Assembly (NCBI RefSeq): GCF_022606355.1
Contig: NZ_JAHHZQ010000002.1
Location: 558,001 to 622,000 of the forward strand
Direction of reading: 5' to 3'
Source of the DNA: Leifsonia shinshuensis
GTDB lineage: Bacteria; Actinomycetota; Actinomycetes; Actinomycetales; Microbacteriaceae
DNA length: 64,000 nucleotides
In this document: positions 1-64,000 of the stretch, one piece after another
Layout: each line of letters opens with the position of its first letter
Position numbering within the stretch: position 1 is the stretch's first letter
The notes under the pieces: model-generated
Told to the model about the DNA's origin: nothing
The model's input: only the letters and a program-made list of their open reading frames with translations
Databases searched by the model: none
Translations under genes and position numbers: made by a program

Positions 1-1
1 C

Positions 2-697
2 GCGATGCAGACCTATGACGAGTACGCGGCCTCCCTGCCGGCGACGACGGCGATGGTGCTGTGCGAGCTGGAGGGTCTCGCCCCGAAGGGCGTCATCCAG
101 TTCCCGACCGTCGCAGCGCTGTCGTGGGTGAACGCGATGCTCGGAGGCTCGGGAGTGCCGGTGGCCGAGGAGCGCACCTTCACCCAGATCGAGCACGCGC
201 TCGTGCGCAAGCTGATGGATGACGCGCTCGAAGACCTGCGCTACTCGCTGGGCAGCATCCTGGCGACGACGATCACCGTGGACGCCATCCAGTACAACTC
301 CCAGTTCGCGCAGGCGGCGGCGACCTCCGAGCTCATGATCGTCGCCGGCTTCCAGCTGCGGGTGGGCGAGTCCACCGCACCGGCGACGCTGGCCCTGCCC
401 GCCTCCGTGCTGCTTCCGCAGCTGGGGGAGACCAACCCGACGTCGAGCACCGAGAACGCGAGGGAGCTCGTCGACGCACAGCTCGCGCGCGTGCCCGTCG
501 ACGTCTCCCTGCGGCTGACGCCGGCCTTCGTGAAGCCGAGCGTGGTGCTCGGTCTGGCCGTCGGCGACCTCGTGACCCTCCCGCATCCGCAACACCGACC
601 GTTCGATCTCGCCGTGGGGGGACACCCCGTGGCCGGCGCAGCACTGGGATCCAGCGGATCCCGCCTGGCCTGCGTCGTCGTCAAGACAGAGGACTGA
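2..697 (+). CDS. fliM: Flagellar motor switch protein FliM (5' truncated by window)
   Basis: The frame is open to the window edge, so these 231 residues are the C-terminal part of FliM (usual length about 320). FliM forms the middle ring of the flagellar C-ring, contacting FliG and FliN and binding CheY-P through its N-terminus, which is missing here. Visible are the end of the CheC-like middle domain and a C-terminal SpoA-type domain starting near VPVDVSLRL. The ATG at 5 is internal and not the real start. Six bases separate it from fliN. The assignment rests on domain order plus the flagellar neighbours. Confidence 0.9.
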   Translation, partial: AMQTYDEYAASLPATTAMVLCELEGLAPKGVIQFPTVAALSWVNAMLGGSGVPVAEERTFTQIEHALVRKLMDDALEDLRYSLGSILATTITVDAIQYNSQFAQAAATSELMIVAGFQLRVGESTAPATLALPASVLLPQLGETNPTSSTENARELVDAQLARVPVDVSLRLTPAFVKPSVVLGLAVGDLVTLPHPQHRPFDLAVGGHPVAGAALGSSGSRLACVVVKTED

Positions 698-703
698 CCC
701 GCT

Positions 704-1438
704 ATGAGTCTGAATTCCACCGCCGCCGCGGCCATCGCCTCCGGCACCACGCTCTCCCTCGCTCAGGCTCAGGCCGCAGCGGAGGCGCTGGCCGGCGTTC
801 TGCCGACCGGCGCACCGCTGACCGCGCTGCTGCACACCACGGGCGGCTTCACGGGACGGACCGCGAACGCGGTCGTCGCGACTTTCGTCGGCGCGACCTC
901 CGTCGACCTCGGGGTCGTGCTGCTGGAGGCTCCGGCGCTCGTCGACGAGGGCGCGGACGGCTCTCCCGTCGTCGCCCTGCAGGACGTGCTGCAGCCGGCC
1001 CTGGAGGCCGCGAGCGACACCTTCGGCGCAGGTGTCCTCGACGACGCGCGCGTGGAGGACGCGGAGGAGCTGTTCGGCGACGAGGCGACGACGGTGTTCG
1101 AGCTCAGCGGCCCGGCCGGCGTCGCTGGCTGGTTCGCGGTGCGCGGACGTGTCGGCATCGCCGAGCGTGCCGCCTCCGGGGCGATCACGGGCAAGCTCGC
1201 GCGCATCAGCAACGTGGAGATGGCGCTCACGGTCGAGATCGGACGCACCCGCATGGCGGTGCGCGACGTGCTCGCGATGGAGCCCGGCGCGGTGATCGAG
1301 CTCGACCGCTCGGCCGGTTCGCCCGCCGACGTGCTCCTCAACGGGCGGCTGATCGCGCACGGCGAGATCGTGGTCGTCGACCAGGACTACGCCGTGCGCA
1401 TCACCAAGATCCTGGACGCGGCGGAAGACCTGGACTGA
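704..1438 (+). CDS. fliN: Flagellar motor switch protein FliN (long form)
   Basis: FliN is the lowest C-ring component and docks the export apparatus. This 244-aa protein is longer than the roughly 130-aa enterobacterial FliN: residues 1 to about 160 look like a CheC/FliY-type domain and about 165-244 form the SpoA (FliN) domain with VEIGRTRMAVRDVL and GEIVVVDQDYAVRI. It follows fliM by 6 nt and is clearly in the same transcript. The next gene is inverted, so the fliMN transcript probably ends here. A weak 10-bp direct duplication (GACCTGGACT) lies over its stop codon. Confidence 0.92.
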   Translation: MSLNSTAAAAIASGTTLSLAQAQAAAEALAGVLPTGAPLTALLHTTGGFTGRTANAVVATFVGATSVDLGVVLLEAPALVDEGADGSPVVALQDVLQPALEAASDTFGAGVLDDARVEDAEELFGDEATTVFELSGPAGVAGWFAVRGRVGIAERAASGAITGKLARISNVEMALTVEIGRTRMAVRDVLAMEPGAVIELDRSAGSPADVLLNGRLIAHGEIVVVDQDYAVRITKILDAAEDLD

Positions 1439-1479
1439 CCTGGAGGAGCCCTTCAGCGCCTCTGCAACTGCGTGAACCA

Positions 1480-1503
1480 GGGCACTTGCGTGCCCGTCGG
1501 CGG
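1480..1503. repeat. Degenerate family B palindrome (single arm)
   Basis: GGGCACTTGCGTGCCC followed by GTCGGCGG matches the right arm of the family B elements at 22133, 41995 and 44353. No matching left arm is visible, so this is a decayed copy. It lies between the convergent fliN and the SUMF1-like gene. Confidence 0.55.
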
Positions 1504-1513
1504 TCGATTCGTG

Positions 1514-2281
1514 TCACCGCCGCGGCGTCCAGCCGGGCGGGAGCGGGTACACCAGGTCGGCGCGCTCCCGGTCGGCCTCCGCCGACCAGCCCTGCGCCGC
1601 GCCCTCGGCGTCGAACCCTCCGCGGGCCACGCGGAGGCCGAGGTCCTCGTGCTCCGTGCGCGGTGAGCCGCCACGGCGCACGGAGGCCCGCACGCTCCAC
1701 GCGTCGTCGGCGTAGCCGCCACCGCGGAACACCCGGTAGTCGTCGTAGCGAGCGGGGTCCAGATAGTCCCAGCACCACTCCCAGACGTTGCCGAGGGTGT
1801 CGAACAGCCCGTGCAGGTTGGGCAGCCTCCCACCCACGTCGTGCGGGGCCGAGAGTCCGTCGGCGCTCGTCCAGGCGACCTCGGCGAGTGGCCCGTAGTG
1901 CGGGCCGGTGGAGCCGGCCCGGCAGGCGTACTCCCACTCGGCTTCGGTGGGGAGGCGGTAGCCGTCGGCGTCGACGTGCCACGTCACATCCTCGCCGTCG
2001 AACGAGTAGGCCGGGTCGAGTCCCTCCCACTCCGACGCCGCGTTGCAGAACCGGATGGCGCGCAGCCAGCTGATCCCGGTCGCCGGTCGCCGCGGATGCG
2101 AGGCCGGCTCGCCGATCAGCTCGGCGACCTGCTCCTCGGTGACGGCGAAGACGCCGATCTCGAACGACTCGAGCTCCACGGTCCACCGGCGCTTGAGCCG
2201 GGCGTCGTGGAGCTGCACCGCGCCGGGCGGGATGTACGCCAGCTCGATCTCCGCGCCCTCCACGGCTCCACCCTGCCACAC
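1514..2281 (-). CDS. SUMF1/formylglycine-generating-enzyme-like protein, probably non-catalytic
   Basis: A 255-aa protein with the SUMF1/EgtB/PvdO fold signature: PTEAEWEYACRAG in the middle, GNVWEWCWDY, RVFRGGGYADDAW and a C-terminal LGLRVAR. Real formylglycine-generating enzymes have catalytic cysteines in the stretch just before GFR; here that stretch (SVRASVRRGGSPRTEHED) has none, so sulfatase activation is unlikely and another SUMF1-family role is possible. It is transcribed against the flagellar genes and sits exactly between fliN and fliO, splitting an otherwise compact operon, which suggests insertion. Confidence 0.8.
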   Translation of the reverse strand: MWQGGAVEGAEIELAYIPPGAVQLHDARLKRRWTVELESFEIGVFAVTEEQVAELIGEPASHPRRPATGISWLRAIRFCNAASEWEGLDPAYSFDGEDVTWHVDADGYRLPTEAEWEYACRAGSTGPHYGPLAEVAWTSADGLSAPHDVGGRLPNLHGLFDTLGNVWEWCWDYLDPARYDDYRVFRGGGYADDAWSVRASVRRGGSPRTEHEDLGLRVARGGFDAEGAAQGWSAEADRERADLVYPLPPGWTPRR

Positions 2282-2310
2282 CCGTGCCTAACGGGGTGCC
2301 GCGGACGGCC

Positions 2311-2316
2311 GATAGT
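2311..2316 (+). promoter_or_regulatory. Putative -10 (GATAGT) for the fliO operon
   Basis: GATAGT ends 7 nt before the GTG at 2324. Because the upstream gene is inverted, fliOPQR-flhBA need their own promoter, and this spacing would give a leaderless fliO mRNA. No convincing -35 was seen. Confidence 0.4.
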
Positions 2317-2323
2317 GCGAGCC

Positions 2324-2854
2324 GTGGAGACCCTGTTCGTCGCCCTCCGGGTGCTCGTCGTCCTCGGCGTGATCGTCGGGCTGCTGTGGTTCGTGCAGCG
2401 CCGGATCACGCGCGGACGCGGTGCGCGCGGCGGTCGCACCCGTCGCGGCAACGCCGTGTCGGTGGTCGGACGCCAGGGGGTCGGGCCGAAGGCGTCGGTC
2501 GTCGTCGTGGATGTGGACGGCAACCGGTTCGTGCTCGGCGTGACCGAACGACAGGTGAGCGTGCTGCACACCGGTGCCCGTCCGCAGGATGTGGACGCAG
2601 AGGTGACCCCTCTGGTACCGGTGCGGAAGACGTTCGCGAAGGACATCGACGCGGCCGGAGCGGCTGTCGCGGCGTCCGGGACGGCGGCGCCGTCCGCCTC
2701 GGTCGGGGCTCAGGGATCCACGGACACCAGGCAGGATGCCGACTTCCTCACGGCGCAGGGACGCGCCTCGCTCTTCGACGAGGCACTCAAAGGCTCGATC
2801 CTGTCACCCGCGACCTGGCGGCAGGCGAGTTCGGCGGTGCGGCAGAAGAGGTGA
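2324..2854 (+). CDS. fliO: Flagellar biosynthesis protein FliO
   Basis: FliO is the small membrane protein that helps assemble the FliP ring of the flagellar type III export gate. The 176-aa product has one N-terminal membrane segment (LFVALRVLVVLGVIVGLLWF), a basic stretch, and a compact cytoplasmic domain (VVVDVDGNRFVLGVTE). The frame is open far upstream, but the real start is GTG 2324 or GTG 2315; I prefer 2324 because it places the membrane segment first and lies 7 nt after a -10-like GATAGT. Its stop overlaps the fliP start (GTGA at 2851-2854). Confidence 0.85.
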   Translation: METLFVALRVLVVLGVIVGLLWFVQRRITRGRGARGGRTRRGNAVSVVGRQGVGPKASVVVVDVDGNRFVLGVTERQVSVLHTGARPQDVDAEVTPLVPVRKTFAKDIDAAGAAVAASGTAAPSASVGAQGSTDTRQDADFLTAQGRASLFDEALKGSILSPATWRQASSAVRQKR

Positions 2855-3735
2855 CGGCGACGCGCGCCGAGCTGCGCGCACCCCTTCGTTCCGCCGTCGG
2901 CCGCGCCCACGGCACGGCCGCCCACCTGTTGCCGCGCGTCGCGGTCGCCGGCGTGCTGGTCGCGCTCATCGCCGCAGCGTTCGTCCTCCTCTCGGCGACG
3001 GGCGCGCACGCGGTGCCGACGCCGGTCCCGACCCCGTCCGGTCCGGCCGGCCCTGGGGGCACCGGTGGGATCACCGTGGACATCAACGGCCCCAACGGCA
3101 CCCCCAGCGCCGCCATCCTCACGCTCGTCGGCATCACCGTGCTCTCGGTCGCGCCGGCGCTGCTGCTGATGATGTCGTCGTTCACCAAGATCTTCGTCGT
3201 CCTGGCGATCACCCGGAACGCGCTCGCCCTGCCGTCCATCCCGCCCAACCAGGTGCTCGCCGGCCTGTCGCTCTTCCTCAGCCTGTTCATCATGAGCCCG
3301 GTGCTGGTCGACATCAACTCCACCGCCGTGCAGCCGTACCTCGCCGGGCACATCGACTTCACCGCGGCCGTGCACGCGGCCGAGGTGCCGCTTCGGCACT
3401 TCATGTCGGCGCACACCCGCGAGGAGGACATCGCGCTGATGACGCGCGCCGCCGGGCGTCCCAACCCGGACTCCGCGGCGTCCGTGCCCATCCTGACGCT
3501 CATCCCGGCGTTCATGATCTCGGAGCTGCGCGCGGCGTTCATCATCGGGTTCGTCATCTTCGTGCCGTTCCTGGTGATCGACATGGTCGTCTCCGCCGCC
3601 CTGATGTCGATGGGCATGATGATGCTCCCTCCGGTGATGATCTCGCTGCCGTTCAAGATCCTGCTGTTCGTGCTCGTCGACGGCTGGGGCCTCATCATCA
3701 CGAGCCTGATCACGAGCTATCGAGGTGGCGGATGA
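2851..3735 (+). CDS. fliP: Flagellar export gate protein FliP
   Basis: FliP forms the core of the export gate with FliQ and FliR. The 294-aa protein begins with a hydrophobic signal segment (residues about 32-53, ending near GAHA), a Pro/Gly-rich linker, then the conserved core with MMSSFTKIFVVLAITRNA, GLSLFLSLFIMSP and the C-terminal MLPPVMISLPFKILLFVL. It starts at GTG 2851 within the fliO stop and its stop overlaps the fliQ ATG, implying translational coupling through the operon. Confidence 0.95.
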   Translation: MTATRAELRAPLRSAVGRAHGTAAHLLPRVAVAGVLVALIAAAFVLLSATGAHAVPTPVPTPSGPAGPGGTGGITVDINGPNGTPSAAILTLVGITVLSVAPALLLMMSSFTKIFVVLAITRNALALPSIPPNQVLAGLSLFLSLFIMSPVLVDINSTAVQPYLAGHIDFTAAVHAAEVPLRHFMSAHTREEDIALMTRAAGRPNPDSAASVPILTLIPAFMISELRAAFIIGFVIFVPFLVIDMVVSAALMSMGMMMLPPVMISLPFKILLFVLVDGWGLIITSLITSYRGGG

Positions 3736-4007
3736 ACCCGAACGCGGTCCTCGACATCGCCATGCAGGGCCTCCTCATCACGGCCAAGCTGGCCGCGCCG
3801 ATCGTGGTCACCGCCCTGGTGGTCGGCTTCGCGATCTCGCTGATCCAGTCGATCACGCAGATCCAGGAGGTCACCCTCTCGTTCGTGCCGAAGGCGGCCG
3901 CCGTCGCCATCGCGCTGATCATCTGCGGCCAGTGGATGATCGCCGAACTGATCACGTTCACGCACGTGCTGTTCGAGAAGATCCCGACGCTCCTCGGGGG
4001 CGGCTGA
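3732..4007 (+). CDS. fliQ: Flagellar export gate protein FliQ
   Basis: A 91-aa protein with two membrane helices, the normal size for FliQ. The motif SLIQSITQIQEVTLSFVPK is the FliQ signature. It starts at ATG 3732 inside the last fliP codon (ATGA overlap) and its stop TGA at 4005-4007 shares one base with the fliR ATG. Confidence 0.95.
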   Translation: MNPNAVLDIAMQGLLITAKLAAPIVVTALVVGFAISLIQSITQIQEVTLSFVPKAAAVAIALIICGQWMIAELITFTHVLFEKIPTLLGGG

Positions 4008-4768
4008 TGTTCATCCCGATCGATCTCTCGGCCATCGAGGCGGTCGCGCTGGCGTCGCTGCGGATGGTCGCGTTCCTGGTGATCGCACCGCCGTTCTCGT
4101 ATAACGGCTTCCCCGCCCAGGTGAAGGGGATGCTCGCGATCGGACTCGCGATCGCCGTGGCCCCGCGGGTGGGCGCCGGGTACCACTCCGGAGACATCGG
4201 CGCGTTCCTGCTCGACATGGTGCGCGAGCTCGCCGTCGGTGCGACGCTGGGCTTCCTTGTGTTCGTGGTGTTCGCCGCCATCCAGTCGGCCGGCAGCTTC
4301 ATCGACCTGTTCGGCGGCTTCCAGCTCGCGCAGGCGTTCGATCCCCAGGCGATGATCAACGGCGCGCAGTTCACCCGGATGTTCCAGCTGACCGCGCTCG
4401 CGCTGCTGTTCGCCTCCGGCGGCTACCAGCTGATCATCGGCGGGCTGGTGCGCACGTTCGACGCGGTGCCGCTCGCGGCGGGGATGGACCTGGCCGACCC
4501 GGCGAAGGCGATGGTCACCGGCGTCACCCAGATGTTCCTGTCCGCCCTGCAGATCGCCGGGCCGCTCATCATCGTGCTGTTCATGGCCGATATGGCACTC
4601 GGCCTCCTCACCCGCGTCGCGCCGGCGCTCAACGCTTTCGCGCTCGGCTTCCCGCTCAAGATCATGCTGACGGTCGTGCTGTCGGCGGTCGTGTTCATCG
4701 CCCTGCCCGGCGTGGTCGGCTCGCTGACCGACACCGCCGTGAAGACCATGCTGGGGGTGACGCGATGA
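4007..4768 (+). CDS. fliR: Flagellar export gate protein FliR
   Basis: A 253-aa multi-span membrane protein of the FliR family, which completes the FliP5Q4R1 gate. Recognisable segments are PPFSYNGFPAQVKGMLAIGL, GSFIDLFGGFQLAQAFDPQ and NAFALGFPLKIMLTV. The ATG at 4007 overlaps the fliQ stop and the TGA overlaps flhB ATG 4765. Confidence 0.95.
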   Translation: MFIPIDLSAIEAVALASLRMVAFLVIAPPFSYNGFPAQVKGMLAIGLAIAVAPRVGAGYHSGDIGAFLLDMVRELAVGATLGFLVFVVFAAIQSAGSFIDLFGGFQLAQAFDPQAMINGAQFTRMFQLTALALLFASGGYQLIIGGLVRTFDAVPLAAGMDLADPAKAMVTGVTQMFLSALQIAGPLIIVLFMADMALGLLTRVAPALNAFALGFPLKIMLTVVLSAVVFIALPGVVGSLTDTAVKTMLGVTR

Positions 4769-5964
4769 GCGACGCGCAGGAACGCACCGAACAGGCGACC
4801 GACAAACGGATGAAGGAGGCCCGCTCCAAGGGCCGGCTCGCCAAGTCCACCGACCTCACCGCCTGGGTCGGCGTCGGCGCTGCGGCGGTCATGCTGCCGC
4901 TCACGCTGCAGAAGGGCAGCGACGCCGCCGTCGACCAGCTCTTCACCGTGCGGTCGGTCATCGAGAGCCCCGACCCCGCGAAGGCGCTGGTCGCGCTCGG
5001 CGACGGGCTCGGCAGCATCATGGCCACGATCGGGCCGTTGCTCGCGGTCGGCGCGATCGCTGTCGTCGGTGCCGCGGCCGTGCAGGGCGGCATCCACTTC
5101 AAGCGGCTGGCGCCCAAGTTCGAGCAGTTCAACATCGTCAGCGGCGTCGCCCGGGTGTTCGGGATGCGCGCCCTCTGGGAGGGTGCCAAGACGCTGCTGA
5201 AGTCGGCCGTGGTGGGGATCGGGCTGTTCCTGGTCGTCCAGGGGCTGATGCCGGTGCTGCTGACCTCCGGGATGTTGCCGATCGCCGCGCTGCTGTCCGC
5301 TGCGGGTGGTGGCGCGGCCGGCCTCCTCCAGGCGGCGATCGGGGCGGGGCTCGTGCTCGCCGGCCTCGATGTGCTCGTCGTCATGCGCCGCAACCGCAAG
5401 CACACCAGGATGACCAAGCGCGAGGTGCGCGACGAGTACAAGAACTCCGACGGCGATCCGCTGATCCGGTCGCAGCGGCGGTCGCGCCAGCTGGCGATGA
5501 GCCGCAACCGGATGATCGCGGCGATCGGCCAGTCGGACGTCGTGCTCGTCAACCCGACCCATATCGCAGTCGCCATCGTCTACGAGCCGGGCAAGTCGGC
5601 TCCCCGCGTCGTCGCGAAGGGTGCGGGCGCGATCGCGCTGCGCATCCGCGAGAAGGCGGAGGAGGAGCGGGTGCCGGTGGTCAAGGACATCCCGCTCGCC
5701 CGTGCGCTGCACGCGAGCTGCCGGCTCGGCGATGAGATCCCGGTGGAGCTCTACAACGCCGTCGCGCGCGTGCTGGCGTTCGTCATGTCGCTGAAGGCGC
5801 GCGGCGCCGCAGCCGGCACGCACACCATGCCGACCCCGTCGGCCGTCCCCGCGCAATTCCTCTCGCCGAAGGGCACGTCGTTGTCGCTTTCGGGCGCCGA
5901 AAGCGACAACAACGTGCCCCTCGGCGCGACATCCGCACCCGCAACCGCAGGAGGTCTGCAGTGA
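4765..5964 (+). CDS. flhB: Flagellar export switch protein FlhB with repeat-derived tail
   Basis: FlhB is the export-gate component that switches substrate specificity after autocleavage between N and P of an NPTH motif; that motif is present here as VLVNPTHIAVAIVYEPG. The N-terminus has the usual ERTEQATDKRMKEARSKG and four membrane segments follow. The 399-aa length exceeds the common 350-380 because the last 35 or so residues include SPKGTSLSL-x3-ESDNNVPL, encoded by a palindromic family A element at 5864-5926. The same peptide occurs in the ORF after flhA. GTGA overlap with flhA. Confidence 0.95.
   Translation: MSDAQERTEQATDKRMKEARSKGRLAKSTDLTAWVGVGAAAVMLPLTLQKGSDAAVDQLFTVRSVIESPDPAKALVALGDGLGSIMATIGPLLAVGAIAVVGAAAVQGGIHFKRLAPKFEQFNIVSGVARVFGMRALWEGAKTLLKSAVVGIGLFLVVQGLMPVLLTSGMLPIAALLSAAGGGAAGLLQAAIGAGLVLAGLDVLVVMRRNRKHTRMTKREVRDEYKNSDGDPLIRSQRRSRQLAMSRNRMIAAIGQSDVVLVNPTHIAVAIVYEPGKSAPRVVAKGAGAIALRIREKAEEERVPVVKDIPLARALHASCRLGDEIPVELYNAVARVLAFVMSLKARGAAAGTHTMPTPSAVPAQFLSPKGTSLSLSGAESDNNVPLGATSAPATAGGLQ
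5864..5926. repeat. Family A palindrome copy A1, inside flhB
   Basis: Two 30-base arms match at about 28 of 30 positions around a 3-base loop. The left arm reads CGCCGAAGGGCACGTCGTTG and continues GTCGCTTTCGG; the right arm is its reverse complement ending CCCCTCGGCG. It is fully inside the flhB reading frame. Other copies: 8162, 43247 and 52639. Confidence 0.92.
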
Positions 5965-8009
5965 AGTCCACAGCGAGCAAGGTCGCGGTGCCGATCGGCG
6001 TCGTCGGCATCATCATGCTGCTCGTGGTGCCGGTGCCGGCCTGGCTCCTCGACACGCTCATCATCGTCAACATCATGCTGGCGCTCGTGATCCTGCTCAC
6101 CACGATGTTCGTCAAGAAGCCGCTGGACTTCTCGGTGTTCCCTTCGCTGCTGCTGGTCGCGACGCTCTTCCGGCTGGGCCTGAACGTGGCCTCCACCCGG
6201 CTCGTGCTCGGCGACGGATATGCCGGCCAGGTCATCCAGGCGTTCGGCCACGTGGCCGTCGGCGGGTCCATCATCATCGGCGCCGTCGTCTTCCTGATCC
6301 TGATCGTGATCCAGTTCATCGTCGTCACGAAGGGTGCCGAGCGCGTCGCGGAGGTCGGTGCGCGCTTCACCCTCGACGCGATGCCCGGCAAGCAGATGGC
6401 CATCGACGCCGACCTGAACGCCGGCATCATCACCGAGGAGCAGGCGAGGGCACGGCGGGCGGAGGTCTCGGCCGAGGCCGACTTCTACGGCGCGATGGAC
6501 GGCGCGAGCAAGTTCGTCAAGGGCGATGCGATCGCCGGCATCCTGATCATCGTCATCAACGTGGTCGGCGGTATCGCGATCGGCATGATCCAGCGCGGCA
6601 TGCAGCTCGGCGACGCAGTCAACTCCTACACCCTGCTGACGATCGGCGACGGCCTGGTCACCCAGATCCCCGCGTTGCTGATGGCCGTCTCCACCGGCAT
6701 GATCGTCACGCGCTCCAACGCCGAGACCGACATCGGCACGACCGCGAGCGGCCAGCTCGGGCAGTCGCGCAACGCACTGACCATCGCGGGCTGCGCGGCC
6801 ATCGTCATGGCGCTCATCCCGGGCATGCCGCCGATTCCGTTCGTTCTCGTGGGCGGGGTGCTCGTGCTCGCCGCCCAGCGGATCAGGACCACGCAGGCGG
6901 CCGAGAAGAAGGCGAAGGCGGCGCAGGCGGCGGTGCAGAACGCGGGCAAGTCGGAGACGACGGAGGACCTCATCGACCAGATGCGGGTGCACGCCCTGGA
7001 GATCACCCTGGCGCCCGACCTGGTCGACATCGTGAGCGGCGCCTCCGACGACCTGCTCGCCCGCGTGCGGGCGCTGCGCCGCAAGATCGCGCTCGAGGTC
7101 GGCCTGATCGTGCCGCCTGTGCGCACGCGCGACAGCGCCGAGCTCCCGCCCTCCACGTACGTGATCAAGATCGCCGGGGTGGAGGCCGGCCGCGGGCAGG
7201 CTCCCGGCGGCCGGGTGCTGGCCCTCGGCGACGCGCTCGACGGCCTCCCCGGAACGCCGACGGTCGAGCCGGTGTTCGGCCTGCCCGCCAAGTGGATCCC
7301 CTCCGAGATGCGGCACAGCGCCGAGCTCGGCGGGGCGACGGTGATCGACAGGGTGTCGGTGCTGATCACGCACCTGTCGTCGATCATCACCTCCAACGCC
7401 GCGCGCCTGCTGACCCGGGAGGATGTGCGCCAGCTCACCGAGGCCGTCAAGCAGGTCAACGCGCCCGCCGTGGAGGAGCTCGTGCCGAACCTCCTGTCGC
7501 TCGCGGAAGTGCAGCGGGTGCTCCAGGGGCTGCTCGCCGAGCAGGTGCCGATCAACGACCTCCCGCGCATCCTGGAGGCTCTGGCGCTGCGGGCCAAGCT
7601 GTCGAACGACCCGGAGGGCCTCGTCGAGGCCGCGCGCGCGGCTCTCGGACCGGCGGTGGTCGCGCCGCACATCGACGGGGGGACGTTGCGCGTGATCATG
7701 ATCGACCCCGGCCTGGAGCAGTCGATGCTGGAAGGCCTGCGGCCGGGGGAGGGCGGCATGCAGATCGTGATGGATCCGCTGCGGCTGGAGGCGGTGCTGT
7801 CGTCGATCCGGCAGACGGCGGCGCAGCTCGACGAGGCCAACGTGTCTGCCGTCCTGGTCTGCGCTCCCGCGCTGCGGCCGGCGATCCGGCGGTTGGTCGC
7901 CGGCCAGCTCTCCGGGCTCGCGGTGCTGAGCTACCAGGAGGTCGGGGCGGCACAGGCGGCCATCGAGACGGTCGGGGTGGTGAGAGGTGCGGAGTCGATC
8001 GCGGCCTGA
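5961..8009 (+). CDS. flhA: Flagellar biosynthesis protein FlhA
   Basis: FlhA forms the nonameric export ring that receives substrates and chaperones and uses the proton motive force. The 682-aa product has eight predicted N-terminal membrane segments (conserved FPSLLLVATLFRLGLNVAST, and the FHIPEP-region equivalent around DAMPGKQMAIDADLNAGII) and a soluble C-terminal domain from about residue 320. The start is the GTG at 5961, within the flhB stop. A following ORF may start 23 nt before its stop. Confidence 0.96.
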   Translation: MKSTASKVAVPIGVVGIIMLLVVPVPAWLLDTLIIVNIMLALVILLTTMFVKKPLDFSVFPSLLLVATLFRLGLNVASTRLVLGDGYAGQVIQAFGHVAVGGSIIIGAVVFLILIVIQFIVVTKGAERVAEVGARFTLDAMPGKQMAIDADLNAGIITEEQARARRAEVSAEADFYGAMDGASKFVKGDAIAGILIIVINVVGGIAIGMIQRGMQLGDAVNSYTLLTIGDGLVTQIPALLMAVSTGMIVTRSNAETDIGTTASGQLGQSRNALTIAGCAAIVMALIPGMPPIPFVLVGGVLVLAAQRIRTTQAAEKKAKAAQAAVQNAGKSETTEDLIDQMRVHALEITLAPDLVDIVSGASDDLLARVRALRRKIALEVGLIVPPVRTRDSAELPPSTYVIKIAGVEAGRGQAPGGRVLALGDALDGLPGTPTVEPVFGLPAKWIPSEMRHSAELGGATVIDRVSVLITHLSSIITSNAARLLTREDVRQLTEAVKQVNAPAVEELVPNLLSLAEVQRVLQGLLAEQVPINDLPRILEALALRAKLSNDPEGLVEAARAALGPAVVAPHIDGGTLRVIMIDPGLEQSMLEGLRPGEGGMQIVMDPLRLEAVLSSIRQTAAQLDEANVSAVLVCAPALRPAIRRLVAGQLSGLAVLSYQEVGAAQAAIETVGVVRGAESIAA

Positions 8010-8793
8010 GTGGCTCGGCGGCGACCTCGAAAAGGAGGTGCTGCCCGCGGTCTCGACCTCGTCGCAGACGTTCGCCGCCATCCTCGACGACCTCGTGCGC
8101 GCCACGGACCCCGGCTCCGCGGCCCCCGCCGCACCCACCCCACCACCTCCTCACACTTCTTCGCCGAAGGGCACGTCGTTGTCGCTTCCGGAGCCCGAAA
8201 GTGACAACGACGTGCCCCTCGAGGAGCCGCGTGCACGCGTGGGTGCGGGTGTGGGCGCGAGTGCCGGCGGTGTGCTCGTGCAGCGGGCGGCGCCGGCGCG
8301 ACTGCGCGGCAAGGGCGACCTGACGCTCGTGGTCGGGCTGGGTGGCGATGCCCAGGCCGCTGCGGCGATCCTGGCGGCATCGGCGGACGCCGACGTGCTC
8401 GCGGTCGCCGACCGCCGAGAGGCGCTGGCCGCCCGCGCGGAGGGCGTGCGCCGCGAGTGCCCGATCGTCGGCGTCGTCGAGCTGGCGCGCGTGGATGCCG
8501 TGCCGGCGCTCGCCGCCTCCCTCGCCGCGATCGAGCCCGACCAGGTCTGGGTCGCCGTCGATGTCGGCCGCAAGCTCGACGACACCGCCGTCTGGGTGCG
8601 CGCCGTGGACGCCGTGCTCGCCGTCGACGGGATGGCGGCACACGGCGCCGCGCTCACCGCGACGCCCTGGGCGGTCGGTGCGCTCGGCCTCCCGCTGCTC
8701 TGGCTCGACGCCCCGCCCGGCCCGCCGGCCACAGCGTCGACGAACTGGCTGGACCTGCCGCCCTGGGACACGCCGGCTTCGGGCGCGTACTGA
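7987..8793 (+). CDS. Unknown protein at the flhF position, Rossmann-like, with an in-frame family A repeat
   Basis: A 268-aa ORF between flhA and csrA. Residues about 105-245 alternate strands and helices (LTLVVGLGGDAQAAAAI, VWVAVDVGRKLDDTAVWV), resembling a nucleotide-binding or SRP-GTPase-like core, but no GKT/GKS P-loop is present, so it is not a functional FlhF by sequence. Residues about 58-80 carry SPKGTSLSLPEPESDNDVPL, encoded by palindrome A2 and nearly identical to the FlhB tail. The start is uncertain: GTG 7987 overlaps flhA; GTG 8038 is directly preceded by AAAGGAG. A 13-bp duplication covers its stop codon. Confidence 0.55.
   Translation: MRSRSRPEWLGGDLEKEVLPAVSTSSQTFAAILDDLVRATDPGSAAPAAPTPPPPHTSSPKGTSLSLPEPESDNDVPLEEPRARVGAGVGASAGGVLVQRAAPARLRGKGDLTLVVGLGGDAQAAAAILAASADADVLAVADRREALAARAEGVRRECPIVGVVELARVDAVPALAASLAAIEPDQVWVAVDVGRKLDDTAVWVRAVDAVLAVDGMAAHGAALTATPWAVGALGLPLLWLDAPPGPPATASTNWLDLPPWDTPASGAY
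8162..8222. repeat. Family A palindrome copy A2, inside the post-flhA ORF
   Basis: CGCCGAAGGGCACGTCGTTG begins the left arm; the right arm ends AACGACGTGCCCCTCG. Lies in the same reading frame relative to the repeat as copy A1 in flhB, so both proteins gain the same peptide. Confidence 0.9.
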
Positions 8794-8808
8794 CGGCGCG
8801 TACTGACG
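8783..8808. repeat. 13-bp tandem duplication over a stop codon
   Basis: GCGCGTACTGACG occurs twice head to tail (8783-8795, 8796-8808). The TGA stop of the preceding ORF (8791-8793) lies in the first unit. Confidence 0.85.
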
Positions 8809-8839
8809 GCAGGTCCTGTCATGCGGCTGCGGGGCCGGA

Positions 8840-8845
8840 TAGGCT
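8840..8845 (+). promoter_or_regulatory. Putative -10 (TAGGCT) of csrA
   Basis: TAGGCT ends 6 nt before csrA ATG 8852 and no Shine-Dalgarno sequence is present, consistent with a leaderless csrA mRNA separate from the flagellar operon transcript. Confidence 0.45.
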
Positions 8846-8851
8846 GGACCA

Positions 8852-9085
8852 ATGCTGGTATTGACGCGGAAAGTCGGGGAGCGCGTGCTCATCGGCGACG
8901 ACATCGTCGTCACGATCCTCGATGTCCGCGGCGACGGCGTGCGCGTCGGCATCGACGCCCCGCGCGGAATCCGCATCCAGCGCGACGAGGTCGTGCAGGC
9001 CGTCAGCGAGGCCAATCAGGAGGCCAGCGAGGCCGCGGCGACCCCCGACCCCGAGTCGCTCATCAAGAAGTCGCTCGGTCTCTGA
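8852..9085 (+). CDS. csrA: Carbon storage regulator CsrA
   Basis: CsrA is a dimeric RNA-binding protein that represses translation at GGA motifs and, in flagellated bacteria, commonly controls flagellin with FliW. The 77-aa product starts MLVLTRKVGERVLIGDDI and contains VRVGIDAPRGIRIQRDEV, the canonical core including the RNA-contacting residues at both ends of the five-strand fold. An acidic, alanine-rich tail follows. Location after the flagellar export genes fits flagellar control. Confidence 0.95.
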   Translation: MLVLTRKVGERVLIGDDIVVTILDVRGDGVRVGIDAPRGIRIQRDEVVQAVSEANQEASEAAATPDPESLIKKSLGL

Positions 9086-9166
9086 CCGGTGCGGCGGCCG
9101 GGTGCAGCGCCGGTCCCCGCTCCCTCGGTCCTTGCACGGCCCCTGGCCGCACGCGAAGATGCGATC

Positions 9167-10195
9167 ATGCCCGACTTCCGCCGCGTCACCGATCTGGTGG
9201 ACGCGCGCGGGGGCGCGAGCTGGCTCACCGTCGTACACCGTGGGGAGGTCCTCCTCGACCGCCGGACCGGCTGCGATCCCGATGCGCTGTTCTACACGTT
9301 CTCGGTGAGCAAGCCCTTCGTGGCCCTCGCCGTGCACCTGTTGGCCGAGCGGGGCATGCTGCGCCTCGATGACCCGGTCGCCGCGCATTGGCCGGCGTAC
9401 GCGCGCGGCGGCAAGTCCGACATCACCATCCGGCACGTGCTCTCGCATCGCGCGGGCGTCCCGTACTCCACGGGCAGCCTCCTGGGCGACACCGTGCGCC
9501 TGACCGACCCGCGACGGTCGGTGGCGGCCGCGGAGGACGCCCGCCCGCGCTGGCCGGCGGGCGAGGTCGTCGGGTACCACGTGCTCAGCTTCGGCTTCAT
9601 CCTGGGCGAGCTGGTGCGTCGCGTCAGCGGGATGCCGGTGGAGCGGTTCATCGCCGAGAACCTGCTGCGGCCGGCCGGCCTGACCGCGACGACTCTGGGC
9701 CTCCCGGAGGCCCAGGCCTCCCGTGGCGTGCCACTGCGTGCGCTGAGCGCGCCCGAGCGCGCCAGGACACTGCTGTTCAACCGTCCGCGCACGCGTGCGG
9801 TCCCGGTGCCGGCCGCCGCGGTCAGCACCAACGGGCGCGAGCTCGCCGAGTTCTACCGCCTGCTGCTCGCCGGAGGGGAGGGTGTGCTGCGGCCCGAGAC
9901 GATCGCGGCGTCGAGGGAGGTCTCCAGCGACGGCGAGCCCGACCGGATCATGGGGCACCCGGTGCGCTGGTCGTACGGCTTCCAGCTCGGCGGCCCGATC
10001 GGGCTGGCGCGGCCCACGGGCTCGCGCGCCGACCCGCGGACATTCGGTCACAACGGCAGTAGCATCTGCAACGTCTGGGCCGATCCGGTGCGCGATCTCG
10101 TCGTCGCGTACCTGACCAACACCGCCGACGAGCGGCGCCGCGCCCTCCGCCATCTCAGTGACGTGAGCGATGCGGTACTGGTGGCCTGCAGCTGA
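9167..10195 (+). CDS. Serine hydrolase, beta-lactamase/penicillin-binding-protein fold
   Basis: A 342-aa protein of the class C beta-lactamase-like hydrolase family (esterases, D-aminopeptidases, lactamases). Catalytic SxxK is SVSK at residues 46-49, with YHVLSFGFILGEL as the likely second motif and FGHNGSS near the C-terminus as the HxG-type motif. No signal peptide is visible, so it is probably cytoplasmic and more likely an esterase than a secreted lactamase. ATG 9167 was chosen over upstream in-frame starts because the family begins close to this point. Confidence 0.85.
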   Translation: MPDFRRVTDLVDARGGASWLTVVHRGEVLLDRRTGCDPDALFYTFSVSKPFVALAVHLLAERGMLRLDDPVAAHWPAYARGGKSDITIRHVLSHRAGVPYSTGSLLGDTVRLTDPRRSVAAAEDARPRWPAGEVVGYHVLSFGFILGELVRRVSGMPVERFIAENLLRPAGLTATTLGLPEAQASRGVPLRALSAPERARTLLFNRPRTRAVPVPAAAVSTNGRELAEFYRLLLAGGEGVLRPETIAASREVSSDGEPDRIMGHPVRWSYGFQLGGPIGLARPTGSRADPRTFGHNGSSICNVWADPVRDLVVAYLTNTADERRRALRHLSDVSDAVLVACS

Positions 10196-10255
10196 ACGGT
10201 CCACACTTTCCGCAAGGGCTGCGGGAGACGGGCCGCGCCGGGAGCGGAGGATGCC

Positions 10256-10669
10256 ATGAGTGCCGGAACGAAGGACGACCCGTGGCAGCTGACCACGGCC
10301 CCCGGCACCTCGGAGTACACCATGTACCGCGATGACGCTGCCGACCCGCCCGCGCTGGTCTGCCAGGTGGGCTCCACGCGGCTGAGCTACCGGGCGAGCG
10401 CCATCGACGACTTGACGGCCTGGCTGCGCGAGCAGGGCGATTGGGTGCCGCTCGGCGCCGCGGACGAGAACAAGCCGGCCGCCGAGGGGACGATCGAGGC
10501 GTGGGGGCGCGACCCGGGCAATCCGGTGGGCGGCTGGTACGGGTTGCGCAAGGGCTACCGCGGCCGGTTCGGGATGTACCTGCCACCTTTGCTGGAGGCG
10601 CTCGGACTGATCGAGCTGACGCACGACGCCCGCAACAACAGCGCGCGGGCCAAGCCGGAGGGCGACTAG
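10256..10669 (+). CDS. Conserved actinobacterial protein of unknown function
   Basis: A 137-aa soluble protein with a strongly conserved-looking core: GTSEYTMYRDDAADPP, then WLREQGDWVPLGAADE and NPVGGWYGLRKGYRGRFG. Similar short proteins occur widely in high-GC actinobacteria but I know no function. An ATG at 10256 follows GGAGGATGCC, giving a near Shine-Dalgarno sequence. Its stop overlaps the stop of the convergent NUDIX gene by 4 nt. Confidence 0.7.
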   Translation: MSAGTKDDPWQLTTAPGTSEYTMYRDDAADPPALVCQVGSTRLSYRASAIDDLTAWLREQGDWVPLGAADENKPAAEGTIEAWGRDPGNPVGGWYGLRKGYRGRFGMYLPPLLEALGLIELTHDARNNSARAKPEGD

Positions 10670-11271
10670 CGGCCGGTCGGGCTCGAAGGCGGCTGCTGCG
10701 ACGCGGATCCCGACGTCCACGCGCTCACCGCGAAGGCGTCAGCGCGCGGCGGCGTCATCGTCACGAGCATCGACGCCGTCAGCGACGCGCCGGCATAGCG
10801 GGCGACCTCGGCCAGTCCGGGGGCGAGATCGGCCTGCACCTCCGGGGCGCTGAGCGCATCCAGGGCCAGCCAGTGCAGCTCCTGCGACTCGTCTTCTCCC
10901 GGCCTGCCGGCCGGATCCGTCGTCGCCACGAACCCGTAGACCAGGTCGGTATGGAAGTGGTCGTCGCCGATCGGGTGCACGTCGACGCAGAGCGGCTGCG
11001 GCAGCACCGCGACGCCGGGGGCGTGGTCGATCCGGTGCGCGGGCTGCAGGAGCAGCAGCTGCTCGAGGTCGTACCCGGACTCCTCGCGCAACTCATGAGC
11101 GACCGCCGCCCACGGGTCCTCCGTGCGTTCGACGTGGCCGCCCGGCTGCATCAGGAGCCCCAGCTTGCGGTGCCGGTGCACCAGGAGGTGCAGGTCACCA
11201 CCGAGTTCGCGGAGGATCAGAGCGCTGGCGGTGAGGTCGTACTCGCCCGGCCCGGTGTTGAGGTGCGGCAT
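10666..11271 (-). CDS. NUDIX hydrolase
   Basis: A 201-aa NUDIX-fold protein. The box reads GGHVERTEDPWAAVAHELRE followed by ESGY, matching GX5EX7REUXEEXGU except that the R before E is replaced by H; the catalytic glutamates are retained. Substrate unknown; such proteins cleave nucleoside diphosphates linked to another group. The ATG at 11271 borders a 5 x 16 bp tandem repeat that fills the divergent promoter region. Confidence 0.85.
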   Translation of the reverse strand: MPHLNTGPGEYDLTASALILRELGGDLHLLVHRHRKLGLLMQPGGHVERTEDPWAAVAHELREESGYDLEQLLLLQPAHRIDHAPGVAVLPQPLCVDVHPIGDDHFHTDLVYGFVATTDPAGRPGEDESQELHWLALDALSAPEVQADLAPGLAEVARYAGASLTASMLVTMTPPRADAFAVSAWTSGSASQQPPSSPTGR

Positions 11272-11273
11272 GC

Positions 11274-11353
11274 CAGCAGTCTGGCATGTCAGCGGTCTGG
11301 CATGTCAGCGGACTGGCACGTCCGCCGTCTGGCACGTCCGCCGTCTGGCACTA
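11274..11353. repeat. Five 16-bp tandem repeats in a divergent promoter
   Basis: Units start at 11274, 11290, 11306, 11322 and 11338; the most complete reads CAGCGGTCTGGCATGT. The conserved part is CTGGCAYGT. The array lies between NUDIX (start 11271, minus) and the TMEM175-like gene (start 11361, plus), so it occupies both promoters. Confidence 0.9.
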
Positions 11354-11360
11354 TGGGCGC

Positions 11361-11990
11361 ATGGCGGTGATGCGCACGCAGCGGGGGTTCGACCGGTTGG
11401 TCAACTTCTCCGACGCCGTCGTCGCCATCGCGATCACGCTGCTCATCCTCCCGCTGGTGGATGCCAGCCGGGACGTCGTCCAGGACGGCATCGCCGCCTA
11501 CTTCAGCGCGAACTTCTGGGAGTTCCTCGCCTTCGTGATCACCTTCGCCGTCATCGCGCGACTCTGGATGGTGCATCACCAGGTGTTCGGCTGGATCGAC
11601 GCCTACACCCCCGCCCTGATGTGGCTCAACATGCTGTGGCTCGCGGCGATCGTCTTCATGCCGTTCACGGCGAACGTGCTGTCGGACAGCCCGAACGGAC
11701 AGCCGGACGTCTACGCGCTCTATGTCGGTGATCTGCTGCTCGCCACGGTGACGATGCAGGTCATCGAGGTCATCATCGTCCGCACTCCGGGACTGCTGCT
11801 GCCGGAGGCGGTCGGCCAGTCGGACACCCTGCGGGGCTGGACGTTCGTCATCCTGATGTCCGTGGCGCTCGTGCTCACGGTGCTCTTCCCGCACGTCGGG
11901 ATGTTCTGGCTGCTGATCCTCTTCCTCTCCAAGCCGCTGCACATCGTCCTGAGCAGGCTGCTCCGCCGGAAGCCCGGCACAGCCGCCTGA
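11361..11990 (+). CDS. TMEM175-family (DUF1211) membrane protein, putative K+ channel
   Basis: A 209-aa protein with about six membrane segments and the DUF1211/TMEM175 signature at the N-terminus: R-x3-FSDAVVAIAITLLIL. Bacterial members are proton-regulated or constitutive potassium-permeable channels. I chose ATG 11361, which puts the signature near the N-terminus; the frame is also open upstream through the tandem repeat, but that would add a repeat-encoded peptide. CACTAT (11349-11354) ends 6 nt before the start. Confidence 0.85.
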   Translation: MAVMRTQRGFDRLVNFSDAVVAIAITLLILPLVDASRDVVQDGIAAYFSANFWEFLAFVITFAVIARLWMVHHQVFGWIDAYTPALMWLNMLWLAAIVFMPFTANVLSDSPNGQPDVYALYVGDLLLATVTMQVIEVIIVRTPGLLLPEAVGQSDTLRGWTFVILMSVALVLTVLFPHVGMFWLLILFLSKPLHIVLSRLLRRKPGTAA

Positions 11991-12050
11991 AGCCGCGACC
12001 CCCCGTCGCCGGGCCTTCCCACAGCCCGGACCGAGGGTTATCGTCGCGAC

Positions 12051-12239
12051 ATGCGACCCAAGACATTCTTCGTGCTCCTGATCATCGCCGCCGCCTACAT
12101 CCTCGGCGCACGGGCGGGACGCGAGCGCTACGACCAGATCGTCGACTCGCTGACCGCGTTCTGGAACAGCCCGGACGTGAAGGAGGCGCGCAAGAACGCC
12201 AAGAAGCAGGCCGCGAAGGCCCGCAAGAAGTACTCCTGA
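12051..12239 (+). CDS. Small YtxH-like membrane protein
   Basis: 62 residues: one membrane segment (TFFVLLIIAAAYILGA), then RAGRERYDQI and a lysine-rich tail. It is a short relative of the 89-aa protein at 36173, sharing the ARAGR-x-Y motif directly after the helix. TATCGT at 12039-12044 lies 6 nt before the ATG and no ribosome site is seen, so the mRNA is probably leaderless. Function unknown; YtxH-type proteins are often envelope-stress associated. Confidence 0.7.
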   Translation: MRPKTFFVLLIIAAAYILGARAGRERYDQIVDSLTAFWNSPDVKEARKNAKKQAAKARKKYS

Positions 12240-12252
12240 CCGACGGGGCCGG

Positions 12253-12480
12253 TCAGCGCTCGGGGTACTCGCCCTCGGTGTACTCGCCTTCGGGGGCGTC
12301 TGCGGGCTCGTCGGCGTCGGTGTACGTGCCTTCGACGGCGGGGTCGGGGCCGGGGTCGCCCTCGGTCTCGGTGTACTGGCCGTGCACGGTGCGCTCGTGG
12401 GGGCCTTCGTCGTCGGCCTCGGTGTAGCTGCCCTCGAGGTTCTCGCGGGCGTCGCCTGCCGGCTCATCTGGGGTGCTCAT
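12253..12480 (-). CDS. Acidic repeat protein with GxYTE motifs
   Basis: A 75-aa, highly acidic, probably disordered protein built from a repeated motif: GSYTEAD, GQYTETE, GTYTDAD, GEYTEGE and GEYPER, spaced roughly 7 to 20 residues apart. No membrane segment or signal. AGCGTA (TACGCT on the minus strand) at 12488-12493 lies 7 nt before the ATG. I recognise similar small proteins in Microbacteriaceae but no role is known to me. Confidence 0.6.
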   Translation of the reverse strand: MSTPDEPAGDARENLEGSYTEADDEGPHERTVHGQYTETEGDPGPDPAVEGTYTDADEPADAPEGEYTEGEYPER

Positions 12481-12594
12481 AGCGGTGAGCGTACGCTCTC
12501 CGGAGTCGCGCTACCAGAGGCCTGTGCGGGTCTTCAGAGGGCCAGGGCTACCATGCCGTAGCCACCGCCCTCCCGCCCTCGGTATCGTTCGGCC

Positions 12595-15444
12595 ATGGCG
12601 CGGTCGCCTTCCATCTTCGCGAGGCGCGGTCCGTCGGTCCTCGAGCTGAGGATCCACGGGATCAAGAACACGCCGCCGGGGGAGATGCTCGGCGTCGCGC
12701 CCGGCGACGTGCGCGCCGACCAGGCCGACGAGAACGGCGGCTTCTACGTGCCGACCGTGGATCCGGTCGATCCCGGCGACCCGGCGACCCCGCCGACCGT
12801 CATCCGGCGCGAGGGCTACTCCTGGGGCATGTTGGCCCGCTACGGCGGTGGTGCGCTCGTGGCGATCGGACAGTTCTTCGTGCAGCTCGCCTGGTTGCTC
12901 ATCCTGCCGTTCGGGCTCTGCAACACGGCGTACTGGACCAGGAGGATCCCCGACCAGACGCGGACCGGAGAATGGCACGCCGGCCGCGGCGCCGCCTCCC
13001 TGCGGGTCTTCGCGCTCGGGCTCACCCTCCTCTACGTGTGCGCACTGGCCTCGGTGAGCCTCGACCTGGTCGGCACGCAATGCCTCGCCCGGCCGTCGCT
13101 GTGCCCGGCCCTCCCCGGCTGGGTGACCGGGTTCTTCGACGCGCCGGGCTTCGACTACCGCGGCATCCGGGTCGCGGTGCTCTCGCTGGTGCCGATCGCG
13201 GGCGTCCTGCTGCTGTTCTTCGTCTCGCACCGGGCGCGGACGCGTTATGAGGCCGGGATCTTCGGCACTGCCGCGAAGATCCGCACCGCGAGCGACCTCA
13301 GCGGCATCGCGGCAGGGCAGCCCGGGGCGCCGCGGCGGCCGCTGGCCACCGACGGCTTCTGGGGGATCACCCGGGTCAAGCTCCCGAGCGAGCTGCTCCA
13401 CGTGGCGGCCGCGTTCTTCCTGGTGGCTCTGCTGATCGGCTGGGACGGCGTCTTCCGCTCCTGCGCGCCGGCCGGGGTGGACCTGCCTCCGGCCTGTCTC
13501 GACCCGGCGACGTCGCCGCTGCTCGCCAAGTGGTGGCTGGCCGTCGCGGCCGCGCTCGCCGCGCTCGGGCTCGTCGTCGTGGTCGCGCTCGTGGTGCGGC
13601 AGGCCGACACGACGGTGGCCGGCAGGGCCGAGCGCGCGCTGGAGGGCATCGCCGCGTCCGATCGTGATGAGCGCCGGCACGCGCTCATCCGCGCGAAACT
13701 GCGGCGCCGGGAGGGCACGGCCGGCTGGATGCTGCTGGTCGCGGCGGCTGTGTACCTCGCGGTCGCGGTATCGGTCGCCGTGCCCGACGCGACCGTCGAC
13801 CACCGCACGACCGTCGGCCACCACGCTCCGGCGTTCCTCGGGCTCGTGATCGCGCCCTCCATCATCCTGGGCGTGCTGCTCGCGATCGCCCTGTCCGCGC
13901 TCGGCTGGCGACGCGGGGTGCCGCGCTGGCTCTCGGTGATCGTGGTGGTGGTCGGCGGGGCCTCCCTCCTGGTCGCGGTGGTGTCGACTCCGCGCGACCT
14001 CCACCTGGCGCCCCTCACGACCGCGGCGTACGCGATCGCCGCCCTCTGCGCCGTGCTGCTGGCAGTGCTGGTGATCGTCTGGCCGACGGGCCGACGCCGC
14101 AGCTTCGCCTATCAGGGCTGGCGTGGCACTGGTCCCGGCGTGATCATGCTGCTGTCGCTCGGCGCCGCGATGCTGCTGTCCACCCTCCTCGTGCTCGGCA
14201 CCCAGTGCGCGCTCGCCTCGACGGGGCCGACGCCCGGCTGCCCGCTGAGCCCCGGGGGACTGACGACGCCGGTCGCCTACCGCAACTTCGGCGGCACCGT
14301 GCCGGTGCTCGCCCTGCTGCTGGCGGTGTTCGTGGTGGTGGTGGCGATGCTGAGGATGCGGACCACCCCGCGGTTGACCACGCCGGAGACCATCGGCGGC
14401 CGTGCCCTCAGGGAGCCGCTGCGCAGCTACAGGGACGGCCGGGTGCCGCAGGTGAAGTCGGCGGGCAAGCTCGACTTCCGGATGCTGCGGGCGCGGCGCT
14501 CCGCCGCCCTGTTCCACCGCGGCGAGCCGGTGCTCGGCGTGCTCGCCGCGCTGCTCGCCGTCGGCGTGATCGTCGCGATCGCGCTGCCGCAGCCGCTCCG
14601 GCCCGCGCTGCTCGACCTCGCCCTGCCGGCACTGGGGCTGATCGCCGTCATCGCCGTCGTGGCGATCGCGGAGAACGCGCTCACCACCAAGGAGCGTCCG
14701 ATCGGCGTGATGTGGGACCTGATGTGCTTCCTGCCTCGAGCCGGTCATCCGTTCGGGCCGCCGTGCTACGCCGAGCGCGTCATCCCGGAGCTGCGCGACC
14801 GCATCGTCGCCTGGCTGGAGGCCGACATCGCGCCGGGTGCGGCCAGTGTCGAGGACCGGCGCACCGCCGAGCAGCGCGCCGAGGACGAGCTGCGAGCGCT
14901 GACCACCCGGCAGCGCTGCAAGGTGATCGTCAGCGCGCACAGCCTCGGCGGGGTGCTGGCCGTCTCGACGATCTTCACCCTCGGCGCCGACACCGTCGAC
15001 GGCCTGAAGAACGTGGGACTTCTCACGTACGGCACCCAGCTGCGCGCCTACTTCGGCCGGTTCTTCCCCGAGCTGTTCGGCCCCGACGCGCTCGGCACCC
15101 TCCCGAGCCGGGGCCCGTCGCTGTGGAAAGCCGACCCGTGGCTGCGGCAGGTGGTCGAGGACCACCGCACCGACGGCTCAGGGGGCCGAGATCCCGACCG
15201 GCGCGACAGGCCGACCCTCCGCGAGCTGCTGACGCAGCCGGACGGCCAGGTGGGCTGGATCAACCTCTGGCGCCGCACCGACTACCTGGGGTTTCCCGAC
15301 GCGTCCTTCAAGGACAACGAGATCGACAGGGGCGCCGACGAGTTCGGGCCGCCGCTCTACCTCGTCACCGTCGCCACGCACCCGGGCTATCCGGCGTCGT
15401 CGCAGTACATGCGGGCGTTGCGCGATCTCATGCAGCGGTTGTGA
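12595..15444 (+). CDS. Large polytopic membrane protein with C-terminal lipase-like alpha/beta-hydrolase region
   Basis: 949 residues. The N-terminus ELRIHGIKNTPPGEML is a conserved cytosolic or surface motif in this actinobacterial family. About ten hydrophobic segments follow (residues about 85-710). The C-terminal part holds VIVSAHSLGGVLAV, a lipase-type nucleophile elbow with Ser783. Esterase or lipase activity at the membrane is an inference from this motif only; no substrate can be named. TATCGT (12583-12588) ends 6 nt before the ATG, again suggesting a leaderless start. Confidence 0.65.
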   Translation: MARSPSIFARRGPSVLELRIHGIKNTPPGEMLGVAPGDVRADQADENGGFYVPTVDPVDPGDPATPPTVIRREGYSWGMLARYGGGALVAIGQFFVQLAWLLILPFGLCNTAYWTRRIPDQTRTGEWHAGRGAASLRVFALGLTLLYVCALASVSLDLVGTQCLARPSLCPALPGWVTGFFDAPGFDYRGIRVAVLSLVPIAGVLLLFFVSHRARTRYEAGIFGTAAKIRTASDLSGIAAGQPGAPRRPLATDGFWGITRVKLPSELLHVAAAFFLVALLIGWDGVFRSCAPAGVDLPPACLDPATSPLLAKWWLAVAAALAALGLVVVVALVVRQADTTVAGRAERALEGIAASDRDERRHALIRAKLRRREGTAGWMLLVAAAVYLAVAVSVAVPDATVDHRTTVGHHAPAFLGLVIAPSIILGVLLAIALSALGWRRGVPRWLSVIVVVVGGASLLVAVVSTPRDLHLAPLTTAAYAIAALCAVLLAVLVIVWPTGRRRSFAYQGWRGTGPGVIMLLSLGAAMLLSTLLVLGTQCALASTGPTPGCPLSPGGLTTPVAYRNFGGTVPVLALLLAVFVVVVAMLRMRTTPRLTTPETIGGRALREPLRSYRDGRVPQVKSAGKLDFRMLRARRSAALFHRGEPVLGVLAALLAVGVIVAIALPQPLRPALLDLALPALGLIAVIAVVAIAENALTTKERPIGVMWDLMCFLPRAGHPFGPPCYAERVIPELRDRIVAWLEADIAPGAASVEDRRTAEQRAEDELRALTTRQRCKVIVSAHSLGGVLAVSTIFTLGADTVDGLKNVGLLTYGTQLRAYFGRFFPELFGPDALGTLPSRGPSLWKADPWLRQVVEDHRTDGSGGRDPDRRDRPTLRELLTQPDGQVGWINLWRRTDYLGFPDASFKDNEIDRGADEFGPPLYLVTVATHPGYPASSQYMRALRDLMQRL

Positions 15445-15452
15445 GCCTCCGC

Positions 15453-15505
15453 GTTTGCGCCGAATGTGCCGTCTCAGCGTGCCGAACGCGACATTCGGCG
15501 CAACT
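15453..15505. repeat. Inverted repeat between the hydrolase and beta-glucosidase genes (family C)
   Basis: Arms GTTTGCGCCGAATGTGCC and its near reverse complement GCGACATTCGGCGCAACT flank a short spacer. It resembles families A and B in size and intergenic setting but shares no sequence with them. It could also serve as the terminator of the upstream gene. Confidence 0.65.
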
Positions 15506-15520
15506 GTTGGAGCAGCGGGT

Positions 15521-15578
15521 CCGACAAAAACCGACTGGTGTAAGGTATTGTCCGACCCGCGACCGTCATCGAAGGAGA
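15521..15578 (+). promoter_or_regulatory. Promoter region and ribosome site of the beta-glucosidase gene
   Basis: A -35-like CCGACA at 15521 and -10-like GGTATT at 15544-15549 (17-bp spacer) precede GAAGGAGA at 15571-15578, a good Shine-Dalgarno sequence 3 nt before ATG 15582. GTCCGAC occurs twice here (15519, 15550) and might be an operator. Confidence 0.4.
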
Positions 15579-15581
15579 ATC

Positions 15582-17837
15582 ATGGTCGACCGCCTCACCC
15601 GCGCATCCGAACTGACCGTCGAAGAGAAGGCGTCGCTCACCAGCGGCCGCAGCTTCTGGGAGACCGAACCCGTCGACCGTGTCGGCATCCCGTCCCTCTA
15701 TCTCACCGACGGCCCGCACGGCGTCCGCAAGCAGGCGCAGGGCGGTGACCACCTCGGGATCGGCGACAGCGTGCCCGCGACCTGCTTCCCGCCGGCCGTC
15801 GCCCTCGGCTCCTCGTGGGACGCCGAGCTGCTCGAGCGCGTCGGCGCGGCGCTCGGGGAGGAGGCCAAGGCCGAAGGCGTCGGCGTGCTGCTCGGCCCCG
15901 GCATCAACATCAAGCGCTCGCCGCTGTGCGGCCGCAACTTCGAATACCTCTCGGAGGACCCGATCGTGTCCGGTCGGCTCGGTGCGGCGCTCGTGCGCGG
16001 CCTCCAGTCGCAGGGCGTCGGCGCCTCGCTCAAGCACTTCGCCGCCAACAACCAGGAGACCGACCGGCTGCGCGTGAGCGCCGACGTCGACGAGCGGCCG
16101 TTGCGCGAGATCTACCTGCGCGGCTTCCAGCACGTGGTCGAGCAGGCCCAGCCGTGGACGGTCATGTGCTCGTACAACCGCATCAACGGCGTCTACGCCA
16201 GCGAGGACCCGTGGCTGCTCACCTCCGTGCTGCGCGACGAGTGGGGCTTCGAGGGCCTCGTCGTCTCGGACTGGGGTGCCGTCAACGACCGGGTGAGCGC
16301 GCTCGTCGCCGGCCTCGACCTCGAGATGCCGTCGACCGGCGGGGTCACCGACGCACAGCTGGTCGCGGCGGTGCGCGACGGCTCGCTCGCGGAGTCCGTG
16401 CTCGACACCGCGGCGGACCGCGTCATCGACCTCGTCGAGAAGGCGCTCGCCGGAGCCGACGCCGACGCCACGTACGACGTCGACGGGCACCACGCTCTCG
16501 CCAGGGAGGTCGCGGGCCGCAGCATCGTCCTGCTCAAGAACGACGGCATCCTGCCTCTCGCCACGGCCGCCGGCCGCTCGATCGCCGTGGTGGGCGAGTT
16601 CGCCCGCACGCCGCGTTACCAGGGCGCCGGCTCCTCCCAGATCGTCCCGACGCGTCTCGACAACGCACTCGACGAGCTGATCGCGCTCGCCGGCGACGCG
16701 ACGGTGGCCTTCGCGCCCGGCTACGGTCTCGGCGAATCGGCGGAGGCCGACGCGGTCGCCCTCACCGCCGAGGCCGTCGGCATCGCAGCGGCAGCGGACG
16801 ACGTGGTGGTGTTCCTCGGACTCCCCGGCGAAGACGAGTCGGAGGGCTTCGATCGCGAGCACCTCGAGCTGCCCGCCGTGCAGACTGAGCTGCTGGAGGC
16901 CGTCATCGCCGCCAACCCGCGCGTCACGGTCGTGCTGTCCAACGGCGGAGTCGTACGTGTCTCGGGCTGGGCCGACCGCGTCCCCGCCATCGTCGAGGGC
17001 TGGCTGCTCGGGCAGGCCGGCGGAGGTGCGATCGCCGACGTGCTGTTCGGCGTCGTCAACCCGTCCGGCCGTCTCGCGGAGAGCATCCCGGTGCGGATCG
17101 AGGACACGGCGTCGTTCCTCAACTTCCCCGGAGAGAAGGGACACGTGCGCTACGGCGAGGGCCTGTTCGTGGGCTACCGCGACTTCGACGCCCGCGGTGC
17201 TGCCGTCAGCTTCCCGTTCGGCCACGGCCTCTCGTACACCACCTTCGCGTTCGGCGCTCCGATCGCGACCCCTGCGGCCGACGGCGGCATCCGCGTGACG
17301 GTGGAGGTCACCAACACCGGCGACCGCGACGGCCGGGAGGTCGTGCAGGTCTACGTCTCGGTTCCGGCCTCGCGCGTGCAGCGCCCGGTGCGCGAGCTCA
17401 AGGGCTTCGCCACCGTCGCGGTCGCCGCGGGCGCGACCGAGACCGTCGTCGTCGAGCTCACGGCGTCCGACCTGGCCTACTACGACACCGAGCTCGGCGG
17501 GTGGTCGGTGGAGGGAGGCGACTACGTCGTGGAGGTCGGGGCGTCGTCCCGCGACCTGCGCGGCTCCGTCACCGTGACCCTGGCCGGCGACGGCCGCACC
17601 GCCCCGCTGACCGTCGACTCGACGCTCGGCGAGTGGCTCGAGCACCCGGTCGGCGGCCCGATCCTGATGGCCGCGCTGGCGCAGAGCGCGGAGGCGGAGG
17701 GCATGGGTGCCATGCTCGCCGACCCGAGCCTGCGCCGGATGGCCGAGTCCATTCCGCTGGTGCGCGCGGCGGCGTTCCCGGGGAGCCCGGTCACACGCGA
17801 GCAGCTGGACCAGCTGGTGGCCGCGGCGAGCGCGTAG
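15582..17837 (+). CDS. Glycoside hydrolase family 3 beta-glucosidase
   Basis: A 751-aa GH3 enzyme hydrolysing terminal beta-linked glucose from oligosaccharides or glycosides. Order: GH3 N-terminal barrel with DGPHGVRKQ, SLKHFAANNQE and the nucleophile in VVSDWG (Asp230); GH3 C-terminal domain about 300-560; fibronectin III-like domain about 590-690; a short helical tail. No signal peptide, so it acts on imported sugars. The frame is open far upstream, but ATG 15582 with a strong GAAGGAGA site is the start. A hairpin follows at 17861. Confidence 0.93.
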   Translation: MVDRLTRASELTVEEKASLTSGRSFWETEPVDRVGIPSLYLTDGPHGVRKQAQGGDHLGIGDSVPATCFPPAVALGSSWDAELLERVGAALGEEAKAEGVGVLLGPGINIKRSPLCGRNFEYLSEDPIVSGRLGAALVRGLQSQGVGASLKHFAANNQETDRLRVSADVDERPLREIYLRGFQHVVEQAQPWTVMCSYNRINGVYASEDPWLLTSVLRDEWGFEGLVVSDWGAVNDRVSALVAGLDLEMPSTGGVTDAQLVAAVRDGSLAESVLDTAADRVIDLVEKALAGADADATYDVDGHHALAREVAGRSIVLLKNDGILPLATAAGRSIAVVGEFARTPRYQGAGSSQIVPTRLDNALDELIALAGDATVAFAPGYGLGESAEADAVALTAEAVGIAAAADDVVVFLGLPGEDESEGFDREHLELPAVQTELLEAVIAANPRVTVVLSNGGVVRVSGWADRVPAIVEGWLLGQAGGGAIADVLFGVVNPSGRLAESIPVRIEDTASFLNFPGEKGHVRYGEGLFVGYRDFDARGAAVSFPFGHGLSYTTFAFGAPIATPAADGGIRVTVEVTNTGDRDGREVVQVYVSVPASRVQRPVRELKGFATVAVAAGATETVVVELTASDLAYYDTELGGWSVEGGDYVVEVGASSRDLRGSVTVTLAGDGRTAPLTVDSTLGEWLEHPVGGPILMAALAQSAEAEGMGAMLADPSLRRMAESIPLVRAAAFPGSPVTREQLDQLVAAASA

Positions 17838-17860
17838 CGTACGCCTCTTTGCGGCACGGT

Positions 17861-17888
17861 GAACCCCCTTGCGAGAGCGAGGGGGTTC
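17861..17888 (+). terminator. Terminator hairpin after the beta-glucosidase gene
   Basis: GAACCCCCT and AGGGGGTTC pair around a 10-base loop, 24 nt after the stop codon. No T-tract follows, as is common in high-GC actinobacteria. Confidence 0.7.
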
Positions 17889-17905
17889 GGCGTTCCGTGA
17901 GATGC

Positions 17906-18139
17906 ATGAGCGACAAGCGTGACGAGCAGGATGCGGTCACCGGCCACGACCCGGCCATCGGGCCGGCGGGCGACCCCGAAGGAGATGACATCGGCGCCGA
18001 GGACGTGACGGGCGCCCGGACCCAGGACGAGCCGGCCGCCGGCTCGGACGGCGCCGAGCCGCCTCCCGCCGACTTCGACCCCGCCCAGCAGCCGTCGAAT
18101 CCCGACCTGGTCGCGAACGTCGAACCGCCGGACGAGTGA
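17906..18139 (+). CDS. Small acidic hydrophilic protein
   Basis: 77 residues rich in D, E, P and G (DEQDAVTGHDPAIGP at the start, NVEPPDE at the end), with no membrane segment, likely disordered. ATG 17906 chosen; the frame is open upstream but overlaps the terminator and beta-glucosidase gene. I do not recognise the family; coding status rests on isolation between two terminators and codon bias. Confidence 0.5.
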   Translation: MSDKRDEQDAVTGHDPAIGPAGDPEGDDIGAEDVTGARTQDEPAAGSDGAEPPPADFDPAQQPSNPDLVANVEPPDE

Positions 18140-18145
18140 GCCGGA

Positions 18146-18173
18146 GCGTTCGCACAGACGCGTTCGCACAGAG
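18146..18173. repeat. 14-bp tandem duplication just after a stop codon
   Basis: GCGTTCGCACAGAC is followed by GCGTTCGCACAGAG. The array starts 6 nt after the TGA of the preceding small gene. Confidence 0.85.
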
Positions 18174-18214
18174 ACCGCGGCCCCGCCCACGTCATCCCGG
18201 GTGGGGCCGCTCTG
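18169..18214. terminator. Bidirectional terminator
   Basis: GCGGCCCCGCCC and GGGTGGGGCCGC form a strong stem, flanked by AGAG and CTCT. It lies between convergent genes ending at 18139 and 18242 and can serve both. Confidence 0.75.
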
Positions 18215-18241
18215 CGTCCCGGCCCGGCCTCCGCGACGGGC

Positions 18242-18442
18242 TCAGCGCACGCCAGAGCCCCGGTTGGCGTACATCCACACCGCGCCGACGGCGAGTCCGA
18301 TCAGGAGCATCCCGATCCCGATGCCGAGGATGGACGTGTCCCCGGTGCGCGGCACGAGGAGGCCGACGACGAACAGCACCGCGCCGAGGTTGAGCAGCAC
18401 GGCGGCCACCCAGCCGAGCGTCCTGCGCAGCGCTGCGTTCAT
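18242..18442 (-). CDS. Small two-helix membrane protein
   Basis: 66 residues with two hydrophobic segments (WVAAVLLNLGAVLFVVGLLV and ILGIGIGMLLIGLAVGAVWM) and a short polar loop. ATG 18442 is preceded by TACGAT (minus strand, 18450-18455) with a 7-nt gap, indicating a leaderless start; a start 33 nt upstream lacks this. No function assigned. Confidence 0.65.
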   Translation of the reverse strand: MNAALRRTLGWVAAVLLNLGAVLFVVGLLVPRTGDTSILGIGIGMLLIGLAVGAVWMYANRGSGVR

Positions 18443-18507
18443 CCCCGGTATCGTAGCCCGCCGCCCTGCGCGCACCGTGTGTGCGAACGCGCCGGGGTCG
18501 GCGGGCT

Positions 18508-18807
18508 TCAGGACCCGCCCAGGTTCCCGGTCGCCTCTGGCTCCTCGTCGAGCGCCTCGTTGATGAGCGCCGCCACCAGGAACTTCCAGTCCGAGCCTTC
18601 ATGGAGCGTCTCTGTGTAGCCCAGCGGGATGGCGCCGAACACCGGTTCGTGCTCCTCGCCTTCGGCCGATACCCGCACGAGCCGCCCGAGCTCGGCGTGC
18701 GACTCGTCGAGGACGACCCACTGGCCCGGCGCCTTCTTCTCGACGTGGAAGATGCGCTCGCGGTACGGGTAGCGGACGCTCGACATCTCGAGTTCGCTCG
18801 CGGACAT
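18508..18807 (-). CDS. Conserved hypothetical protein
   Basis: A 99-aa soluble protein beginning MSASELEMSSVRYPYRER, with a beta-rich centre (PGQWVVLDESHAELGRLV) and DWKFLVAALINEALDEEP at the C-terminus. ATG 18807 is preferred over 18813 because GGAAGGG then lies 6 nt upstream. It is not recognised; nothing in the context points to a role. Confidence 0.6.
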   Translation of the reverse strand: MSASELEMSSVRYPYRERIFHVEKKAPGQWVVLDESHAELGRLVRVSAEGEEHEPVFGAIPLGYTETLHEGSDWKFLVAALINEALDEEPEATGNLGGS

Positions 18808-18896
18808 GGTCATCCCTTCCGTCGGTTGACCCTCTCACGGTGCATCCAACGCCTGAAGGGCTGCCCTTGGCAAGATGCGCACCCTAGGCTGACGCC

Positions 18897-19268
18897 ATGA
18901 GCGGCCCCGTCCACAACCTCGATGAAGCGTTCGCCCTCGTGCCGGAGCCGTGGCAGCCGCACCGGCTGACCAGCGCCAACGACTACGACGTCAAGGTCGC
19001 CCGGCTGCATGGCGAGTTCATCTGGCACACGCATCCCGACACCGACGAGCTGTTCCTGGTGCTGTCGGGCCGGCTGACCATCGGCCTGCGCGACGGCGAT
19101 GTCGATCTCGGCCCGCACGACGTCTTCGTCGTCCCGAAGGGCGTCGAGCACCGCCCGCGGGCGGACGAGGAGGCGCTGGTCGTCCTGTTCGAGCCGAAGG
19201 GCACCGTGAACACCGGCGACCGGCCGGGGGAGCGGACGAGCGAGCTCCGGGAGCTGCCCGGCGATTAG
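18897..19268 (+). CDS. Cupin domain protein
   Basis: A 123-aa single-domain cupin: first motif WHTHPDTDELFLVLSGRL carries two histidines and a glutamate for metal binding, second motif PHDVFVVPKGVEHRP supplies the third histidine. Similar proteins are annotated as mannose-6-phosphate isomerase-like, but catalytic function is unproven. TAGGCT (18885-18890) ends 6 nt before the ATG. Its TAG overlaps the stop of the convergent HAD gene. Confidence 0.85.
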   Translation: MSGPVHNLDEAFALVPEPWQPHRLTSANDYDVKVARLHGEFIWHTHPDTDELFLVLSGRLTIGLRDGDVDLGPHDVFVVPKGVEHRPRADEEALVVLFEPKGTVNTGDRPGERTSELRELPGD

Positions 19269-19915
19269 AGCACGTCGTCGAGCGCGGCGAGCAGCGCCGC
19301 GGGGTCGTCGTGGACCGCCCGCGCGCCGGAGCCGAGCAGCTCCGGGGCGCCGACCCCGCCGCACAGCACGCCTATGGAGCGGATGCCTGCGCGGGCCGCG
19401 GCCGCCATGTCCCACACCGAGTCGCCGACCATGAGCGCGTCGGAGGAGGCCGCGTCCGCGCGGCTCAGCGCGACCTCCAGGATGCCGGGGTCCGGCTTGG
19501 CGGACTCGACGTCGTCGGCCGAGGTGACGGCGTGGATGGCGTCGTCGGCGTCGAGGGCTCCGCGCAGCAGAGCCAGCTCGTCCTCGGGCGCGGATGTGGC
19601 GAGCACCACCCGGATTCCGCGGGCGGCGATCGCGCGCAGCAGGCCTGCGGCCTCGTCGAACGCACGCAGCCGCGGAGCCAGTGTGCGGTAGTGCGCGCTG
19701 TGCAGCGACTTCGCGCGCTCGTTCCAGGCTTCGTCGCGCTCGCCGGCGACAGCGCGCAGCAGTCGGGCGGAGTCCTGGCCGATGGCACGGTGGATGCGCC
19801 AGGCGTCGACGGCGACGTCGAGGTCGCCGAGCGCGCGCTGCCACGCGTCGACGTGGAGGTAGTTCGAATCGACGAGCGTTCCGTCGACGTCGAAGAGCAC
19901 GGTTCTGATCGTCAT
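19265..19915 (-). CDS. HAD-superfamily phosphatase
   Basis: A 216-aa HAD hydrolase with a cap of the phosphoglycolate phosphatase / beta-phosphoglucomutase type. Motifs: FDVDGTLVDS (nucleophile and acid/base Asp), LATSAPEDE (motif II), SAKPDPGI (motif III Lys) and MVGDSVWDM (motif IV). Substrate not predictable. Starts at ATG 19915 close to the remnant of a channel gene. Confidence 0.88.
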   Translation of the reverse strand: MTIRTVLFDVDGTLVDSNYLHVDAWQRALGDLDVAVDAWRIHRAIGQDSARLLRAVAGERDEAWNERAKSLHSAHYRTLAPRLRAFDEAAGLLRAIAARGIRVVLATSAPEDELALLRGALDADDAIHAVTSADDVESAKPDPGILEVALSRADAASSDALMVGDSVWDMAAAARAGIRSIGVLCGGVGAPELLGSGARAVHDDPAALLAALDDVL

Positions 19916-19978
19916 GCCGCACTGTGTACACCCGGTTCCGGGGGGCTCCCTGCGTGCGCCCCGGCTCGTGTGCCCGCG

Positions 19979-20126
19979 GACCCGCGCTCCCTCGGCCGAT
20001 CAGCGACACCGCCCGGGCGATCACGAGGAGGACGAGGAGGACGAATCCGGCGAACGATTCCAGCGCCATCAGCAGCTTGGCCCGGTGCGTCAGCGGCATC
20101 GTGTCGGTCGGGCTGAACGCCATCGA
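19979..20126 (-). pseudogene. Remnant of an ion-channel-like gene (C-terminal helix only)
   Basis: On the minus strand, AFSPTDTMPLTHRAKLLMAL then ESFAGFVLLVLLVIARAVSL reads like the filter-flanking region and last helix of a bacterial two-helix ion channel. No upstream part is present (the next gene ends at 20155) and no stop codon follows in frame before the HAD gene, so only a fragment remains. Identification is from memory of the family and needs a search. Confidence 0.4.
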
Positions 20127-20154
20127 GTTGGAGCGTGTCCGCGCGGATCCGGCC

Positions 20155-20403
20155 TCAGTTGAAGATGGCCCAGTCGGAGCGGCTCAGTTTAGCCCGTTGC
20201 CCGTTGATGACCAGGTACCAGCTCTCCTCGTCGCGGTGGAGGTACTGGGCGAGCATGGTGGTGTAGCGCCATTCGCCGGACACCTGGGTCCAACGGATCA
20301 GGGAGATGAGCTGGCCTTGGCGGAGATACGGCACCGCGACGAAATCGTCGTGCCGCGGGTGCTCGGGACCTCGGAGCTGGCCCCCCGCCTTCGGAGTGCT
20401 CAT
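20155..20403 (-). CDS. Small conserved hypothetical protein
   Basis: 82 residues, beta-rich, with LRQGQLISLIRWTQVSGEWR and ESWYLVINGQRAKLSRSDWA. No membrane segment or signal. It begins at ATG 20403 downstream of a lower-GC stretch (20404-20470) that is likely its promoter. Not recognised. Confidence 0.55.
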   Translation of the reverse strand: MSTPKAGGQLRGPEHPRHDDFVAVPYLRQGQLISLIRWTQVSGEWRYTTMLAQYLHRDEESWYLVINGQRAKLSRSDWAIFN

Positions 20404-20487
20404 GCGTCACTTTAACCCCAAGACCCACCCTTTGGGAACAGTTCCTGCCCTGAAGATATGCAATAGATCTCGTGTCAATCGACCGGA

Positions 20488-21015
20488 TCAGGGGCTCGCG
20501 GCAGCTGCCGCTGACCGGTTCCAGACGGTGAGGGGACGGCCGTCCACGTGGGTGCCGGAGCGGAACCTCCGGAAGCCGCAGCGCACCGCCACGGCCTCGC
20601 TCGCGGCGTTCCCGTCGAGGGTGCTCAGCCAGACGACCGACTCGCCCTGGTCGGCCAGCCACTGGGTGAGAGCGGTGACCGCTGCGGTCACCAGGCCGCG
20701 GCCCCGCGCCTCCGGCCGAAGCGCGTAGAAGACCTCGAACCCGCCGTCAGACCTCCCGAACCCGACGGTGCCGAGCGCGTCACCCTGCTCGTCGACGACA
20801 TAGCGGATGCCGTGCTGCGCGTCGGCGGCACGCACGTTGCGTGCGGCGCGCAGCCGGGCCCCGTCCTCGTCGAGGTCGGCCGGATACATCGTCCACCGCG
20901 GCACATCTTCGACCCGCGCGAGCTGCAGCTCGATCGCCCAGTCGGACTCCTCGAGCCGCCGCAGCGCGACGCCGGGATGGCCGGGGAGGTCGAGGTGCAG
21001 AGGGAACGGATCCAT
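20488..21015 (-). CDS. GNAT-family N-acetyltransferase
   Basis: A 175-aa RimJ/RimL-like acetyltransferase. The acetyl-CoA loop is RPEARGRGLVTAAV, and the C-terminal NAASEAVAVRCGFRRF is the usual GNAT ending. Acceptor unknown. AGGCTA (TAGCCT on the minus strand, 21022-21027) ends 6 nt before ATG 21015, so the mRNA is probably leaderless. Confidence 0.85.
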   Translation of the reverse strand: MDPFPLHLDLPGHPGVALRRLEESDWAIELQLARVEDVPRWTMYPADLDEDGARLRAARNVRAADAQHGIRYVVDEQGDALGTVGFGRSDGGFEVFYALRPEARGRGLVTAAVTALTQWLADQGESVVWLSTLDGNAASEAVAVRCGFRRFRSGTHVDGRPLTVWNRSAAAAASP

Positions 21016-21067
21016 GAGACGAGGCTACGCCCCGGGCCGCAGCAGGATCCGCCGCGGCCCGGGGCGT

Positions 21068-21103
21068 GCTCAGTGCGTCGAGCTCAGTGCGTCGTGCTCA
21101 GGG
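21068..21103. repeat. 14-bp tandem duplication over a stop codon
   Basis: GCTCAGTGCGTCGA (21068) and GCTCAGTGCGTCGT (21082) are followed by a partial third unit GCTCAGGG. The TGA of the Gfo/Idh gene (21084-21086, minus strand) lies in the second unit. Confidence 0.85.
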
Positions 21104-22103
21104 CGGGGATGGCCGCGACCGTGCGCGTGCGGGCGGACTCGTAGGCGCCGAGGATGATGCCCAGGACCTCGATGCCCTCCTTCTGCGTGTGCAGGGGCCG
21201 GGTGCCGTCGAGGATGCTGCGCGCGAAGTGGTTCAGCTCCTCGCCGAACTGGTGCACCGGCTCCAGTTCGAAGACCGTCGGCTCCGCGTCGCCGCGCTTC
21301 TTCACGGTCAGTGTGGTGCCGTCGCTGGTGAGGCTCCCGAGCTCGCCGACCGCCGAGAACTTCTCGGTGCCGGGAGCGGCTTCGTACGCCCAGCTGGTGA
21401 CCACGGTGCCGATCACGCCGTTGTCGAACCGCACGAGCACGGTGGCCGAGTCCTCGCCCTCCATGAACGTCAGCCGGTGGGTGGCGAGCATCGCCGTCAC
21501 CTCCACGGGCGTGCCACCCGCCAGGTGCAGCAGCAGGTAGGTCGGGTGGTAGCCGGTGTCGATGAGCTCACCGCCGCCCGAGGTGGACGCGTGCGCACGC
21601 CATCCCATGTTCGCCGGGTCGAAGTCGTTGAAGAACGAGTCGGTGGTGCGCACCTCGTACACGCGTCCGATCGCTCCGGACTCGATGAGCTCCTTCGCGC
21701 GGGCCACGGCGGGGAGGAACAGCTGGTTGTGCGCGCTCATCAGCGTGACCCCCGCCTCCTCGACGGCGGCGGAGACCTCGGCGGCCTCCTCCGCAGTCAG
21801 GCAGAGCGGCTTCTCGCAGAGGATGTGCTTGCCGGCCCGTGCGGCGGCGACGATGGCGTCCTTGTGGAGGTGGTGCGGGAGGCAGATGTCGACGGCGTCG
21901 ATGTCGGCCTCGGCGAGCATGGTGCGGTAGTCGGCGTAGATGGCCGCGCCGGTGGCCTCGGCGCGCTTCTCCGCGCTCTCGCGGACCGGGTCGGCGACCG
22001 CGGCGAACGTGATGGTGTCGGGGTGGCGCAGGTAGCCCTCGACGTGGGCGCCGGCGATGCCGCCGGCGCCGATCAGGCCGATACGGACGGTGTTTTCGGA
22101 CAT
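21084..22103 (-). CDS. Gfo/Idh/MocA-family oxidoreductase
   Basis: A 339-aa NAD(P)-dependent sugar or inositol dehydrogenase. The N-terminal Rossmann motif is IGLIGAGGIAGAHVEGY; GKHILCEKPLCLT carries the catalytic lysine of the EKP motif; GGGELIDTGYHPTYLLLHL supplies the active-site Asp and His. Start at ATG 22103 although the frame is open upstream. A second family member lies directly upstream on the same strand, separated by a family B hairpin, so they may share a pathway. Confidence 0.88.
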   Translation of the reverse strand: MSENTVRIGLIGAGGIAGAHVEGYLRHPDTITFAAVADPVRESAEKRAEATGAAIYADYRTMLAEADIDAVDICLPHHLHKDAIVAAARAGKHILCEKPLCLTAEEAAEVSAAVEEAGVTLMSAHNQLFLPAVARAKELIESGAIGRVYEVRTTDSFFNDFDPANMGWRAHASTSGGGELIDTGYHPTYLLLHLAGGTPVEVTAMLATHRLTFMEGEDSATVLVRFDNGVIGTVVTSWAYEAAPGTEKFSAVGELGSLTSDGTTLTVKKRGDAEPTVFELEPVHQFGEELNHFARSILDGTRPLHTQKEGIEVLGIILGAYESARTRTVAAIPALSTTH

Positions 22104-22132
22104 AACGGAAGTCTCCAGAGAATTCGAATGGT

Positions 22133-22193
22133 CGAGGGGCACATAAACGCCCCCAAAAGTCGCGGATAGGGGCGCTTGCGTGCCCCTCGGCGG
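22133..22193. repeat. Family B palindrome copy B2
   Basis: Left arm CGAGGGGCACATAAACGCCC, right arm AGGGGCGCTTGCGTGCCCCT followed by CGGCGG. Intergenic between two same-strand dehydrogenase genes; could limit read-through. Confidence 0.88.
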
Positions 22194-22201
22194 AAGGTGG
22201 G

Positions 22202-23203
22202 TCAGCGGGTGGCCGGCAGGGGGAGGGCGGGTGTCACTGCGGCGTGGGCCGCGGCCGACGCGTTGGCGGCGACCACCGTGCGGGTGAGCGCGAGCGCATG
22301 GTCGAGGTTCGCGTCGGCCCTGCTGCCGTCGTGGATGCGTCGCACCCATTCGTCGAACGCGCCCGGCTCGTCGTCGGGCAGCGGCAGCTCGCGCCAGCCG
22401 TCGCCGACGTCGAGCAGAAGGCCGCCCCCGGCGGCGCCGTAGGCCAGCGCCCCCTGTGTTCCGCGCAGCTCGATCGTGAAGTCGCCCTGTCCCTGCACGA
22501 GACTGGCCTCGAACACGCCGATCCTGCCGCCCTCGAACTCGGCGGTGACCACCGCGTTGTCCTCGACCTCCCGGCCGGTGACACTGCCGTACGTCGCGGT
22601 GATGCGGAGCGGCTCGCTCCGGTGGAAGAGGCGGGTGAGGTACGCAGGGTGACAGCCGAGGTCGGTGAGCGCACCGCCGATGGCCTCCGCCGGATACCCG
22701 AACCGGTCGGGCAGCCAGCCGGCCACCCACCCGTCGTGGGCGAGCCGGACCCGGCTGTAGGCGAGCTCGCCGAGGGTGCCCTCGTCGAGCACGCGCTCGA
22801 TGGCGAGCGTGTAGCCGTGGTGCAGCCGCGGAAGCGAGACGACGAGCGACACCCCGGCGGCGTCGGCCGCGGCGACGAGCTCCTCGGCCTCCTCGACGGT
22901 CGGCGCGAGCACCTTCTCGGTGAAGACGTGCTTGCCCGCCGCGATGGCGCGACCGATGACGTCGCGGTGCTGATCGGTGGACGTGGTGACGGTGACGGCG
23001 TCGAGCCCGTCGCGGGCCAGCAGCTCGTCGAGGTCGGCGACGAACTCGACGCCGAACTGCTCGGCGGCGGCCCGGCCGCGCTCGGGATCGTCGTCCCAGA
23101 TGGCGACGAGGGTGGTTCCGGGATGGTTCTGGGCCGCGCGCGCGTAATCGCCCGCGTGCACGTGCCAGAAACCGATCGCAGCGACAGCGAGTGGATGGGA
23201 CAT
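22202..23203 (-). CDS. Gfo/Idh/MocA-family oxidoreductase (second copy)
   Basis: A 333-aa member of the same family but divergent from its neighbour: AAIGFWHVHAGDYARA replaces the classic GxGxxG, and the lysine motif is GKHVFTEKVLAPT rather than EKP. IGGALTDLGCHPAYLTRLF is the C-terminal catalytic motif. ATG 23203 is chosen because AAGGAGG lies at 23218-23224 and the frame's longer version begins without family similarity. Probably acts on a sugar or cyclitol. Confidence 0.85.
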   Translation of the reverse strand: MSHPLAVAAIGFWHVHAGDYARAAQNHPGTTLVAIWDDDPERGRAAAEQFGVEFVADLDELLARDGLDAVTVTTSTDQHRDVIGRAIAAGKHVFTEKVLAPTVEEAEELVAAADAAGVSLVVSLPRLHHGYTLAIERVLDEGTLGELAYSRVRLAHDGWVAGWLPDRFGYPAEAIGGALTDLGCHPAYLTRLFHRSEPLRITATYGSVTGREVEDNAVVTAEFEGGRIGVFEASLVQGQGDFTIELRGTQGALAYGAAGGGLLLDVGDGWRELPLPDDEPGAFDEWVRRIHDGSRADANLDHALALTRTVVAANASAAAHAAVTPALPLPATR

Positions 23204-23357
23204 GACCTGTGAAGGCCTCCTTGCCTGGTATTCGATGCGCGCGAACGCGTCCAGCCTAACCACTTCACCGCGTGCTTCGAAGACCTTTTGCCGGATTGCC
23301 AGCAGAAGTCGACGACTCGGGGCGGTGCGCGGCCGCCGGGGTGTAGCGTCGGGCACT

Positions 23358-24116
23358 GTGACGCGAATCCCACTGCATCGCGAATGGCACGGCGACGAGG
23401 ACTCGCCGTATCCGCCGCTGCTGCTCATCCACGGCGGCGGCTCCACCATCCCGTCGAACTGGGGGATGCTGATCCCGCTGCTCGAGCGCAGCCGGTCGCT
23501 GCTCGCCGTCGAGCTGCAGGGGCACGGCCGCACGCCCGCGGGCGACCGCGAGCCGTCGTTCGAGGAGTCGGCCGACGACGTCGCGGCGGTGCTCGACGAA
23601 CTGCACCTCGCGCCTGTCGACGTCCTCGGCTTCAGCAACGGCGGTCAGGTCGCGCTGCAGCTGGCAGCGCGCCATCCCGAGCGGGTGCGCCGGCTGGTCC
23701 TCGCCTCGACGCCGGTGCGACGGGAGGCTATGGTCGACGGGTTCTGGGACGGCCTGGAGGCCGGACGGTTCGAAGACCTCCCCGCGGTCTACGCCGATGC
23801 CGACCTCGCCGTGAGCCGTGACCCCGAGCACGCCAGGCGGATGTTCGAGCTCGACCGGCAGCTGATGCTCGGCTTCGCCGACTTCCCGGACGAGCTGATC
23901 GCGTCGGTCGCCGCTCCGACCCTCGTCGTCGGCGCAGACGGCGACGTCATCCGCGCCGGGCATTTCGTGGAGCTGGCCGCTCTGCTTCCCGACGCGCGCC
24001 TGCTGATCGTGCCTGGCGGTCACGGCGACTACCTCGGCGAGCTGTTGGCGGCGTCGGGAGACGACCGCGCGCTGCGATCGTTCCTGCCGTACCTGCTGGC
24101 ATTCCTCGAAGGTTGA
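23358..24116 (+). CDS. Alpha/beta hydrolase
   Basis: A 252-aa alpha/beta hydrolase. LLLIHGGGST is the oxyanion-hole motif, VLGFSNGGQVAL contains nucleophile Ser93, and LIVPGGHGDYLGE near the end gives the catalytic His. Substrate unknown (esterase, lactonase or similar). The start is GTG 23358, with TAGCGT (23344-23349) 8 nt upstream; the longer frame overlaps the divergent dehydrogenase start. Confidence 0.87.
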   Translation: MTRIPLHREWHGDEDSPYPPLLLIHGGGSTIPSNWGMLIPLLERSRSLLAVELQGHGRTPAGDREPSFEESADDVAAVLDELHLAPVDVLGFSNGGQVALQLAARHPERVRRLVLASTPVRREAMVDGFWDGLEAGRFEDLPAVYADADLAVSRDPEHARRMFELDRQLMLGFADFPDELIASVAAPTLVVGADGDVIRAGHFVELAALLPDARLLIVPGGHGDYLGELLAASGDDRALRSFLPYLLAFLEG

Positions 24117-24198
24117 ACCTTTATAGGTCATTCAGAAGCGTGTCAATCCCCTTTCTTCGCATGCGCGGATGGAGCACTCGTAAGGCACTATTGGGACC

Positions 24199-24513
24199 AT
24201 GGGAAAACTCCTCTACGGCGCGGGTCAGGAATATGACCTCGACGACCGCGTGCTGAGTCACGTCAAGCTCGCGATCGTCGCCAAACTGCGCCGCCACGAG
24301 AGCTTCCTGCTCAACTGGGATGTGCCCGTGGATCAGGGCTCCGGACGCGTCTCGCTCTGGATCAGCCGCGAGATCCCGCTCGCGTTCCAGTTCTCCGGAA
24401 GCCGCCCGCCGGCGATCAACCCGCAGTGGCTGGAGGCACTCATGCACACCTCGCAGCGCACGGGCGGCATGGTCGTCATGGCCGAGGACGAGGTCGGGCA
24501 CCACCTGCCGTAG
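24199..24513 (+). CDS. DUF7882-type small protein (often mislabelled ATP-dependent DNA ligase)
   Basis: A 104-aa protein starting MGKLLYGAGQEYDLDDRVL, with RRHESFLLNWDVP and SLWISREIPLAFQFSG. This pattern is typical of a small Microbacteriaceae family frequently annotated as DNA ligase although it lacks any KxDG ligase motif. Role unknown. CACTAT/TATTGG at 24186-24194 lies 4-7 nt before the ATG. Confidence 0.75.
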   Translation: MGKLLYGAGQEYDLDDRVLSHVKLAIVAKLRRHESFLLNWDVPVDQGSGRVSLWISREIPLAFQFSGSRPPAINPQWLEALMHTSQRTGGMVVMAEDEVGHHLP

Positions 24514-24550
24514 CTGTCCGTCCTGAAGCTCATCGAACCAGCGAACCGGT

Positions 24551-24817
24551 CTAAGTTTCCTTTACTCCGTCAAGCCGTCGGTATCGCCCAACGCTGTACT
24601 TCTTGTCGTGAGTGGCGATGGCGATGAAGATCACACCAAACAGGCAGGCCATCCCCGCAAAAACGCAGGAAGCTGTGTCGTCGGCGGCGATGCCGAAGAC
24701 TGTCACGCATCCTGCCAGACCAAGCCAAGCGAACCCGGTCCACAGCCGCGGCAAACCGAACAACCACCTCATCCAACGGGGCAGGTCATGCGACTCGCTC
24801 ACCTGATGCCCTTTCAT
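24551..24817 (-). CDS. Small membrane protein coupled to the secreted precursor (candidate immunity protein)
   Basis: 88 residues with two hydrophobic segments (LWTGFAWLGLAGCVTVFGIA and CVFAGMACLFGVIFIAIAT) and a basic tail HDKKYSVGRYRR. ATG 24817 overlaps the stop of the upstream gene as ATGA, the arrangement of translational coupling. Size, topology and coupling fit an immunity or accessory protein for a secreted peptide; this is inference from context. The GC content is clearly below the window average. Confidence 0.6.
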   Translation of the reverse strand: MKGHQVSESHDLPRWMRWLFGLPRLWTGFAWLGLAGCVTVFGIAADDTASCVFAGMACLFGVIFIAIATHDKKYSVGRYRRLDGVKET

Positions 24818-25788
24818 CCTCGACAAGCGGTGATATTCGGTAGTCCCTGACTAGCCACATATCCGATTGCTCCGGACAGGAACCTCACCAACCAGCCGGG
24901 ACCATAAACCGTTGCCACCCCAACACCGATCGCAATGTAGCACTCGGGGGTGCCGAAAGCTTGAGGGTTCGCGGGAGTCCCATAGCCGGTGAGCGCGATG
25001 GTTTGTACTTTTGTGCCGTTGATGTACTTCTGCAGATACGAACCTTTGCATGTGTTGAGCGCGGTCCCGGGCTGAAGGAAATAGCTGCTGCCGTTCTGGA
25101 GGACGCAGTTGTACGAGTAGACGCCCGTCGACGGGTCGGCCACTACCGGGAAAGCTGTCTTCTCGGTGGTCTCCACGACCTGGGTGAGGGTGTTCCCGTT
25201 GACCTCGTAGTGCGTCGGCACCGGGTCCCCGTTGGCGTCCTTCGCCCAGGCATCGCCGAACACCGTCAGGGGTGCCCCGTTTGCAGTGACGACAGCGACG
25301 ACTCCGTCCGGCGACTGCACGAGCGACGCGCCCGCCGGTGGATCGATCGGGTAGTCGTACCGCTGGGGTGCATCCGCGTTGGCAATCACCGTGTGGATCT
25401 GGAGGATGCCATCCTCCGTGATGACCGGGACAGTGCTGGAGCCGTTGTGGTTGTCGTAGACCACAACTCCTGCGATCGACGACGCAGTGGCATCGCCGGC
25501 TTGGGCTGCGAACGGCAAGCCGATCTGGATTTTCTCGCCAAGCTCGATCCCGTCGGCGGCATCCGTCGGAATGGATAGGCGAACATCATCGATGGTCGCC
25601 TCAACGGCAACACCATCGCCAGTCGCCATGCCTGCGGCCGCGGCCACCGTGACTGGAGTCGTGGCCTGAATCGCTCCGACCGCGTCCGCTGAGTTCACTG
25701 CAGCCGAGTCAGCCGGGGCGAAACCCACCGACAACAGTCCGACTGTGCACATCGCGGCAACCCCTGCAAACAACCTTATGCGCGTCAT
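24814..25788 (-). CDS. Secreted precursor-like protein with cysteine-containing C-terminal module
   Basis: 324 residues. Signal peptide at 1-30 (FAGVAAMCTVGLLSVGFAP, cleavage near ADSAA). The middle resembles a long pro-region found in actinobacterial secreted proteins (VFGDAWAKDANGDPVPTHYE, then FPVVADPST). The last roughly 100 residues hold four cysteines (after YSY, ALNT, GTPE and NITA) and a glycine-rich hydrophobic stretch IAIGVGVATVYGPGWLV. This could be a processed antimicrobial peptide or a small disulfide-bonded toxin. ATG 25788 was chosen over upstream starts because the signal peptide begins there. Coupled by ATGA to a small membrane protein. Confidence 0.65.
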   Translation of the reverse strand: MTRIRLFAGVAAMCTVGLLSVGFAPADSAAVNSADAVGAIQATTPVTVAAAAGMATGDGVAVEATIDDVRLSIPTDAADGIELGEKIQIGLPFAAQAGDATASSIAGVVVYDNHNGSSTVPVITEDGILQIHTVIANADAPQRYDYPIDPPAGASLVQSPDGVVAVVTANGAPLTVFGDAWAKDANGDPVPTHYEVNGNTLTQVVETTEKTAFPVVADPSTGVYSYNCVLQNGSSYFLQPGTALNTCKGSYLQKYINGTKVQTIALTGYGTPANPQAFGTPECYIAIGVGVATVYGPGWLVRFLSGAIGYVASQGLPNITACRG

Positions 25789-26141
25789 ACGTCCTCGTAT
25801 TTCTTGCGTTGCGGATCCGAGTCCCTCATCAAGAACCCAGAAGGCAAAGCGTAGCATCTGACATAGATATGTAACTACTGGCTCCCGTAGCACCACGGCG
25901 GCCCATCACGCTCCAGGCATCAACCACGTCCCCCGGAGAGCCGACTACCCACTAACGCGACCGTCATCAGGAGAGACCGGGCAACGGTCAGCTTCTCGGG
26001 CGAGTTCGCACCCACAGTGGTTCGTGCCAGAGGTGCGTCGTACTTCCGGAGGCAGTCGAGGGCAAAGAGCTGTCACGTTGCGAGGAGTGGCCGAAAGGAA
26101 CTGTCAGAGGTTCGCTCAGGTCGGAACCACCTGAACAGAGG
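25789..26141. other. 353-bp intergenic region
   Basis: Promoter side of the precursor gene. On the minus strand TAGTTACATATCTATG (around 25862-25877) is AT-rich enough to hold a -10 element. Nested inverted segments GGTTC/GAACC and CAGGT/ACCTG lie near 26110-26135. No ORF with convincing coding signal was seen. Confidence 0.4.
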
Positions 26142-26984
26142 TCACTCGCCGCGAGCCTCTGCCAGCGCCCGTTCCGCCTCGCGCACAGCGCGCTGGAGGT
26201 CGGGGATGCGCTTCCGCAGCGCCCGTTCCGCCGCTTTCGACTCCGCCAGCTCGGCCTCGGTGCGTTGCAGGCGACGGTCGAGGGAGGCCCGCTCCGCCTC
26301 CAGGTCGGCGCGACGGTCGACCTCCTCGTCGAGCTCGTCGTCGAGGGCGTCCGCCTCCGACCGCGCGCGTTCCAGTGCGCGCTCGGCCGCACGGACGGCG
26401 CGCTGTCGTTCGCGGCGCTCGCTTGCGGACTCGCGCGCCGTCGCCGTCGACTCCGGCGCGGGCTCGGCCTGCGGGGCGGCGGTGGAGGGACGCGGCCTCG
26501 CGGTCAGCTCCGACGCATCGAGCGGCACGGCGACCGCCTCGGAGACGTCCACCGACTCCACCCCCGTGGATTCGAGCGCGCGCACGAGCATCCCGCTGCG
26601 CACGGCAGCGGCAGCCGCGGGGTCGATCACGGCGGCCTGGAGGGTCTCCTCGACCTCCCTGCCCACCGCCGGGCTCGCGTCGAGGTCGCGCAGCGCGGTC
26701 TGGAGGAGCCGCTGACGCTGGCGGGTCAGCTCGCGGATGGCCTCGCGGTCGCGAGCGGCGAACGCCTCGCGCATCCGGTCGCCGAGGGCGAGGATGCGGT
26801 CGATCAGCGCGGGGTCCCTGCGGGTCAGTGCGTTCACCGCGGCCGCCGACGCGGTCGGCTTGCGCAGCCCCTTGATGCCGGCGCGCAGCCCACCGTCGGC
26901 ACCGGCGGCCGCCGTCGCCCGTGCCGCGACGAAGTCAGCGGGTGCGACCCCGTACAGGTCCGCGGCGACGTCGCGCAGGTCCAT
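26142..26984 (-). CDS. Coiled-coil protein of unknown function
   Basis: 280 residues. The N-terminal half (MDLRDVAADLYGVAPADFVA ... DRILALGDRMREAFAARDRE) is helical and globular; after an Ala/Pro-rich linker (about 165-190), residues about 190-280 form a long charged coiled coil (RAERALERARSEADALDDEL). No enzymatic motif. AGTGTA (TACACT on the minus strand, 26991-26996) ends 6 nt before the ATG, suggesting a leaderless mRNA. Homologues in actinobacteria are uncharacterised as far as I know. Confidence 0.7.
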   Translation of the reverse strand: MDLRDVAADLYGVAPADFVAARATAAAGADGGLRAGIKGLRKPTASAAAVNALTRRDPALIDRILALGDRMREAFAARDREAIRELTRQRQRLLQTALRDLDASPAVGREVEETLQAAVIDPAAAAAVRSGMLVRALESTGVESVDVSEAVAVPLDASELTARPRPSTAAPQAEPAPESTATARESASERRERQRAVRAAERALERARSEADALDDELDEEVDRRADLEAERASLDRRLQRTEAELAESKAAERALRKRIPDLQRAVREAERALAEARGE

Positions 26985-27020
26985 GGCGCGAGTGTACGCG
27001 CTCGGAGCCCGAGGGCGCGC

Positions 27021-27071
27021 TCGGCGGTCGGTGCGGTTCGGCGGTCGGTGCGGCTCGGTGGTCAGTGCGAG
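27021..27071. repeat. Three 17-bp tandem repeats over a stop codon
   Basis: TCGGCGGTCGGTGCGGT (27021), TCGGCGGTCGGTGCGGC (27038) and TCGGTGGTCAGTGCGAG (27055). The third unit contains the TGA of the next minus-strand gene (27062-27064). Confidence 0.85.
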
Positions 27072-27325
27072 CGGAGCGCCTTCACCAGCTCTGGCTTGGT
27101 CTTCTTGGAGTACCCGGTCAGCCCGAGCTCCTTGGCCCGCTTCTTGAGCTCTGGCACGGTCCAGTCGTCGTACGATCCGGACTCGCCTCCCTTGCGGCCG
27201 ACCGACTTCCGTCCGCGCGCGGCAGCAGCGTTGGAGATCCGCGCCGCCTTCTCCTTCGAATCGCCTTCGTCGCGGAGCTTCTCGTACAGTTCCTGGTCCT
27301 TCAGCGAGGCCTCACGTCCGGGCAT
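27062..27325 (-). CDS. Small SAP/Rho-N-like protein
   Basis: 87 residues. The N-terminal part EASLKDQELYEKLRDEGDSK is followed by AARISNAAAARGRKSVGRKG and a C-terminal SAP or Rho-N-type helix-extended-helix (WTVPELKKRAKELGLTGYSK). Such proteins probably bind nucleic acid. ATG 27325 has GAAGGAGGG directly upstream; the longer in-frame version starts before the ribosome site. Confidence 0.8.
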   Translation of the reverse strand: MPGREASLKDQELYEKLRDEGDSKEKAARISNAAAARGRKSVGRKGGESGSYDDWTVPELKKRAKELGLTGYSKKTKPELVKALRSH

Positions 27326-27395
27326 GATGCCCTCCTTCCGTCGTGCAGCGCGCACGGTACCCCTCGGTCGGCCTCCGGTCACCGGGTGCGCGGAA

Positions 27396-27435
27396 GCAGA
27401 AGGACCCGTGGCCGGGCGGCCACGGGTCCTTCTGC
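27396..27435. terminator. Strong symmetric terminator hairpin
   Basis: GCAGAAGGACCCGTGGCC pairs perfectly with GGCCACGGGTCCTTCTGC around a short GGC-containing loop. It lies 11 nt after the stop of the DUF-type membrane protein gene ending at 27447 (minus strand). Confidence 0.88.
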
Positions 27436-27446
27436 GACGGTGAGTG

Positions 27447-28211
27447 CTACGCGCGCGGCGCCTTCGACGCCTTGATCGCGGCGAACCATGCGTTGGACGG
27501 GCGCAGCCAGAGCATCACGACTGCGACGATCGACGCCAGCACCTGCAGCAGCCCGAATGGGAAGCCGGGGAGGACGTTGAACAGCGACAGCACGGTGAGC
27601 ACGGTCAGGACGATCCGGGCCCAGTTGGCGCCGCGGCGCGCGAAGAACGCGAAGAGCACGAAGACGATCGCCCAGAAGATCAGCGTGACGATCGACCAGC
27701 CGATGGCGAACGCGATCACCGCGTCGACCACCTGCTGAGCGCTCTGGCCGTGCAGGTCGGTGTTGGAGCCCGCCAGCTGGCGGAGGGCGGCGGCACGGTT
27801 GCTTCCGGCGCTGACCACGGTCACGATGCCGCCGATCACGCTGAGCACCGCACTCGCGATGTACAGCCAGAACGCGGTGTTGACCGTCGTCGGGATGCCG
27901 GTGGGGCGCTCGACGGGCGCCGCAGCGGCCGCGCCGTACGCCGGGAAGGCCCCGGGAGGTGCCGGCGGTGCCGAGGGGAAACCGCCGGCGGGTGCTGCGG
28001 GCTCTGGAGCGACGGGCGGGGCCGGAGGCGCCGGAGGCAGGTCGCCTGCGGGCGGCGCGGGCGGTGCCGGCTCGGCGGGAGCGGGAGCGGGCTCGGCGGG
28101 CGCCGCGGGCGGCTCTGCGGGCGCCGCGGGCTCGGAAGCCGGCGGGACGGCGCCGTTCTGGTCGCCGCCCTCTGCGGGCCGCGGCGTGTTCTCGTCCTCA
28201 GGAATGCTCAT
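27447..28211 (-). CDS. Proline/alanine-rich membrane protein
   Basis: 254 residues: a cytosolic Pro/Ala/Glu-rich tail (about 1-105, many APAEP and PPAPP units) followed by four membrane segments (starting TAFWLYIASAVLSVIGGIV) and a short basic end. This tail-plus-four-helix layout is common among uncharacterised actinobacterial envelope proteins. ACGATA (TATCGT on the minus strand, 28218-28223) ends 6 nt before ATG 28211. Confidence 0.7.
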   Translation of the reverse strand: MSIPEDENTPRPAEGGDQNGAVPPASEPAAPAEPPAAPAEPAPAPAEPAPPAPPAGDLPPAPPAPPVAPEPAAPAGGFPSAPPAPPGAFPAYGAAAAAPVERPTGIPTTVNTAFWLYIASAVLSVIGGIVTVVSAGSNRAAALRQLAGSNTDLHGQSAQQVVDAVIAFAIGWSIVTLIFWAIVFVLFAFFARRGANWARIVLTVLTVLSLFNVLPGFPFGLLQVLASIVAVVMLWLRPSNAWFAAIKASKAPRA

Positions 28212-28289
28212 GCCGCGACGATACTGGAATCGCTCTGGTCAAGCTATACTCTGGCGCGCGCGGCGTGAGGATCGCTCGGAGGGAGCGTG

Positions 28290-29777
28290 TCACGCGTGGC
28301 CCAGCGGTTCGACCGCCGGGCCCTCCAGCACGGTGCCGTCCGGCGCGAACCGAGAGCCGTGCAGCGGGCAGTCCCAGGAGCGCTCGGCATCGTTCCAGCG
28401 CACGATACCGCCGAGGTGCGTGCAGACCGCGCTCAGCTCGCAGGTGCGCCCGTCGACGGTCGAGACGGCGACCGGAGCGACTCCGCGGCGGCCGACGGCC
28501 CCCATCCCTTCGGCCGGTGCGAGGTTCTCGTTCGCGTGCGCCGTCTCGGCCGCCGCCCAGCCGCGCGCCGCCTCGATTCCGGTGGCGGCGTTCGCGCGCG
28601 CTCCGTCGGCGAGATCGATCGGCCGGGTGACCCGGTGGTGCAGGATCCGCGCCCATTCCGGGACCTCCGCCCCGGAGAGGTCGGCGCTCAGGCTGATCGC
28701 GGCAGCCACCGCGTTGGTCAACCCCCGCTTGTCGTACCCCGTGGCCAGGTGGATCCGGCCCCGGCCGCGCGGCAGCCATCCGACGAACGGCACCCGGTTG
28801 ACCGAGCGGTAGTCCTGCGCCGCCCACCAGGTCGTTCGCTCGGCACCGGGGAACGTCCGCTCCGCCCAGGCCGTCAGACCGGCGACGTGCGCCGCGGTCG
28901 AACCGCCACGGCCGGCGGGATGGCCGTCGCCTCCCACCAGGAGCAGGTCGCCGTCCGCGTCGCGCGCCGTGCGGAGCGACCGTGCGGGCGTCTCCGCCGA
29001 GAGATGCATTGCCTGCGGGAGGACGCCGGGCACCCGGAACGCCGCGACGTACGACCGGTACGGTTCGGTCTTGGCGAAGTAGAGGCCGCGGTCGAGGATG
29101 GGCGTTCCGGTCGCCAGGACCACAGCGTCGGCGGTGGTCCGCCCCGAGCTGCTGGTCACGACAGCGGGGTCTGCCGCGGAGACGGCGGTGACCCGCTCTC
29201 CCTCGACGATGCGGCCTCCCAGCCTGCGCAGCTCCGCGGCGAGCGCGGCGAGCACCTGCATCGGGTGCACCTGCGCCTGGTCGCGCAGGATCAGTGCGCC
29301 CTCGACAGGGAACGGCAGCTCGCACGCGCGCTCCTCGGAGACCGGCAGGCCGACCGCACGGGCCGCGCGGAGCTCCGCATCCAGACGGTCGAGTCCGTCG
29401 AGCGTGGTCGCGAAGGTGTACGCGTCTCGCACGTCGTACGGCACCCGGTGGTCGTCGAGGAAGTCGAGCAGCCAGTCGCGCCCTGCCGCATTGCCGTCGA
29501 CATAAGCGGCGGCGACGCGTTCCGACGAGAAGCGCGTGATCTGCGACAACTGCGTGCCCTGCAGCAGGCTGACCTTCCCCGTCGTGTTCCCGCTGGTCAC
29601 CGCTCCCACCGTTCGGGCCTCGAGCACGCACACGCGAGCACCGCCGTGCGCCAGCATGACGCCGGTGGCGAGCCCGGTCAGGCCGGCCCCGGCGATCACG
29701 ACGTCGTAGGCGCCGTCCCACTCGAAGCGGTCGGTCGGGATGGGGGGAGCGGTCCGGAGCCAGAGCGACGTCGACAT
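28290..29777 (-). CDS. FAD-dependent oxidoreductase with C-terminal Rieske [2Fe-2S] domain
   Basis: 495 residues. N-terminal dinucleotide motif VVIAGAGLTGLATGVMLAHG, DAO-type catalytic domain to about residue 380, then a Rieske domain with CTHLGG and CPLHGSRF, the two Cys-x-His pairs that bind the cluster. Such fusions oxidise amines or amino acids and pass electrons through the Rieske centre; the substrate is unknown. ATG 29777 (MSTS) preferred; an upstream ATG at 29795 is possible. Confidence 0.9.
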   Translation of the reverse strand: MSTSLWLRTAPPIPTDRFEWDGAYDVVIAGAGLTGLATGVMLAHGGARVCVLEARTVGAVTSGNTTGKVSLLQGTQLSQITRFSSERVAAAYVDGNAAGRDWLLDFLDDHRVPYDVRDAYTFATTLDGLDRLDAELRAARAVGLPVSEERACELPFPVEGALILRDQAQVHPMQVLAALAAELRRLGGRIVEGERVTAVSAADPAVVTSSSGRTTADAVVLATGTPILDRGLYFAKTEPYRSYVAAFRVPGVLPQAMHLSAETPARSLRTARDADGDLLLVGGDGHPAGRGGSTAAHVAGLTAWAERTFPGAERTTWWAAQDYRSVNRVPFVGWLPRGRGRIHLATGYDKRGLTNAVAAAISLSADLSGAEVPEWARILHHRVTRPIDLADGARANAATGIEAARGWAAAETAHANENLAPAEGMGAVGRRGVAPVAVSTVDGRTCELSAVCTHLGGIVRWNDAERSWDCPLHGSRFAPDGTVLEGPAVEPLGHA

Positions 29778-29827
29778 GATCCGAGCGTGCTCCACCCCGG
29801 CAGCGTAGGTAAGGCGGTTGACATTCG

Positions 29828-29855
29828 AACGCGCGCGATCAAACGCGCGCGATCA
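29828..29855. repeat. 14-bp tandem duplication over a stop codon
   Basis: AACGCGCGCGATCA occurs twice in tandem. The second unit includes the TGA (29853-29855, minus strand) of the next gene. Confidence 0.85.
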
Positions 29856-30125
29856 ACTGAGGGAGTCGAAGTCGAACCAGAAGGAGTCGTCCTCCTCGTG
29901 CTCGCTCGCGGCGACCGGTTCACGGGGGATGCTGGCCGTCTCGATGCGCACCCGGGTCTGGCCGGTCACGAAGATCTCGCTCGGCGGCCGGCTCGACTGC
30001 GTGATCGACACGAAGTCACCCGCGCTTCTGCTCGCTTCGATGATGCGCCGTTTGAGTTCGTCGACAGGCTCGCGATCGACGAACGTGAAGCGCAACTCGT
30101 CGATGTAGACGTGGAACACCTGCAT
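29853..30125 (-). CDS. Small hypothetical protein
   Basis: 90 residues, beginning MQVFHVYIDELRFTFVDREP and ending in an acidic tail with EEDDSFWFDFDSLS. Predicted alpha/beta with no membrane segment. ATG 30125 has GGGGAG six nucleotides upstream. It precedes another small unknown gene on the same strand (30214), possibly one transcript. Not recognised. Confidence 0.6.
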   Translation of the reverse strand: MQVFHVYIDELRFTFVDREPVDELKRRIIEASRSAGDFVSITQSSRPPSEIFVTGQTRVRIETASIPREPVAASEHEEDDSFWFDFDSLS

Positions 30126-30213
30126 GCTCAACTCCCCGGAATCTCGCCCTCTCGCCGAATAGTACGCGGCCCACCGGGTTGCGCCAGTGCACAGGTGTAT
30201 CGGGAAGGGATTC

Positions 30214-30552
30214 TCACATCAAGTCGATGTCGAGCCCTTCGAGCTCGTCGGTGCCCTGGTGCACGAAGGTCGCTCGTTGCGGTCCGAAGGCGTCCATGCG
30301 CTTGTCGAGGTCGGCGACGAAGTCGTCGGCATGCAACTCCGCGCCGTCGAACTTCTCGGTCTCCGCCAGGATCTGACTGGCCGGCCCGAGCAGCAGAAGC
30401 GTCTCGCCGATATCGCCGTTGTCGAGGATCGCGGGCGCGCGGACCTCCGCGGCCGCGGCGTTCGTCGCGAGGGTGGCCGCGAATCGCACCACCGCATCCG
30501 CGATCTCGTCGCCGGTCAGCAACGAGCCGCTCGCGTAGTGGATCCTTTTCAT
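30214..30552 (-). CDS. Small hypothetical protein
   Basis: 112 residues, starting MKRIHYASGSLLTGDEIADA and containing ILDNGDIGETLLLLGPASQI. The start resembles the small Microbacteriaceae proteins of the type at 24199 (xxIHYxSG...), which may mean a distant relation. ATG 30552 chosen over a much longer open frame because upstream residues are low-complexity. Function unknown. Confidence 0.6.
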   Translation of the reverse strand: MKRIHYASGSLLTGDEIADAVVRFAATLATNAAAAEVRAPAILDNGDIGETLLLLGPASQILAETEKFDGAELHADDFVADLDKRMDAFGPQRATFVHQGTDELEGLDIDLM

Positions 30553-30689
30553 GAACCATTCGTACGAGCCGAACACCCGGCGGTCAAGGGGCCGGGGAGG
30601 GGGTTGCGCATCCGCACAATCGCGGGTTGTCTGCCCGCCGTCACCCTGAATCGGCCTCGCGGCGTGCGGCATGCCTCTAGCATGAGGCC

Positions 30690-31466
30690 GTGACTGGAGG
30701 TGTCGAGGACGAGGTGATCGTGGCACGGCTGCGCGCGGCAGGCTGTGTCTTCGCGGAGGAGGAGGCCGCGCTGCTCGTGGAAGCCGCGGGCTCCGCGGAG
30801 GAGCTCGACGCCCTGGTCGCACGCCGCGTCGGTGGGGAGCCACTGGAACCCCTGCTCGGTTTCGCCGAGTTCGGCGGCCTGCGCATCCACGTCGATGCCG
30901 GGGTGTTCGTTCCGCGGCGGCGCACCGAGTTGCTCGCGGCGACGGCGGCAGGGCTCGCGCGGTCCGGCGAGGTGGTGCTCGATCTCTGCTGCGGTGCCGG
31001 CGCGATCGGCGCCGTCGTCGCCGCGCGTGTCCCCGGGGTCGTGGTCTACGCCGCCGACGTCGATCCGGCTGCTGTGCGCGCCGCCCGGGTGAACCTCCCG
31101 CCGGAGCGCGTCTTCGCCGGCGACCTGTTCGCCGCGCTGCCCGACTCGCTGAGAGGGGCGATCTCGGTGGTCGCCGTGAACGCCCCCTACGTCCCGACGG
31201 AGGCGATCGCGCTGATGCCGCCGGAGGCCCGGCTCTACGAGCCGGCCGTGGCGCTGGACGGCGGCGCGGACGGCCTCGACCTCCACCGCCGTATCGCCGC
31301 GGAGGCAGGGGAGTGGCTCGCGCCGGGCGGTTCCGTCGTCATCGAGACCAGCCGGGAGCAGTCGGCGCGCAGCGTCGCGCTCTTCGAGGCCGTCGGCTTC
31401 TCCGCACGCGTGGTCGAGGACGACGACCTCGACGCCACCATCGTGCTCGCGACCCGCACCTCCTGA
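30690..31466 (+). CDS. PrmC-related putative protein N5-glutamine methyltransferase
   Basis: A 258-aa class I SAM methyltransferase. SAM-binding motif VVLDLCCGAGAIGAVVA; the catalytic tetrad is NAPY (VVAVNAPYVPTE) instead of the NPPY of true PrmC/HemK, a feature of the PrmC-related subfamily. Target unknown, so release-factor methylation should not be assumed. TAGCAT (30678-30683) lies 6 nt before the GTG start, with no ribosome site. Confidence 0.85.
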   Translation: MTGGVEDEVIVARLRAAGCVFAEEEAALLVEAAGSAEELDALVARRVGGEPLEPLLGFAEFGGLRIHVDAGVFVPRRRTELLAATAAGLARSGEVVLDLCCGAGAIGAVVAARVPGVVVYAADVDPAAVRAARVNLPPERVFAGDLFAALPDSLRGAISVVAVNAPYVPTEAIALMPPEARLYEPAVALDGGADGLDLHRRIAAEAGEWLAPGGSVVIETSREQSARSVALFEAVGFSARVVEDDDLDATIVLATRTS

Positions 31467-31545
31467 AACCGGCGTCCTGACCGCGGGGTCGGTGCGGGGC
31501 CAGGACGGATGGCTCCGGGGGCGCGACGGGGGTAGCGTGTCCGGC

Positions 31546-32379
31546 ATGACCAGCCTGGCCCGAAGGCTGCCGCTCGGAACGACTCGTCCGACCGCCGCCG
31601 ACCGCGTGCGGCAGAGCGGAGTGATCGTCGCGACCGTCGTCGCGCTCGCCGGCGCCGTGTACGGATCGGGAGCGGGCGGTGGGCGGCCCGTCTCGCAGGT
31701 GGCGGGAGGGGCGTTCGCGCCTGACGAGACTCTGGTGGCGCCGGCCGGGCCGGCCTTCGCGATCTGGCCGGTGATCTACGCGGGATTCGCCGGCTACGCG
31801 GTCTGGCAGGCACTCCCGTCGCAGGCCGCGCGCCGCCGCCAGCGCGCGGTGGGGTACTGGCTGGTCGCCTACCTTCTGCTCGACACCGCGTGGGTCCTCT
31901 GCGCGCAGGCCGGGCTGCTGGCGCTGAGCGTCGCGGTCATCGTGGTGCTGTCGTCGGTGCTCGCCGTGGCCTTCGCGCGACTCCGCCACGATCCCGGGGA
32001 GTCGACGGCGGACGCCGTCCTGCTCGACGGCACTGTCGGTCTCTCCCTCGGCTGGGTGATGGTGGCGACCGTGGCGAACATCGCGGCCTGGCTGCAGGCG
32101 GCCGGCTTCACGGGTCTCGGGGTGAGCCCGTCGCTCTGGGCGATCGGTCTGATCGTCGTGGTCGCCGTGATCGGGTGCTGTCTCGCGTTCGGGGACCGCG
32201 GCCGGCTCATGCCCGCTTTCGCGGCGGCATGGGGTCTCGTCTGGATCGCGGTCGCCCGGGCGCAGGGCGGCCTCCAGGAGGACGTCGTCGCGGTGACCGC
32301 GCTGGCGGCCGGGGTGCTGATCGTGCTGGTCACGGTCGCTGTGCGCGTCGCTCGCGGGGGGCGGCTGCAGCGGGGCTGA
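31546..32379 (+). CDS. TspO/MBR-like membrane protein
   Basis: 277 residues with about seven hydrophobic segments. The stretch PAGPAFAIWPVIYAGFAGYA resembles the tryptophan-rich sensory protein family, whose members bind porphyrins or cholesterol-like ligands, but this protein is longer than a normal TspO (about 160 aa) and the assignment is moderate. TAGCGT (31533-31538) ends 7 nt before ATG 31546. Its 3' end overlaps the convergent VanZ-like gene by 50 nt. Confidence 0.6.
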   Translation: MTSLARRLPLGTTRPTAADRVRQSGVIVATVVALAGAVYGSGAGGGRPVSQVAGGAFAPDETLVAPAGPAFAIWPVIYAGFAGYAVWQALPSQAARRRQRAVGYWLVAYLLLDTAWVLCAQAGLLALSVAVIVVLSSVLAVAFARLRHDPGESTADAVLLDGTVGLSLGWVMVATVANIAAWLQAAGFTGLGVSPSLWAIGLIVVVAVIGCCLAFGDRGRLMPAFAAAWGLVWIAVARAQGGLQEDVVAVTALAAGVLIVLVTVAVRVARGGRLQRG

Positions 32380-33409
32380 CTTCGCTGCGCGCTGCCACGG
32401 TCACTCGAGCGTCCGCGAGCCGGAGGTCCGACGAGAGCTGGGCGAGGCTGCGTCGCGACGGCGTGAACAGCAGCGCCGCCGCGTTCGCCAGGGCCAGGAG
32501 GGTGGCGGCGAGGTCGAGTCCTGCGCCGGAGAGCAGGATGCACCCTCCGATGCCCACGAGCAGTCGGAGCGGCCGCGCGGCGACGGCGGGGAACCGGCCC
32601 GGCTGCGCGCGGAGCAGCACGGCACGCTCGCCGAGCGTCGCACCTGTCGCCAGGACGAATCGGGCGTGCACCGCGAAGGCCAGCAGGGTGCCCGCGACCG
32701 CGACGGCGGGCGCGTCCCCGGGTGTCGCGAGGAGACGCACGGCGCCCGCCAGCAGCCCGGCGGCGAGGAGGTCGACGAGCCCGGCGGTCAGCCGGCGACC
32801 GGCGGTGACCGCCCGGGGCAGGTGTGCGTCGGCGCCGGCACGGTCCGCCCCCGGACGGACGAACGCGCGGGCGAGGAGCGACCCGAGCACCGCACCCGTG
32901 GTGTTCGTGGCCAGGTCGGTGACGTCGAAGAAGCGGTGAGCGCAGTGGAGGAGCCCCCACACGCCCGTGAGCTGTGTGGTCTCGACGAGAAGCGACACGC
33001 CGAAGCCGACGATCGCCGCGGCCGCCACGCCCCGGCGGAGGATCGCGCGCAGCAGGAAGCCCAGCGGCACGAAGAACACGACGTTGAGGGCCATCTCCTG
33101 CAGAACGGGGTTCCGGAGCAGCGGAGTCCCCGCCGCGGCGTAGTGGAGCGCTCCGCGGACGCTGTTCAGGGGATCGAGGATGGCGCCGACGCACCACGCG
33201 TCGTCTGGTCCGGGGAGGGGCGGGATCGTGTAGGTCCAGATCGCGAACGCGTAGACGACCGTCCCGATCCAGCCCGCCGTGCGCCAGAAGGTGAGGCCAC
33301 CGCGCCGGCGATAGCTCACGACCACGAACGGCACGGCGAAGAGCACGATCACGACCGCGCCCGCGGAGAGGGCGAGCGCGGCGGCGTTCAGGGCGGCATC
33401 CAGCGACAC
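32330..33409 (-). CDS. VanZ-like plus RDD-like membrane protein
   Basis: 359 residues. The first half is VanZ-like (NVVFFVPLGFLLRAILRRG, VETTQLTGVWG, DVTDLATNTTGAVLG), and after about residue 200 an RDD-type part follows (LTAGLVDLLAAGLLAGAV, GATLGERAV). VanZ relatives were first linked to teicoplanin resistance; most have no known role. The start is GTG 33409; the frame is open to 33496. It overlaps the TspO-like gene and is divergent from a second VanZ-like gene. Confidence 0.75.
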   Translation of the reverse strand: MSLDAALNAAALALSAGAVVIVLFAVPFVVVSYRRRGGLTFWRTAGWIGTVVYAFAIWTYTIPPLPGPDDAWCVGAILDPLNSVRGALHYAAAGTPLLRNPVLQEMALNVVFFVPLGFLLRAILRRGVAAAAIVGFGVSLLVETTQLTGVWGLLHCAHRFFDVTDLATNTTGAVLGSLLARAFVRPGADRAGADAHLPRAVTAGRRLTAGLVDLLAAGLLAGAVRLLATPGDAPAVAVAGTLLAFAVHARFVLATGATLGERAVLLRAQPGRFPAVAARPLRLLVGIGGCILLSGAGLDLAATLLALANAAALLFTPSRRSLAQLSSDLRLADARVTVAARSEVSPAAAAPRERRAQRP

Positions 33410-33495
33410 CCGACCATCATGCGCTCCAGCTGAGCATGAGAGACCTGAGGTCTGACACACAGGAATCCACATGGCCGGAGTCGTAGGCTGTGCCA

Positions 33496-33933
33496 ATGCC
33501 CTTCGACCGACGGATCCGTACCGGTGCGATCATCGCACTCGCCGGTTACGCGGTCTTCGTCGCCGTCATCGGCTTCTGGCCGACCCCGGTCGACCGGCCG
33601 TTCGACCCCGCGCTCTTCCGCTTCCTCATCACGCTGAGAGGCGTGGGCATCGCGCCGAAGGACGCGTACGACGTGATCGAGTTCACCGCGAACGTGGCGT
33701 TCTTCGTGGTGCCCGCCGTGCTGGTGGTGCTGATCGTCGGGCGGAGACGTTGGTGGATCGCGCCGGTCGGCGGCCTCCTGTGCAGCATCACCATCGAACT
33801 CGCCCAGCATTTCATGCTCCCGCACCGGTTCGGGACGGTGAACGACGTGATCGCGAACACGCTCGGAGCGCTGATCGGCTGCGGGATCGGCGTGCTCGTG
33901 CTGGGGCGACGGCCACAACCGCGCCGTTCTTGA
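33496..33933 (+). CDS. VanZ-like membrane protein (short)
   Basis: 145 residues with about four membrane segments and the VanZ motifs FTANVAFFVVPAVLVVLIVG, SITIELAQHFMLPHR and TVNDVIANTLGALIG. It is a single-domain relative of the divergent 359-aa protein. ATG 33496 is preceded by TAGGCT (33484-33489) at 6 nt, so probably leaderless. Confidence 0.78.
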   Translation: MPFDRRIRTGAIIALAGYAVFVAVIGFWPTPVDRPFDPALFRFLITLRGVGIAPKDAYDVIEFTANVAFFVVPAVLVVLIVGRRRWWIAPVGGLLCSITIELAQHFMLPHRFGTVNDVIANTLGALIGCGIGVLVLGRRPQPRRS

Positions 33934-33976
33934 CACGACCGTCGTTCGTGACACGATCGACTGGGCCCTGACACGA
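33931..33976. repeat. Three direct repeats TGACACGA upstream of the AEC transporter
   Basis: TGACACGA starts at 33931, 33949 and 33969 (spacings 18 and 20, near two helical turns). TTGACA at 33930 could be a -35 element. The array lies between the VanZ-like stop and ATG 34010, so it is a candidate operator. Confidence 0.55.
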
Positions 33977-34009
33977 TGGCAGGGAACGGCGAGAGGAGAC
34001 CGCGCAGCG

Positions 34010-34930
34010 ATGGCTGGAGTGCTGACCGGGTTCGCGATCATCGCCTTCGTCATCCTGGTCGGCTACATCGCGGGGCGTTTCGGCGTCGGCGGTCCGTCGG
34101 CGCCCTTCGTCCTCAATCGCATCGCGTTCTTCATCACCAACCCGGCACTGTTGTTCGTGACACTCGCGCACGCGGACCTCAGGGTGGTCTTCTCGACGCA
34201 GCTGCTGGTCGCTGCGATCGCCGCCGTCGTCACGGCGGGCGTGTTCCTGGTGCTCTCCCGGCTGTTCTTCCGCCGGCCGGCGCCGGAGACGACGATCGGC
34301 GCGCTCGGCGCCGGGTATGTCAACGCGAACAACATCGGCATCCCGGTGGCCGTCTACGTGCTCGGCAGCGCGTCGTTCGTGGCGCCCGTCCTGCTGCTGC
34401 AGCTGATCGTGTTCGCCCCGATCGCGCTCACCGTGCTCGACGTGACCAGCCGCGGCGCGGTCTCCGTGTGGTCGATCGTCACCCAGCCCGTGCGCAACCC
34501 GATGATCATCGCGTCAGTGCTCGGCATCCTCGTCGACGTATCCGGCCTCCACCTGCCCGACGCCGTCTACCAGCCGTTCGAGCTGATCGGCGGCGCCGCG
34601 GTGCCGCTCGTGCTGATGGCCTTCGGGATGTCGTTGCACGGGTCGCGCCCGCTGCAGGCGGGGCATGAGAGGGCCGAGATCGTCTCGGCCGTCGCGCTGA
34701 AGGTGGTGGGCATGCCGCTGATCGCGTTCCTGGCGGCCCGGTTCGTCTTCGGACTGGAAGGCCACGCCCTGTTCGCAGCGGTGGCGCTCGCCGCCCTGCC
34801 GACCGCTCAGAACGTGTACAACTTCGCCGCGCGCTACGAGCGCGGGATCCCGGTCGCGCGCGACGTCGTTCTGCTGACCACCCTCTTCGCCGTGCCCGCC
34901 CTGCTCGTCATAGCCGCCCTCCTCGCCTAG
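34010..34930 (+). CDS. AEC-family (auxin efflux carrier) transporter
   Basis: A 306-aa polytopic protein with the AEC two-bundle layout: five segments, a short loop, five segments. The motif GYVNANNIGIPVAVYVLG and the second-half ALPTAQNVYNFAARYERG are characteristic. Bacterial members export small organic acids such as malate or malonate; substrate unknown here. Its stop overlaps the stop of the convergent TPR gene by 4 nt. Confidence 0.88.
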   Translation: MAGVLTGFAIIAFVILVGYIAGRFGVGGPSAPFVLNRIAFFITNPALLFVTLAHADLRVVFSTQLLVAAIAAVVTAGVFLVLSRLFFRRPAPETTIGALGAGYVNANNIGIPVAVYVLGSASFVAPVLLLQLIVFAPIALTVLDVTSRGAVSVWSIVTQPVRNPMIIASVLGILVDVSGLHLPDAVYQPFELIGGAAVPLVLMAFGMSLHGSRPLQAGHERAEIVSAVALKVVGMPLIAFLAARFVFGLEGHALFAAVALAALPTAQNVYNFAARYERGIPVARDVVLLTTLFAVPALLVIAALLA

Positions 34931-35454
34931 TGGGGTCGGGCGGGCTGGGTGTGTTCGAGCGAGCGGAGGTACTCGGCGTTGCCCCGGACGGCAGCCTCGT
35001 AGCGCAGCAGGTCGGGGGTACGGATCCGGTCGACCGCCAGTTCCATGAGCTCGGCGACCGCGGCGTCGCTGCGCCCTGCCGCGTGCAGCGAGAGCGCGTG
35101 CCAGACCTGCACCGACTCCGAGTCGGGGAACTCCGCGCGGGCGCGGTCGAGCACGGCCAGCGATTCGTCGAACCGGTCGAGGTTGCGCAGCGTGCTGCCG
35201 TACTGCAGCAGGCACCGACGCAGGGTGTCGCCGTCGAGGCCGGCCGCGAGGGCGCGCTCGTAATACCCGGCAGCGGTGTGCTCCTCGCCCGCGGTGTCGT
35301 AGGAGCCGCCGACCTCGTACAGCACGTGCGGGTCGTCGGGATGCTCGGCGAGTACCTCCAGCAGGGCGGCGACGGTCGGCGCCATGTTGGAGCGGTCGCG
35401 CGCGGCGAAGAGCTCGGTGAGCCGGTCGAGCAGCTCGCGGGGAGTGGAGGCCAT
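34927..35454 (-). CDS. Tetratricopeptide repeat protein
   Basis: 175 residues with three to four TPR-like helix pairs (VLYEVGGSYDTAGEEHTAAG, TLRRCLLQYGSTLRNLDRFD, VWHALSLHAAGRSDAAVAEL). Similar short TPR proteins occur in Gram-positives without known function. ACCCTA (TAGGGT on the minus strand, 35461-35466) ends 6 nt before ATG 35454, inside the end of the upstream TOPRIM gene. Confidence 0.82.
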   Translation of the reverse strand: MASTPRELLDRLTELFAARDRSNMAPTVAALLEVLAEHPDDPHVLYEVGGSYDTAGEEHTAAGYYERALAAGLDGDTLRRCLLQYGSTLRNLDRFDESLAVLDRARAEFPDSESVQVWHALSLHAAGRSDAAVAELMELAVDRIRTPDLLRYEAAVRGNAEYLRSLEHTQPARPH

Positions 35455-35458
35455 GCCC

Positions 35459-36127
35459 TCACCCTAGGCGCGCTCGCCCCGACGGATCGCCGAGGAGGGC
35501 GGTGAGCGCGTCGCGGACGGGCGCGGGAAGCTCGTGCGCCGCGAGTTCGGCGGTCAGCAGCCGGCCGTACAGCTCCTTGCGGCCGGAGGTCGTGCCGAAG
35601 AAGCGGTGCAGCTGGGCGGTCACGTCCCTTCCGCGTTGGGCCGGCTGGCGCTGGAAGGTGCGGAACAGCCCGAGGTCTCCCGACCTCGCGAGCACGGCCT
35701 CCACCCGACTGGTGCCGAGCGCGATCAGCAGCTCTCCCTCGAGATCGGGTCGGCACACGGAGATCTCGTCGTCGCCCAATCCCGCGCGTCGGAAGAAGTT
35801 GGCCTCGCCCTCGTCGCACAGGCCGTGGAGGCGGACTCCGGAGGGCGCGAGGGCATCGACGAAACGCCGCACGCTCATCGCGCCGCCCATCGGAAGGATG
35901 GCGACACCCTCCGCCGCCGGATCGACGCCGAGGAGGCCGGCCGCCGCGTGGAGCGCGGCGCTGTCGCTCGCGCCCTCCACGAGCACGATGCCGGTCACCG
36001 CCTCCGGGAGTCGCCCGATGACCGCGCCCTCCCGACGTTCGCGCCGCGCCGTGGCGGCGGTGACGGCTCGCTCGAAGCCGGTCACGGCGTCGCCCCCGCC
36101 CGTCGGCTGTCGCGTCACGAGGCCCAT
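35459..36127 (-). CDS. TOPRIM-domain protein, OLD-like, without ATPase domain
   Basis: A 222-aa protein whose core matches the TOPRIM domain of OLD-family nucleases: IVLVEGASDSAALHAAAGLL has the conserved Glu, and HGLCDEGEANFFRRAG supplies the DxD-like acidic motif. OLD proteins normally carry an N-terminal ABC ATPase, which is absent both here and in the flanking genes. It may be a stand-alone nuclease or nucleotidyltransferase. ATG 36127 is preferred over 36145. Confidence 0.8.
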   Translation of the reverse strand: MGLVTRQPTGGGDAVTGFERAVTAATARRERREGAVIGRLPEAVTGIVLVEGASDSAALHAAAGLLGVDPAAEGVAILPMGGAMSVRRFVDALAPSGVRLHGLCDEGEANFFRRAGLGDDEISVCRPDLEGELLIALGTSRVEAVLARSGDLGLFRTFQRQPAQRGRDVTAQLHRFFGTTSGRKELYGRLLTAELAAHELPAPVRDALTALLGDPSGRARLG

Positions 36128-36172
36128 TCTGCCCCCTGTCGCCATCGCGACCGCGCGCGTACGGTGCTGCGC

Positions 36173-36442
36173 ATGAAGCTCATCATCTTCGTCGCGGGAG
36201 TCGCCGTCGGGTTCGTGATCGGATCGCGCGCGGGCCGTGGCGCCTACGAGAACATCCGGAACAAGTGGCAGGGGTTCTCCGACTCCGACCCGGTGCAGAA
36301 AGTGAAAGGCGACGTCCGCGACCTCGCGGGCCGTGCCGCATCCGACCTCGGAGACAAGGTGTCGGAGGCCGTGGGCAAGGCTTCCGACAAGCTCGACGAG
36401 GTCACCGGGAAGAGCGCAGGGACGGCCCCGACCGAAGCCTGA
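36173..36442 (+). CDS. YtxH-like small membrane protein
   Basis: 89 residues: one membrane segment (LIIFVAGVAVGFVIG), the SRAGRGAYENIRNKW motif directly after it, then an amphipathic, Asp/Lys-rich tail (VSEAVGKASDKLDEVTGKSA). Paralogue-like to the 62-aa protein at 12051. TACGGT (36160-36165) ends 7 nt before the ATG and there is no ribosome site. Confidence 0.75.
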   Translation: MKLIIFVAGVAVGFVIGSRAGRGAYENIRNKWQGFSDSDPVQKVKGDVRDLAGRAASDLGDKVSEAVGKASDKLDEVTGKSAGTAPTEA

Positions 36443-36467
36443 TGCTCCGACGGCTCCGAGCCGTTCC

Positions 36468-36998
36468 TCAGGCGCCCTCTGGCGGGTGTACGAGCAGTTC
36501 GACGCGTTCCGCCAGGTAGGCGTGGAAGTCCACGGTCTGATCGGAGGAGGCGCTCCAGCGCACGAGCGGCCGCCCTTCCCGCAGGATCAGCGGCCCCGGC
36601 GAGGCGCGCAAGGCGTCCGCCGTCAGGTCGAGGGGAGGGGCGTCGAAGTCGACCGTCTCGCCGTCGCGGAAGTGGCCGCGCTCCGCGGCCGCGCGGTAGG
36701 CGCGCCGGGTCTCGGCGGAGACCGAGACATACTGCGTGCGCCCGGGAGGGGTCGCCCGCACGAGGTGACCCGTCGCGTACAGGGTGCCGTCGGCGCCGAG
36801 CAGCAGCACGCCGAGCCTCCAGACCCGGCCCACTGGTTTGAGCACCGGCTCCCGGGGGATGCCGAGCGTGCGCCGCCGCGGCACGAGCACTGCGAGCGCC
36901 TCGTCGCGCGCCCCCGCCTCCGAGAGGCCGCGGGCCGCATCGTCGAGCGCGGTCCGGATGCCGGCTACGGCCTCCTCGTCGGCGCGCTGATCATCCAC
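36468..36998 (-). CDS. Hypothetical protein
   Basis: A 176-aa soluble protein, VLLLGADGTLYATGHLVRAT in the centre and HAYLAERVELLVHPPEGA at the C-terminus. I see no NUDIX box or other motif and do not recognise the family. Its first codons overlap the 3' end of the upstream gene (36991), so the two are likely co-transcribed. Confidence 0.6.
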   Translation of the reverse strand: MDDQRADEEAVAGIRTALDDAARGLSEAGARDEALAVLVPRRRTLGIPREPVLKPVGRVWRLGVLLLGADGTLYATGHLVRATPPGRTQYVSVSAETRRAYRAAAERGHFRDGETVDFDAPPLDLTADALRASPGPLILREGRPLVRWSASSDQTVDFHAYLAERVELLVHPPEGA

Positions 36999-37311
36999 GC
37001 ATCCGAGGATACGGGCCGGGCGCGGCCAGCCGATCGGCCGGGGTCGCCGCCCGGATCGAGAACGACGTGTCGTCGGTCACCATGATCAACTCGACGCCGT
37101 GCGAGTGCCGCAGCACCACCAGGGCCGACGAGTCCGACTCGGCCACGGCCTCCACCTGGTGCAGGAAGATGCGCGCCATCTCGTCGCTCACGTCGAAGTC
37201 ACGGCCGAGTGCGTGCACCACGAACGCGGGGCTCTGCGGAGGACGCGCCGCCAGCTGCGTCTCCCGCCGGAAACCGTCGACCGCCGTCCTCGCCGCTGCT
37301 GTCATCGTCAT
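36991..37311 (-). CDS. Hypothetical protein, first gene of a two-gene unit
   Basis: 106 residues, including SPAFVVHALGRDFDVSDEMA and SSALVVLRHSHGVELIMVTD. No membrane segment. ATG 37311 has GAGGGA upstream. Overlaps the following gene by 8 nt, suggesting coupled translation. Family not recognised. Confidence 0.6.
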   Translation of the reverse strand: MTMTAAARTAVDGFRRETQLAARPPQSPAFVVHALGRDFDVSDEMARIFLHQVEAVAESDSSALVVLRHSHGVELIMVTDDTSFSIRAATPADRLAAPGPYPRMRG

Positions 37312-37409
37312 CGGTCCCTCCCACCGTCGGCCGGGCACGGTCCCGGAACCTGAACGCTAGTCTCATCGTCGAACCTTTCCAGGGGGTTGACGAGGGGTTA
37401 GATAGGGAC

Positions 37410-38339
37410 ATGAAAACGCTCAGGCTTCCGAACGTCCCGATCCCCGCCTCCAACGTCATCCTCGGTCTCATGCGCATCACCCCGCTGAGCGACGAGGAGA
37501 TCCGGACGCTCGTCGGCACGGCGCGCGACGCCGGCATCACGATGTTCGACCACGCCGACATCTACGGCGACGAGCGGCACGGCTGCGAGACCCGCTTCGG
37601 CGATGCGGGCGCCGTGCCCGCGTCCGAGCGCGACCAGGTGATCATCCAGTCCAAGGTCGGCATCCGCGACGGCTACTTCGACTTCTCGCGCGAGCACATC
37701 CTCACGACCGTCGACGAATCGCTCGCCGCGCTGCGCACCGACTACCTCGACATCCTGCTGCTGCACCGCCCCGACACCCTCGTCGAGCCCGAGGAGGTCG
37801 CCGCCGCGTTCGACGAGCTCGAGGCTTCGGGCAAGGTGCGCGCCTTCGGCGTCTCCAACCAGACGCCCGGCCAGATCGAGTTGCTGCGACGCTGGGTGAA
37901 GCAGCCGCTCGGCGTCAACCAGGTGCAGCTGAGCATCACCCACTCGCCGATCATCGCGCAGGGCGTCGCCGCCAACATGGTCGCCCTCGACCAGTCGATC
38001 GACCGCGACAACGGCATCCTCGACTACGCGCGCCTGCACGACATCACGCTGCAGGCGTGGTCGCCCTACCAGAAGGGCTTCTTCGACGGCGTGTTCCTCG
38101 GTGACCGCGAGGACTATGCGGAGCTCAACGATGCGATCGACGAGCTCGCGTCGCGCTACGACATCACCCCGACGGGCATTGCGACCGCGTGGATCACCCG
38201 TCATCCCGCGAACATGCAGGTCGTGCTCGGCACCACGAACCCCGGGCGTGTGCAGGAGGCCGCGGCCGGTTCGGACGTGCCGCTCACGCGCGAGGAGTGG
38301 TACCGCCTGTTCCGGCTCGCCGGGCACATCCTCCCGTGA
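37410..38339 (+). CDS. Aldo/keto reductase, YdhF-like
   Basis: A 309-aa NADPH-dependent aldo/keto reductase. Catalytic tetrad: Asp and Tyr in FDHADIYGDE, Lys in QSKVGIRDG and His in LLLHRPD; the cofactor-binding end is QVVLGTTNPGRVQEA. Resembles E. coli YdhF. It is isolated, with TTGACG at 37387-37392 as a possible -35. Confidence 0.9.
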   Translation: MKTLRLPNVPIPASNVILGLMRITPLSDEEIRTLVGTARDAGITMFDHADIYGDERHGCETRFGDAGAVPASERDQVIIQSKVGIRDGYFDFSREHILTTVDESLAALRTDYLDILLLHRPDTLVEPEEVAAAFDELEASGKVRAFGVSNQTPGQIELLRRWVKQPLGVNQVQLSITHSPIIAQGVAANMVALDQSIDRDNGILDYARLHDITLQAWSPYQKGFFDGVFLGDREDYAELNDAIDELASRYDITPTGIATAWITRHPANMQVVLGTTNPGRVQEAAAGSDVPLTREEWYRLFRLAGHILP

Positions 38340-38441
38340 CGGCGGTGCACCCGCGGGCGGCGTGAACGTACCTGTCGGTATGTCCGTGCTCTTCCGGCGG
38401 GGTGCTCCCGCCACACCCCCGACCGGGATACGTTCGATCGC

Positions 38442-39647
38442 GTGGACGACGACCGGCTGAGCGCACTCCAGCGGTGGGTCGCGCGCGTGAGGCTGCTGCG
38501 CGTCGGCGCCGTGCGGCAAGGGCTCGCACGCCCAGCGGACTCGCCGCAGGCGTTCGTGGCCGGCCGGTCGAGTCTGCGCGTGCTCCTCGCAGGATCCGGC
38601 CCGGTGGTGGGCTGGGGTGTCGGCAGCCACGACCTGGCGCTGCCCGGTGCGGTCGCCCGCGCGATCGCGGCGACGACAGGCCGCGGCGTCGTCGTCGACG
38701 TGATCGCGGACCCGTCGGCGGGTGTGCGCAGGCTGGCCCGTCGGTTGCGCTCGGCGGAGGTGGGACGCTACGACGTCGTGATCCTCAGCGCTGCGGTCGC
38801 CGATGCGGTGCGGATGGTGGAGCCGGCGCGCTGGGGTGCGCGCGTCGAGGCGCTGATCCGAGAGGTCCGGGCGAACGGAGTGCCCGTCGTCGCCTGGCTG
38901 GGTGCTCACCCCATCCGCTCGCTGCCGCCGTTCGACGAGGAGTTCCGCGCCTTCCTGCAGGAGCAGGCGGAGCGCCTCAACCGTGCCGCCGCCCGGGCGT
39001 GCGGCGAAGCCGGGGCGACCTTCGTCCCGCTGCCGGCGTCACCCCAGGCGGAGGGCGGCCGTCACCGCAGTCCGGCCGACTATCTCTTTTGGGCACGGCG
39101 GATCGCCGACACGCTGGCGCCGGCGCTCATCGGCCACGAGATCGAGGAGGAGCACCGCGCCTCGGAGCCCGGGGACCGCGTGGCGGCGATCGAGCGGCTG
39201 CGCCTCGCCGAGCACAAGCGCGACGGGAGGCTGACCGGGCTGGTCGGCACCGCTCAGCGCACACTCGGCGCCGAGATCGCGATGTTCACCGTGTTGGACG
39301 ACAGCACCGAGTGGCCGCTGGCCGCGGTCGGGGCGTCGCTCACCGAGATCCCGATCGAGCAGTCGGCGTGCCTGCACACCATCCAGGCGCCGGACGGGAT
39401 GGTGGTGCCGGACGCCGAGCAGGACGAACGCTTCGCGTCGAGCGCGCTCGTGACCGGACCCGCGCACCTGCGCTTCTACGCCGGCTACCCGGTGGAGGCT
39501 CCGGATGGAACGCGCATCGGTGCGATGTGCGTCTTCGGCCGCACGCCCAGGCGTCCCTCCGAGTCGGAGGGCGACCTCGACGTGCTCCGTGAGCTCGCCC
39601 TCCTCGCCCAGCGCGAACTGTGGCGCTGGGATCCCGCCGCCCAGTAG
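38442..39647 (+). CDS. Degenerate SGNH-hydrolase-like domain fused to a GAF domain
   Basis: 401 residues. Residues about 45-225 look like an SGNH/GDSL hydrolase (LRVLLAGSGPVVGWGV at block I, RYDVVILSAAVADAV at block III, GGRHRSPADYLFWARRIADT at block V), but the catalytic GDS and GxND residues are replaced; only the block V His remains. Residues about 250-390 are a GAF domain (MFTVLDDSTEWPLAAVGASL, FYAGYPVEAPDGTRIG). A sensory rather than enzymatic role seems likely. GTG 38442 lies 7 nt after TACGTT (38429-38434). Confidence 0.7.
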   Translation: MDDDRLSALQRWVARVRLLRVGAVRQGLARPADSPQAFVAGRSSLRVLLAGSGPVVGWGVGSHDLALPGAVARAIAATTGRGVVVDVIADPSAGVRRLARRLRSAEVGRYDVVILSAAVADAVRMVEPARWGARVEALIREVRANGVPVVAWLGAHPIRSLPPFDEEFRAFLQEQAERLNRAAARACGEAGATFVPLPASPQAEGGRHRSPADYLFWARRIADTLAPALIGHEIEEEHRASEPGDRVAAIERLRLAEHKRDGRLTGLVGTAQRTLGAEIAMFTVLDDSTEWPLAAVGASLTEIPIEQSACLHTIQAPDGMVVPDAEQDERFASSALVTGPAHLRFYAGYPVEAPDGTRIGAMCVFGRTPRRPSESEGDLDVLRELALLAQRELWRWDPAAQ

Positions 39648-39691
39648 CCGCGGGCGGCCGCTTCGGAGGCGGCGATTCTGCGCCGCCTCGG

Positions 39692-40645
39692 TCAGGCGTC
39701 GGCGGCGCCGGCGGCGTCGGCGGCGGCCGTGAGCGCGGTGAGCGCGCGGTCGAGGGAGCCGCCGAGCGCCCACCGCTCGGCGAGGGCGTCGAGCGTCTCG
39801 CGCTGTTCGGCGGTCGGCACGCGCAGCCGAGCATCCACCGGCGCGATCGGGAGGTCGCGCACGACCTTCACCACTTTCGGTGCCACGGCGAGGTAGTCCA
39901 CGGCCGCGTCGAATCGCGCGCGCAGCGCCGGCTTCATCGCCGAGGCCGGGTCGGAGGCGGCGGCCTCGATCCCGGTGAGGTCGCCGTACTCGGTGAGCAG
40001 CGCCATCGCCGTCTTCTCGCCGACGCCGGCCACCCCGGGCAACCCGTCGGACGTATCGCCGCGCATCACCGCGAAGTCCGCGTACTGGCGCGCGTGGATG
40101 CCGTATTTCGCCACGACGACCGCGTCGGTCAGCACCTCCAGATTGCTCATTCCGCGCGCCGTGTAGACCACCCGCACATCCGCCTCGTCGTCCACCAACT
40201 GGAACAGGTCGCGGTCGCCCGTCACCACGTCCACCGGTCCGGACGCGCCGGTCGCGAGCGTGCCGATCACATCGTCGGCCTCGGCCTCCGCCGCGCCCAC
40301 GATCGGGATGCCGAGCGCGTCGAGCACCTCCCGGATGACCGGCACCTGCACCACCAGCTCGGCCGGCACCTCCTCGACGTCCACGCCCCCGGGGACCTCC
40401 TGCGCGACGCGGTGCGCCTTGTAGCTCGGGATGAGGTCGACGCGCCACCCCGGGCGCCAGTCGTCGTCCCAGCAGGCGACGAGCGACTCCGGACCGTACT
40501 CGGTCACCAGCTTCGCGATGATGTCGAGCAGCCCGCGCACCGCGTTGACGGGCGTGCCGTCCGGGGAGCGCACCGTATCTGGCACGCCGTAGAAGCCGCG
40601 GAAGTAGAGGGAAGCGCTGTCGAGGAGCATTGTTCGCCCGGTCAC
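39692..40645 (-). CDS. Stand-alone 5'-3' exonuclease (Pol I N-terminal domain-like)
   Basis: A 317-aa FEN/5'-nuclease. Metal-binding acidic residues lie in LLLDSASLYFRGFYG, EAEADDVIGTLA and VTGDRDLFQLV; the helix-three-turn-helix is MRGDTSDGLPGVAGVGEKTA. Such proteins remove RNA primers or flaps alongside DNA polymerase I and are common as separate genes in actinobacteria. Start GTG 40645 or ATG 40630. Confidence 0.9.
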   Translation of the reverse strand: MTGRTMLLDSASLYFRGFYGVPDTVRSPDGTPVNAVRGLLDIIAKLVTEYGPESLVACWDDDWRPGWRVDLIPSYKAHRVAQEVPGGVDVEEVPAELVVQVPVIREVLDALGIPIVGAAEAEADDVIGTLATGASGPVDVVTGDRDLFQLVDDEADVRVVYTARGMSNLEVLTDAVVVAKYGIHARQYADFAVMRGDTSDGLPGVAGVGEKTAMALLTEYGDLTGIEAAASDPASAMKPALRARFDAAVDYLAVAPKVVKVVRDLPIAPVDARLRVPTAEQRETLDALAERWALGGSLDRALTALTAAADAAGAADA

Positions 40646-40678
40646 AGCCCGATCATGCCATGCCGCTAAGGTGTGCGC

Positions 40679-41128
40679 ATGGCCGCAACCGTCGTCGTCG
40701 AGCGCACCGAAACCATCCATGCGCCCCGGGAGGCCGTGCTGCCGCTCGTCGCGGAGCTCCCGAAGTGGATCGAGTGGTCGCCGTGGGAGGGCACCGACCC
40801 GGCGATGAGCCGCGAGTACACGGGCACGCCCGGCGCCGTCGGCTCCACCTACAGCTGGAACGGCAACCGCAAGGCCGGAGCCGGCAGCATGCGCATCGAG
40901 GATGTGCAGGACGACGGGGTGGGCATCGATCTGGTCTTCACGCGCCCGTTCCGGTCGCACAGCCTCATCCGCTTCTCGCTCACGGACGAGGGTGAAGGCA
41001 CCCGGGTCATCTGGAGGATGGAGAGCCCCAAGACGTTCTTCAGCCGGTTCTTCAACCTCGACCGGCTCGTCGGCGGCGACTTCGAGAAGGGGCTGCGACA
41101 GCTGCGGCAGGTCGCGGAAGACCGCTAG
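40679..41128 (+). CDS. SRPBCC (START/polyketide-cyclase-like) protein
   Basis: A 149-aa SRPBCC-fold protein: VERTETIHAPREAVLPLVAE, KWIEWSPWEGTDPAM, and GEGTRVIWRMESPKTFFSRF. The fold binds hydrophobic ligands; function unknown. Divergent from the exonuclease gene. TAAGGT (40667-40672) ends 6 nt before ATG 40679. Confidence 0.82.
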   Translation: MAATVVVERTETIHAPREAVLPLVAELPKWIEWSPWEGTDPAMSREYTGTPGAVGSTYSWNGNRKAGAGSMRIEDVQDDGVGIDLVFTRPFRSHSLIRFSLTDEGEGTRVIWRMESPKTFFSRFFNLDRLVGGDFEKGLRQLRQVAEDR

Positions 41129-41133
41129 CGCCC

Positions 41134-41178
41134 GCCGCTCGGTGTGCTGCCGCTCGGCACGCCGCCGCTCAGTTCGGC
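41134..41178. repeat. Three degenerate 15-bp tandem units over a stop codon
   Basis: Units start GCCGCTCGGTGTGCT (41134), GCCGCTCGGCACGCC (41149) and GCCGCTCAGTTCGGC (41164). The TGA of the SnoaL-like gene (41169-41171, minus strand) is in the third unit. Confidence 0.6.
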
Positions 41179-41528
41179 AGGTACGTCCCGTGTCCGCGGC
41201 TCACCAGCTCGCCGTCGAACTCGAGCACTTCGCAGACGACTCCTCCGCTCTGATTGCGGTAGCGGATGACGATCGTGCTCGTGCCGACGTAATGCTCGAG
41301 CACCTCGAACCGGAGGTCGGGCACGGCGGCCAGCCCCGCGGTCCAGTACACGCGCAGGGCGTCCTTGCCGTGTGCGACGCCCTCGCTACCGGGCAGGAAC
41401 CGCTCCGCGAGCGGTGACGAGAAGACGACGCCGTCGGTGTAGTGGGCCAGCAGGGCGTCCAGGTCGTGCGCGTTCCAGTCCGCGACCCACTGATCGACGA
41501 AGCGGCGTGCGAAGTCTGCGCTGATCAT
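41169..41528 (-). CDS. SnoaL-like / NTF2-fold protein
   Basis: A 119-aa NTF2-like protein: FVDQWVADWNAHDLDALLAH, the SnoaL-type start, then VVFSSPLAERFLPGSEGVAH. May be a ketosteroid-isomerase-like enzyme or a binding protein. ATG 41528 chosen; the frame is open further upstream through the NUDIX gene. Confidence 0.82.
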   Translation of the reverse strand: MISADFARRFVDQWVADWNAHDLDALLAHYTDGVVFSSPLAERFLPGSEGVAHGKDALRVYWTAGLAAVPDLRFEVLEHYVGTSTIVIRYRNQSGGVVCEVLEFDGELVSRGHGTYLPN

Positions 41529-41582
41529 CCCCACAGCATGGCATCGCGAGTGGGCATCGCGCGCGGTCAGTAGCGTGGGGGG

Positions 41583-41987
41583 ATGACGTTGCCTCCCCTG
41601 CTGGTGTCGGCCGTCGCGCTCGTGCGCGACCGACGGGTGCTCATGGTGACCGCTCGGGGCCGGGATGTGCACTACATGCCGGGCGGCAAGATCGACGCAG
41701 GCGAGACGGCCGTGCAGGCCGCGGCCAGGGAGGCCCGAGAAGAGGTCTCGCTGGTCCTCGACCCCGCCGGGCTGGTCGAGCTGTTCGAGGTGCGCACGCA
41801 GGCGCACGGCGAGCCGGACGGCAGGATGGTGCACATGACCGTGTTCCGGGCGCAGACCGACGCCGAGCCCGAGCCCTCGGCCGAGGTGGGCGCCATCCAC
41901 TGGGTCACCACCGCGGACGCCGAGCGCTGCCCGCCCGCCGGCCGTGCGGTCCTGGAGCGCCTGGCGGCCCTCGACCTCATCGACTGA
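41583..41987 (+). CDS. NUDIX hydrolase
   Basis: A 134-aa protein with a complete NUDIX box, GGKIDAGETAVQAAAREARE followed by EVSL. Substrate unknown; MutT-like size. TAGCGT (41571-41576) ends 6 nt before ATG 41583. Its 3' end is followed at once by family B hairpin B3. Confidence 0.9.
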   Translation: MTLPPLLVSAVALVRDRRVLMVTARGRDVHYMPGGKIDAGETAVQAAAREAREEVSLVLDPAGLVELFEVRTQAHGEPDGRMVHMTVFRAQTDAEPEPSAEVGAIHWVTTADAERCPPAGRAVLERLAALDLID

Positions 41988-41994
41988 ACGGCTT

Positions 41995-42054
41995 CGAGGG
42001 GCACGTAAGCGCCCCTAAGCCCCCGGGATAGGGGCGCTTGCGTGCCCCTCGGCG
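41995..42054. repeat. Family B palindrome copy B3, partly encoding the MarR C-terminus
   Basis: Left arm CGAGGGGCACGTAAGCGCCC and right arm AGGGGCGCTTGCGTGCCCCT pair around TAAGCCCCCGGGAT. From 42015 on it lies inside the MarR reading frame (minus strand), giving the final residues AEGHASAPIPGA. Confidence 0.9.
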
Positions 42055-42548
42055 GTCTGCACGATGCTCGCGCAGGCGTCGGACGGACGACGCGCCGGAT
42101 CGATCGCCCCGACGAGGGCGGCCGAGATGTCGGCGAGCTGCTCGACCTGCTCAGGGCGAAGCGCTCCGAGGATGCGCTCGCGGACGGTCTCGAGGTGCCC
42201 GGGTGCTGCCTCCGCGACGACGGCGGCGCCCGCCTCGGTGAGCACGGCGTTGGTGGCGCGGCCGTCCTCCTCGCAGGGCATCCGGCGCACGAGGTCGCGG
42301 GCTTCGAGCCGTGTGATCACATGGCTCAACCGCGAGACGGAGGCGTTCGTCGCGGTCGCCAGCGCACTGAGCCGCATGCGGTGATTCGGCTCCTCGGCGA
42401 GCCGCGAGAGCACGAAGTACTCGTAGTGGGTCGAGGCGGCGTCGCGGGCGAGCTGGCCGTCGAGTACGGGCGGCAGAAGCTGGGTGAGCGCGACGAGCCC
42501 GAGCCAGGCGTCGCGTTCGCGGCCGGCGAGGTCCTCGTTCGTGCTCAT
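42015..42548 (-). CDS. MarR-family transcriptional regulator
   Basis: 177 residues with the MarR winged helix: MRLSALATATNASVSRLSHV as recognition region and RRMPCEEDGRATNAVLTEAG as wing. The C-terminal twelve residues come from a family B palindrome. It is divergent from an NADP-binding oxidoreductase with a paired palindrome between them, the classic layout for autoregulation and control of the neighbour. TAGAAT on the minus strand (42556-42561) ends 7 nt before ATG 42548, supporting this start over 42557. Confidence 0.9.
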   Translation of the reverse strand: MSTNEDLAGRERDAWLGLVALTQLLPPVLDGQLARDAASTHYEYFVLSRLAEEPNHRMRLSALATATNASVSRLSHVITRLEARDLVRRMPCEEDGRATNAVLTEAGAAVVAEAAPGHLETVRERILGALRPEQVEQLADISAALVGAIDPARRPSDACASIVQTAEGHASAPIPGA

Positions 42549-42570
42549 GGAGAGCATTCTACCCGATTAC

Positions 42571-42615
42571 TTGACGCTTCAACCAACTGGGGTTATCGTT
42601 TAGTTGAAGCGTCAA
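42571..42615. promoter_or_regulatory. Paired MarR operator and divergent promoters
   Basis: TTGACGCTTCAAC (42571-42583) and GTTGAAGCGTCAA (42603-42615) are exact inverted copies, 32 bp centre to centre; each half is itself TTGA-N4-TCAA. For the plus strand, TTGACG (42571) and TATCGT (42594-42599) form a promoter with a 17-bp spacer, so one operator covers the -35 and the other the start point. Confidence 0.8.
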
Positions 42616-42662
42616 CAAAAGTTGGCGCGGACCCCCAGAACCTCGAGAAGGAGAACAGGCTC

Positions 42663-43232
42663 ATGACCACGGTCAGCATCATCGGAAACGGCAACATGGC
42701 GAAGGCGATCGGCGGAGTCGTCGCCGCGGGTGGCAGCACCGTGCAGTACCTCGGTCGCGACGGCGGCACGGTGGACGGATCGATCGTCGTGCTCGCGGTG
42801 CCGTACCCCGAGGTGGACGCCGTGCTCGCGACCTACGGCGCTCAGCTCGCGGGCAAGGCCGTCGTCGACATCACCAACCCGGTCGACTTCGCGACCTTCG
42901 ACGGCCTGACCGTTCCCTCCGACTCGTCGGCCGCCGCCGTGATCGCGGCCGCGCTGCCCGAATCGACCGTGCTCAAGGCCTTCAACACGACCTTCGCCGC
43001 GACGCTCGCCACCGGAAAGGTCGGGGCGGAGACCACCACGGTGCTCATCGCCGGCGACGACGACGCGGCCAAAGCCGAGCTCGGCGGCCTGGTGCGGGCG
43101 GGCGGCCTGAACGCCGTGGACGCCGGCTCCCTCCGCCGCGCCCGCGAGCTCGAAGCCCTCGGCTTCCTGCAGATCTCGCTCGCCGCGGCCGAGCGTGTCT
43201 CCTGGACCGGAGGCTTCGCGGTCGTCGCGTAA
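42663..43232 (+). CDS. NADP-binding oxidoreductase, F420-dependent NADP reductase-like
   Basis: A 189-aa protein with MTTVSIIGNGNMAKAIGGVV as Rossmann motif and VDITNPVDFATFDGLTVP plus VLKAFNTTFAATLATGKVGA, typical of the NADPH:F420 reductase-like (NAD_binding_10/F420_oxidored) family. Whether it uses F420 is open. GAGAAGGAGAA lies upstream of ATG 42663. Expected to be repressed by the divergent MarR protein. Confidence 0.88.
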   Translation: MTTVSIIGNGNMAKAIGGVVAAGGSTVQYLGRDGGTVDGSIVVLAVPYPEVDAVLATYGAQLAGKAVVDITNPVDFATFDGLTVPSDSSAAAVIAAALPESTVLKAFNTTFAATLATGKVGAETTTVLIAGDDDAAKAELGGLVRAGGLNAVDAGSLRRARELEALGFLQISLAAAERVSWTGGFAVVA

Positions 43233-43246
43233 CCCCATCCAGAACC

Positions 43247-43303
43247 CGAGGGGCACGTCGTTGTCGCTTTTCGCCCCGCGAAGCGACAACGACGTGCCCC
43301 TCG
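43247..43303. repeat. Family A palindrome copy A3
   Basis: CGAGGGGCACGTCGTTGTCG, then GCTTTTCG, and a right arm ending GACGTGCCCCTCG. Intergenic, 14 nt after the oxidoreductase stop and before the LacI-type gene. Confidence 0.92.
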
Positions 43304-43328
43304 ATGCGTGCCGGGCGGCCGTTAGGGT

Positions 43329-44336
43329 GTGGATGTGAGTGACAGCGGGCGGGCGCCGGGCGTGCGGGAGGTCGCGGCCGCTGCCGGCGTGTCACGCCAG
43401 ACCGTGTCGCGCGTGCTCAACGACCATCCCAGCATCCGCCCCGAGACGCGCGAGCGGGTGCTCGGCGCGATGGCCGACCTCAACTTCCGGCCGAACCGCG
43501 CCGCCCGCATGCTCACCACCGCGCGCTCGCGCACCATCGGCGTGCTCGCGGCCTCGGCGTCGTCGCTCTTCGGCCCGGCCTCCAGCATCGACGCGGTCGA
43601 GCAGGCCGGGCGGGAGGCCGGCTACTTCGTGACGGTCGCGCACGCGGCGTCCCTCGACCGCGCCGAGCTGACCGCCGCCATCGATCACCTCGGCGCGCAG
43701 TCCGTCGAGGGCGTCGTGGTCATCGCCCCGCAGCGGGCCGTGCAGGAGGCCATGGCCGCGCTGTCGCTGTCTGTGCCGTCCGTGGCCCTGCACGGTGCGG
43801 GGGTCGCCGGAGACGAGGGCGTGTTCGTGGACCAGTTCGAGGGTGCTCGCATCGCAACCCGCCACCTGATCGAGCGCGGACACACGCGCATCGCCCACCT
43901 GAGCGGGCCTGCGGACTGGTCGGAGGCGCGCGCCCGCCGCGAAGGGTTCGTCGCCGAGCTCTCCGCCGCCGGGCTGGAGCCGGTCGTCTCGCGGGAGGGC
44001 GACTGGACCGCCGCGTCCGGTGCGGCCATCGGCGCCGAGCTGCTCGCGGCCCGGGATGCACCCACCGCGATCTTCTCGTCGAACGACCAGATGGCGCTGG
44101 GCGTGCTGCACGCGACCCGGGTGCTCGGCCTGCGCGTGCCGGACGACCTGGCGCTCGTCGGGTTCGACGACATCCCGGAGGCCGCCTTCTTCTCGCCACC
44201 GCTGACGACCGTGCGGCAGGACTTCCCGGAGCTCGGCCGCCGCTGCATCGCGCGGCTCGTCGCCCTCATCGAGGGCCGTGAGCTCGCGTTCGCCGCGCCT
44301 GTCGCCCCGGTGCTGGTCGTCCGCGACTCCGTCTAG
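43329..44336 (+). CDS. LacI-family regulator, probable regulator of the ara operon
   Basis: 335 residues. HTH at about 10-31 (GVREVAAAAGVSRQTVSRVL) followed by the hinge and a periplasmic-binding-protein-like effector domain (GVLHATRVLGLRVPDDLALV, GFDDIPEAAFF). Located immediately upstream of araBDA on the same strand, as AraR-type LacI regulators are in other actinobacteria; a TGTGACCGGTCACA palindrome before araB is its likely site. Start GTG 43329 or GTG 43335. Confidence 0.88.
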   Translation: MDVSDSGRAPGVREVAAAAGVSRQTVSRVLNDHPSIRPETRERVLGAMADLNFRPNRAARMLTTARSRTIGVLAASASSLFGPASSIDAVEQAGREAGYFVTVAHAASLDRAELTAAIDHLGAQSVEGVVVIAPQRAVQEAMAALSLSVPSVALHGAGVAGDEGVFVDQFEGARIATRHLIERGHTRIAHLSGPADWSEARARREGFVAELSAAGLEPVVSREGDWTAASGAAIGAELLAARDAPTAIFSSNDQMALGVLHATRVLGLRVPDDLALVGFDDIPEAAFFSPPLTTVRQDFPELGRRCIARLVALIEGRELAFAAPVAPVLVVRDSV

Positions 44337-44352
44337 CGCGGCGGCGGGCGAT

Positions 44353-44410
44353 CGAAGGGCACCCAAGCGCCCCTTCCCGGGCGTTTTAGGGGCATTTGGG
44401 TGCCCTTCGG
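44353..44410. repeat. Family B palindrome copy B4
   Basis: Left arm CGAAGGGCACCCAAGCGCCC, right arm GGGGCATTTGGGTGCCCTTC followed by GG. Lies between the LacI-type gene and the araB promoter. Confidence 0.88.
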
Positions 44411-44443
44411 CAGCGGTGGGTGTCCGGGTGGAGGGGGTGCGTG

Positions 44444-44474
44444 TATGCTCGACGCAGCAATGTGACCGGTCACA
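44444..44474 (+). promoter_or_regulatory. araB promoter with LacI-type operator
   Basis: TATGCT (44444-44449) as -10 is followed by the perfect 14-bp palindrome TGTGACCGGTCACA (44461-44474), placed just after the expected start point, where a bound LacI-family protein would block transcription. GGGAG follows as ribosome site before ATG 44493. Confidence 0.75.
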
Positions 44475-44492
44475 AGGGAGTGGGAGAGAACC

Positions 44493-46172
44493 ATGGCAGC
44501 CGACACCTCGGCCACCGAGGCCAGCGCCGCACAGGCCGGCGCACGCGCCGGCGCCGCCCTCCGCTCCGGCCGCACCGCGCTCGGCATCGAGCTCGGCTCC
44601 ACCCGCATCAAGGCCTGCCTGGTCGACGCCGACGACCCGGCCTCCGTGCTCGCCGTCGGCTCGCATCACTGGGAGAACGAGTTCGCCGACCGGCAGTGGA
44701 CCTACTCGCTCGACGCGGTCTGGTCCGGCGTGCAAGCGGCCTACGCCGACCTTCTCGCCGACGTCGAGCGCCGTCACGGCGCCCGCCCGCAGACGTTCGC
44801 CGCGATCGGCGTCTCCGCGATGATGCACGGCTACCTCGCGCTCGACGCCGACGGCGAGCTGCTCGTGCCGTTCCGCACCTGGCGCAACACCACGACCGGC
44901 GCCGCGAGCGCCGAGCTGACCGCGCTGTTCGGCGTCAACATCCCGCTGCGCTGGTCGATCGCGCACCTCCACCAGGCGGTCGTCGACGGTGAGCCGCATC
45001 TCGCCAGGCTCGACTCGATCACCACGCTCGCCGGCTACGTGCACAGAAGGCTCACCGGCCGCCACGTGCTCGGGGTGGGCGACGCGTCGGGGATGTTCCC
45101 CATCGACCAGGCGACCGCCACCTACGATGCCGACCTCGTCGCCCGCTACGACGCCCTCGCGGCGACCCGCGCCGAGATCCCCCCGCTCGCCCATCTCCTC
45201 CCTGAGGTGCTGGTCGCCGGTCGCCCCGCAGGCGAGCTCACCGCCGAGGGTGCCACGCTGCTCGACCCGACGGGGGCGCTCCGGCCCGGCGCGCCGCTCT
45301 GCCCTCCGGAGGGCGACGCGGGCACCGGCATGGTCGCGACGAACTCGGTCGCGCCGCGCACCGGCAACGTCAGCGCGGGCACGAGCATCTTCGCCATGGT
45401 CGTGCTGGAGCGGCCGTTGGAGCACGTGCACCACGAGCTCGACCTGGTCACCACACCGGCCGGCGACCCGGTCGCGATGGTGCACTGCAACAACGGCGCG
45501 AGCGAGCTCTCCGCCTGGGCGTCGCTGTTCGGGAGGTTCGCGGAGGCCGCGGGAACACCGGTCGCCCCGGATGCGGTCTTCGACACGCTGCTGCGCGAGG
45601 CGCTCAGCGGCGAGGCCGACGCGGGAGGCCTCCTCGCCTACAACTACCTCGCCGGCGAGCCGATCACGGGCCTCGACGAAGGGCGCCCGTTGGTCGTCCG
45701 CACGCCGGACAGCCGCCTGACCCTGGGCAACTTCGTGCGCGCCCAGCTCTACGGCGTGTTCGGCACGTTGGCGCTCGGGATGCGCGTGCTCGACGGCGAG
45801 GGCGTGGCGCTCGACCGGATGTTCGCGCACGGCGGCCTGTTCCGCACCGCGGGGGTCGCCCAGCGCTTCCTGGCCGGAGCCCTGGATGCCCCGGTCTCAG
45901 TCGCGCAGACCGCGTCGGAGGGCGGAGCGTGGGGCATCGCGGTGCTCGCGGCCTACCTGGACCACGCAGCCGGCGGCCGTGACGACGGCGCGGCCGACGG
46001 CCTGGGCGCCTACCTCCAGCGCGACGTCTTCGGCGGGTTCGTCTTCGATACGACGGAGCCGGAGCCCGACGACGTCGCCGGGTTCGCCGCCCACCTCGAC
46101 CGCTACCGCGACGGGCTGGCCGCTGAGCGCGCTGCCGTCGCCTCGATCGCCCTGAAGGGAGCCGCGCGATGA
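44493..46172 (+). CDS. araB: FGGY-family ribulokinase
   Basis: A 559-aa FGGY carbohydrate kinase phosphorylating L-ribulose in the L-arabinose pathway, named from its place beside araD and ara[21 protein letters not shown] is the phosphate-binding start, [20 protein letters not shown] the adenosine region, and [20 protein letters not shown] the second FGGY signature. An Ala-rich N-terminal extension of about 25 residues precedes the fold. Sequence alone would also allow xylulokinase. Stop overlaps araD by 4 nt. Confidence 0.88.
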
Positions 46173-46873
46173 CCTCAGAGCTGGAGACCGCCGCGGTCCG
46201 CCACGTCCGCGAGCGGGTCGCCGCGCTGCACGCCGAACTCGTGCGCTACGGCCTCGTCGTCTGGACCGGCGGCAACGTGTCAGGACGCGTTCCCGGCGCC
46301 GACCTCTTCGTCATCAAGCCGAGCGGCGTCGACTACGACGACCTCGCGCCGGAGAACATGATCCTCTGCACGCTCGACGGCGTGGTGGTGCCCGGCTCGC
46401 TCGGCTCCGAGCGCTCGCCGTCCAGCGACACCGCCGCGCACGCGTACGTCTACCGCAACCTCCCGGAGGTCGGCGGCGTCGTGCACACCCACTCCACCTA
46501 CGCGACGGCGTGGGCGGCGCGCGCAGAGGCCATCCCGTGCGTCATCACGGCGATGGCCGACGAGTTCGGCGGGGAGATCCCGGTCGGGCCGTTCGCGATC
46601 ATCGGCGACGACTCCATCGGCCGCGGCATCGTCCAGACCCTGAACGGCCACCGCAGCCGCGCGGTGCTGATGCAGAACCACGGTGTCTTCACGATCGGCC
46701 GCGACGCCCGCGACGCGGTCAAGGCCGCGGTGATGGCGGAGGACGTGGCCCGTACCGTGCACATCGCCCGGCAGGGCGGCCCGCTCGTCCCGATTCCGCC
46801 GGAGGCCGTGGACCGCCTCTTCGACCGCTACCAGAACGTCTACGGACAGAACCCGGAAGGAACCCTCGCCTGA
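46169..46873 (+). CDS. araD: L-ribulose-5-phosphate 4-epimerase
   Basis: A 234-aa class II aldolase-family epimerase converting L-ribulose-5-P to D-xylulose-5-[21 protein letters not shown] and [15 protein letters not shown] supply phosphate and Zn ligands (His-x-His); [20 protein letters not shown] gives the third His. Translationally coupled to araB (ATGA) and to araA (TGATG). Confidence 0.93.
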
Positions 46874-48405
46874 TGCCGAAGCTCACCGCCTCCCCGAACT
46901 CGAACGGGCTCGACGGCTACGAGGTCTGGTTCCTCACCGGCAGCCAGCACCTCTACGGCCCGGAGACGCTCGCCCAGGTCGCCGAGCAGTCGCGCGCGAT
47001 CGCCGACCGGCTGGCCGCGTCGTCCGATGTGCCGGTGCGCGTGGTCTGGAAGCCCGTTCTCACCGACTCGGCCGCGATCCGCCGCACGGCGCTGGAGGCC
47101 AACGCCGACGACGCCGTCATCGGCCTGGTCGCGTGGATGCACACCTTCAGCCCGGCCAAGATGTGGATCGCCGGCCTCGACGCCCTCCAGAAGCCGCTGC
47201 TGCATTTCCACACGCAGGCGAACGTCGAGCTGCCGTGGGGCGAGATCGACTTCGACTTCATGAACCTCAACCAGGCCGCGCACGGCGACCGCGAGTTCGG
47301 CTACATCCAGACGCGCCTCGGGGTGCCGCGCACGACCGTCGTCGGGCACGTCAGCAGCCCGGCCGTGACGCAACGCATCGGCACCTGGACGCGCGCCGCG
47401 GCAGGGTGGGCCGCGACGCGCTCGCTCAAGCTGGCGCGCTTCGGCGACAACATGCGGTTCGTGGCCGTCACGGAGGGCGACAAGACGGAGGCCGAGCTGC
47501 GGTTCGGCGTGCAGGTGAACACCTGGGGCGTCACCGAGCTGGCCGACGCCGTCGCCGCGGCCGCGTCCTCCGACGTCGACGCGCTCGTCGCCGAGTACGA
47601 AGAGCTGTACGACGTCGTCCCCGAGCTCCGCCGCGGCGGCGACCGTCACCAGTCGCTGCGCGACGGCGCCGCCATCGAACTGGGGCTGCGCTCGTTCCTC
47701 GAGGAGGGCGGCTTCGGCGCCTTCACGACGAGCTTCGAAGACCTCGGCGCTCTGAAGCAGCTGCCCGGCCTGGCCGTGCAGCGCCTGATGGCCGAGGGCT
47801 ACGGCTTCGGCGCGGAGGGCGACTGGAAGACCGCGATCCTGGTGCGCGCGGCGAACGTCATGGGCGCGGGTCTCCCGGGCGGCGCCTCGCTGATGGAGGA
47901 CTACACCTACGACCTGACGCCGGGCGACGAGCGCATCCTCGGCGCGCACATGCTGGAGGTCGCGCCCTCGCTCACGTCCGCGAAGCCGAGCCTCGAGGTC
48001 CACCCGCTCGGCATCGGCGGCAAGGACGACCCGGTGCGCCTGGTCTTCACGGCCGACCCCGGCCCCGCCGTGGTGGTGGCGCTCTCGGACCTGCGAGACC
48101 GGTTCCGGCTCGTCGCCAACGTCGTGGAGGTCGTGGAGCCGTCGGCTCCGCTGCCGAAGCTCCCGGTCGGGCGCGCCGTGTGGAAGCCGGCTCCCGACTT
48201 CACCACGTCGGCGACCGCGTGGCTGGAGGCCGGCGCCGCCCACCACACGGTGATGAGCACGGCCGTCGGCATCCAGGCGTTCGAGGACTACGCCAGGATG
48301 GCCCGCACCGAGCTGCTCGTCATCGACGACGACACGACGCTGCGTGCGTTCTCCCGCGAGCTCGACTGGAACGCCGCCTACCAGCGCCTCGCACGCGGCA
48401 TCTAG
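46873..48405 (+). CDS. araA: L-arabinose isomerase
   Basis: A 510-aa AraA converting L-arabinose to L-ribulose. [54 protein letters not shown] and [20 protein letters not shown] are standard family blocks with metal-binding Glu and His residues. ATG 46873 shares one base with the araD stop. The order araB-araD-araA after a LacI-type gene matches other actinobacterial arabinose operons. Confidence 0.96.
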
Positions 48406-48416
48406 CCGCCACGACT

Positions 48417-48453
48417 CCCGGCCGCCGGCATGTCATCGGCGTCGGCGGCCGGG
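48417..48453 (+). terminator. Terminator hairpin of the ara operon
   Basis: CCCGGCCGCCG and CGGCGGCCGGG pair around a 15-base loop, 12 nt after the araA stop. Confidence 0.72.
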
Positions 48454-48565
48454 TCCCGACTCCGCGCGTTCCCGTGTCAGTGTGCGCCGACCATAGGCGC
48501 CCTGCGGAGCGGCCCGTAGTATCGGATCGATCCGCACTCGCCCGGATCGGAAGCGGAGCTGCCCC

Positions 48566-50812
48566 GTGCACACCAAGCGCTATGCGGCCGTCGTGGCCGC
48601 GATCGCCGGCTCGTCGCTGGCGGCAGCCGTCCTGGCCGGGTGCACCGCCGCCCCGGCGGCCGACAGCAGCGCGCGGACACCGTCGCAGACGGGAACCTCC
48701 CACGCGGACGGAGCCGGTTCGCCGCTCTCCGGTTCGCCGCTCACCGCGTCGCAGGCACCGGAGCCGGCTCGGTCACCGGACGCGTCGGCGACGCAGAGCA
48801 CGCCGCCGCCCGCGAACCCGTCCGCGCTGCCCGGCGGCCTGAAGACGGCGATCGTCCGCGACCTCCACATCACGCCGGAGCAGTACCTCGCCGGAGCCCA
48901 GGCGGCCGCCGCGGCTCCGTCGACCATCACCCGGTTGACCGCGGCGGGCATCGACCCGTCCGACGTGTGGCTCGCCGGCAGCGTCCTCAAAGTGCACACC
49001 GCGAGCTCCGAGCAGGCGGAAGCTGCGACCGCGATCGGAGCCGAGCCCACCTCGTCCGCCCCGCCGTCCGCCCCGCCGGTGGCCACGGCCTCCTCCTACG
49101 AAGACCTCGTGAACGGCACCGGCTGGTATCTGCCGCTGAGCAGCACCTCCATCGCCATCTGCTCGACGGGTTTCAACGGCTGGAACGCGTCAGGCGCTGC
49201 GACCGTGGCGACCGCCGGTCACTGCCTCCGAGGCAACTCGCCCGTTCCCGCCGCGCCGGTCACCGCCACGCGCTATGTGCAGAGCCAGCCGAATCAGTCG
49301 GGGACCTCCGGCTCGACCATCGGAACGCTCGAATACGCCTCGTTCCAGTTCGGAGGGGGCTACGACTCCGGTCTGATCGATGTGGCCAACGCCTCGCTGA
49401 GCCCGAAGCCGGCCTCGTCGACGTGGGACGGGAGCACGGTCCCCGTCCGCGGCACGATCACCGCCACTGTCGGAGCGTACGTGTGCAAGTCCGGTCGCAC
49501 CACCGGCTGGTCGTGCGGCACGGTCCAACGCGTGAACTACGCACAGGGCATCGACGGCGGCTACACGGTCAACTCGGTGCAGACGAGCATGTGCATGTAC
49601 CACGGCGACAGCGGCGGCCCGGCGATGATCGGCTTCTACGCAGTGGGGGTGAATTCGAGCGGTACCTGGTCGAGCGCGGCCTGCACCGACAGCTCCGGCT
49701 ACTCGGCCATCTACCCAGTGCAGGGCTCACCGAGCAGCATCACCGCGCAGCAGACGGGCTGGGAGCCCATGGTCGCGGTCGACGCCCCTGTGGTCTCCAC
49801 CGTGACCCCTGGCACCTCCACGGTCCTGCAGGGAACGCTGCCCAACGCGGCGACAGGCGACTCGGTCTCCGTCTACGTCGACGGCGGCACGGCCGCTGCG
49901 GCGACGGGTGCCGTGGATGCGTCGAGCACCCAGTGGACGCTGACCGTTCCGGCGCAGGCGGCGGGTGCGCACACCTATCGCGTGGTCGCGGGCTGGGGCG
50001 TCCGCAGCCGGTCGACGGCCGTCTCCGGTTCGTACACGGTCGGGGCGACTGCGACTGCGACTCCGACTCCGACGCCGACCCTCACCCCGACCCCCACACC
50101 GACTCCGACGCCCACACCCTCGCCGACGACTCCCGGCGGTTACGCGGTGGGCTCCTTCATCAAGTCGCCGTCGAACAATACGGTCTACGTGGTCGCGCCG
50201 ACCTCCATCCGGCCGGTGTCGTCATGGCCGGCGTTGCTCTCGCTCACGCCGAAGGGCACCAGCCCGGTGATCCAGACCGTTCCCGCCTCGGTCGTCGCCG
50301 GCCTCCCGGTCGGACCGGTGGCGCTGACCGTGGGCTCGCTGGTGCGCAGCCCCACCAAGGCGAGCGTGTACCTGGTCGACGGCCTGACCGACAAGATCCC
50401 GGTCTCGACCTTCGACTACCCGGCATCGATCGGGATCACCGGCACGGCGGTGGTCTCGGACGCCGCGCTGGCGGGGTATCCGACGGCGGCGCTGATGGGT
50501 TATGGCATCGTCTGCGGCGGCACGGACTACGTCGCCGCATCCGGTGCCCTTCGCGCGTTGGACGCGACGACGAAGCCGCTGTATCCACTGGTGTTCACCT
50601 CACTCGACGCCTACACCTGCGCACTGTTGACCCGGAGTGCACCGGCGACCGCCTTCATCCGAACCCCCAACGGCACGATCTACCAGCTGGTCGGCGGCAC
50701 CAAGCGGCCCATCGCCTCCATGGCGCGCCTCTACCAGCTCGGCGGATCGGTCGGCTGGGTCGATGTGACGCCGGGGCTGGCGGCCACGATCCCGACCGGT
50801 CCGTCCGCCTGA
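48566..50812 (+). CDS. Secreted trypsin-like serine protease lipoprotein with C-terminal repeat domains
   Basis: 748 residues. Signal peptide with lipobox LAGC (Cys26). Trypsin-fold catalytic residues: His219 in VATAGHCL, Asp267 in GGYDSGLIDVA and Ser349 in YHGDSGGPAM. A Thr/Pro linker (about 490-525) leads to three related modules, each with SFIKSPSNNTVYVV, SLVRSPTKASVYLV or AFIRTPNGTIYQLV followed by an RPI/KIP-type turn, probably substrate or wall-binding. Start is GTG 48566. Expected at the cell surface. Confidence 0.85.
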   Translation: MHTKRYAAVVAAIAGSSLAAAVLAGCTAAPAADSSARTPSQTGTSHADGAGSPLSGSPLTASQAPEPARSPDASATQSTPPPANPSALPGGLKTAIVRDLHITPEQYLAGAQAAAAAPSTITRLTAAGIDPSDVWLAGSVLKVHTASSEQAEAATAIGAEPTSSAPPSAPPVATASSYEDLVNGTGWYLPLSSTSIAICSTGFNGWNASGAATVATAGHCLRGNSPVPAAPVTATRYVQSQPNQSGTSGSTIGTLEYASFQFGGGYDSGLIDVANASLSPKPASSTWDGSTVPVRGTITATVGAYVCKSGRTTGWSCGTVQRVNYAQGIDGGYTVNSVQTSMCMYHGDSGGPAMIGFYAVGVNSSGTWSSAACTDSSGYSAIYPVQGSPSSITAQQTGWEPMVAVDAPVVSTVTPGTSTVLQGTLPNAATGDSVSVYVDGGTAAAATGAVDASSTQWTLTVPAQAAGAHTYRVVAGWGVRSRSTAVSGSYTVGATATATPTPTPTLTPTPTPTPTPTPSPTTPGGYAVGSFIKSPSNNTVYVVAPTSIRPVSSWPALLSLTPKGTSPVIQTVPASVVAGLPVGPVALTVGSLVRSPTKASVYLVDGLTDKIPVSTFDYPASIGITGTAVVSDAALAGYPTAALMGYGIVCGGTDYVAASGALRALDATTKPLYPLVFTSLDAYTCALLTRSAPATAFIRTPNGTIYQLVGGTKRPIASMARLYQLGGSVGWVDVTPGLAATIPTGPSA

Positions 50813-50824
50813 TCCGGCGCTGCG

Positions 50825-51649
50825 TCAGGAGACGCGCTCGACGGGAGCCTGCAGCTCGGTGATCCAGTCGGGCGCTGGGATGTGGCCGGTGGCCTGGACG
50901 TAGACCTCGCGGGTCGGGCCGACGACGCGGTAGCCGTCGGCGACCAGACGCTCGGTGAGCGCCATCCAGGAGTCGCCGATTCCGGTCATGTCGCCGTGGT
51001 GCAGCAGGGTCGCGGCGAGCGGGACTTCCGGCAGCTCGACGACGTCATAGCCGTCGCCGGGCTGCGCGGGAGAGTCCGCGGGGTAGGAGATGTGCACCTC
51101 CAGGCGCTCGTCGTCGCGGGCTTCGTACCAGAAGACCGAGGGCTCCAGGATGGGGCGGCCAGCGGCCGCGAGGGCTTGGTCGAGCGAGCCGATCAGCGGG
51201 CCGACCATCGGCCCGATGAACTCGTTGCCCATGCCGGGCGCAGTGCCGCTGACGGCGTAGACGGTGAGCGCCTCCAGCGGGCGGTACTCGACGGATGTGG
51301 ACATGGTCTCGGTTCCTTCCAGTATGCGGAGACGCCGCTCGAGGCGGTCGAGCCGGTCGCGGTCGTCGGCGATCCCCGCCTCCAGCTCGACCCGGCGCTG
51401 CCGCAGCGCCGCTGACAGGGCGGCCTGCAGGTCGGCAGAGGCGAGCACGGCGGCGATGGCGTCGAGCCCGATGCCGAGCTGGCGCAGCTCGACGATCAGC
51501 AGCAGGTCGGCCAGCTGCGCGTCTGCGTAGTAGCGGTAGCCGCTGTATTCGTCGACGCGCGCCGGCGGCAGCAGATCGATCGCGTCGTAGTGCCGCAGCA
51601 TCCTGACGCTGATCCGCCCGATCGCGGCGAACTCTCCGATGGTGTACAT
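50825..51649 (-). CDS. MerR-family regulator with GyrI-like effector domain
   Basis: 274 residues. MYTIGEFAAIGRISVRMLRH and YRYYADAQLADLLLIVELRQ form the MerR winged helix; a coiled coil (about 80-115) and an effector-binding GyrI/AraC-effector-like domain follow (VYAVSGTAPGMGNEFIGPMV, LEVHISYPADSPAQPG), as in BmrR-type multidrug regulators. ATG 51649 was preferred over the ATG 27 nt upstream. Divergent from the NmrA-like gene, which it probably controls. Confidence 0.9.
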   Translation of the reverse strand: MYTIGEFAAIGRISVRMLRHYDAIDLLPPARVDEYSGYRYYADAQLADLLLIVELRQLGIGLDAIAAVLASADLQAALSAALRQRRVELEAGIADDRDRLDRLERRLRILEGTETMSTSVEYRPLEALTVYAVSGTAPGMGNEFIGPMVGPLIGSLDQALAAAGRPILEPSVFWYEARDDERLEVHISYPADSPAQPGDGYDVVELPEVPLAATLLHHGDMTGIGDSWMALTERLVADGYRVVGPTREVYVQATGHIPAPDWITELQAPVERVS

Positions 51650-51782
51650 GACGGTGGCCACGCTCCAGCCTGACACGGTGTGAGGGTCAACAGCCCCTGC
51701 GGACTTCGTCGATTCTCAGTGGACTCGGTTGCGGTTTCTGACCGATCATTGGCGTATTCGACGGTGCTGGACGGAGGCTGTG

Positions 51783-52622
51783 ATGGGAATTGTCGCGGTG
51801 ACGGGCGTCACGGGGGTGGTCGGACGGCGCGTGGCGGACGCGCTGTCGTATGCGGGGGTTCCGTTCCGCATGCTGGCGCGGTCGCCGGAACGGGCACCGC
51901 GGTACCCGAACACCGAGGTCGTCGCCTGCAGCTACGGCGACCCGGTGTCGGCGCGCGCGGCGCTGGAGGGCGTCGACACGCTGCTCATGGTGTCGGCGGC
52001 CGAGAACGCCGAGCGCCTGCGCGAGCACATCACGTTCGTGGATGCGGCCGAGGCCGCGGGCGTGAAGCACGTCGTCTACACGTCGTTCTTCGGCGCGGCG
52101 CCAGACGCGACGTTCACACTGGCGCGGGACCACTTCGCGACCGAGGAGCGGATCGCCGGCAGCGGGATGTCGTACACGTTCCTCCGTGACAACCTCTACC
52201 TGGACTTCGTCGAGTTCATGGTGGGCGACGACGGCGTGATCCGTGGGCCCGCCGACCGCGGGCGCGCCGCGATGGTCGCCAGGGCCGACGTCGCCCGTGT
52301 GGCAGCGATCGCCATGCAGCATCCCGAGCAGCATCGCAACGTCGCGTACGACCTGACCGGTCCGGAGGAGCTGACGATGTCGGAGGTCGCCGAGAAGCTG
52401 ACGGCCCATCTGGGCCGTCCCGTGTCGTTCCACGACGAGACGGTGGAGGAGGCGTACCGGTCCCGCACGAAGTGGGACGCCCCGCAGTGGCAGTACGACG
52501 CGTGGGTCTCCACCTACACGGCCATAGCCGCCGGCGAGTTCGCGGGCGTGAGCGGCGACGTCGAGCGCGTCACCGGCCGCCGCCCGCTCTCCCTCGACGA
52601 GTACCTCGCCGGCGAACGCTGA
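51783..52622 (+). CDS. NmrA-like NAD(P)-binding oxidoreductase
   Basis: A 279-aa atypical SDR resembling QOR2/NmrA: MGIVAVTGVTGVVGRRVADA Rossmann motif, RSPERAPRYPNTEVVACSYG and TFLRDNLYLDFVEFMVGDDG. Likely a quinone or aldehyde reductase. Adjacent MerR gene suggests induction by a small toxic molecule. Followed by a family A hairpin. Confidence 0.87.
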   Translation: MGIVAVTGVTGVVGRRVADALSYAGVPFRMLARSPERAPRYPNTEVVACSYGDPVSARAALEGVDTLLMVSAAENAERLREHITFVDAAEAAGVKHVVYTSFFGAAPDATFTLARDHFATEERIAGSGMSYTFLRDNLYLDFVEFMVGDDGVIRGPADRGRAAMVARADVARVAAIAMQHPEQHRNVAYDLTGPEELTMSEVAEKLTAHLGRPVSFHDETVEEAYRSRTKWDAPQWQYDAWVSTYTAIAAGEFAGVSGDVERVTGRRPLSLDEYLAGER

Positions 52623-52638
52623 GCCCTGAAACCAGCGA

Positions 52639-52695
52639 CGAAGGGCACGTCGTTGTCACTCTCCGCGGGGAAAAGCGACAACAACGTGCCCTTCG
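52639..52695. repeat. Family A palindrome copy A4
   Basis: CGAAGGGCACGTCGTTGTCA and right arm ACAACAACGTGCCCTTCG. Between convergent NmrA-like and phospholipase C-like genes. Confidence 0.9.
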
Positions 52696-52704
52696 GGGGT
52701 TGGA

Positions 52705-54372
52705 TCACTGCTGGTCGTCGCCCCAGTGGCCGTGGGTGGGGATGACCTGGCTGACGGCACCGGTGGTCGGGCTCAGCAGCACCTCGCGCTGCTGCGGGTG
52801 GCGCCAGTCGAACAGGCCGTTCAGCGAGCCGGCGCGCGCGTCGAACGACGCGTCGCCGATGCGGCCGGTGCGCCAGTTGTCCTCGATGAACTTCAGCGGG
52901 CTGGTCTGCTCGATCGCGGTGTGGTCCACCTTGTTCTGAGCGGCCCACGGCGAGACGACGAGGAACGGCAGGCGCTGGCTCGGACCGCAGCGGTCGGCGT
53001 AGCCGCCGGCGATCTTCGTCTGCGTGGTGCAGACCGTCGAGTCGACGGCCGCGTCGTTCGAGCCGTTGGTCACGGTCGGCGCGACGTGGTCGTACCAGCC
53101 GTCGGAGTCGTCATACGTGATGACGACAGCGGTGCTCGACCAGTCCTTCGACTTCTGGAGGGCGTTGATCTCGTTGACGATGAACTTCTGCTCGTCCAGC
53201 GGGTCGGAGTAGCCGGCGTGGCCGTCCTGCGCCTCCGGAGCCTTGAGGAACGAGACGGCCGGCAGGTTGTTCGCCGCCAGCGCCTTGTCGAACGAGGTCA
53301 GGTCGTACTGGTGATTGGCCTGGTCGGTGTGGCCGATGGCCTTGGTCGACGTCGGCGGGAGGTGGTGCGGGTTCGAGGTGGACTTGTAGTACGAGAACGG
53401 GTTGTGGTGCGGCGAGTAGTCCTTCGGCGTCGCGCCTCCCACGTTCGCGGTGGTCGCGTCGCACTTGGCGTAGGTGCCGGCCGTGCCGTTCCACGCGGTG
53501 GTCGGCGTGAAGCCGCCCTGGAACCAGCCCCAGCTGACACCGCGCGCGTTGAGCAGGTCGCCCACGTTCTTACCGGCCATGCCCACCAGGGCGGAGGTCG
53601 AGGTGTGGTCGTTGTCCGAGCAGTCGTCGTACACCGGGTCGGGGTCGCCGATCACGGTGCCGACACCGGCGGCGTTCTTCGACTGCACCGATCCGGAGAC
53701 CGGAAGTACGGCCCCGGTGGTGGGGTCGTACGCGGTGCCGCCGTGGGTCTGGCCCGAGATCAGGTTCAGCGCGCCGGGGGTCGACGGGCCGAAGGTGGTG
53801 TCCCACATGTTGTCGCTCATGGCGTAGTTCTGGGCGTAGTTCCAGAGCCCGGTGACGGTGTTGCCGTCGTAGTAGTCCATGACGAGACCCGGCTGGCCGA
53901 AGTTGCCGGTGCAGGTGTCGGTCTCGGTCTTCTGGACGAACAGGTCCATCTTGCCGCCGTCGACCGCCGCCTGCTCGGCCGCGTAGCTGTGATTCTGGTC
54001 GCAGGTGAGCGCCTGCGCCGGTGTCAGCCGAGTCGGCTTGTAGAGGTTGGGGTTGTCGGTGAGCGTCCCGCTGGTGACGAGGGTGTTCGTCTTCGGGGTG
54101 TTCTTGGCGGCGGTGAACGGCGTGCCGTCGGTGTTCGTCGCGTTCGGGTAGGTGCCGAAGTAGTGGTCGAAGGAGATGTTCTCGTCGAAGATCACGACGA
54201 GGTGCTTGATCGGGGTCTGGGTCTGGTGGGAGTGGTCGGGGTCCCCGTGACCGGGGAACGCCGACGCGGGAGCGACGGCGAGCACGCCGGCCGCCGTGAG
54301 GGTCGCGGCGCCGAGCAGCGCAAGGCCGGCCGAGGCGACCGGGTGGCGGCGCAGACCAGTGAGTCTGGACAT
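52705..54372 (-). CDS. Secreted phospholipase C / acid phosphatase-like phosphoesterase
   Basis: 555 residues with an N-terminal signal peptide (LALLGAATLTAAGVLAVAPA, cleaved near ASA). HLVVIFDENISFDHYFGTYP is the hallmark of the bacterial phospholipase C / AcpA phosphoesterase family, whose metal-linked Asn, Asp and His residues it contains. VITYDDSDGWYDHVAPTV gives the second metal motif. It hydrolyses phosphate esters outside the cell. The frame follows efeB on the same strand. Confidence 0.9.
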   Translation of the reverse strand: MSRLTGLRRHPVASAGLALLGAATLTAAGVLAVAPASAFPGHGDPDHSHQTQTPIKHLVVIFDENISFDHYFGTYPNATNTDGTPFTAAKNTPKTNTLVTSGTLTDNPNLYKPTRLTPAQALTCDQNHSYAAEQAAVDGGKMDLFVQKTETDTCTGNFGQPGLVMDYYDGNTVTGLWNYAQNYAMSDNMWDTTFGPSTPGALNLISGQTHGGTAYDPTTGAVLPVSGSVQSKNAAGVGTVIGDPDPVYDDCSDNDHTSTSALVGMAGKNVGDLLNARGVSWGWFQGGFTPTTAWNGTAGTYAKCDATTANVGGATPKDYSPHHNPFSYYKSTSNPHHLPPTSTKAIGHTDQANHQYDLTSFDKALAANNLPAVSFLKAPEAQDGHAGYSDPLDEQKFIVNEINALQKSKDWSSTAVVITYDDSDGWYDHVAPTVTNGSNDAAVDSTVCTTQTKIAGGYADRCGPSQRLPFLVVSPWAAQNKVDHTAIEQTSPLKFIEDNWRTGRIGDASFDARAGSLNGLFDWRHPQQREVLLSPTTGAVSQVIPTHGHWGDDQQ

Positions 54373-54414
54373 CCTGCTTCCTTCTGTTCGAGTGGGTGTT
54401 ACCGGACCTCCGCC

Positions 54415-55650
54415 TCACGCGAGCATGCTGCGCCCGAGCCAGTCGGAGGAGTCGCGCGCTCCGGGGAGCGCGAAGTAGTAGCCGCCGCCGAACGGCTGGA
54501 TGTAGTCGGTGAGCGGCTCGCCGGCCAGACGCTTCTGCACGGCGACGAACTGGCGGTCGAGGTCCTGGTTGAAGGCCACGAAGACGAGCCCCATGTCGAG
54601 GGTCCCGTTGGCGTCCACACCGCCGTCGTAGTTGTAGGCGCGGCGCAGCATCCGCTGGTCGGCCGACGCCTTCGTGCGCGGGTTGGCGAGCCGGATGTGC
54701 GCGTCGAGCTGGATGACGTCGCCGGTGGGGTCGTTCTCGAAGTGCGGGTCGTCGTGCTCGGCGGAGGCCGTGAGCGGGGCCCCGGTGTCGCGCCGGCGGC
54801 CGATCATGTTCTCCTGCTCGTGCAGGTTGACCCGGTCCCAGAACTCCACGAGCATCCGGATGACGCGGACGACGTGGTAGCTGCCGCCGGTCACCCAGGC
54901 GGGCTCGCCCGAGCCGCCGTGCGCCCACACGAGCTGCTTCATCAGGGCGGCGTCGCCGGTGTCGGGGTTGCTGGTTCCGTCCTTGAACCCCATCAGGTTG
55001 CGCGGGGTTCCGCTGGGCCGCGGCGGCGAGACGAAGCCGTCCTGTCGCCAGCGCACGCCCATCCCGCCGCGGGTGGCCCGGGCGATCTCGCGGACGGCGT
55101 GGGTGACGGCGTCGCGGTCGTCGGCGCAGACCTGCAGCAGGAGGTCGCCGTCGCAGACCTCGCGGCGCAGCGAGTCGTCGGGGAACTCGTCCATCGTCCG
55201 CAGCTTCACCGGCTTGGCGGACGCCAGCCCGTACCGGCCGTCGAACAGGGAGGCGCCGACGGAGAGGGTGACGGTGAGGCCGTCGGGGACCACCGTGGGG
55301 CCGAGGACACCGGAGTCGCGCGGCGGTGCCGTCAGCCCGGGGTCGGGAGGTGTGCCTCCCGTGGTCAGAAAGCGTGCGCGCTCGGTGATCGTACGCAGCA
55401 GGTCGCCGAGTTCGGCCCGGGAGGCCGTGGTGACGTCGAGTGCGACGAACGCCGCCGACCGCTGCGCTGGCGTGAGGATTCCCTGCTGGTGGTCGCCGTG
55501 GAAGGCGGGGGCGGCGGAGCGTGAGGTGCCTGCGTCTGCGACCGCGCGGCGCGTGGCGCCCGGTCCCGCGCTCACCCCGCCCGCGGCCGCGACACCGGCC
55601 GCGACTCCGGCGCCCGCATGCAGGAAGTCCCGTCGTCCGATGCCCGTCAC
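54415..55650 (-). CDS. efeB: Dyp-type peroxidase / deferrochelatase EfeB (Tat-exported)
   Basis: A 411-aa DyP-family haem peroxidase. RRDFLHAGAGVAAG is a twin-arginine signal. The distal catalytic motif GFKDGTSNPD carries the Asp; the proximal histidine lies further on. EfeB is the haem-containing periplasmic partner of EfeO in ferrous iron uptake. It starts 1 nt after the efeO stop region, so both are made from one transcript. Confidence 0.9.
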   Translation of the reverse strand: MTGIGRRDFLHAGAGVAAGVAAAGGVSAGPGATRRAVADAGTSRSAAPAFHGDHQQGILTPAQRSAAFVALDVTTASRAELGDLLRTITERARFLTTGGTPPDPGLTAPPRDSGVLGPTVVPDGLTVTLSVGASLFDGRYGLASAKPVKLRTMDEFPDDSLRREVCDGDLLLQVCADDRDAVTHAVREIARATRGGMGVRWRQDGFVSPPRPSGTPRNLMGFKDGTSNPDTGDAALMKQLVWAHGGSGEPAWVTGGSYHVVRVIRMLVEFWDRVNLHEQENMIGRRRDTGAPLTASAEHDDPHFENDPTGDVIQLDAHIRLANPRTKASADQRMLRRAYNYDGGVDANGTLDMGLVFVAFNQDLDRQFVAVQKRLAGEPLTDYIQPFGGGYYFALPGARDSSDWLGRSMLA

Positions 55651-56822
55651 GGGTTCCTCCTCGGGGCGCAGATGGCCGCGACCGGAGCGAGCAGCTCGGC
55701 GGTCTCGCTGAGCGCCGCGTCGACGTGCTCGCGCTGGGCGGTCGTCAGGGCGGAGAGGCGCGTCCAGGTGCCGTCGGCCCCGCGGAAGCCCTCCACGAGC
55801 GTCTGGGTGGTGGTGATCGACTGCTGGGTCGCCGCCAGGTCGGGGTAGCGGGAGGCGAGGATGTCGTGGAGCGGGGCCAAAGCCTGCCTCGCACCGGAGA
55901 GGTTCGCGTCGATCGTGGCGAGCTCGGTCCCCGATCCCGCGTCGGCCGCTCCGGCGAGCACGTCGCGGAGGGCGTCCTCCACGATCTCGTGTGCGCGGAG
56001 TCCCATGTCGCCCGGGTCGATCTGTGCCGACGGGAAGGCCGCGATCAGCCTGTCGATGTCGGCGACCAGCTTCTGCGCCGGCCCGACGACGGCGGAGGCC
56101 GGTGCGGCGGTGTAGAGCGGGGCCTCCACAGCGTGGAAGCCCGTCAAGCCGTGGCCGGGGAGCCCGTCGATCGCGTCGCCGACCTCGCCGAACGCACCGT
56201 AAGCGGCGCCGAGAGTCTCATAGGTGCTGTGGGCGGTGAGCCAGTCGCGGCGTGCGGCCGCTAAGTCGCCCTCCTCGGCGTCGGCCGCGACGGCGGCGGC
56301 CTGCCGGCGCAGGGCGGGGAGGCGCGATGCGACCCAGGCGCCGTAGGCCTGTGCCGCGGGGATCAGGTCGGCGCGCGTCACCGGCACGATGCCGGGGGTG
56401 AGCGCTGAGCCCCTCGGTGCCGGGCCCACCGCGACGGTCGGCCCACGCACCGGGTCGGCGTCGGCGGGCAGGCAGACGAATCGGTAGCGGCCGGACCCGA
56501 GCGTGACGCGCGCGTGGGCGTGCGCGCCGGCACCGATGCTCTCCAGGTCGAGGTAGACCTTCTGGGTGTCGACGGCCTGGAGGTACACCTCGACACCGCC
56601 GACGGTCGTGTTGTCGACGTCGAAGGCGGCCGTGCCTCCCGCTGCTCTGCCTCCGTCGCCCCACCCGTCGCCGCAGTCGTCCAGGCCGGCCGCGACCGCG
56701 ATCTCGGAGGACGGCGCCGCGCTGACCGCGGCCGGCCGGGCGGCCAGGGCGAGCACGATCACGACGGCGACCACGGCGGCCAGTACACCGAAGAGCGCCG
56801 TGAGTCGGGCGCGCGTTGACAT
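55647..56822 (-). CDS. efeO: Iron uptake protein EfeO
   Basis: A 391-aa EfeO: signal-anchor helix (about 8-30), a cupredoxin-like N-terminal domain, then the peptidase-M75 imelysin-like domain with TGFHAVEAPLY (HxxE metal motif). It binds ferrous iron for transfer to EfeU. ATG 56822 chosen over the ATG 72 nt upstream. The membrane permease EfeU is not in this window: downstream is efeB, upstream a plus-strand gene. Confidence 0.88.
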   Translation of the reverse strand: MSTRARLTALFGVLAAVVAVVIVLALAARPAAVSAAPSSEIAVAAGLDDCGDGWGDGGRAAGGTAAFDVDNTTVGGVEVYLQAVDTQKVYLDLESIGAGAHAHARVTLGSGRYRFVCLPADADPVRGPTVAVGPAPRGSALTPGIVPVTRADLIPAAQAYGAWVASRLPALRRQAAAVAADAEEGDLAAARRDWLTAHSTYETLGAAYGAFGEVGDAIDGLPGHGLTGFHAVEAPLYTAAPASAVVGPAQKLVADIDRLIAAFPSAQIDPGDMGLRAHEIVEDALRDVLAGAADAGSGTELATIDANLSGARQALAPLHDILASRYPDLAATQQSITTTQTLVEGFRGADGTWTRLSALTTAQREHVDAALSETAELLAPVAAICAPRRNP

Positions 56823-57127
56823 CGGCTGTGGCCTCCAGGTCGTGGACAGGAGCGAGCCTAGGAGCCACCTGTGTGCTCCTGAACGGGGCTTCACCCGCTG
56901 TTCACCAGACCGTCACAGCAACAGCCCCGAACGGGGGTGGACCGCTTGGAGAGCCCTGCGAAACACGCGGCGGACAACTGAGAATGCCCACAGATTGGGG
57001 GTCCCGCGTACACCTCTCCTTCATCTTCCGGACGTCCCTCCGTCATCCGTGCCTTCCACCTTGTTCTCGACGGTTGCCCCGAGACGCACACCAGAGCGCC
57101 ACGACCGCCCCCTCCCGAAGGCTGCCC
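56823..57127. other. 305-bp intergenic region between efeO and an unknown gene
   Basis: On the minus strand TAGGCT near 56860 may be the efeO -10, with GGAGG as ribosome site before ATG 56822, and GGAGC-N8-GCTCC forms a small hairpin at 56861-56879. Nothing gene-like was seen in 56900-57127 beyond the leader of the next gene. No clear DtxR/IdeR box was found. Confidence 0.4.
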
Positions 57128-57688
57128 ATGTCCGCGACGCCGCGCATCGTGTTCTCGATGTTCCGTTCCAGCTCCGACCCCATGTTCTTGGCGTGGGCGC
57201 GGTTCCTCCAGGCCGTGGAGGCCGGCGCCCGCCGCACCGCCGCTGTGGTGACGGTCGCGCCCGGAGTGCCGTCGCGCCCGCTCGAGGAGGTGCGCCGCGC
57301 GCAGCCGGTGGTGCGCGCCGTTCCTGCCACCGCGCCGTGCGGAGTGTGGCGGGTGCTCGCCCCCAACAATCGTGAGCTCGGCCGCAGCGCGCGCGCGTAC
57401 ACGTCGTTCGCGAGCGCCCGTGCCCATGTCACGGCACTCCGCGCGTCCGTCGACGAGCTGGGCGTCGTCGCCGTGAACGGCGAGCGGGCCGGCATGAGCG
57501 GCTGGTACGTGACCCGCAAGGGGCTTCCCGTGATCACGTGCGGCCGCTGGTACGGCGCTGCCGCCTCCGGCGCGACTGCGGCGCTCGCCACCCTCGACGC
57601 CCTGGCCGTGGCCGTCGTCGAGGACAGCCCGCGCCGTCTCGAGCCGCCGCGTCGCGCCGGAGTGGCGTCGGACGATGTCGTGTGGTGA
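57128..57688 (+). CDS. Hypothetical protein, possibly DUF1508-like
   Basis: 186 residues. CGVWRVLAPNNRELGRSARA and YTSFASARAHVTALRASVDE recall the short YegP/DUF1508 unit (W/Y-R ... NG-x-A-S-x-Y-x-S), here with an N-terminal extension and a C-terminal Arg-rich tail. The similarity is weak. ATG 57128 chosen; the frame is open upstream into the intergenic region. A 17-bp tandem repeat covers the stop. Confidence 0.5.
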   Translation: MSATPRIVFSMFRSSSDPMFLAWARFLQAVEAGARRTAAVVTVAPGVPSRPLEEVRRAQPVVRAVPATAPCGVWRVLAPNNRELGRSARAYTSFASARAHVTALRASVDELGVVAVNGERAGMSGWYVTRKGLPVITCGRWYGAAASGATAALATLDALAVAVVEDSPRRLEPPRRAGVASDDVVW

Positions 57689-57735
57689 TGCGGTCGGTCT
57701 CGTGATGCGGTCGCTCTCATGATGCGGTCGGTCGG
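57685..57735. repeat. Three 17-bp tandem repeats across a gene boundary
   Basis: GTGATGCGGTCGGTCTC (57685), GTGATGCGGTCGCTCTC (57702) and ATGATGCGGTCGGTCGG (57719). The first unit holds the stop of the preceding gene and the third holds the start of the transglycosylase gene; each unit offers an ATG in a different frame. Confidence 0.88.
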
Positions 57736-58477
57736 GGTCGCCGTCGGCGCCGCCGTGCTGATCGCCGTCGCGGCGGTGACCGCGCTGAGCGCCGCGCCGC
57801 CGCCGGCAGGCTGGAGCATCGCGCCAACGGCTTCCGACCCGGGGACGATCGCGGCGTCGGCGCCGGCGGGCGCGGCCACCCGGCGGGAGACCGCAGCGGC
57901 CGCCGCATCAGCGATCGCCGACCGTGTCGATCAGCGGTGGGCGGTCGACGTCTCCCGGCGGACCGGGGTCGCGGCCAGGGCTGTCATGGCCTACTCCGGA
58001 GCGGCCATCGCCATCGCATCGGAGCAGCCCGGCTGCCGGCTCGGGTGGAGCACCCTCGCCGGTCTGGCCGCGGTGGAGTCGCACCATGGCACCTCCGGCG
58101 GTTCGAGCGTCGGCCCCGACGGCCGCGTATCGCCACCGATCTTCGGCCCCGATCTCGACGGCGGCAGCTATGACGCCGTGGCGGACACCGATGGCGGTGC
58201 GCTCGACGGCGACCCGTCGGGCGACCGCGCCGTCGGGCCGTTCCAGTTCCTCCCCTCCACCTGGCGCACCTGGGGCGCCGACGGGAACGGGGACGGGGTG
58301 GCCGACCCCCAGCAGCTCGATGACGCGGCGCTCGCGGCGGGACGGATGCTGTGCTCGTACGGCGACCTGTCGCGCGCCGACCGCTGGCGCGCCGCGATCT
58401 ACGGCTACAACCACGTCGACTCGTACGTGGACGCGGTCGCGTCCGCCGCCAACGCGATCGCGGCGGAGGCGCGGTGA
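57719..58477 (+). CDS. Lytic transglycosylase-like protein
   Basis: 252 residues with a signal-anchor helix (VGVAVGAAVLIAVAAVTALS). The SLT/MltB-type domain shows catalytic Glu in LAGLAAVESHHG and GPFQFLPSTWRTWGADGNGD, typical of peptidoglycan-cleaving transglycosylases in actinobacteria. Start ATG 57719 or 57722, inside a tandem repeat. Its TGA overlaps the kinase GTG, so the two are translationally linked. Confidence 0.88.
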   Translation: MMRSVGVAVGAAVLIAVAAVTALSAAPPPAGWSIAPTASDPGTIAASAPAGAATRRETAAAAASAIADRVDQRWAVDVSRRTGVAARAVMAYSGAAIAIASEQPGCRLGWSTLAGLAAVESHHGTSGGSSVGPDGRVSPPIFGPDLDGGSYDAVADTDGGALDGDPSGDRAVGPFQFLPSTWRTWGADGNGDGVADPQQLDDAALAAGRMLCSYGDLSRADRWRAAIYGYNHVDSYVDAVASAANAIAAEAR

Positions 58478-60246
58478 GCGCGCCCGACGACTCCCGTGCG
58501 TTGGCCGGCCGGTTCGAGCTGGAGGCTCTGCTCGGCTCCGGTGCCACGGCGACGGTGTTCCGCGCCCGCGACCGGGACGCCGATCCCGGCCGTCCCGATG
58601 GCGGGCGGGTCGCCGTCAAGGTCCTGCATCCGCAGCTCGCCGGGACGGCGGCGCAGCGCGCGTCGTTCTACGCGGAAGCGCACGCGATGCGGAGGGTGGC
58701 GCATCCCGGTGTCCCCGCGATCGTGGCGACCGGCGAGGACGCTGCGACGACGGAGGAGGAGCGCGCGTGGATCGCCTCGGCCCTGGCGCTGGGCGAGACC
58801 CTCGCCGACCGGGTCGAGCGCACCGGAGCGCTTCCCGAAGCCGAGGCCCTCGACTTCACGGCGGGCCTCCTCGACGTGCTCGTCGCCGTCCATGCGGCGG
58901 GCATCGTCCACCGGGACATCGCGCCGGGCAATGTGATGATCGGCGGGAACGGGGAGGTCGCGCTCCTCGACTTCGGTCTCGCGGACGAACCGGACCGGGC
59001 GGCGACCGGCGACGACGTACTGCGCTCCTCCGGCACGGGAGGCGGTGTCATCGGCAGCGTCAACTACCTGTCGCCCGAGCAGGCGCTGGGAGAGCCGGTG
59101 GACGAGCGGGGCGACCTCTATCAAGTCGCGGGAGTACTGCACTTCGCGCTCACCGCCCGGCCCCCGTTCGCGCGCGCGAGCGTCGAGCAGACGATGGCCG
59201 CCCACGTCGGCGCACCTCCCAGCGTCCCGTCGGCGCACGACTCGCGCCTCTCCCGGGCGACCGACGACCTCGTCGTGCGCGGGCTGTTGAAGGATCCTTC
59301 CGCACGTTTCCCATCCGCCGCGGCCATGGCCCGGGCCGTGCGCGCCGCGCTCGCCGCGCTCGCCGAACCGGCGCTCGCGTCCTCCCGCACGCGCGTCCTG
59401 CCGGTGGGCGGGCGGACGGAGGTGCTGCCGCGGCGGCGCTCCGGCGATGAGGCGCGCAGCGGCCTCTCCCCGTCCTCGGCGGCGGCCGTGCGTGCGACGC
59501 CCGCTGCCCGCCCGCAGGCGACAGCGGCGCTCACGCGCAGCACGCTGTCCGCGGCGCCCGCTGCCGCGCCGGGGGTCGCCTCCCGGCGGGGACGCCCAGG
59601 CCGTCTCGCCGTCGGCGTGCTCGCCGTCACGACGGCGGTCGTCGCGACGATCTGGCTCATCGCCTCCAGCGCGACGACCGCGCCGCCGCCGCTCGCGGCG
59701 CCGTCGTCGACGGATGCCCCGTCGCCGGCGGCGACCCCCGTCGCCACCACGCGCCCGACCCCGCCCGCCCCCATGGCGGCACCTCCCGTGTCGGTCGCTG
59801 TGCCCGATCTTGCGGGCGCGACGCGCCCGGACGCCCAGGCGCGCCTCGCCGCCGCCGGTCTGACCACCGGGGCCGTCCGCGAGCAGGACTCGACGGCGGC
59901 CGCAGGAACCGTCCTCTCCTCCAGCCCGGAAGCCGGCGCGGCGGCACCGCGGGGCTCGGCGGTGGTCATCGTCGTCGCTTCCGGCTTCACGACCGTCCCG
60001 GACGTCGCCGGTCGCGCGGGCGTCGCCGCCGGGGCCACGCTCTCGGCCGCCGGTTTCACCGTCGCAGAGCGCACGGTGGCCGACGCCACCGTGCCCGACC
60101 GCACGGTGCTCGGCACCGAGCCGGGCGCCGGTGCCCGGCTGGCGCTCGGCTCCACCGTCACCGTGGTGCTCAGCCGGGCGCCCTCCACTCCCGCGCCGAC
60201 ACCCTCCGGGCCGACGGCCGCGCCGACCCCGTCGCGGTCGCCGTGA
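58474..60246 (+). CDS. Ser/Thr protein kinase with PASTA domains
   Basis: A 590-aa membrane kinase of the PknB/StkP type. GSGATATVF is the glycine-rich loop, Lys49 the ATP-binding lysine, HRDIAPGN the catalytic loop (Asp148) and DFGLAD the Mg loop (Asp166). A membrane segment lies at about 377-397, then a Pro/Thr linker and two extracellular PASTA domains (about 443-507 and 508-572). PASTA domains sense peptidoglycan fragments, which fits the coupled transglycosylase gene. GTG 58474 overlaps that gene's stop. Confidence 0.92.
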   Translation: MSAPDDSRALAGRFELEALLGSGATATVFRARDRDADPGRPDGGRVAVKVLHPQLAGTAAQRASFYAEAHAMRRVAHPGVPAIVATGEDAATTEEERAWIASALALGETLADRVERTGALPEAEALDFTAGLLDVLVAVHAAGIVHRDIAPGNVMIGGNGEVALLDFGLADEPDRAATGDDVLRSSGTGGGVIGSVNYLSPEQALGEPVDERGDLYQVAGVLHFALTARPPFARASVEQTMAAHVGAPPSVPSAHDSRLSRATDDLVVRGLLKDPSARFPSAAAMARAVRAALAALAEPALASSRTRVLPVGGRTEVLPRRRSGDEARSGLSPSSAAAVRATPAARPQATAALTRSTLSAAPAAAPGVASRRGRPGRLAVGVLAVTTAVVATIWLIASSATTAPPPLAAPSSTDAPSPAATPVATTRPTPPAPMAAPPVSVAVPDLAGATRPDAQARLAAAGLTTGAVREQDSTAAAGTVLSSSPEAGAAAPRGSAVVIVVASGFTTVPDVAGRAGVAAGATLSAAGFTVAERTVADATVPDRTVLGTEPGAGARLALGSTVTVVLSRAPSTPAPTPSGPTAAPTPSRSP

Positions 60247-60316
60247 GCGCCACGGGCGTGGGCGTCGGGCGACGACGGCTGCCGTCCCCCGCACGGGGCC
60301 GACCCGGATGCAGCCC

Positions 60317-60360
60317 CTTCACACGGACGTCGCCGGGAGTTCACCCGGTGTGTCCACGCT
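60317..60360 (+). promoter_or_regulatory. Candidate PHO box: four 11-bp direct repeats
   Basis: CTTCACACGGA, CGTCGCCGGGA, GTTCACCCGGT and GTGTCCACGCT follow each other exactly at 11-bp steps (60317, 60328, 60339, 60350), with TTCACNCGG the clearest core. This matches the layout of actinobacterial PhoP sites. It lies 56 nt before the pstC start. Confidence 0.7.
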
Positions 60361-60415
60361 TTTCGCCAGGCGCGTGCGGCTCTGCCGTCGCGCCCGTGAC
60401 CCGAGGTGAACCCGA

Positions 60416-61462
60416 ATGACCAGAACACTCCCCGACGCGCCCGCCGCGCGCACGACGCTGCCCGGCGTCGACGGCGACTCCGCGGGAGGCCGTCCGCGCA
60501 AGCGTTCCCTGCTCGCCCGGCCCTCCCGCTCCGACTCCGTGTTCCGCTGGGTCAGCTACTCGGCGGGCTCGGTGACGGTCGGCATCATGCTCGCCGTCGG
60601 CCTGTTCCTCGCGATCCGCGCCGGTGACGCGCTGAAGGTGACCGGCTTCTCGTTCCTCACCGAGACGGAGTGGTCGCCCGAGACGCACAAGTTCGGGATC
60701 GCCGCCGTGCTCGCCGGTACGGTCACCATCGCCCTCATCGCGATGGCCGTCGCCATCCCACTCGCGCTCGGCACCTCCCTGCTCATCTCCGAGATCGTGC
60801 CTCCCAAGGTGAGGACCCTGCTGATCAGCCTCGTCGATCTGATGGCCGCCGTCCCGAGCGTCGTCTACGGGCTCTTCGGCCTGTTCTTCCTGCAGGAGAA
60901 CATCGTCCCGGTGTCGCGGTGGATCTCGGCGCATTTCGGCTGGATCCCGATCTTCGCCGTCACCGACGAGAAGGGGCGACAGCTCACCGAGGCCAGTGCC
61001 TTCACGTCGTCGGCGTTCATCGCGGGGCTGGTCGTGGCGCTGATGGTGGTGCCGACGCAGACCTCGGTCATGCGGGAGGCGTTCTCGCAGGCCCCGGCCG
61101 GCGAGCGCGAGGGTGCGTACGCTCTCGGTTCCACGCGCTGGGGGATGATCCGCTCCGTCGTGCTCCCGTTCGGCCGAGGCGGGATCATCGGCGGCACGAT
61201 GCTCGGGCTCGGCCGCGCCCTCGGTGAGACCATCGCGGTCTACCTGATCATCTCGCCGACCTTCGACATCAACCTCGAGATCCTCAAGACGGGCTCCAAC
61301 TCCGTGTCGGCCCTCATCGCCACGCGGTACGGAGAGGCGAGCACGTTCGGCCTTTCTGCGCTCATGGCCGCGGGACTCGTGCTGTTCCTCATGACCCTCG
61401 TCGTCAACTTCACCGCGTCGTCCATCGTGGCGCGCTCGCGCTCCGGGGCGCAGACCAGCTAG
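60416..61462 (+). CDS. pstC: Phosphate ABC transporter permease PstC
   Basis: A 348-aa permease with six membrane segments after a cytosolic N-terminal tail of about 45 residues. The EAA-type loop GAYALGSTRWGMIRSVVLPF contacts PstB. Pairs with PstA to move phosphate released by PstS. A PHO-box-like array precedes it; pstA follows after 7 nt. Confidence 0.94.
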   Translation: MTRTLPDAPAARTTLPGVDGDSAGGRPRKRSLLARPSRSDSVFRWVSYSAGSVTVGIMLAVGLFLAIRAGDALKVTGFSFLTETEWSPETHKFGIAAVLAGTVTIALIAMAVAIPLALGTSLLISEIVPPKVRTLLISLVDLMAAVPSVVYGLFGLFFLQENIVPVSRWISAHFGWIPIFAVTDEKGRQLTEASAFTSSAFIAGLVVALMVVPTQTSVMREAFSQAPAGEREGAYALGSTRWGMIRSVVLPFGRGGIIGGTMLGLGRALGETIAVYLIISPTFDINLEILKTGSNSVSALIATRYGEASTFGLSALMAAGLVLFLMTLVVNFTASSIVARSRSGAQTS

Positions 61463-61469
61463 GCCCGCC

Positions 61470-62777
61470 ATGACACTGACCGAACTCGAAGACATCACGA
61501 TCGTCGCTGCTCCCGCGGAGCCGGCGCCGGCCGCGGCCGAAGCGCCCGCGGCCGCGGGAGGCACGGACCTGCCGCCGGAGGACCGCGGCGAGACCGGCCC
61601 TCGGCGCGACCTGCGCCGCACGTCGGCCGAGGACCGCTTCAACCTGTGGGGCTCGCTGCTCTCGGCCGCCGCGCTGGCCCTCCTCCTGTTCGGCTGGTTC
61701 ACGCCGCTCACCGGTCAGGTGGGCTGGGCGATCGTCGCCTACCTGATCTTCATCGGCCTGTACGCACTGCTCGTCGCGCTGCGCTCGACACGCGAAGACG
61801 TGGCCGACCGGGTGATGACCGTGCTGTTCGTCAGTGCGGGCGTGCTGCTGCTCGCCGCCCTCGTGTTCGTCGTGCTCTTCGCGCTCGCGCGCGGCTGGGC
61901 GGCCGTGCAGCACCTGAACTTCTTCACGCAGACGATGAAGTTCGCGGGTCCGCTCGATCCGCTCAGCGACGGCGGCATCCTGCACGCGCTCGTCGGCACG
62001 CTCATCCAGATCGGCATCGCGCTGGCCATCACCATCCCGCTCGGCATCGCGACCGCGGTGTTCCTCAACGAGGTGGGCGGCCGCTTCGCGCGCTTCGTAC
62101 GGACGATCGCCGACGCGATGACCGCCCTCCCGTCGATCGTCGCCGGCCTGTTCGTGTACTCCGCGATCATCGTGTTCGTCACGCACCAGCGCTCGGGATT
62201 CGCAGCATCGCTCGCGATCAGCGTGATGATGCTGCCCATCATCATCCGGGCGTCGGACGTCGTGCTCCGGCTCGTGGCGCAGAACCTGCGCGAGGCCTCC
62301 TACGCGCTCGGGACGACGCGCTGGCGGACGGTCTGGCACGTCGTCCTCCCCACGGCCCGCTCGGGTCTGGTGACGGCGGTCATCCTCGGCACAGCGCGTG
62401 GCATCGGTGAGACCTCCCCCGTACTGCTGACCTCCGGCATCACCGCCGAGATGAACGTCGACCCGTTCAACGGCCCGATGATCTCGCTTCCGCTGCAGGT
62501 CTTCGACTTCGTGAAGAGCCCGGAGCCGAACATGATCGCGCGCGGCTTCGGTGCCGCTGCGGTGCTCATCCTGCTCGTGCTCGCCCTGTTCTTCGTCGCG
62601 CGGCTCATCGGAGGCAAGGCGCCGGGTCAGCTGTCCGATCGCGGCCGGCGGCGGGCCGCTGCTGCGAGCAGGCGGGATGCCGCACGGATCGCCGCCCAGC
62701 CGGCACCCGTCGAACCCACGAGCCCCACCGACTCCCCGACCGATACCGTCTCCCCGACCCCCGAGGACCACTCGTGA
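61470..62777 (+). CDS. pstA: Phosphate ABC transporter permease PstA
   Basis: A 435-aa permease, longer than the usual 290 because of an Ala/Pro-rich N-terminus, two extra N-terminal helices and a charged C-terminal tail. The core has ADAMTALPSIVAGLFVYSAI and the EAA loop SYALGTTRWRTVWHVVLPTA. It ends in an overlap with the pstS GTG. Confidence 0.92.
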   Translation: MTLTELEDITIVAAPAEPAPAAAEAPAAAGGTDLPPEDRGETGPRRDLRRTSAEDRFNLWGSLLSAAALALLLFGWFTPLTGQVGWAIVAYLIFIGLYALLVALRSTREDVADRVMTVLFVSAGVLLLAALVFVVLFALARGWAAVQHLNFFTQTMKFAGPLDPLSDGGILHALVGTLIQIGIALAITIPLGIATAVFLNEVGGRFARFVRTIADAMTALPSIVAGLFVYSAIIVFVTHQRSGFAASLAISVMMLPIIIRASDVVLRLVAQNLREASYALGTTRWRTVWHVVLPTARSGLVTAVILGTARGIGETSPVLLTSGITAEMNVDPFNGPMISLPLQVFDFVKSPEPNMIARGFGAAAVLILLVLALFFVARLIGGKAPGQLSDRGRRRAAAASRRDAARIAAQPAPVEPTSPTDSPTDTVSPTPEDHS

Positions 62778-64000
62778 GCACCAGCACCAGCACCTCCCGC
62801 ACCCTCCCCCGCGTCCTCCGCGTGGCGCTCGCCGCGGCCGCCGCCGTGCTGGCGCTCGCCGCGCCGCTCGCGCCCCAGGCCGCCGAGACGGCGCAGGCCG
62901 CCAGCTGGGCGCCGATCAGCGGTACCGGCTCCACCTGGTCGCAGAACGCGCTAGACCAGTGGCGGCGCAACGTGGCAACGAACTACAGCATGACCGTGAA
63001 CTACTCCGGAACCGGCTCGTCCGCCGGGCGTCGTGACTTCATCGCCCGCACGGTCGACTTCGCGGTCAGCGAGATCCCGTTCCAGTCGAAGCCGGAGGAC
63101 GGCTCGGCTCCCGAGGTCCCCTCCACCGGCTTCGCCTACATGCCGATCGTGGCGGGTGGCACCTCGTTCATGTACAACCTCAAGATCGGCGGCAAGCGCG
63201 TCACCAATCTGCGGTTGAGCGGCGAGACGATCAGCAAGATCTTCACCGGCGCGATCACCAACTGGAAGGACCCGCAGATCCAGAAGGACAACCCGGGTCT
63301 CGCCATGCCGGACAAGCCGATCGTGCCGGTCGTGCGCTCCGACGGCTCCGGGTCGACCGCGCAGTTCACCCTGTGGATGTCGAAGCAGTACTCGAGCCTG
63401 TGGAACGCCTTCTGCGGCAAGGTCGGCAGGCCGGTGCCGTGCGGCCTGACCTCGCAGTTCCCGTCGTACGGCAACTTCAAGCTGCAGAGCGGCTCGCTCG
63501 GCGTCGCCGGGTACGTCAGCCAGTCCTACGGCGAAGGAGCGATCACCTACGTCGAGTACTCCTACGCGCTCAAGTCGGGCTTCCCGGTCGCGAAGGTGCT
63601 GAACTCGGCCGGCTACTACATCGAGCCGACGGCCTCCTCGGTCGCGGTCGCACTGATGAAGGCGGCCATCAACAACAACTCGTCGTCGCCCGACTACCTG
63701 ACCCAGATCCTCGACGGCGTCTACAACAGTGCGGATCCGCGCACCTACCCGTTGTCGAGCTATTCGTACATGATCGTGCCGACCCAGGCAGGCGGCATCT
63801 TCACCGCAGCCAAGGGCAAGACCCTCGGCACCTTCACCCACTACATGCTGTGCGAGGGCCAGCAACAGGCGGCGACGCTCGGCTACTCACCGCTGCCGAT
63901 GAACCTCGTGCTCGCCGGCTTCGAGCAGATCAAACGCATTCCGGGCGCAGACGCCTCCAACGTGGACGTCAACACCTGCCGCAACCCCACCTTCAAGCCG
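62774..64000 (+). CDS. pstS: Phosphate-binding protein PstS (3' end beyond window)
   Basis: 409 codons without a stop before the window ends. Signal peptide at about 15-42 with no lipobox cysteine, so it is not a lipoprotein. Phosphate-binding residues appear in SGTGSTWSQNA and SDGSGSTAQF; YVEYSYALKSGF and the end of the binding domain follow. The sequence continues past the usual PstS length (VDVNTCRNPTF), implying a C-terminal extension, perhaps a wall or membrane anchor. GTG 62774 overlaps the pstA stop; pstS is last rather than first in this order. pstB is not in the window. Confidence 0.9.
   Translation, partial: MSTSTSTSRTLPRVLRVALAAAAAVLALAAPLAPQAAETAQAASWAPISGTGSTWSQNALDQWRRNVATNYSMTVNYSGTGSSAGRRDFIARTVDFAVSEIPFQSKPEDGSAPEVPSTGFAYMPIVAGGTSFMYNLKIGGKRVTNLRLSGETISKIFTGAITNWKDPQIQKDNPGLAMPDKPIVPVVRSDGSGSTAQFTLWMSKQYSSLWNAFCGKVGRPVPCGLTSQFPSYGNFKLQSGSLGVAGYVSQSYGEGAITYVEYSYALKSGFPVAKVLNSAGYYIEPTASSVAVALMKAAINNNSSSPDYLTQILDGVYNSADPRTYPLSSYSYMIVPTQAGGIFTAAKGKTLGTFTHYMLCEGQQQAATLGYSPLPMNLVLAGFEQIKRIPGADASNVDVNTCRNPTFKP

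Follow-up and report, generated by a model that had tools for sequence, protein, structure and literature searches.

Two flagellar genes of Leifsonia shinshuensis carry almost the same palindrome in the same reading phase, which raises the question of whether such a sequence persists there for the peptide that it encodes or as a DNA element that happens to lie within genes. In the window, by which we mean the whole 64-kb stretch of DNA analysed, the two copies A1 and A2 are near-perfect palindromes of the form CGA-RGGGCAC-N37-GTGCCC-Y-TCG, 57 bp long and not 60 bp as first reported in a preliminary description of this DNA (Table 1). Their first bases fall on the same codon position, since 5867-4765 and 8165-7987 each equal 1 mod 3, an agreement with a 1-in-3 chance of arising by coincidence. 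According to the ORF translations, A1 encodes SPKGTSLSLSGAESDNNVPLG and A2 SPKGTSLSLPEPESDNDVPLE, and the minus-strand readings in the ORF list are RGTLLSLSAPESDNDVPFG and RGTSLSLSGSGSDNDVPFG, so that either strand yields a similar peptide. A1 is located past the Pfam FlhB match, whose limit is residue 340 of 399, and 41 bases, stop counted, separate its 3′ end from the end of the flhB ORF. The ORF at 7987-8793 lies between flhA and csrA, and its element-bearing linker varies strongly among species. Folded as RNA, A1 reaches -43.5 kcal/mol (z -8.25) and A2 -43.1 kcal/mol (z -9.57), values equalled by 0 of 200 shuffles. The preliminary description was thus correct in placing palindromes inside coding sequence in a shared phase, in expecting similar peptides from both strands and in assigning A1 to the FlhB tail; the two copies that it recognized are real, but the window holds seven.

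Table 1. Flagellar genes and 57-bp palindromic elements of the window, with remarks on matching sites in related genomes.
Feature	Position	Strand	Remarks
flhB	4765..5964	+	ORF list; Pfam Bac_export_2, E 7.4e-99, residues 5-340 of 399
Palindromic element A1, type A	5867..5923	+	in frame within flhB, near its 3′ end
flhA	5961..8009	+	sits between both element-bearing genes; Pfam FHIPEP, E 3.8e-243
Conserved ORF after flhA	7987..8793	+	no Pfam match at E 0.001; A2 in variable linker
Palindromic element A2, type A	8165..8221	+	codon phase as A1
Element, type B, tandem intergenic	22133..22189 (C4:580133)	.	type A at matching site in G010 and G008
Element, type B, 7 nt past stop	41995..42051 (C4:599995)	.	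G010 without element; B-like remnant in G024
Element, type A, 14 nt past stop	43247..43303	.	type A in G010; four decayed A-like tandem units in G024
Element, type B	44353..44409 (C4:602353)	.	G010 without element; decayed B-like copy in G008; another palindrome in G024
Element, type A, between convergent genes	52639..52695	.	type A in G010 and G008; other palindrome families in G024 and G022

The preliminary description had proposed a genome-wide search and had named an absence of further copies as the result that would count against it. In G000, the 4.78-Mb Leifsonia genome to which the window belongs, the exact ends GGGCAC-N37-GTGCCC occur 117 times and the reversed-pattern control once, which excludes a chance origin of this 57-bp palindrome family. 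When the pattern was extended by one base on either side and its gap left free between 15 and 45, 124 sites were returned genome-wide (control 2); the 13 free-gap cores (gap 15-45) of an unselected 204 kb each measured 51 bp, or 57 bp including CGA/TCG. Flanks were recovered for 97 copies, defined as 57-mers with at most 3 end mismatches and arm pairing of at least 68%, a set that excludes weakly paired copies and other lengths such as C1:595180, C1:780381 and C4:228100. The outer CGA...TCG is present in 98-100% of their half-sites per position. The interiors fall into two types with common ends and length, A (GTYGTTGTCRCTTTCGG..., 46 copies) and B (GYAARCGCCCCTAAAAC..., 51 copies). At least four of the six reading frames are open in 45 of 46 A copies vs 14 of 51 B copies, making A the type that fits most easily inside a gene. 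Close tandem elements, 127-160 bp from start to start, occur in G000 at C4:51257-51634, C4:219802-219998, C5:177305-177491, C5:314321-314671 and C4:979926-980109; they are reminiscent of BIME arrays, and in both arrays inspected the units have flanking DNA in common. The window also contains a 40-bp hairpin at 27396-27435 (GCAGAAGGACCCGTGGCC...) with ends other than those of the 57-bp family. The reading we favour, with a probability of about 0.6, is that of a REP-like, apparently non-autonomous palindrome family whose interiors are overwritten by a DNA-level process and of which the FlhB peptide is a by-product.

The preliminary description had emphasized coding copies, an emphasis that does not extend to the family, as most of the 97 copies are extragenic. 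Codon-based gene calls from our own caller placed 57 copies between convergent genes, 36 in tandem and 2 in divergent gaps, 1 within a gene and 1 without assignment; A2 was wrongly filed as tandem and intergenic, so at least 2 of the 97 lie inside genes, and both of these are in frame. Convergent gaps, which hold most copies, nevertheless make up just 2,193 of about 21,700 intergenic bp in the position-chosen 204 kb, against 12,085 bp for tandem and 7,401 bp for divergent gaps. Tandem copies lie a median of 14.5 nt from the upstream stop and 61 nt from the downstream gene, 28 of 32 being closer to the stop (32 of the 36 cases, with four overlapping calls dropped and the misfiled A2 counted in). 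On the favoured reading of a REP-like family, the elements would mostly settle directly behind stops, a location in which they are probably almost harmless, and only rarely would they enter tolerant tails or linkers in frame.

Placement at 3′ ends and the very stable hairpins would also suit bidirectional terminators or stabilisers of 3′-end RNA, in which the hairpin is under selection and families turn over because the hairpin alone matters. Unrelated palindromes at matching spots agree with this: they are found in G024 and G022 at window position 52639, in G024 at 44353, in G022 at 41995 and in G010 at C4:661515 and C4:554829. However, a scan of 40001-56000 for intrinsic terminators (G+C-rich hairpin plus T run) flagged none of the four elements there and found one unrelated site, with 3.2 expected by chance. 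Two copies, moreover, lie within coding sequence in a flagellar gene cluster, and a constant length of 57 bp with constant ends would be needless for a terminator. No Rfam match at gathering score was obtained within the 64-kb window. We also considered selection on the RNA strand, which should favour G.T over A.C mispairs, and rejected it, as tandem copies read on the sense strand contain 40 G.T and 43 A.C. These near-equal totals conceal opposite trends by type (G.T/A.C 16/27 in A and 24/16 in B), and the same trends recur in convergent copies (18/28 in A and 37/26 in B), so there is no sign of transcript-strand selection. Taken together, we regard a terminator or stabiliser function as unlikely.

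FlhB is present in 26 of the 28 genomes of the genus. The preliminary description had suggested aligning the orthologues, a tail peptide present in all of them being the outcome that would speak against an insertion. Instead, the insertion is present in 3 of the 25 tails read, those of G000, G010 (type A) and G025 (chimeric); the set leaves out the weak partial match in G018, whose tail also shows no element. The G025 copy is 57 bp long, lies at the matching position and combines one B-like with one A-like arm, and the other tails read, including those of G008 and G024, have no insert. In the flhA tree, G008 clusters with G000 and G010, and G025 falls outside; together with the missing insert in G008, this requires either a loss in G008 or separate gains. 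Between G000 and G010, three arm columns of the flhB copy have changed on both sides and are complementary still, and four residues have changed, so the protein bore the cost of the preserved pairing. Conservation of the FlhB peptide at the protein level was rejected on these grounds. Nothing in the sequences compared indicates that selection for a surface peptide acts on the element, and the FlhB peptide would be a by-product. In the ORF after flhA both ends are conserved. The linker of G000, G010 and G008 contains an A element, that of G019 a decayed form of 57 bp with an arm pairing of 0.75, and that of G024 a possible remnant. The linker of G003 (L094) contains a different 57-bp stretch with a palindromic first half (CGAGTGGTGACATGACGTCACCACTCG), by eye at about the place where G000 has A2.

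We then compared elements at orthologous sites. For the 204-kb region picked by position, elements of G000 with pairing of at least 60% were set against the syntenic, position-chosen stretch of Leifsonia sp. TF02-11 (G010) alone. All 14 align on both flanks, and the sites comprise 6 A/A, 3 B/A, 1 chimera/A and 4 without this element in G010; thus 10 of 14 are occupied in both genomes, and the interior type differs in 4 of these 10. Among the remaining four, C4:599995 and C4:602353 are empty in G010, C4:661515 holds a ATTCGTSACGAAT-type palindrome and C4:554829 another hairpin. Conversely, two G010 elements in the region lack an intact G000 counterpart. Over all G000/G010 stretches, 33 sites gave 17 A/A, 8 B/A, 1 chimera/A and 7 without this element, a sample biased by the many G010 stretches chosen for containing A. 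The 17 sites compared with G008 gave 9 A/A (one of them doubtful: C4:219802, in a tandem array where an earlier comparison found no element), 4 B/A, 1 B against a decayed B-like copy and 3 without.

The cleanest case of differing interiors is C7:207391, where the 50-bp flanks align with G010 ungapped on both sides, with 2 differences each, and both elements are 57 bp long, B in G000 and A in G010. At C1:471668 and C4:648342 the left flanks are ungapped against G010, and the remaining sites with differing types are less clean. The flank adjacent to the element cannot be cleanly aligned at C1:84357, C4:248167 and C7:325854 against G010, where the sequence directly beside the element is unalignable on at least one side, or at C4:580133 and C4:259371 against G008. 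At C1:471668, C4:580133 and C4:648342, G000 has B and both G010 and G008 have A; as G008 lies outside the G000/G010 pair, this suggests a change from A to B in G000. C4:580133 has a B-like remnant in G024, however, which implies more than one change at this site. Besides the flhB copy of G025, the elements C4:632551 and G020:C1:25622 likewise join one B-like to one A-like arm. Where both genomes have A, the inherited sequence is mostly retained, given that orthologous A copies are more similar (identity 0.903) than non-orthologous ones (0.826). Type A nevertheless differs in dialect: interior positions 19-22 read CCCT or CCCC in 62 of 94 half-sites of G010 vs 20 of 92 in G000 and 11 of 56 in G008, with much of the G010 and G008 part of the sample obtained by a pattern fixing CTT beside these positions. 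In G010, the flhB copy A1 carries the G010 dialect, with three paired changes. No clean empty site with exact junctions was found in the relatives; the best candidate is C1:1144593, where G010 is shorter by exactly 57 bases and the flanks are too diverged to place the junction.

MITE-type elements moved by an ordinary transposase would account for the dispersal of the copies, for their conserved ends, for sites occupied in one species and empty in another and for copy numbers within the genus of 0-4 vs 18-117, the B/A differences being independent insertions at hot spots. PMC10969869 describes pneumococcal SPRITE, BOX and RUP and other MITEs as small, dispersed, hairpin-forming and mainly intergenic elements, a description that the Leifsonia elements share. 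They differ, however, in lacking a target duplication: direct repeats of 2-8 bp beside the 97 copies do not exceed chance (2 bp, 28 seen vs 26.0 expected; 4 bp, 2 vs 1.2; none longer). The base-exact shared position at C7:207391, the ungapped left flanks at C1:471668 and C4:648342 and the elements composed of one B-like and one A-like arm also argue against repeated insertion, and we consider this alternative distinctly unlikely.

A highly improbable third alternative, modelled on the uptake signal sequences of Neisseria, holds that dialects shift by preferential uptake and recombination of DNA carrying the species motif, and it would fit the species dialects and the inverted-repeat form at 3′ ends; but instead of many single copies the 64-kb window contains no lone A or B half-site (at most 4 mismatches of 23) and three exact lone outer 10-mers only, and recombination of long DNA would not limit the change to the element with flanks unchanged.

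To characterize arm complementarity, we scored the 17 G000/G010 A/A pairs (425 arm columns), in which 52 columns differ. Nine passed from one Watson-Crick pair to another by changes on both sides; 14 were Watson-Crick in G000 and changed on one side in G010 (7 to G.T and 7 to a mismatch); 25 were G.T or mismatched in G000 and Watson-Crick in G010 through one change; and 4 were others. In the nine G000/G008 pairs, 4 columns went from one Watson-Crick pair to another by two-sided changes and 9 lost Watson-Crick pairing by a one-sided change. Across paralogues, pairing at the variable arm columns is 65.2% for type A vs 48.5% with arms re-dealt (maximum of 500, 58.7%) and 65.5% for type B vs 55.7% (maximum 64.3%).

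On the favoured reading of interiors overwritten at the DNA level, copies would replace each other's interior by gene conversion or single-strand annealing, by way of the ~11 outer bp that they have in common and of their self-complementary arms, and this overwriting would also help to maintain arm complementarity. Neither repeated insertion nor selection for termination appears to fit these alignments as well as conversion among dispersed copies, since length and ends are constant, the change at the best site is confined to the element, chimeras of A and B arms exist and the G010 dialect has reached the flhB copy. Several observations count against conversion: the sequence common to A and B types is only about 11 bp per end; A/A sites mostly retain inherited sequence; of the 23 Watson-Crick arm pairs of G000 that differ in G010, 14 are one-sided vs 9 two-sided; and the flanks at several sites with differing types do not align cleanly. 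The exchange would be read from the end states of species about 5% apart in flhA DNA, rather than from an observed donor or conversion event.

Exact-end copies are concentrated in six element-rich Leifsonia genomes (G000 117, G027 95, G010 89, G008 56, G020 54 and G025 18); the remaining 22 of the 28 genus genomes have 0-4 (controls 0-2). Outside the genus, counts do not exceed 9 in the 62 other genera of Microbacteriaceae tested (controls up to 3) or 8 in 59 genomes from further families of the order. The strict type A pattern, searched against genome contigs, matched only Leifsonia TF02-11 (G010) and Leaf336 (G008), in 55 stretches, from a set in which records close to the window's own genome are possibly absent; type A is also present in one 120-kb stretch of G027. 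The strict type B pattern occurs 53 times in G000, 52 in G020, 37 in G027, 10 in G008, 7 in G010 and 3 in G025. No viral contig matched either an A or a B pattern, and no plasmid matched A1; seven Brevundimonas phage records gave matches of just 27-32 bp, which were taken as unrelated.

Other palindromes are patchy over the genus. Those of G022, G016, G024, G009, G005 and G003 have their own ends and variable yet palindromic interiors, and several of these families have a CGCCGAG-like outer end in common. A CGAGCACAGG-type palindrome (57-58 bp) occurs in G009 (14), G024 (12), G005 and G016 (11 each), G003 (4), G000 and G022 (1 each); a CGAGGTTCAC-type palindrome (57-58 bp) in G022 (10), G016 (7) and G002 (1); and a shorter CCGAGTACGC-N9 family (29 bp) in G024 and G003 (24 each), G022 (11) and G025 (7), with 0-3 elsewhere. 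Controls for these three patterns were 0 in all 28 genomes. The ATTCGTSACGAAT-type palindrome was observed in G024, G019 and G010. A broader proposal, which we offer tentatively and at somewhat less than an even chance, is that an active rewriting process in Leifsonia overwrites the interiors of 57-bp palindromes in place, with the ~11-bp ends as address and genic copies included. Species would then drift to their own dialect or type with sites fixed, without RAYT or reverse transcriptase, and the other families of ~55-58 bp (CGAGCACAGG, CGAGGTTCAC and ATTCGTSACGAAT types), some at the same sites, would be further products.

Enzyme searches covered two families, other transposases being outside their reach. 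RAYT-type (Y1_Tnp) transposase PF01797 was found in none of the 28 genus genomes and in 5 of 14 control genomes. Reverse transcriptase PF00078 was absent from the six element-rich genomes; its restriction to the element-poor G013 and G016, with 2 and 4 copies, does not match a retron or reverse-transcriptase product. Spread to new sites would depend, on the favoured reading, on a factor other than a detected RAYT or reverse transcriptase.

Among known systems, REPs are the closest in behaviour. In its account of these sequences, PMC3733652 describes short high-copy palindromes of 20-40 bp that lie for the most part behind genes, where neighbouring ORFs converge or run in one direction, and in some cases within genes, most families having a GTAG (or CGTC) tetranucleotide at one end and the CGTC superfamily apparently having no dedicated transposase; the lengths stated in PMC3116915 are ~20-60 bp. 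The Leifsonia elements resemble REPs, REPINs and BIMEs as short, mostly extragenic palindromes in 117 copies, and resemble REPs in lying mainly downstream of convergent or tandem genes (57 + 36 of 97). Their 57 bp fall within the second length range and exceed the first, as given in those accounts. They differ in their CGA/TCG ends without a GTAG or CGTC tag, in the lack of a RAYT (PF01797) in the 28 genomes and in having two interior types at the same orthologous sites; as both end tag and RAYT fail, we do not file them as REPs sensu stricto, although they behave like a REP family.

The preliminary description had likened A1 and A2 to Rickettsia palindromic elements. The likeness holds for palindromic, in-frame insertion in protein genes and not for membership: for those elements the review PMC10969869 gives about 150 bp and in-frame ORF fusion at unusually high frequency, whereas the Leifsonia elements are 57 bp long with 2 of 97 copies known in genes. 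A further parallel is provided by coding palindromes in Nematomorpha mitochondria, for which, according to PMC6649704, arms co-change with complementarity kept despite non-synonymous change, and repeat conversion is proposed. The arms of the Leifsonia flhB copy likewise co-change along with residues; as described there, however, the two arms of a single repeat co-evolve, whereas in Leifsonia the interior also differs between two dispersed types. The open-access literature searched yielded no evident description of elements of this kind for Leifsonia or Microbacteriaceae.

Whether short bacterial palindromes evolve by transposition or by gene conversion has been asked since the beginnings of REP research, and Higgins and others reportedly raised gene conversion for REPs, as a question, in the title of a 1988 paper. 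With two distinguishable interiors in one frame, comparisons of close relatives allow in-place replacement to be scored at each individual site. The flhB copy allows DNA-level change to be separated from selection on 3′-end RNA, and the indication that a copy can stay put when its interior is exchanged makes this old question of repeat evolution testable.
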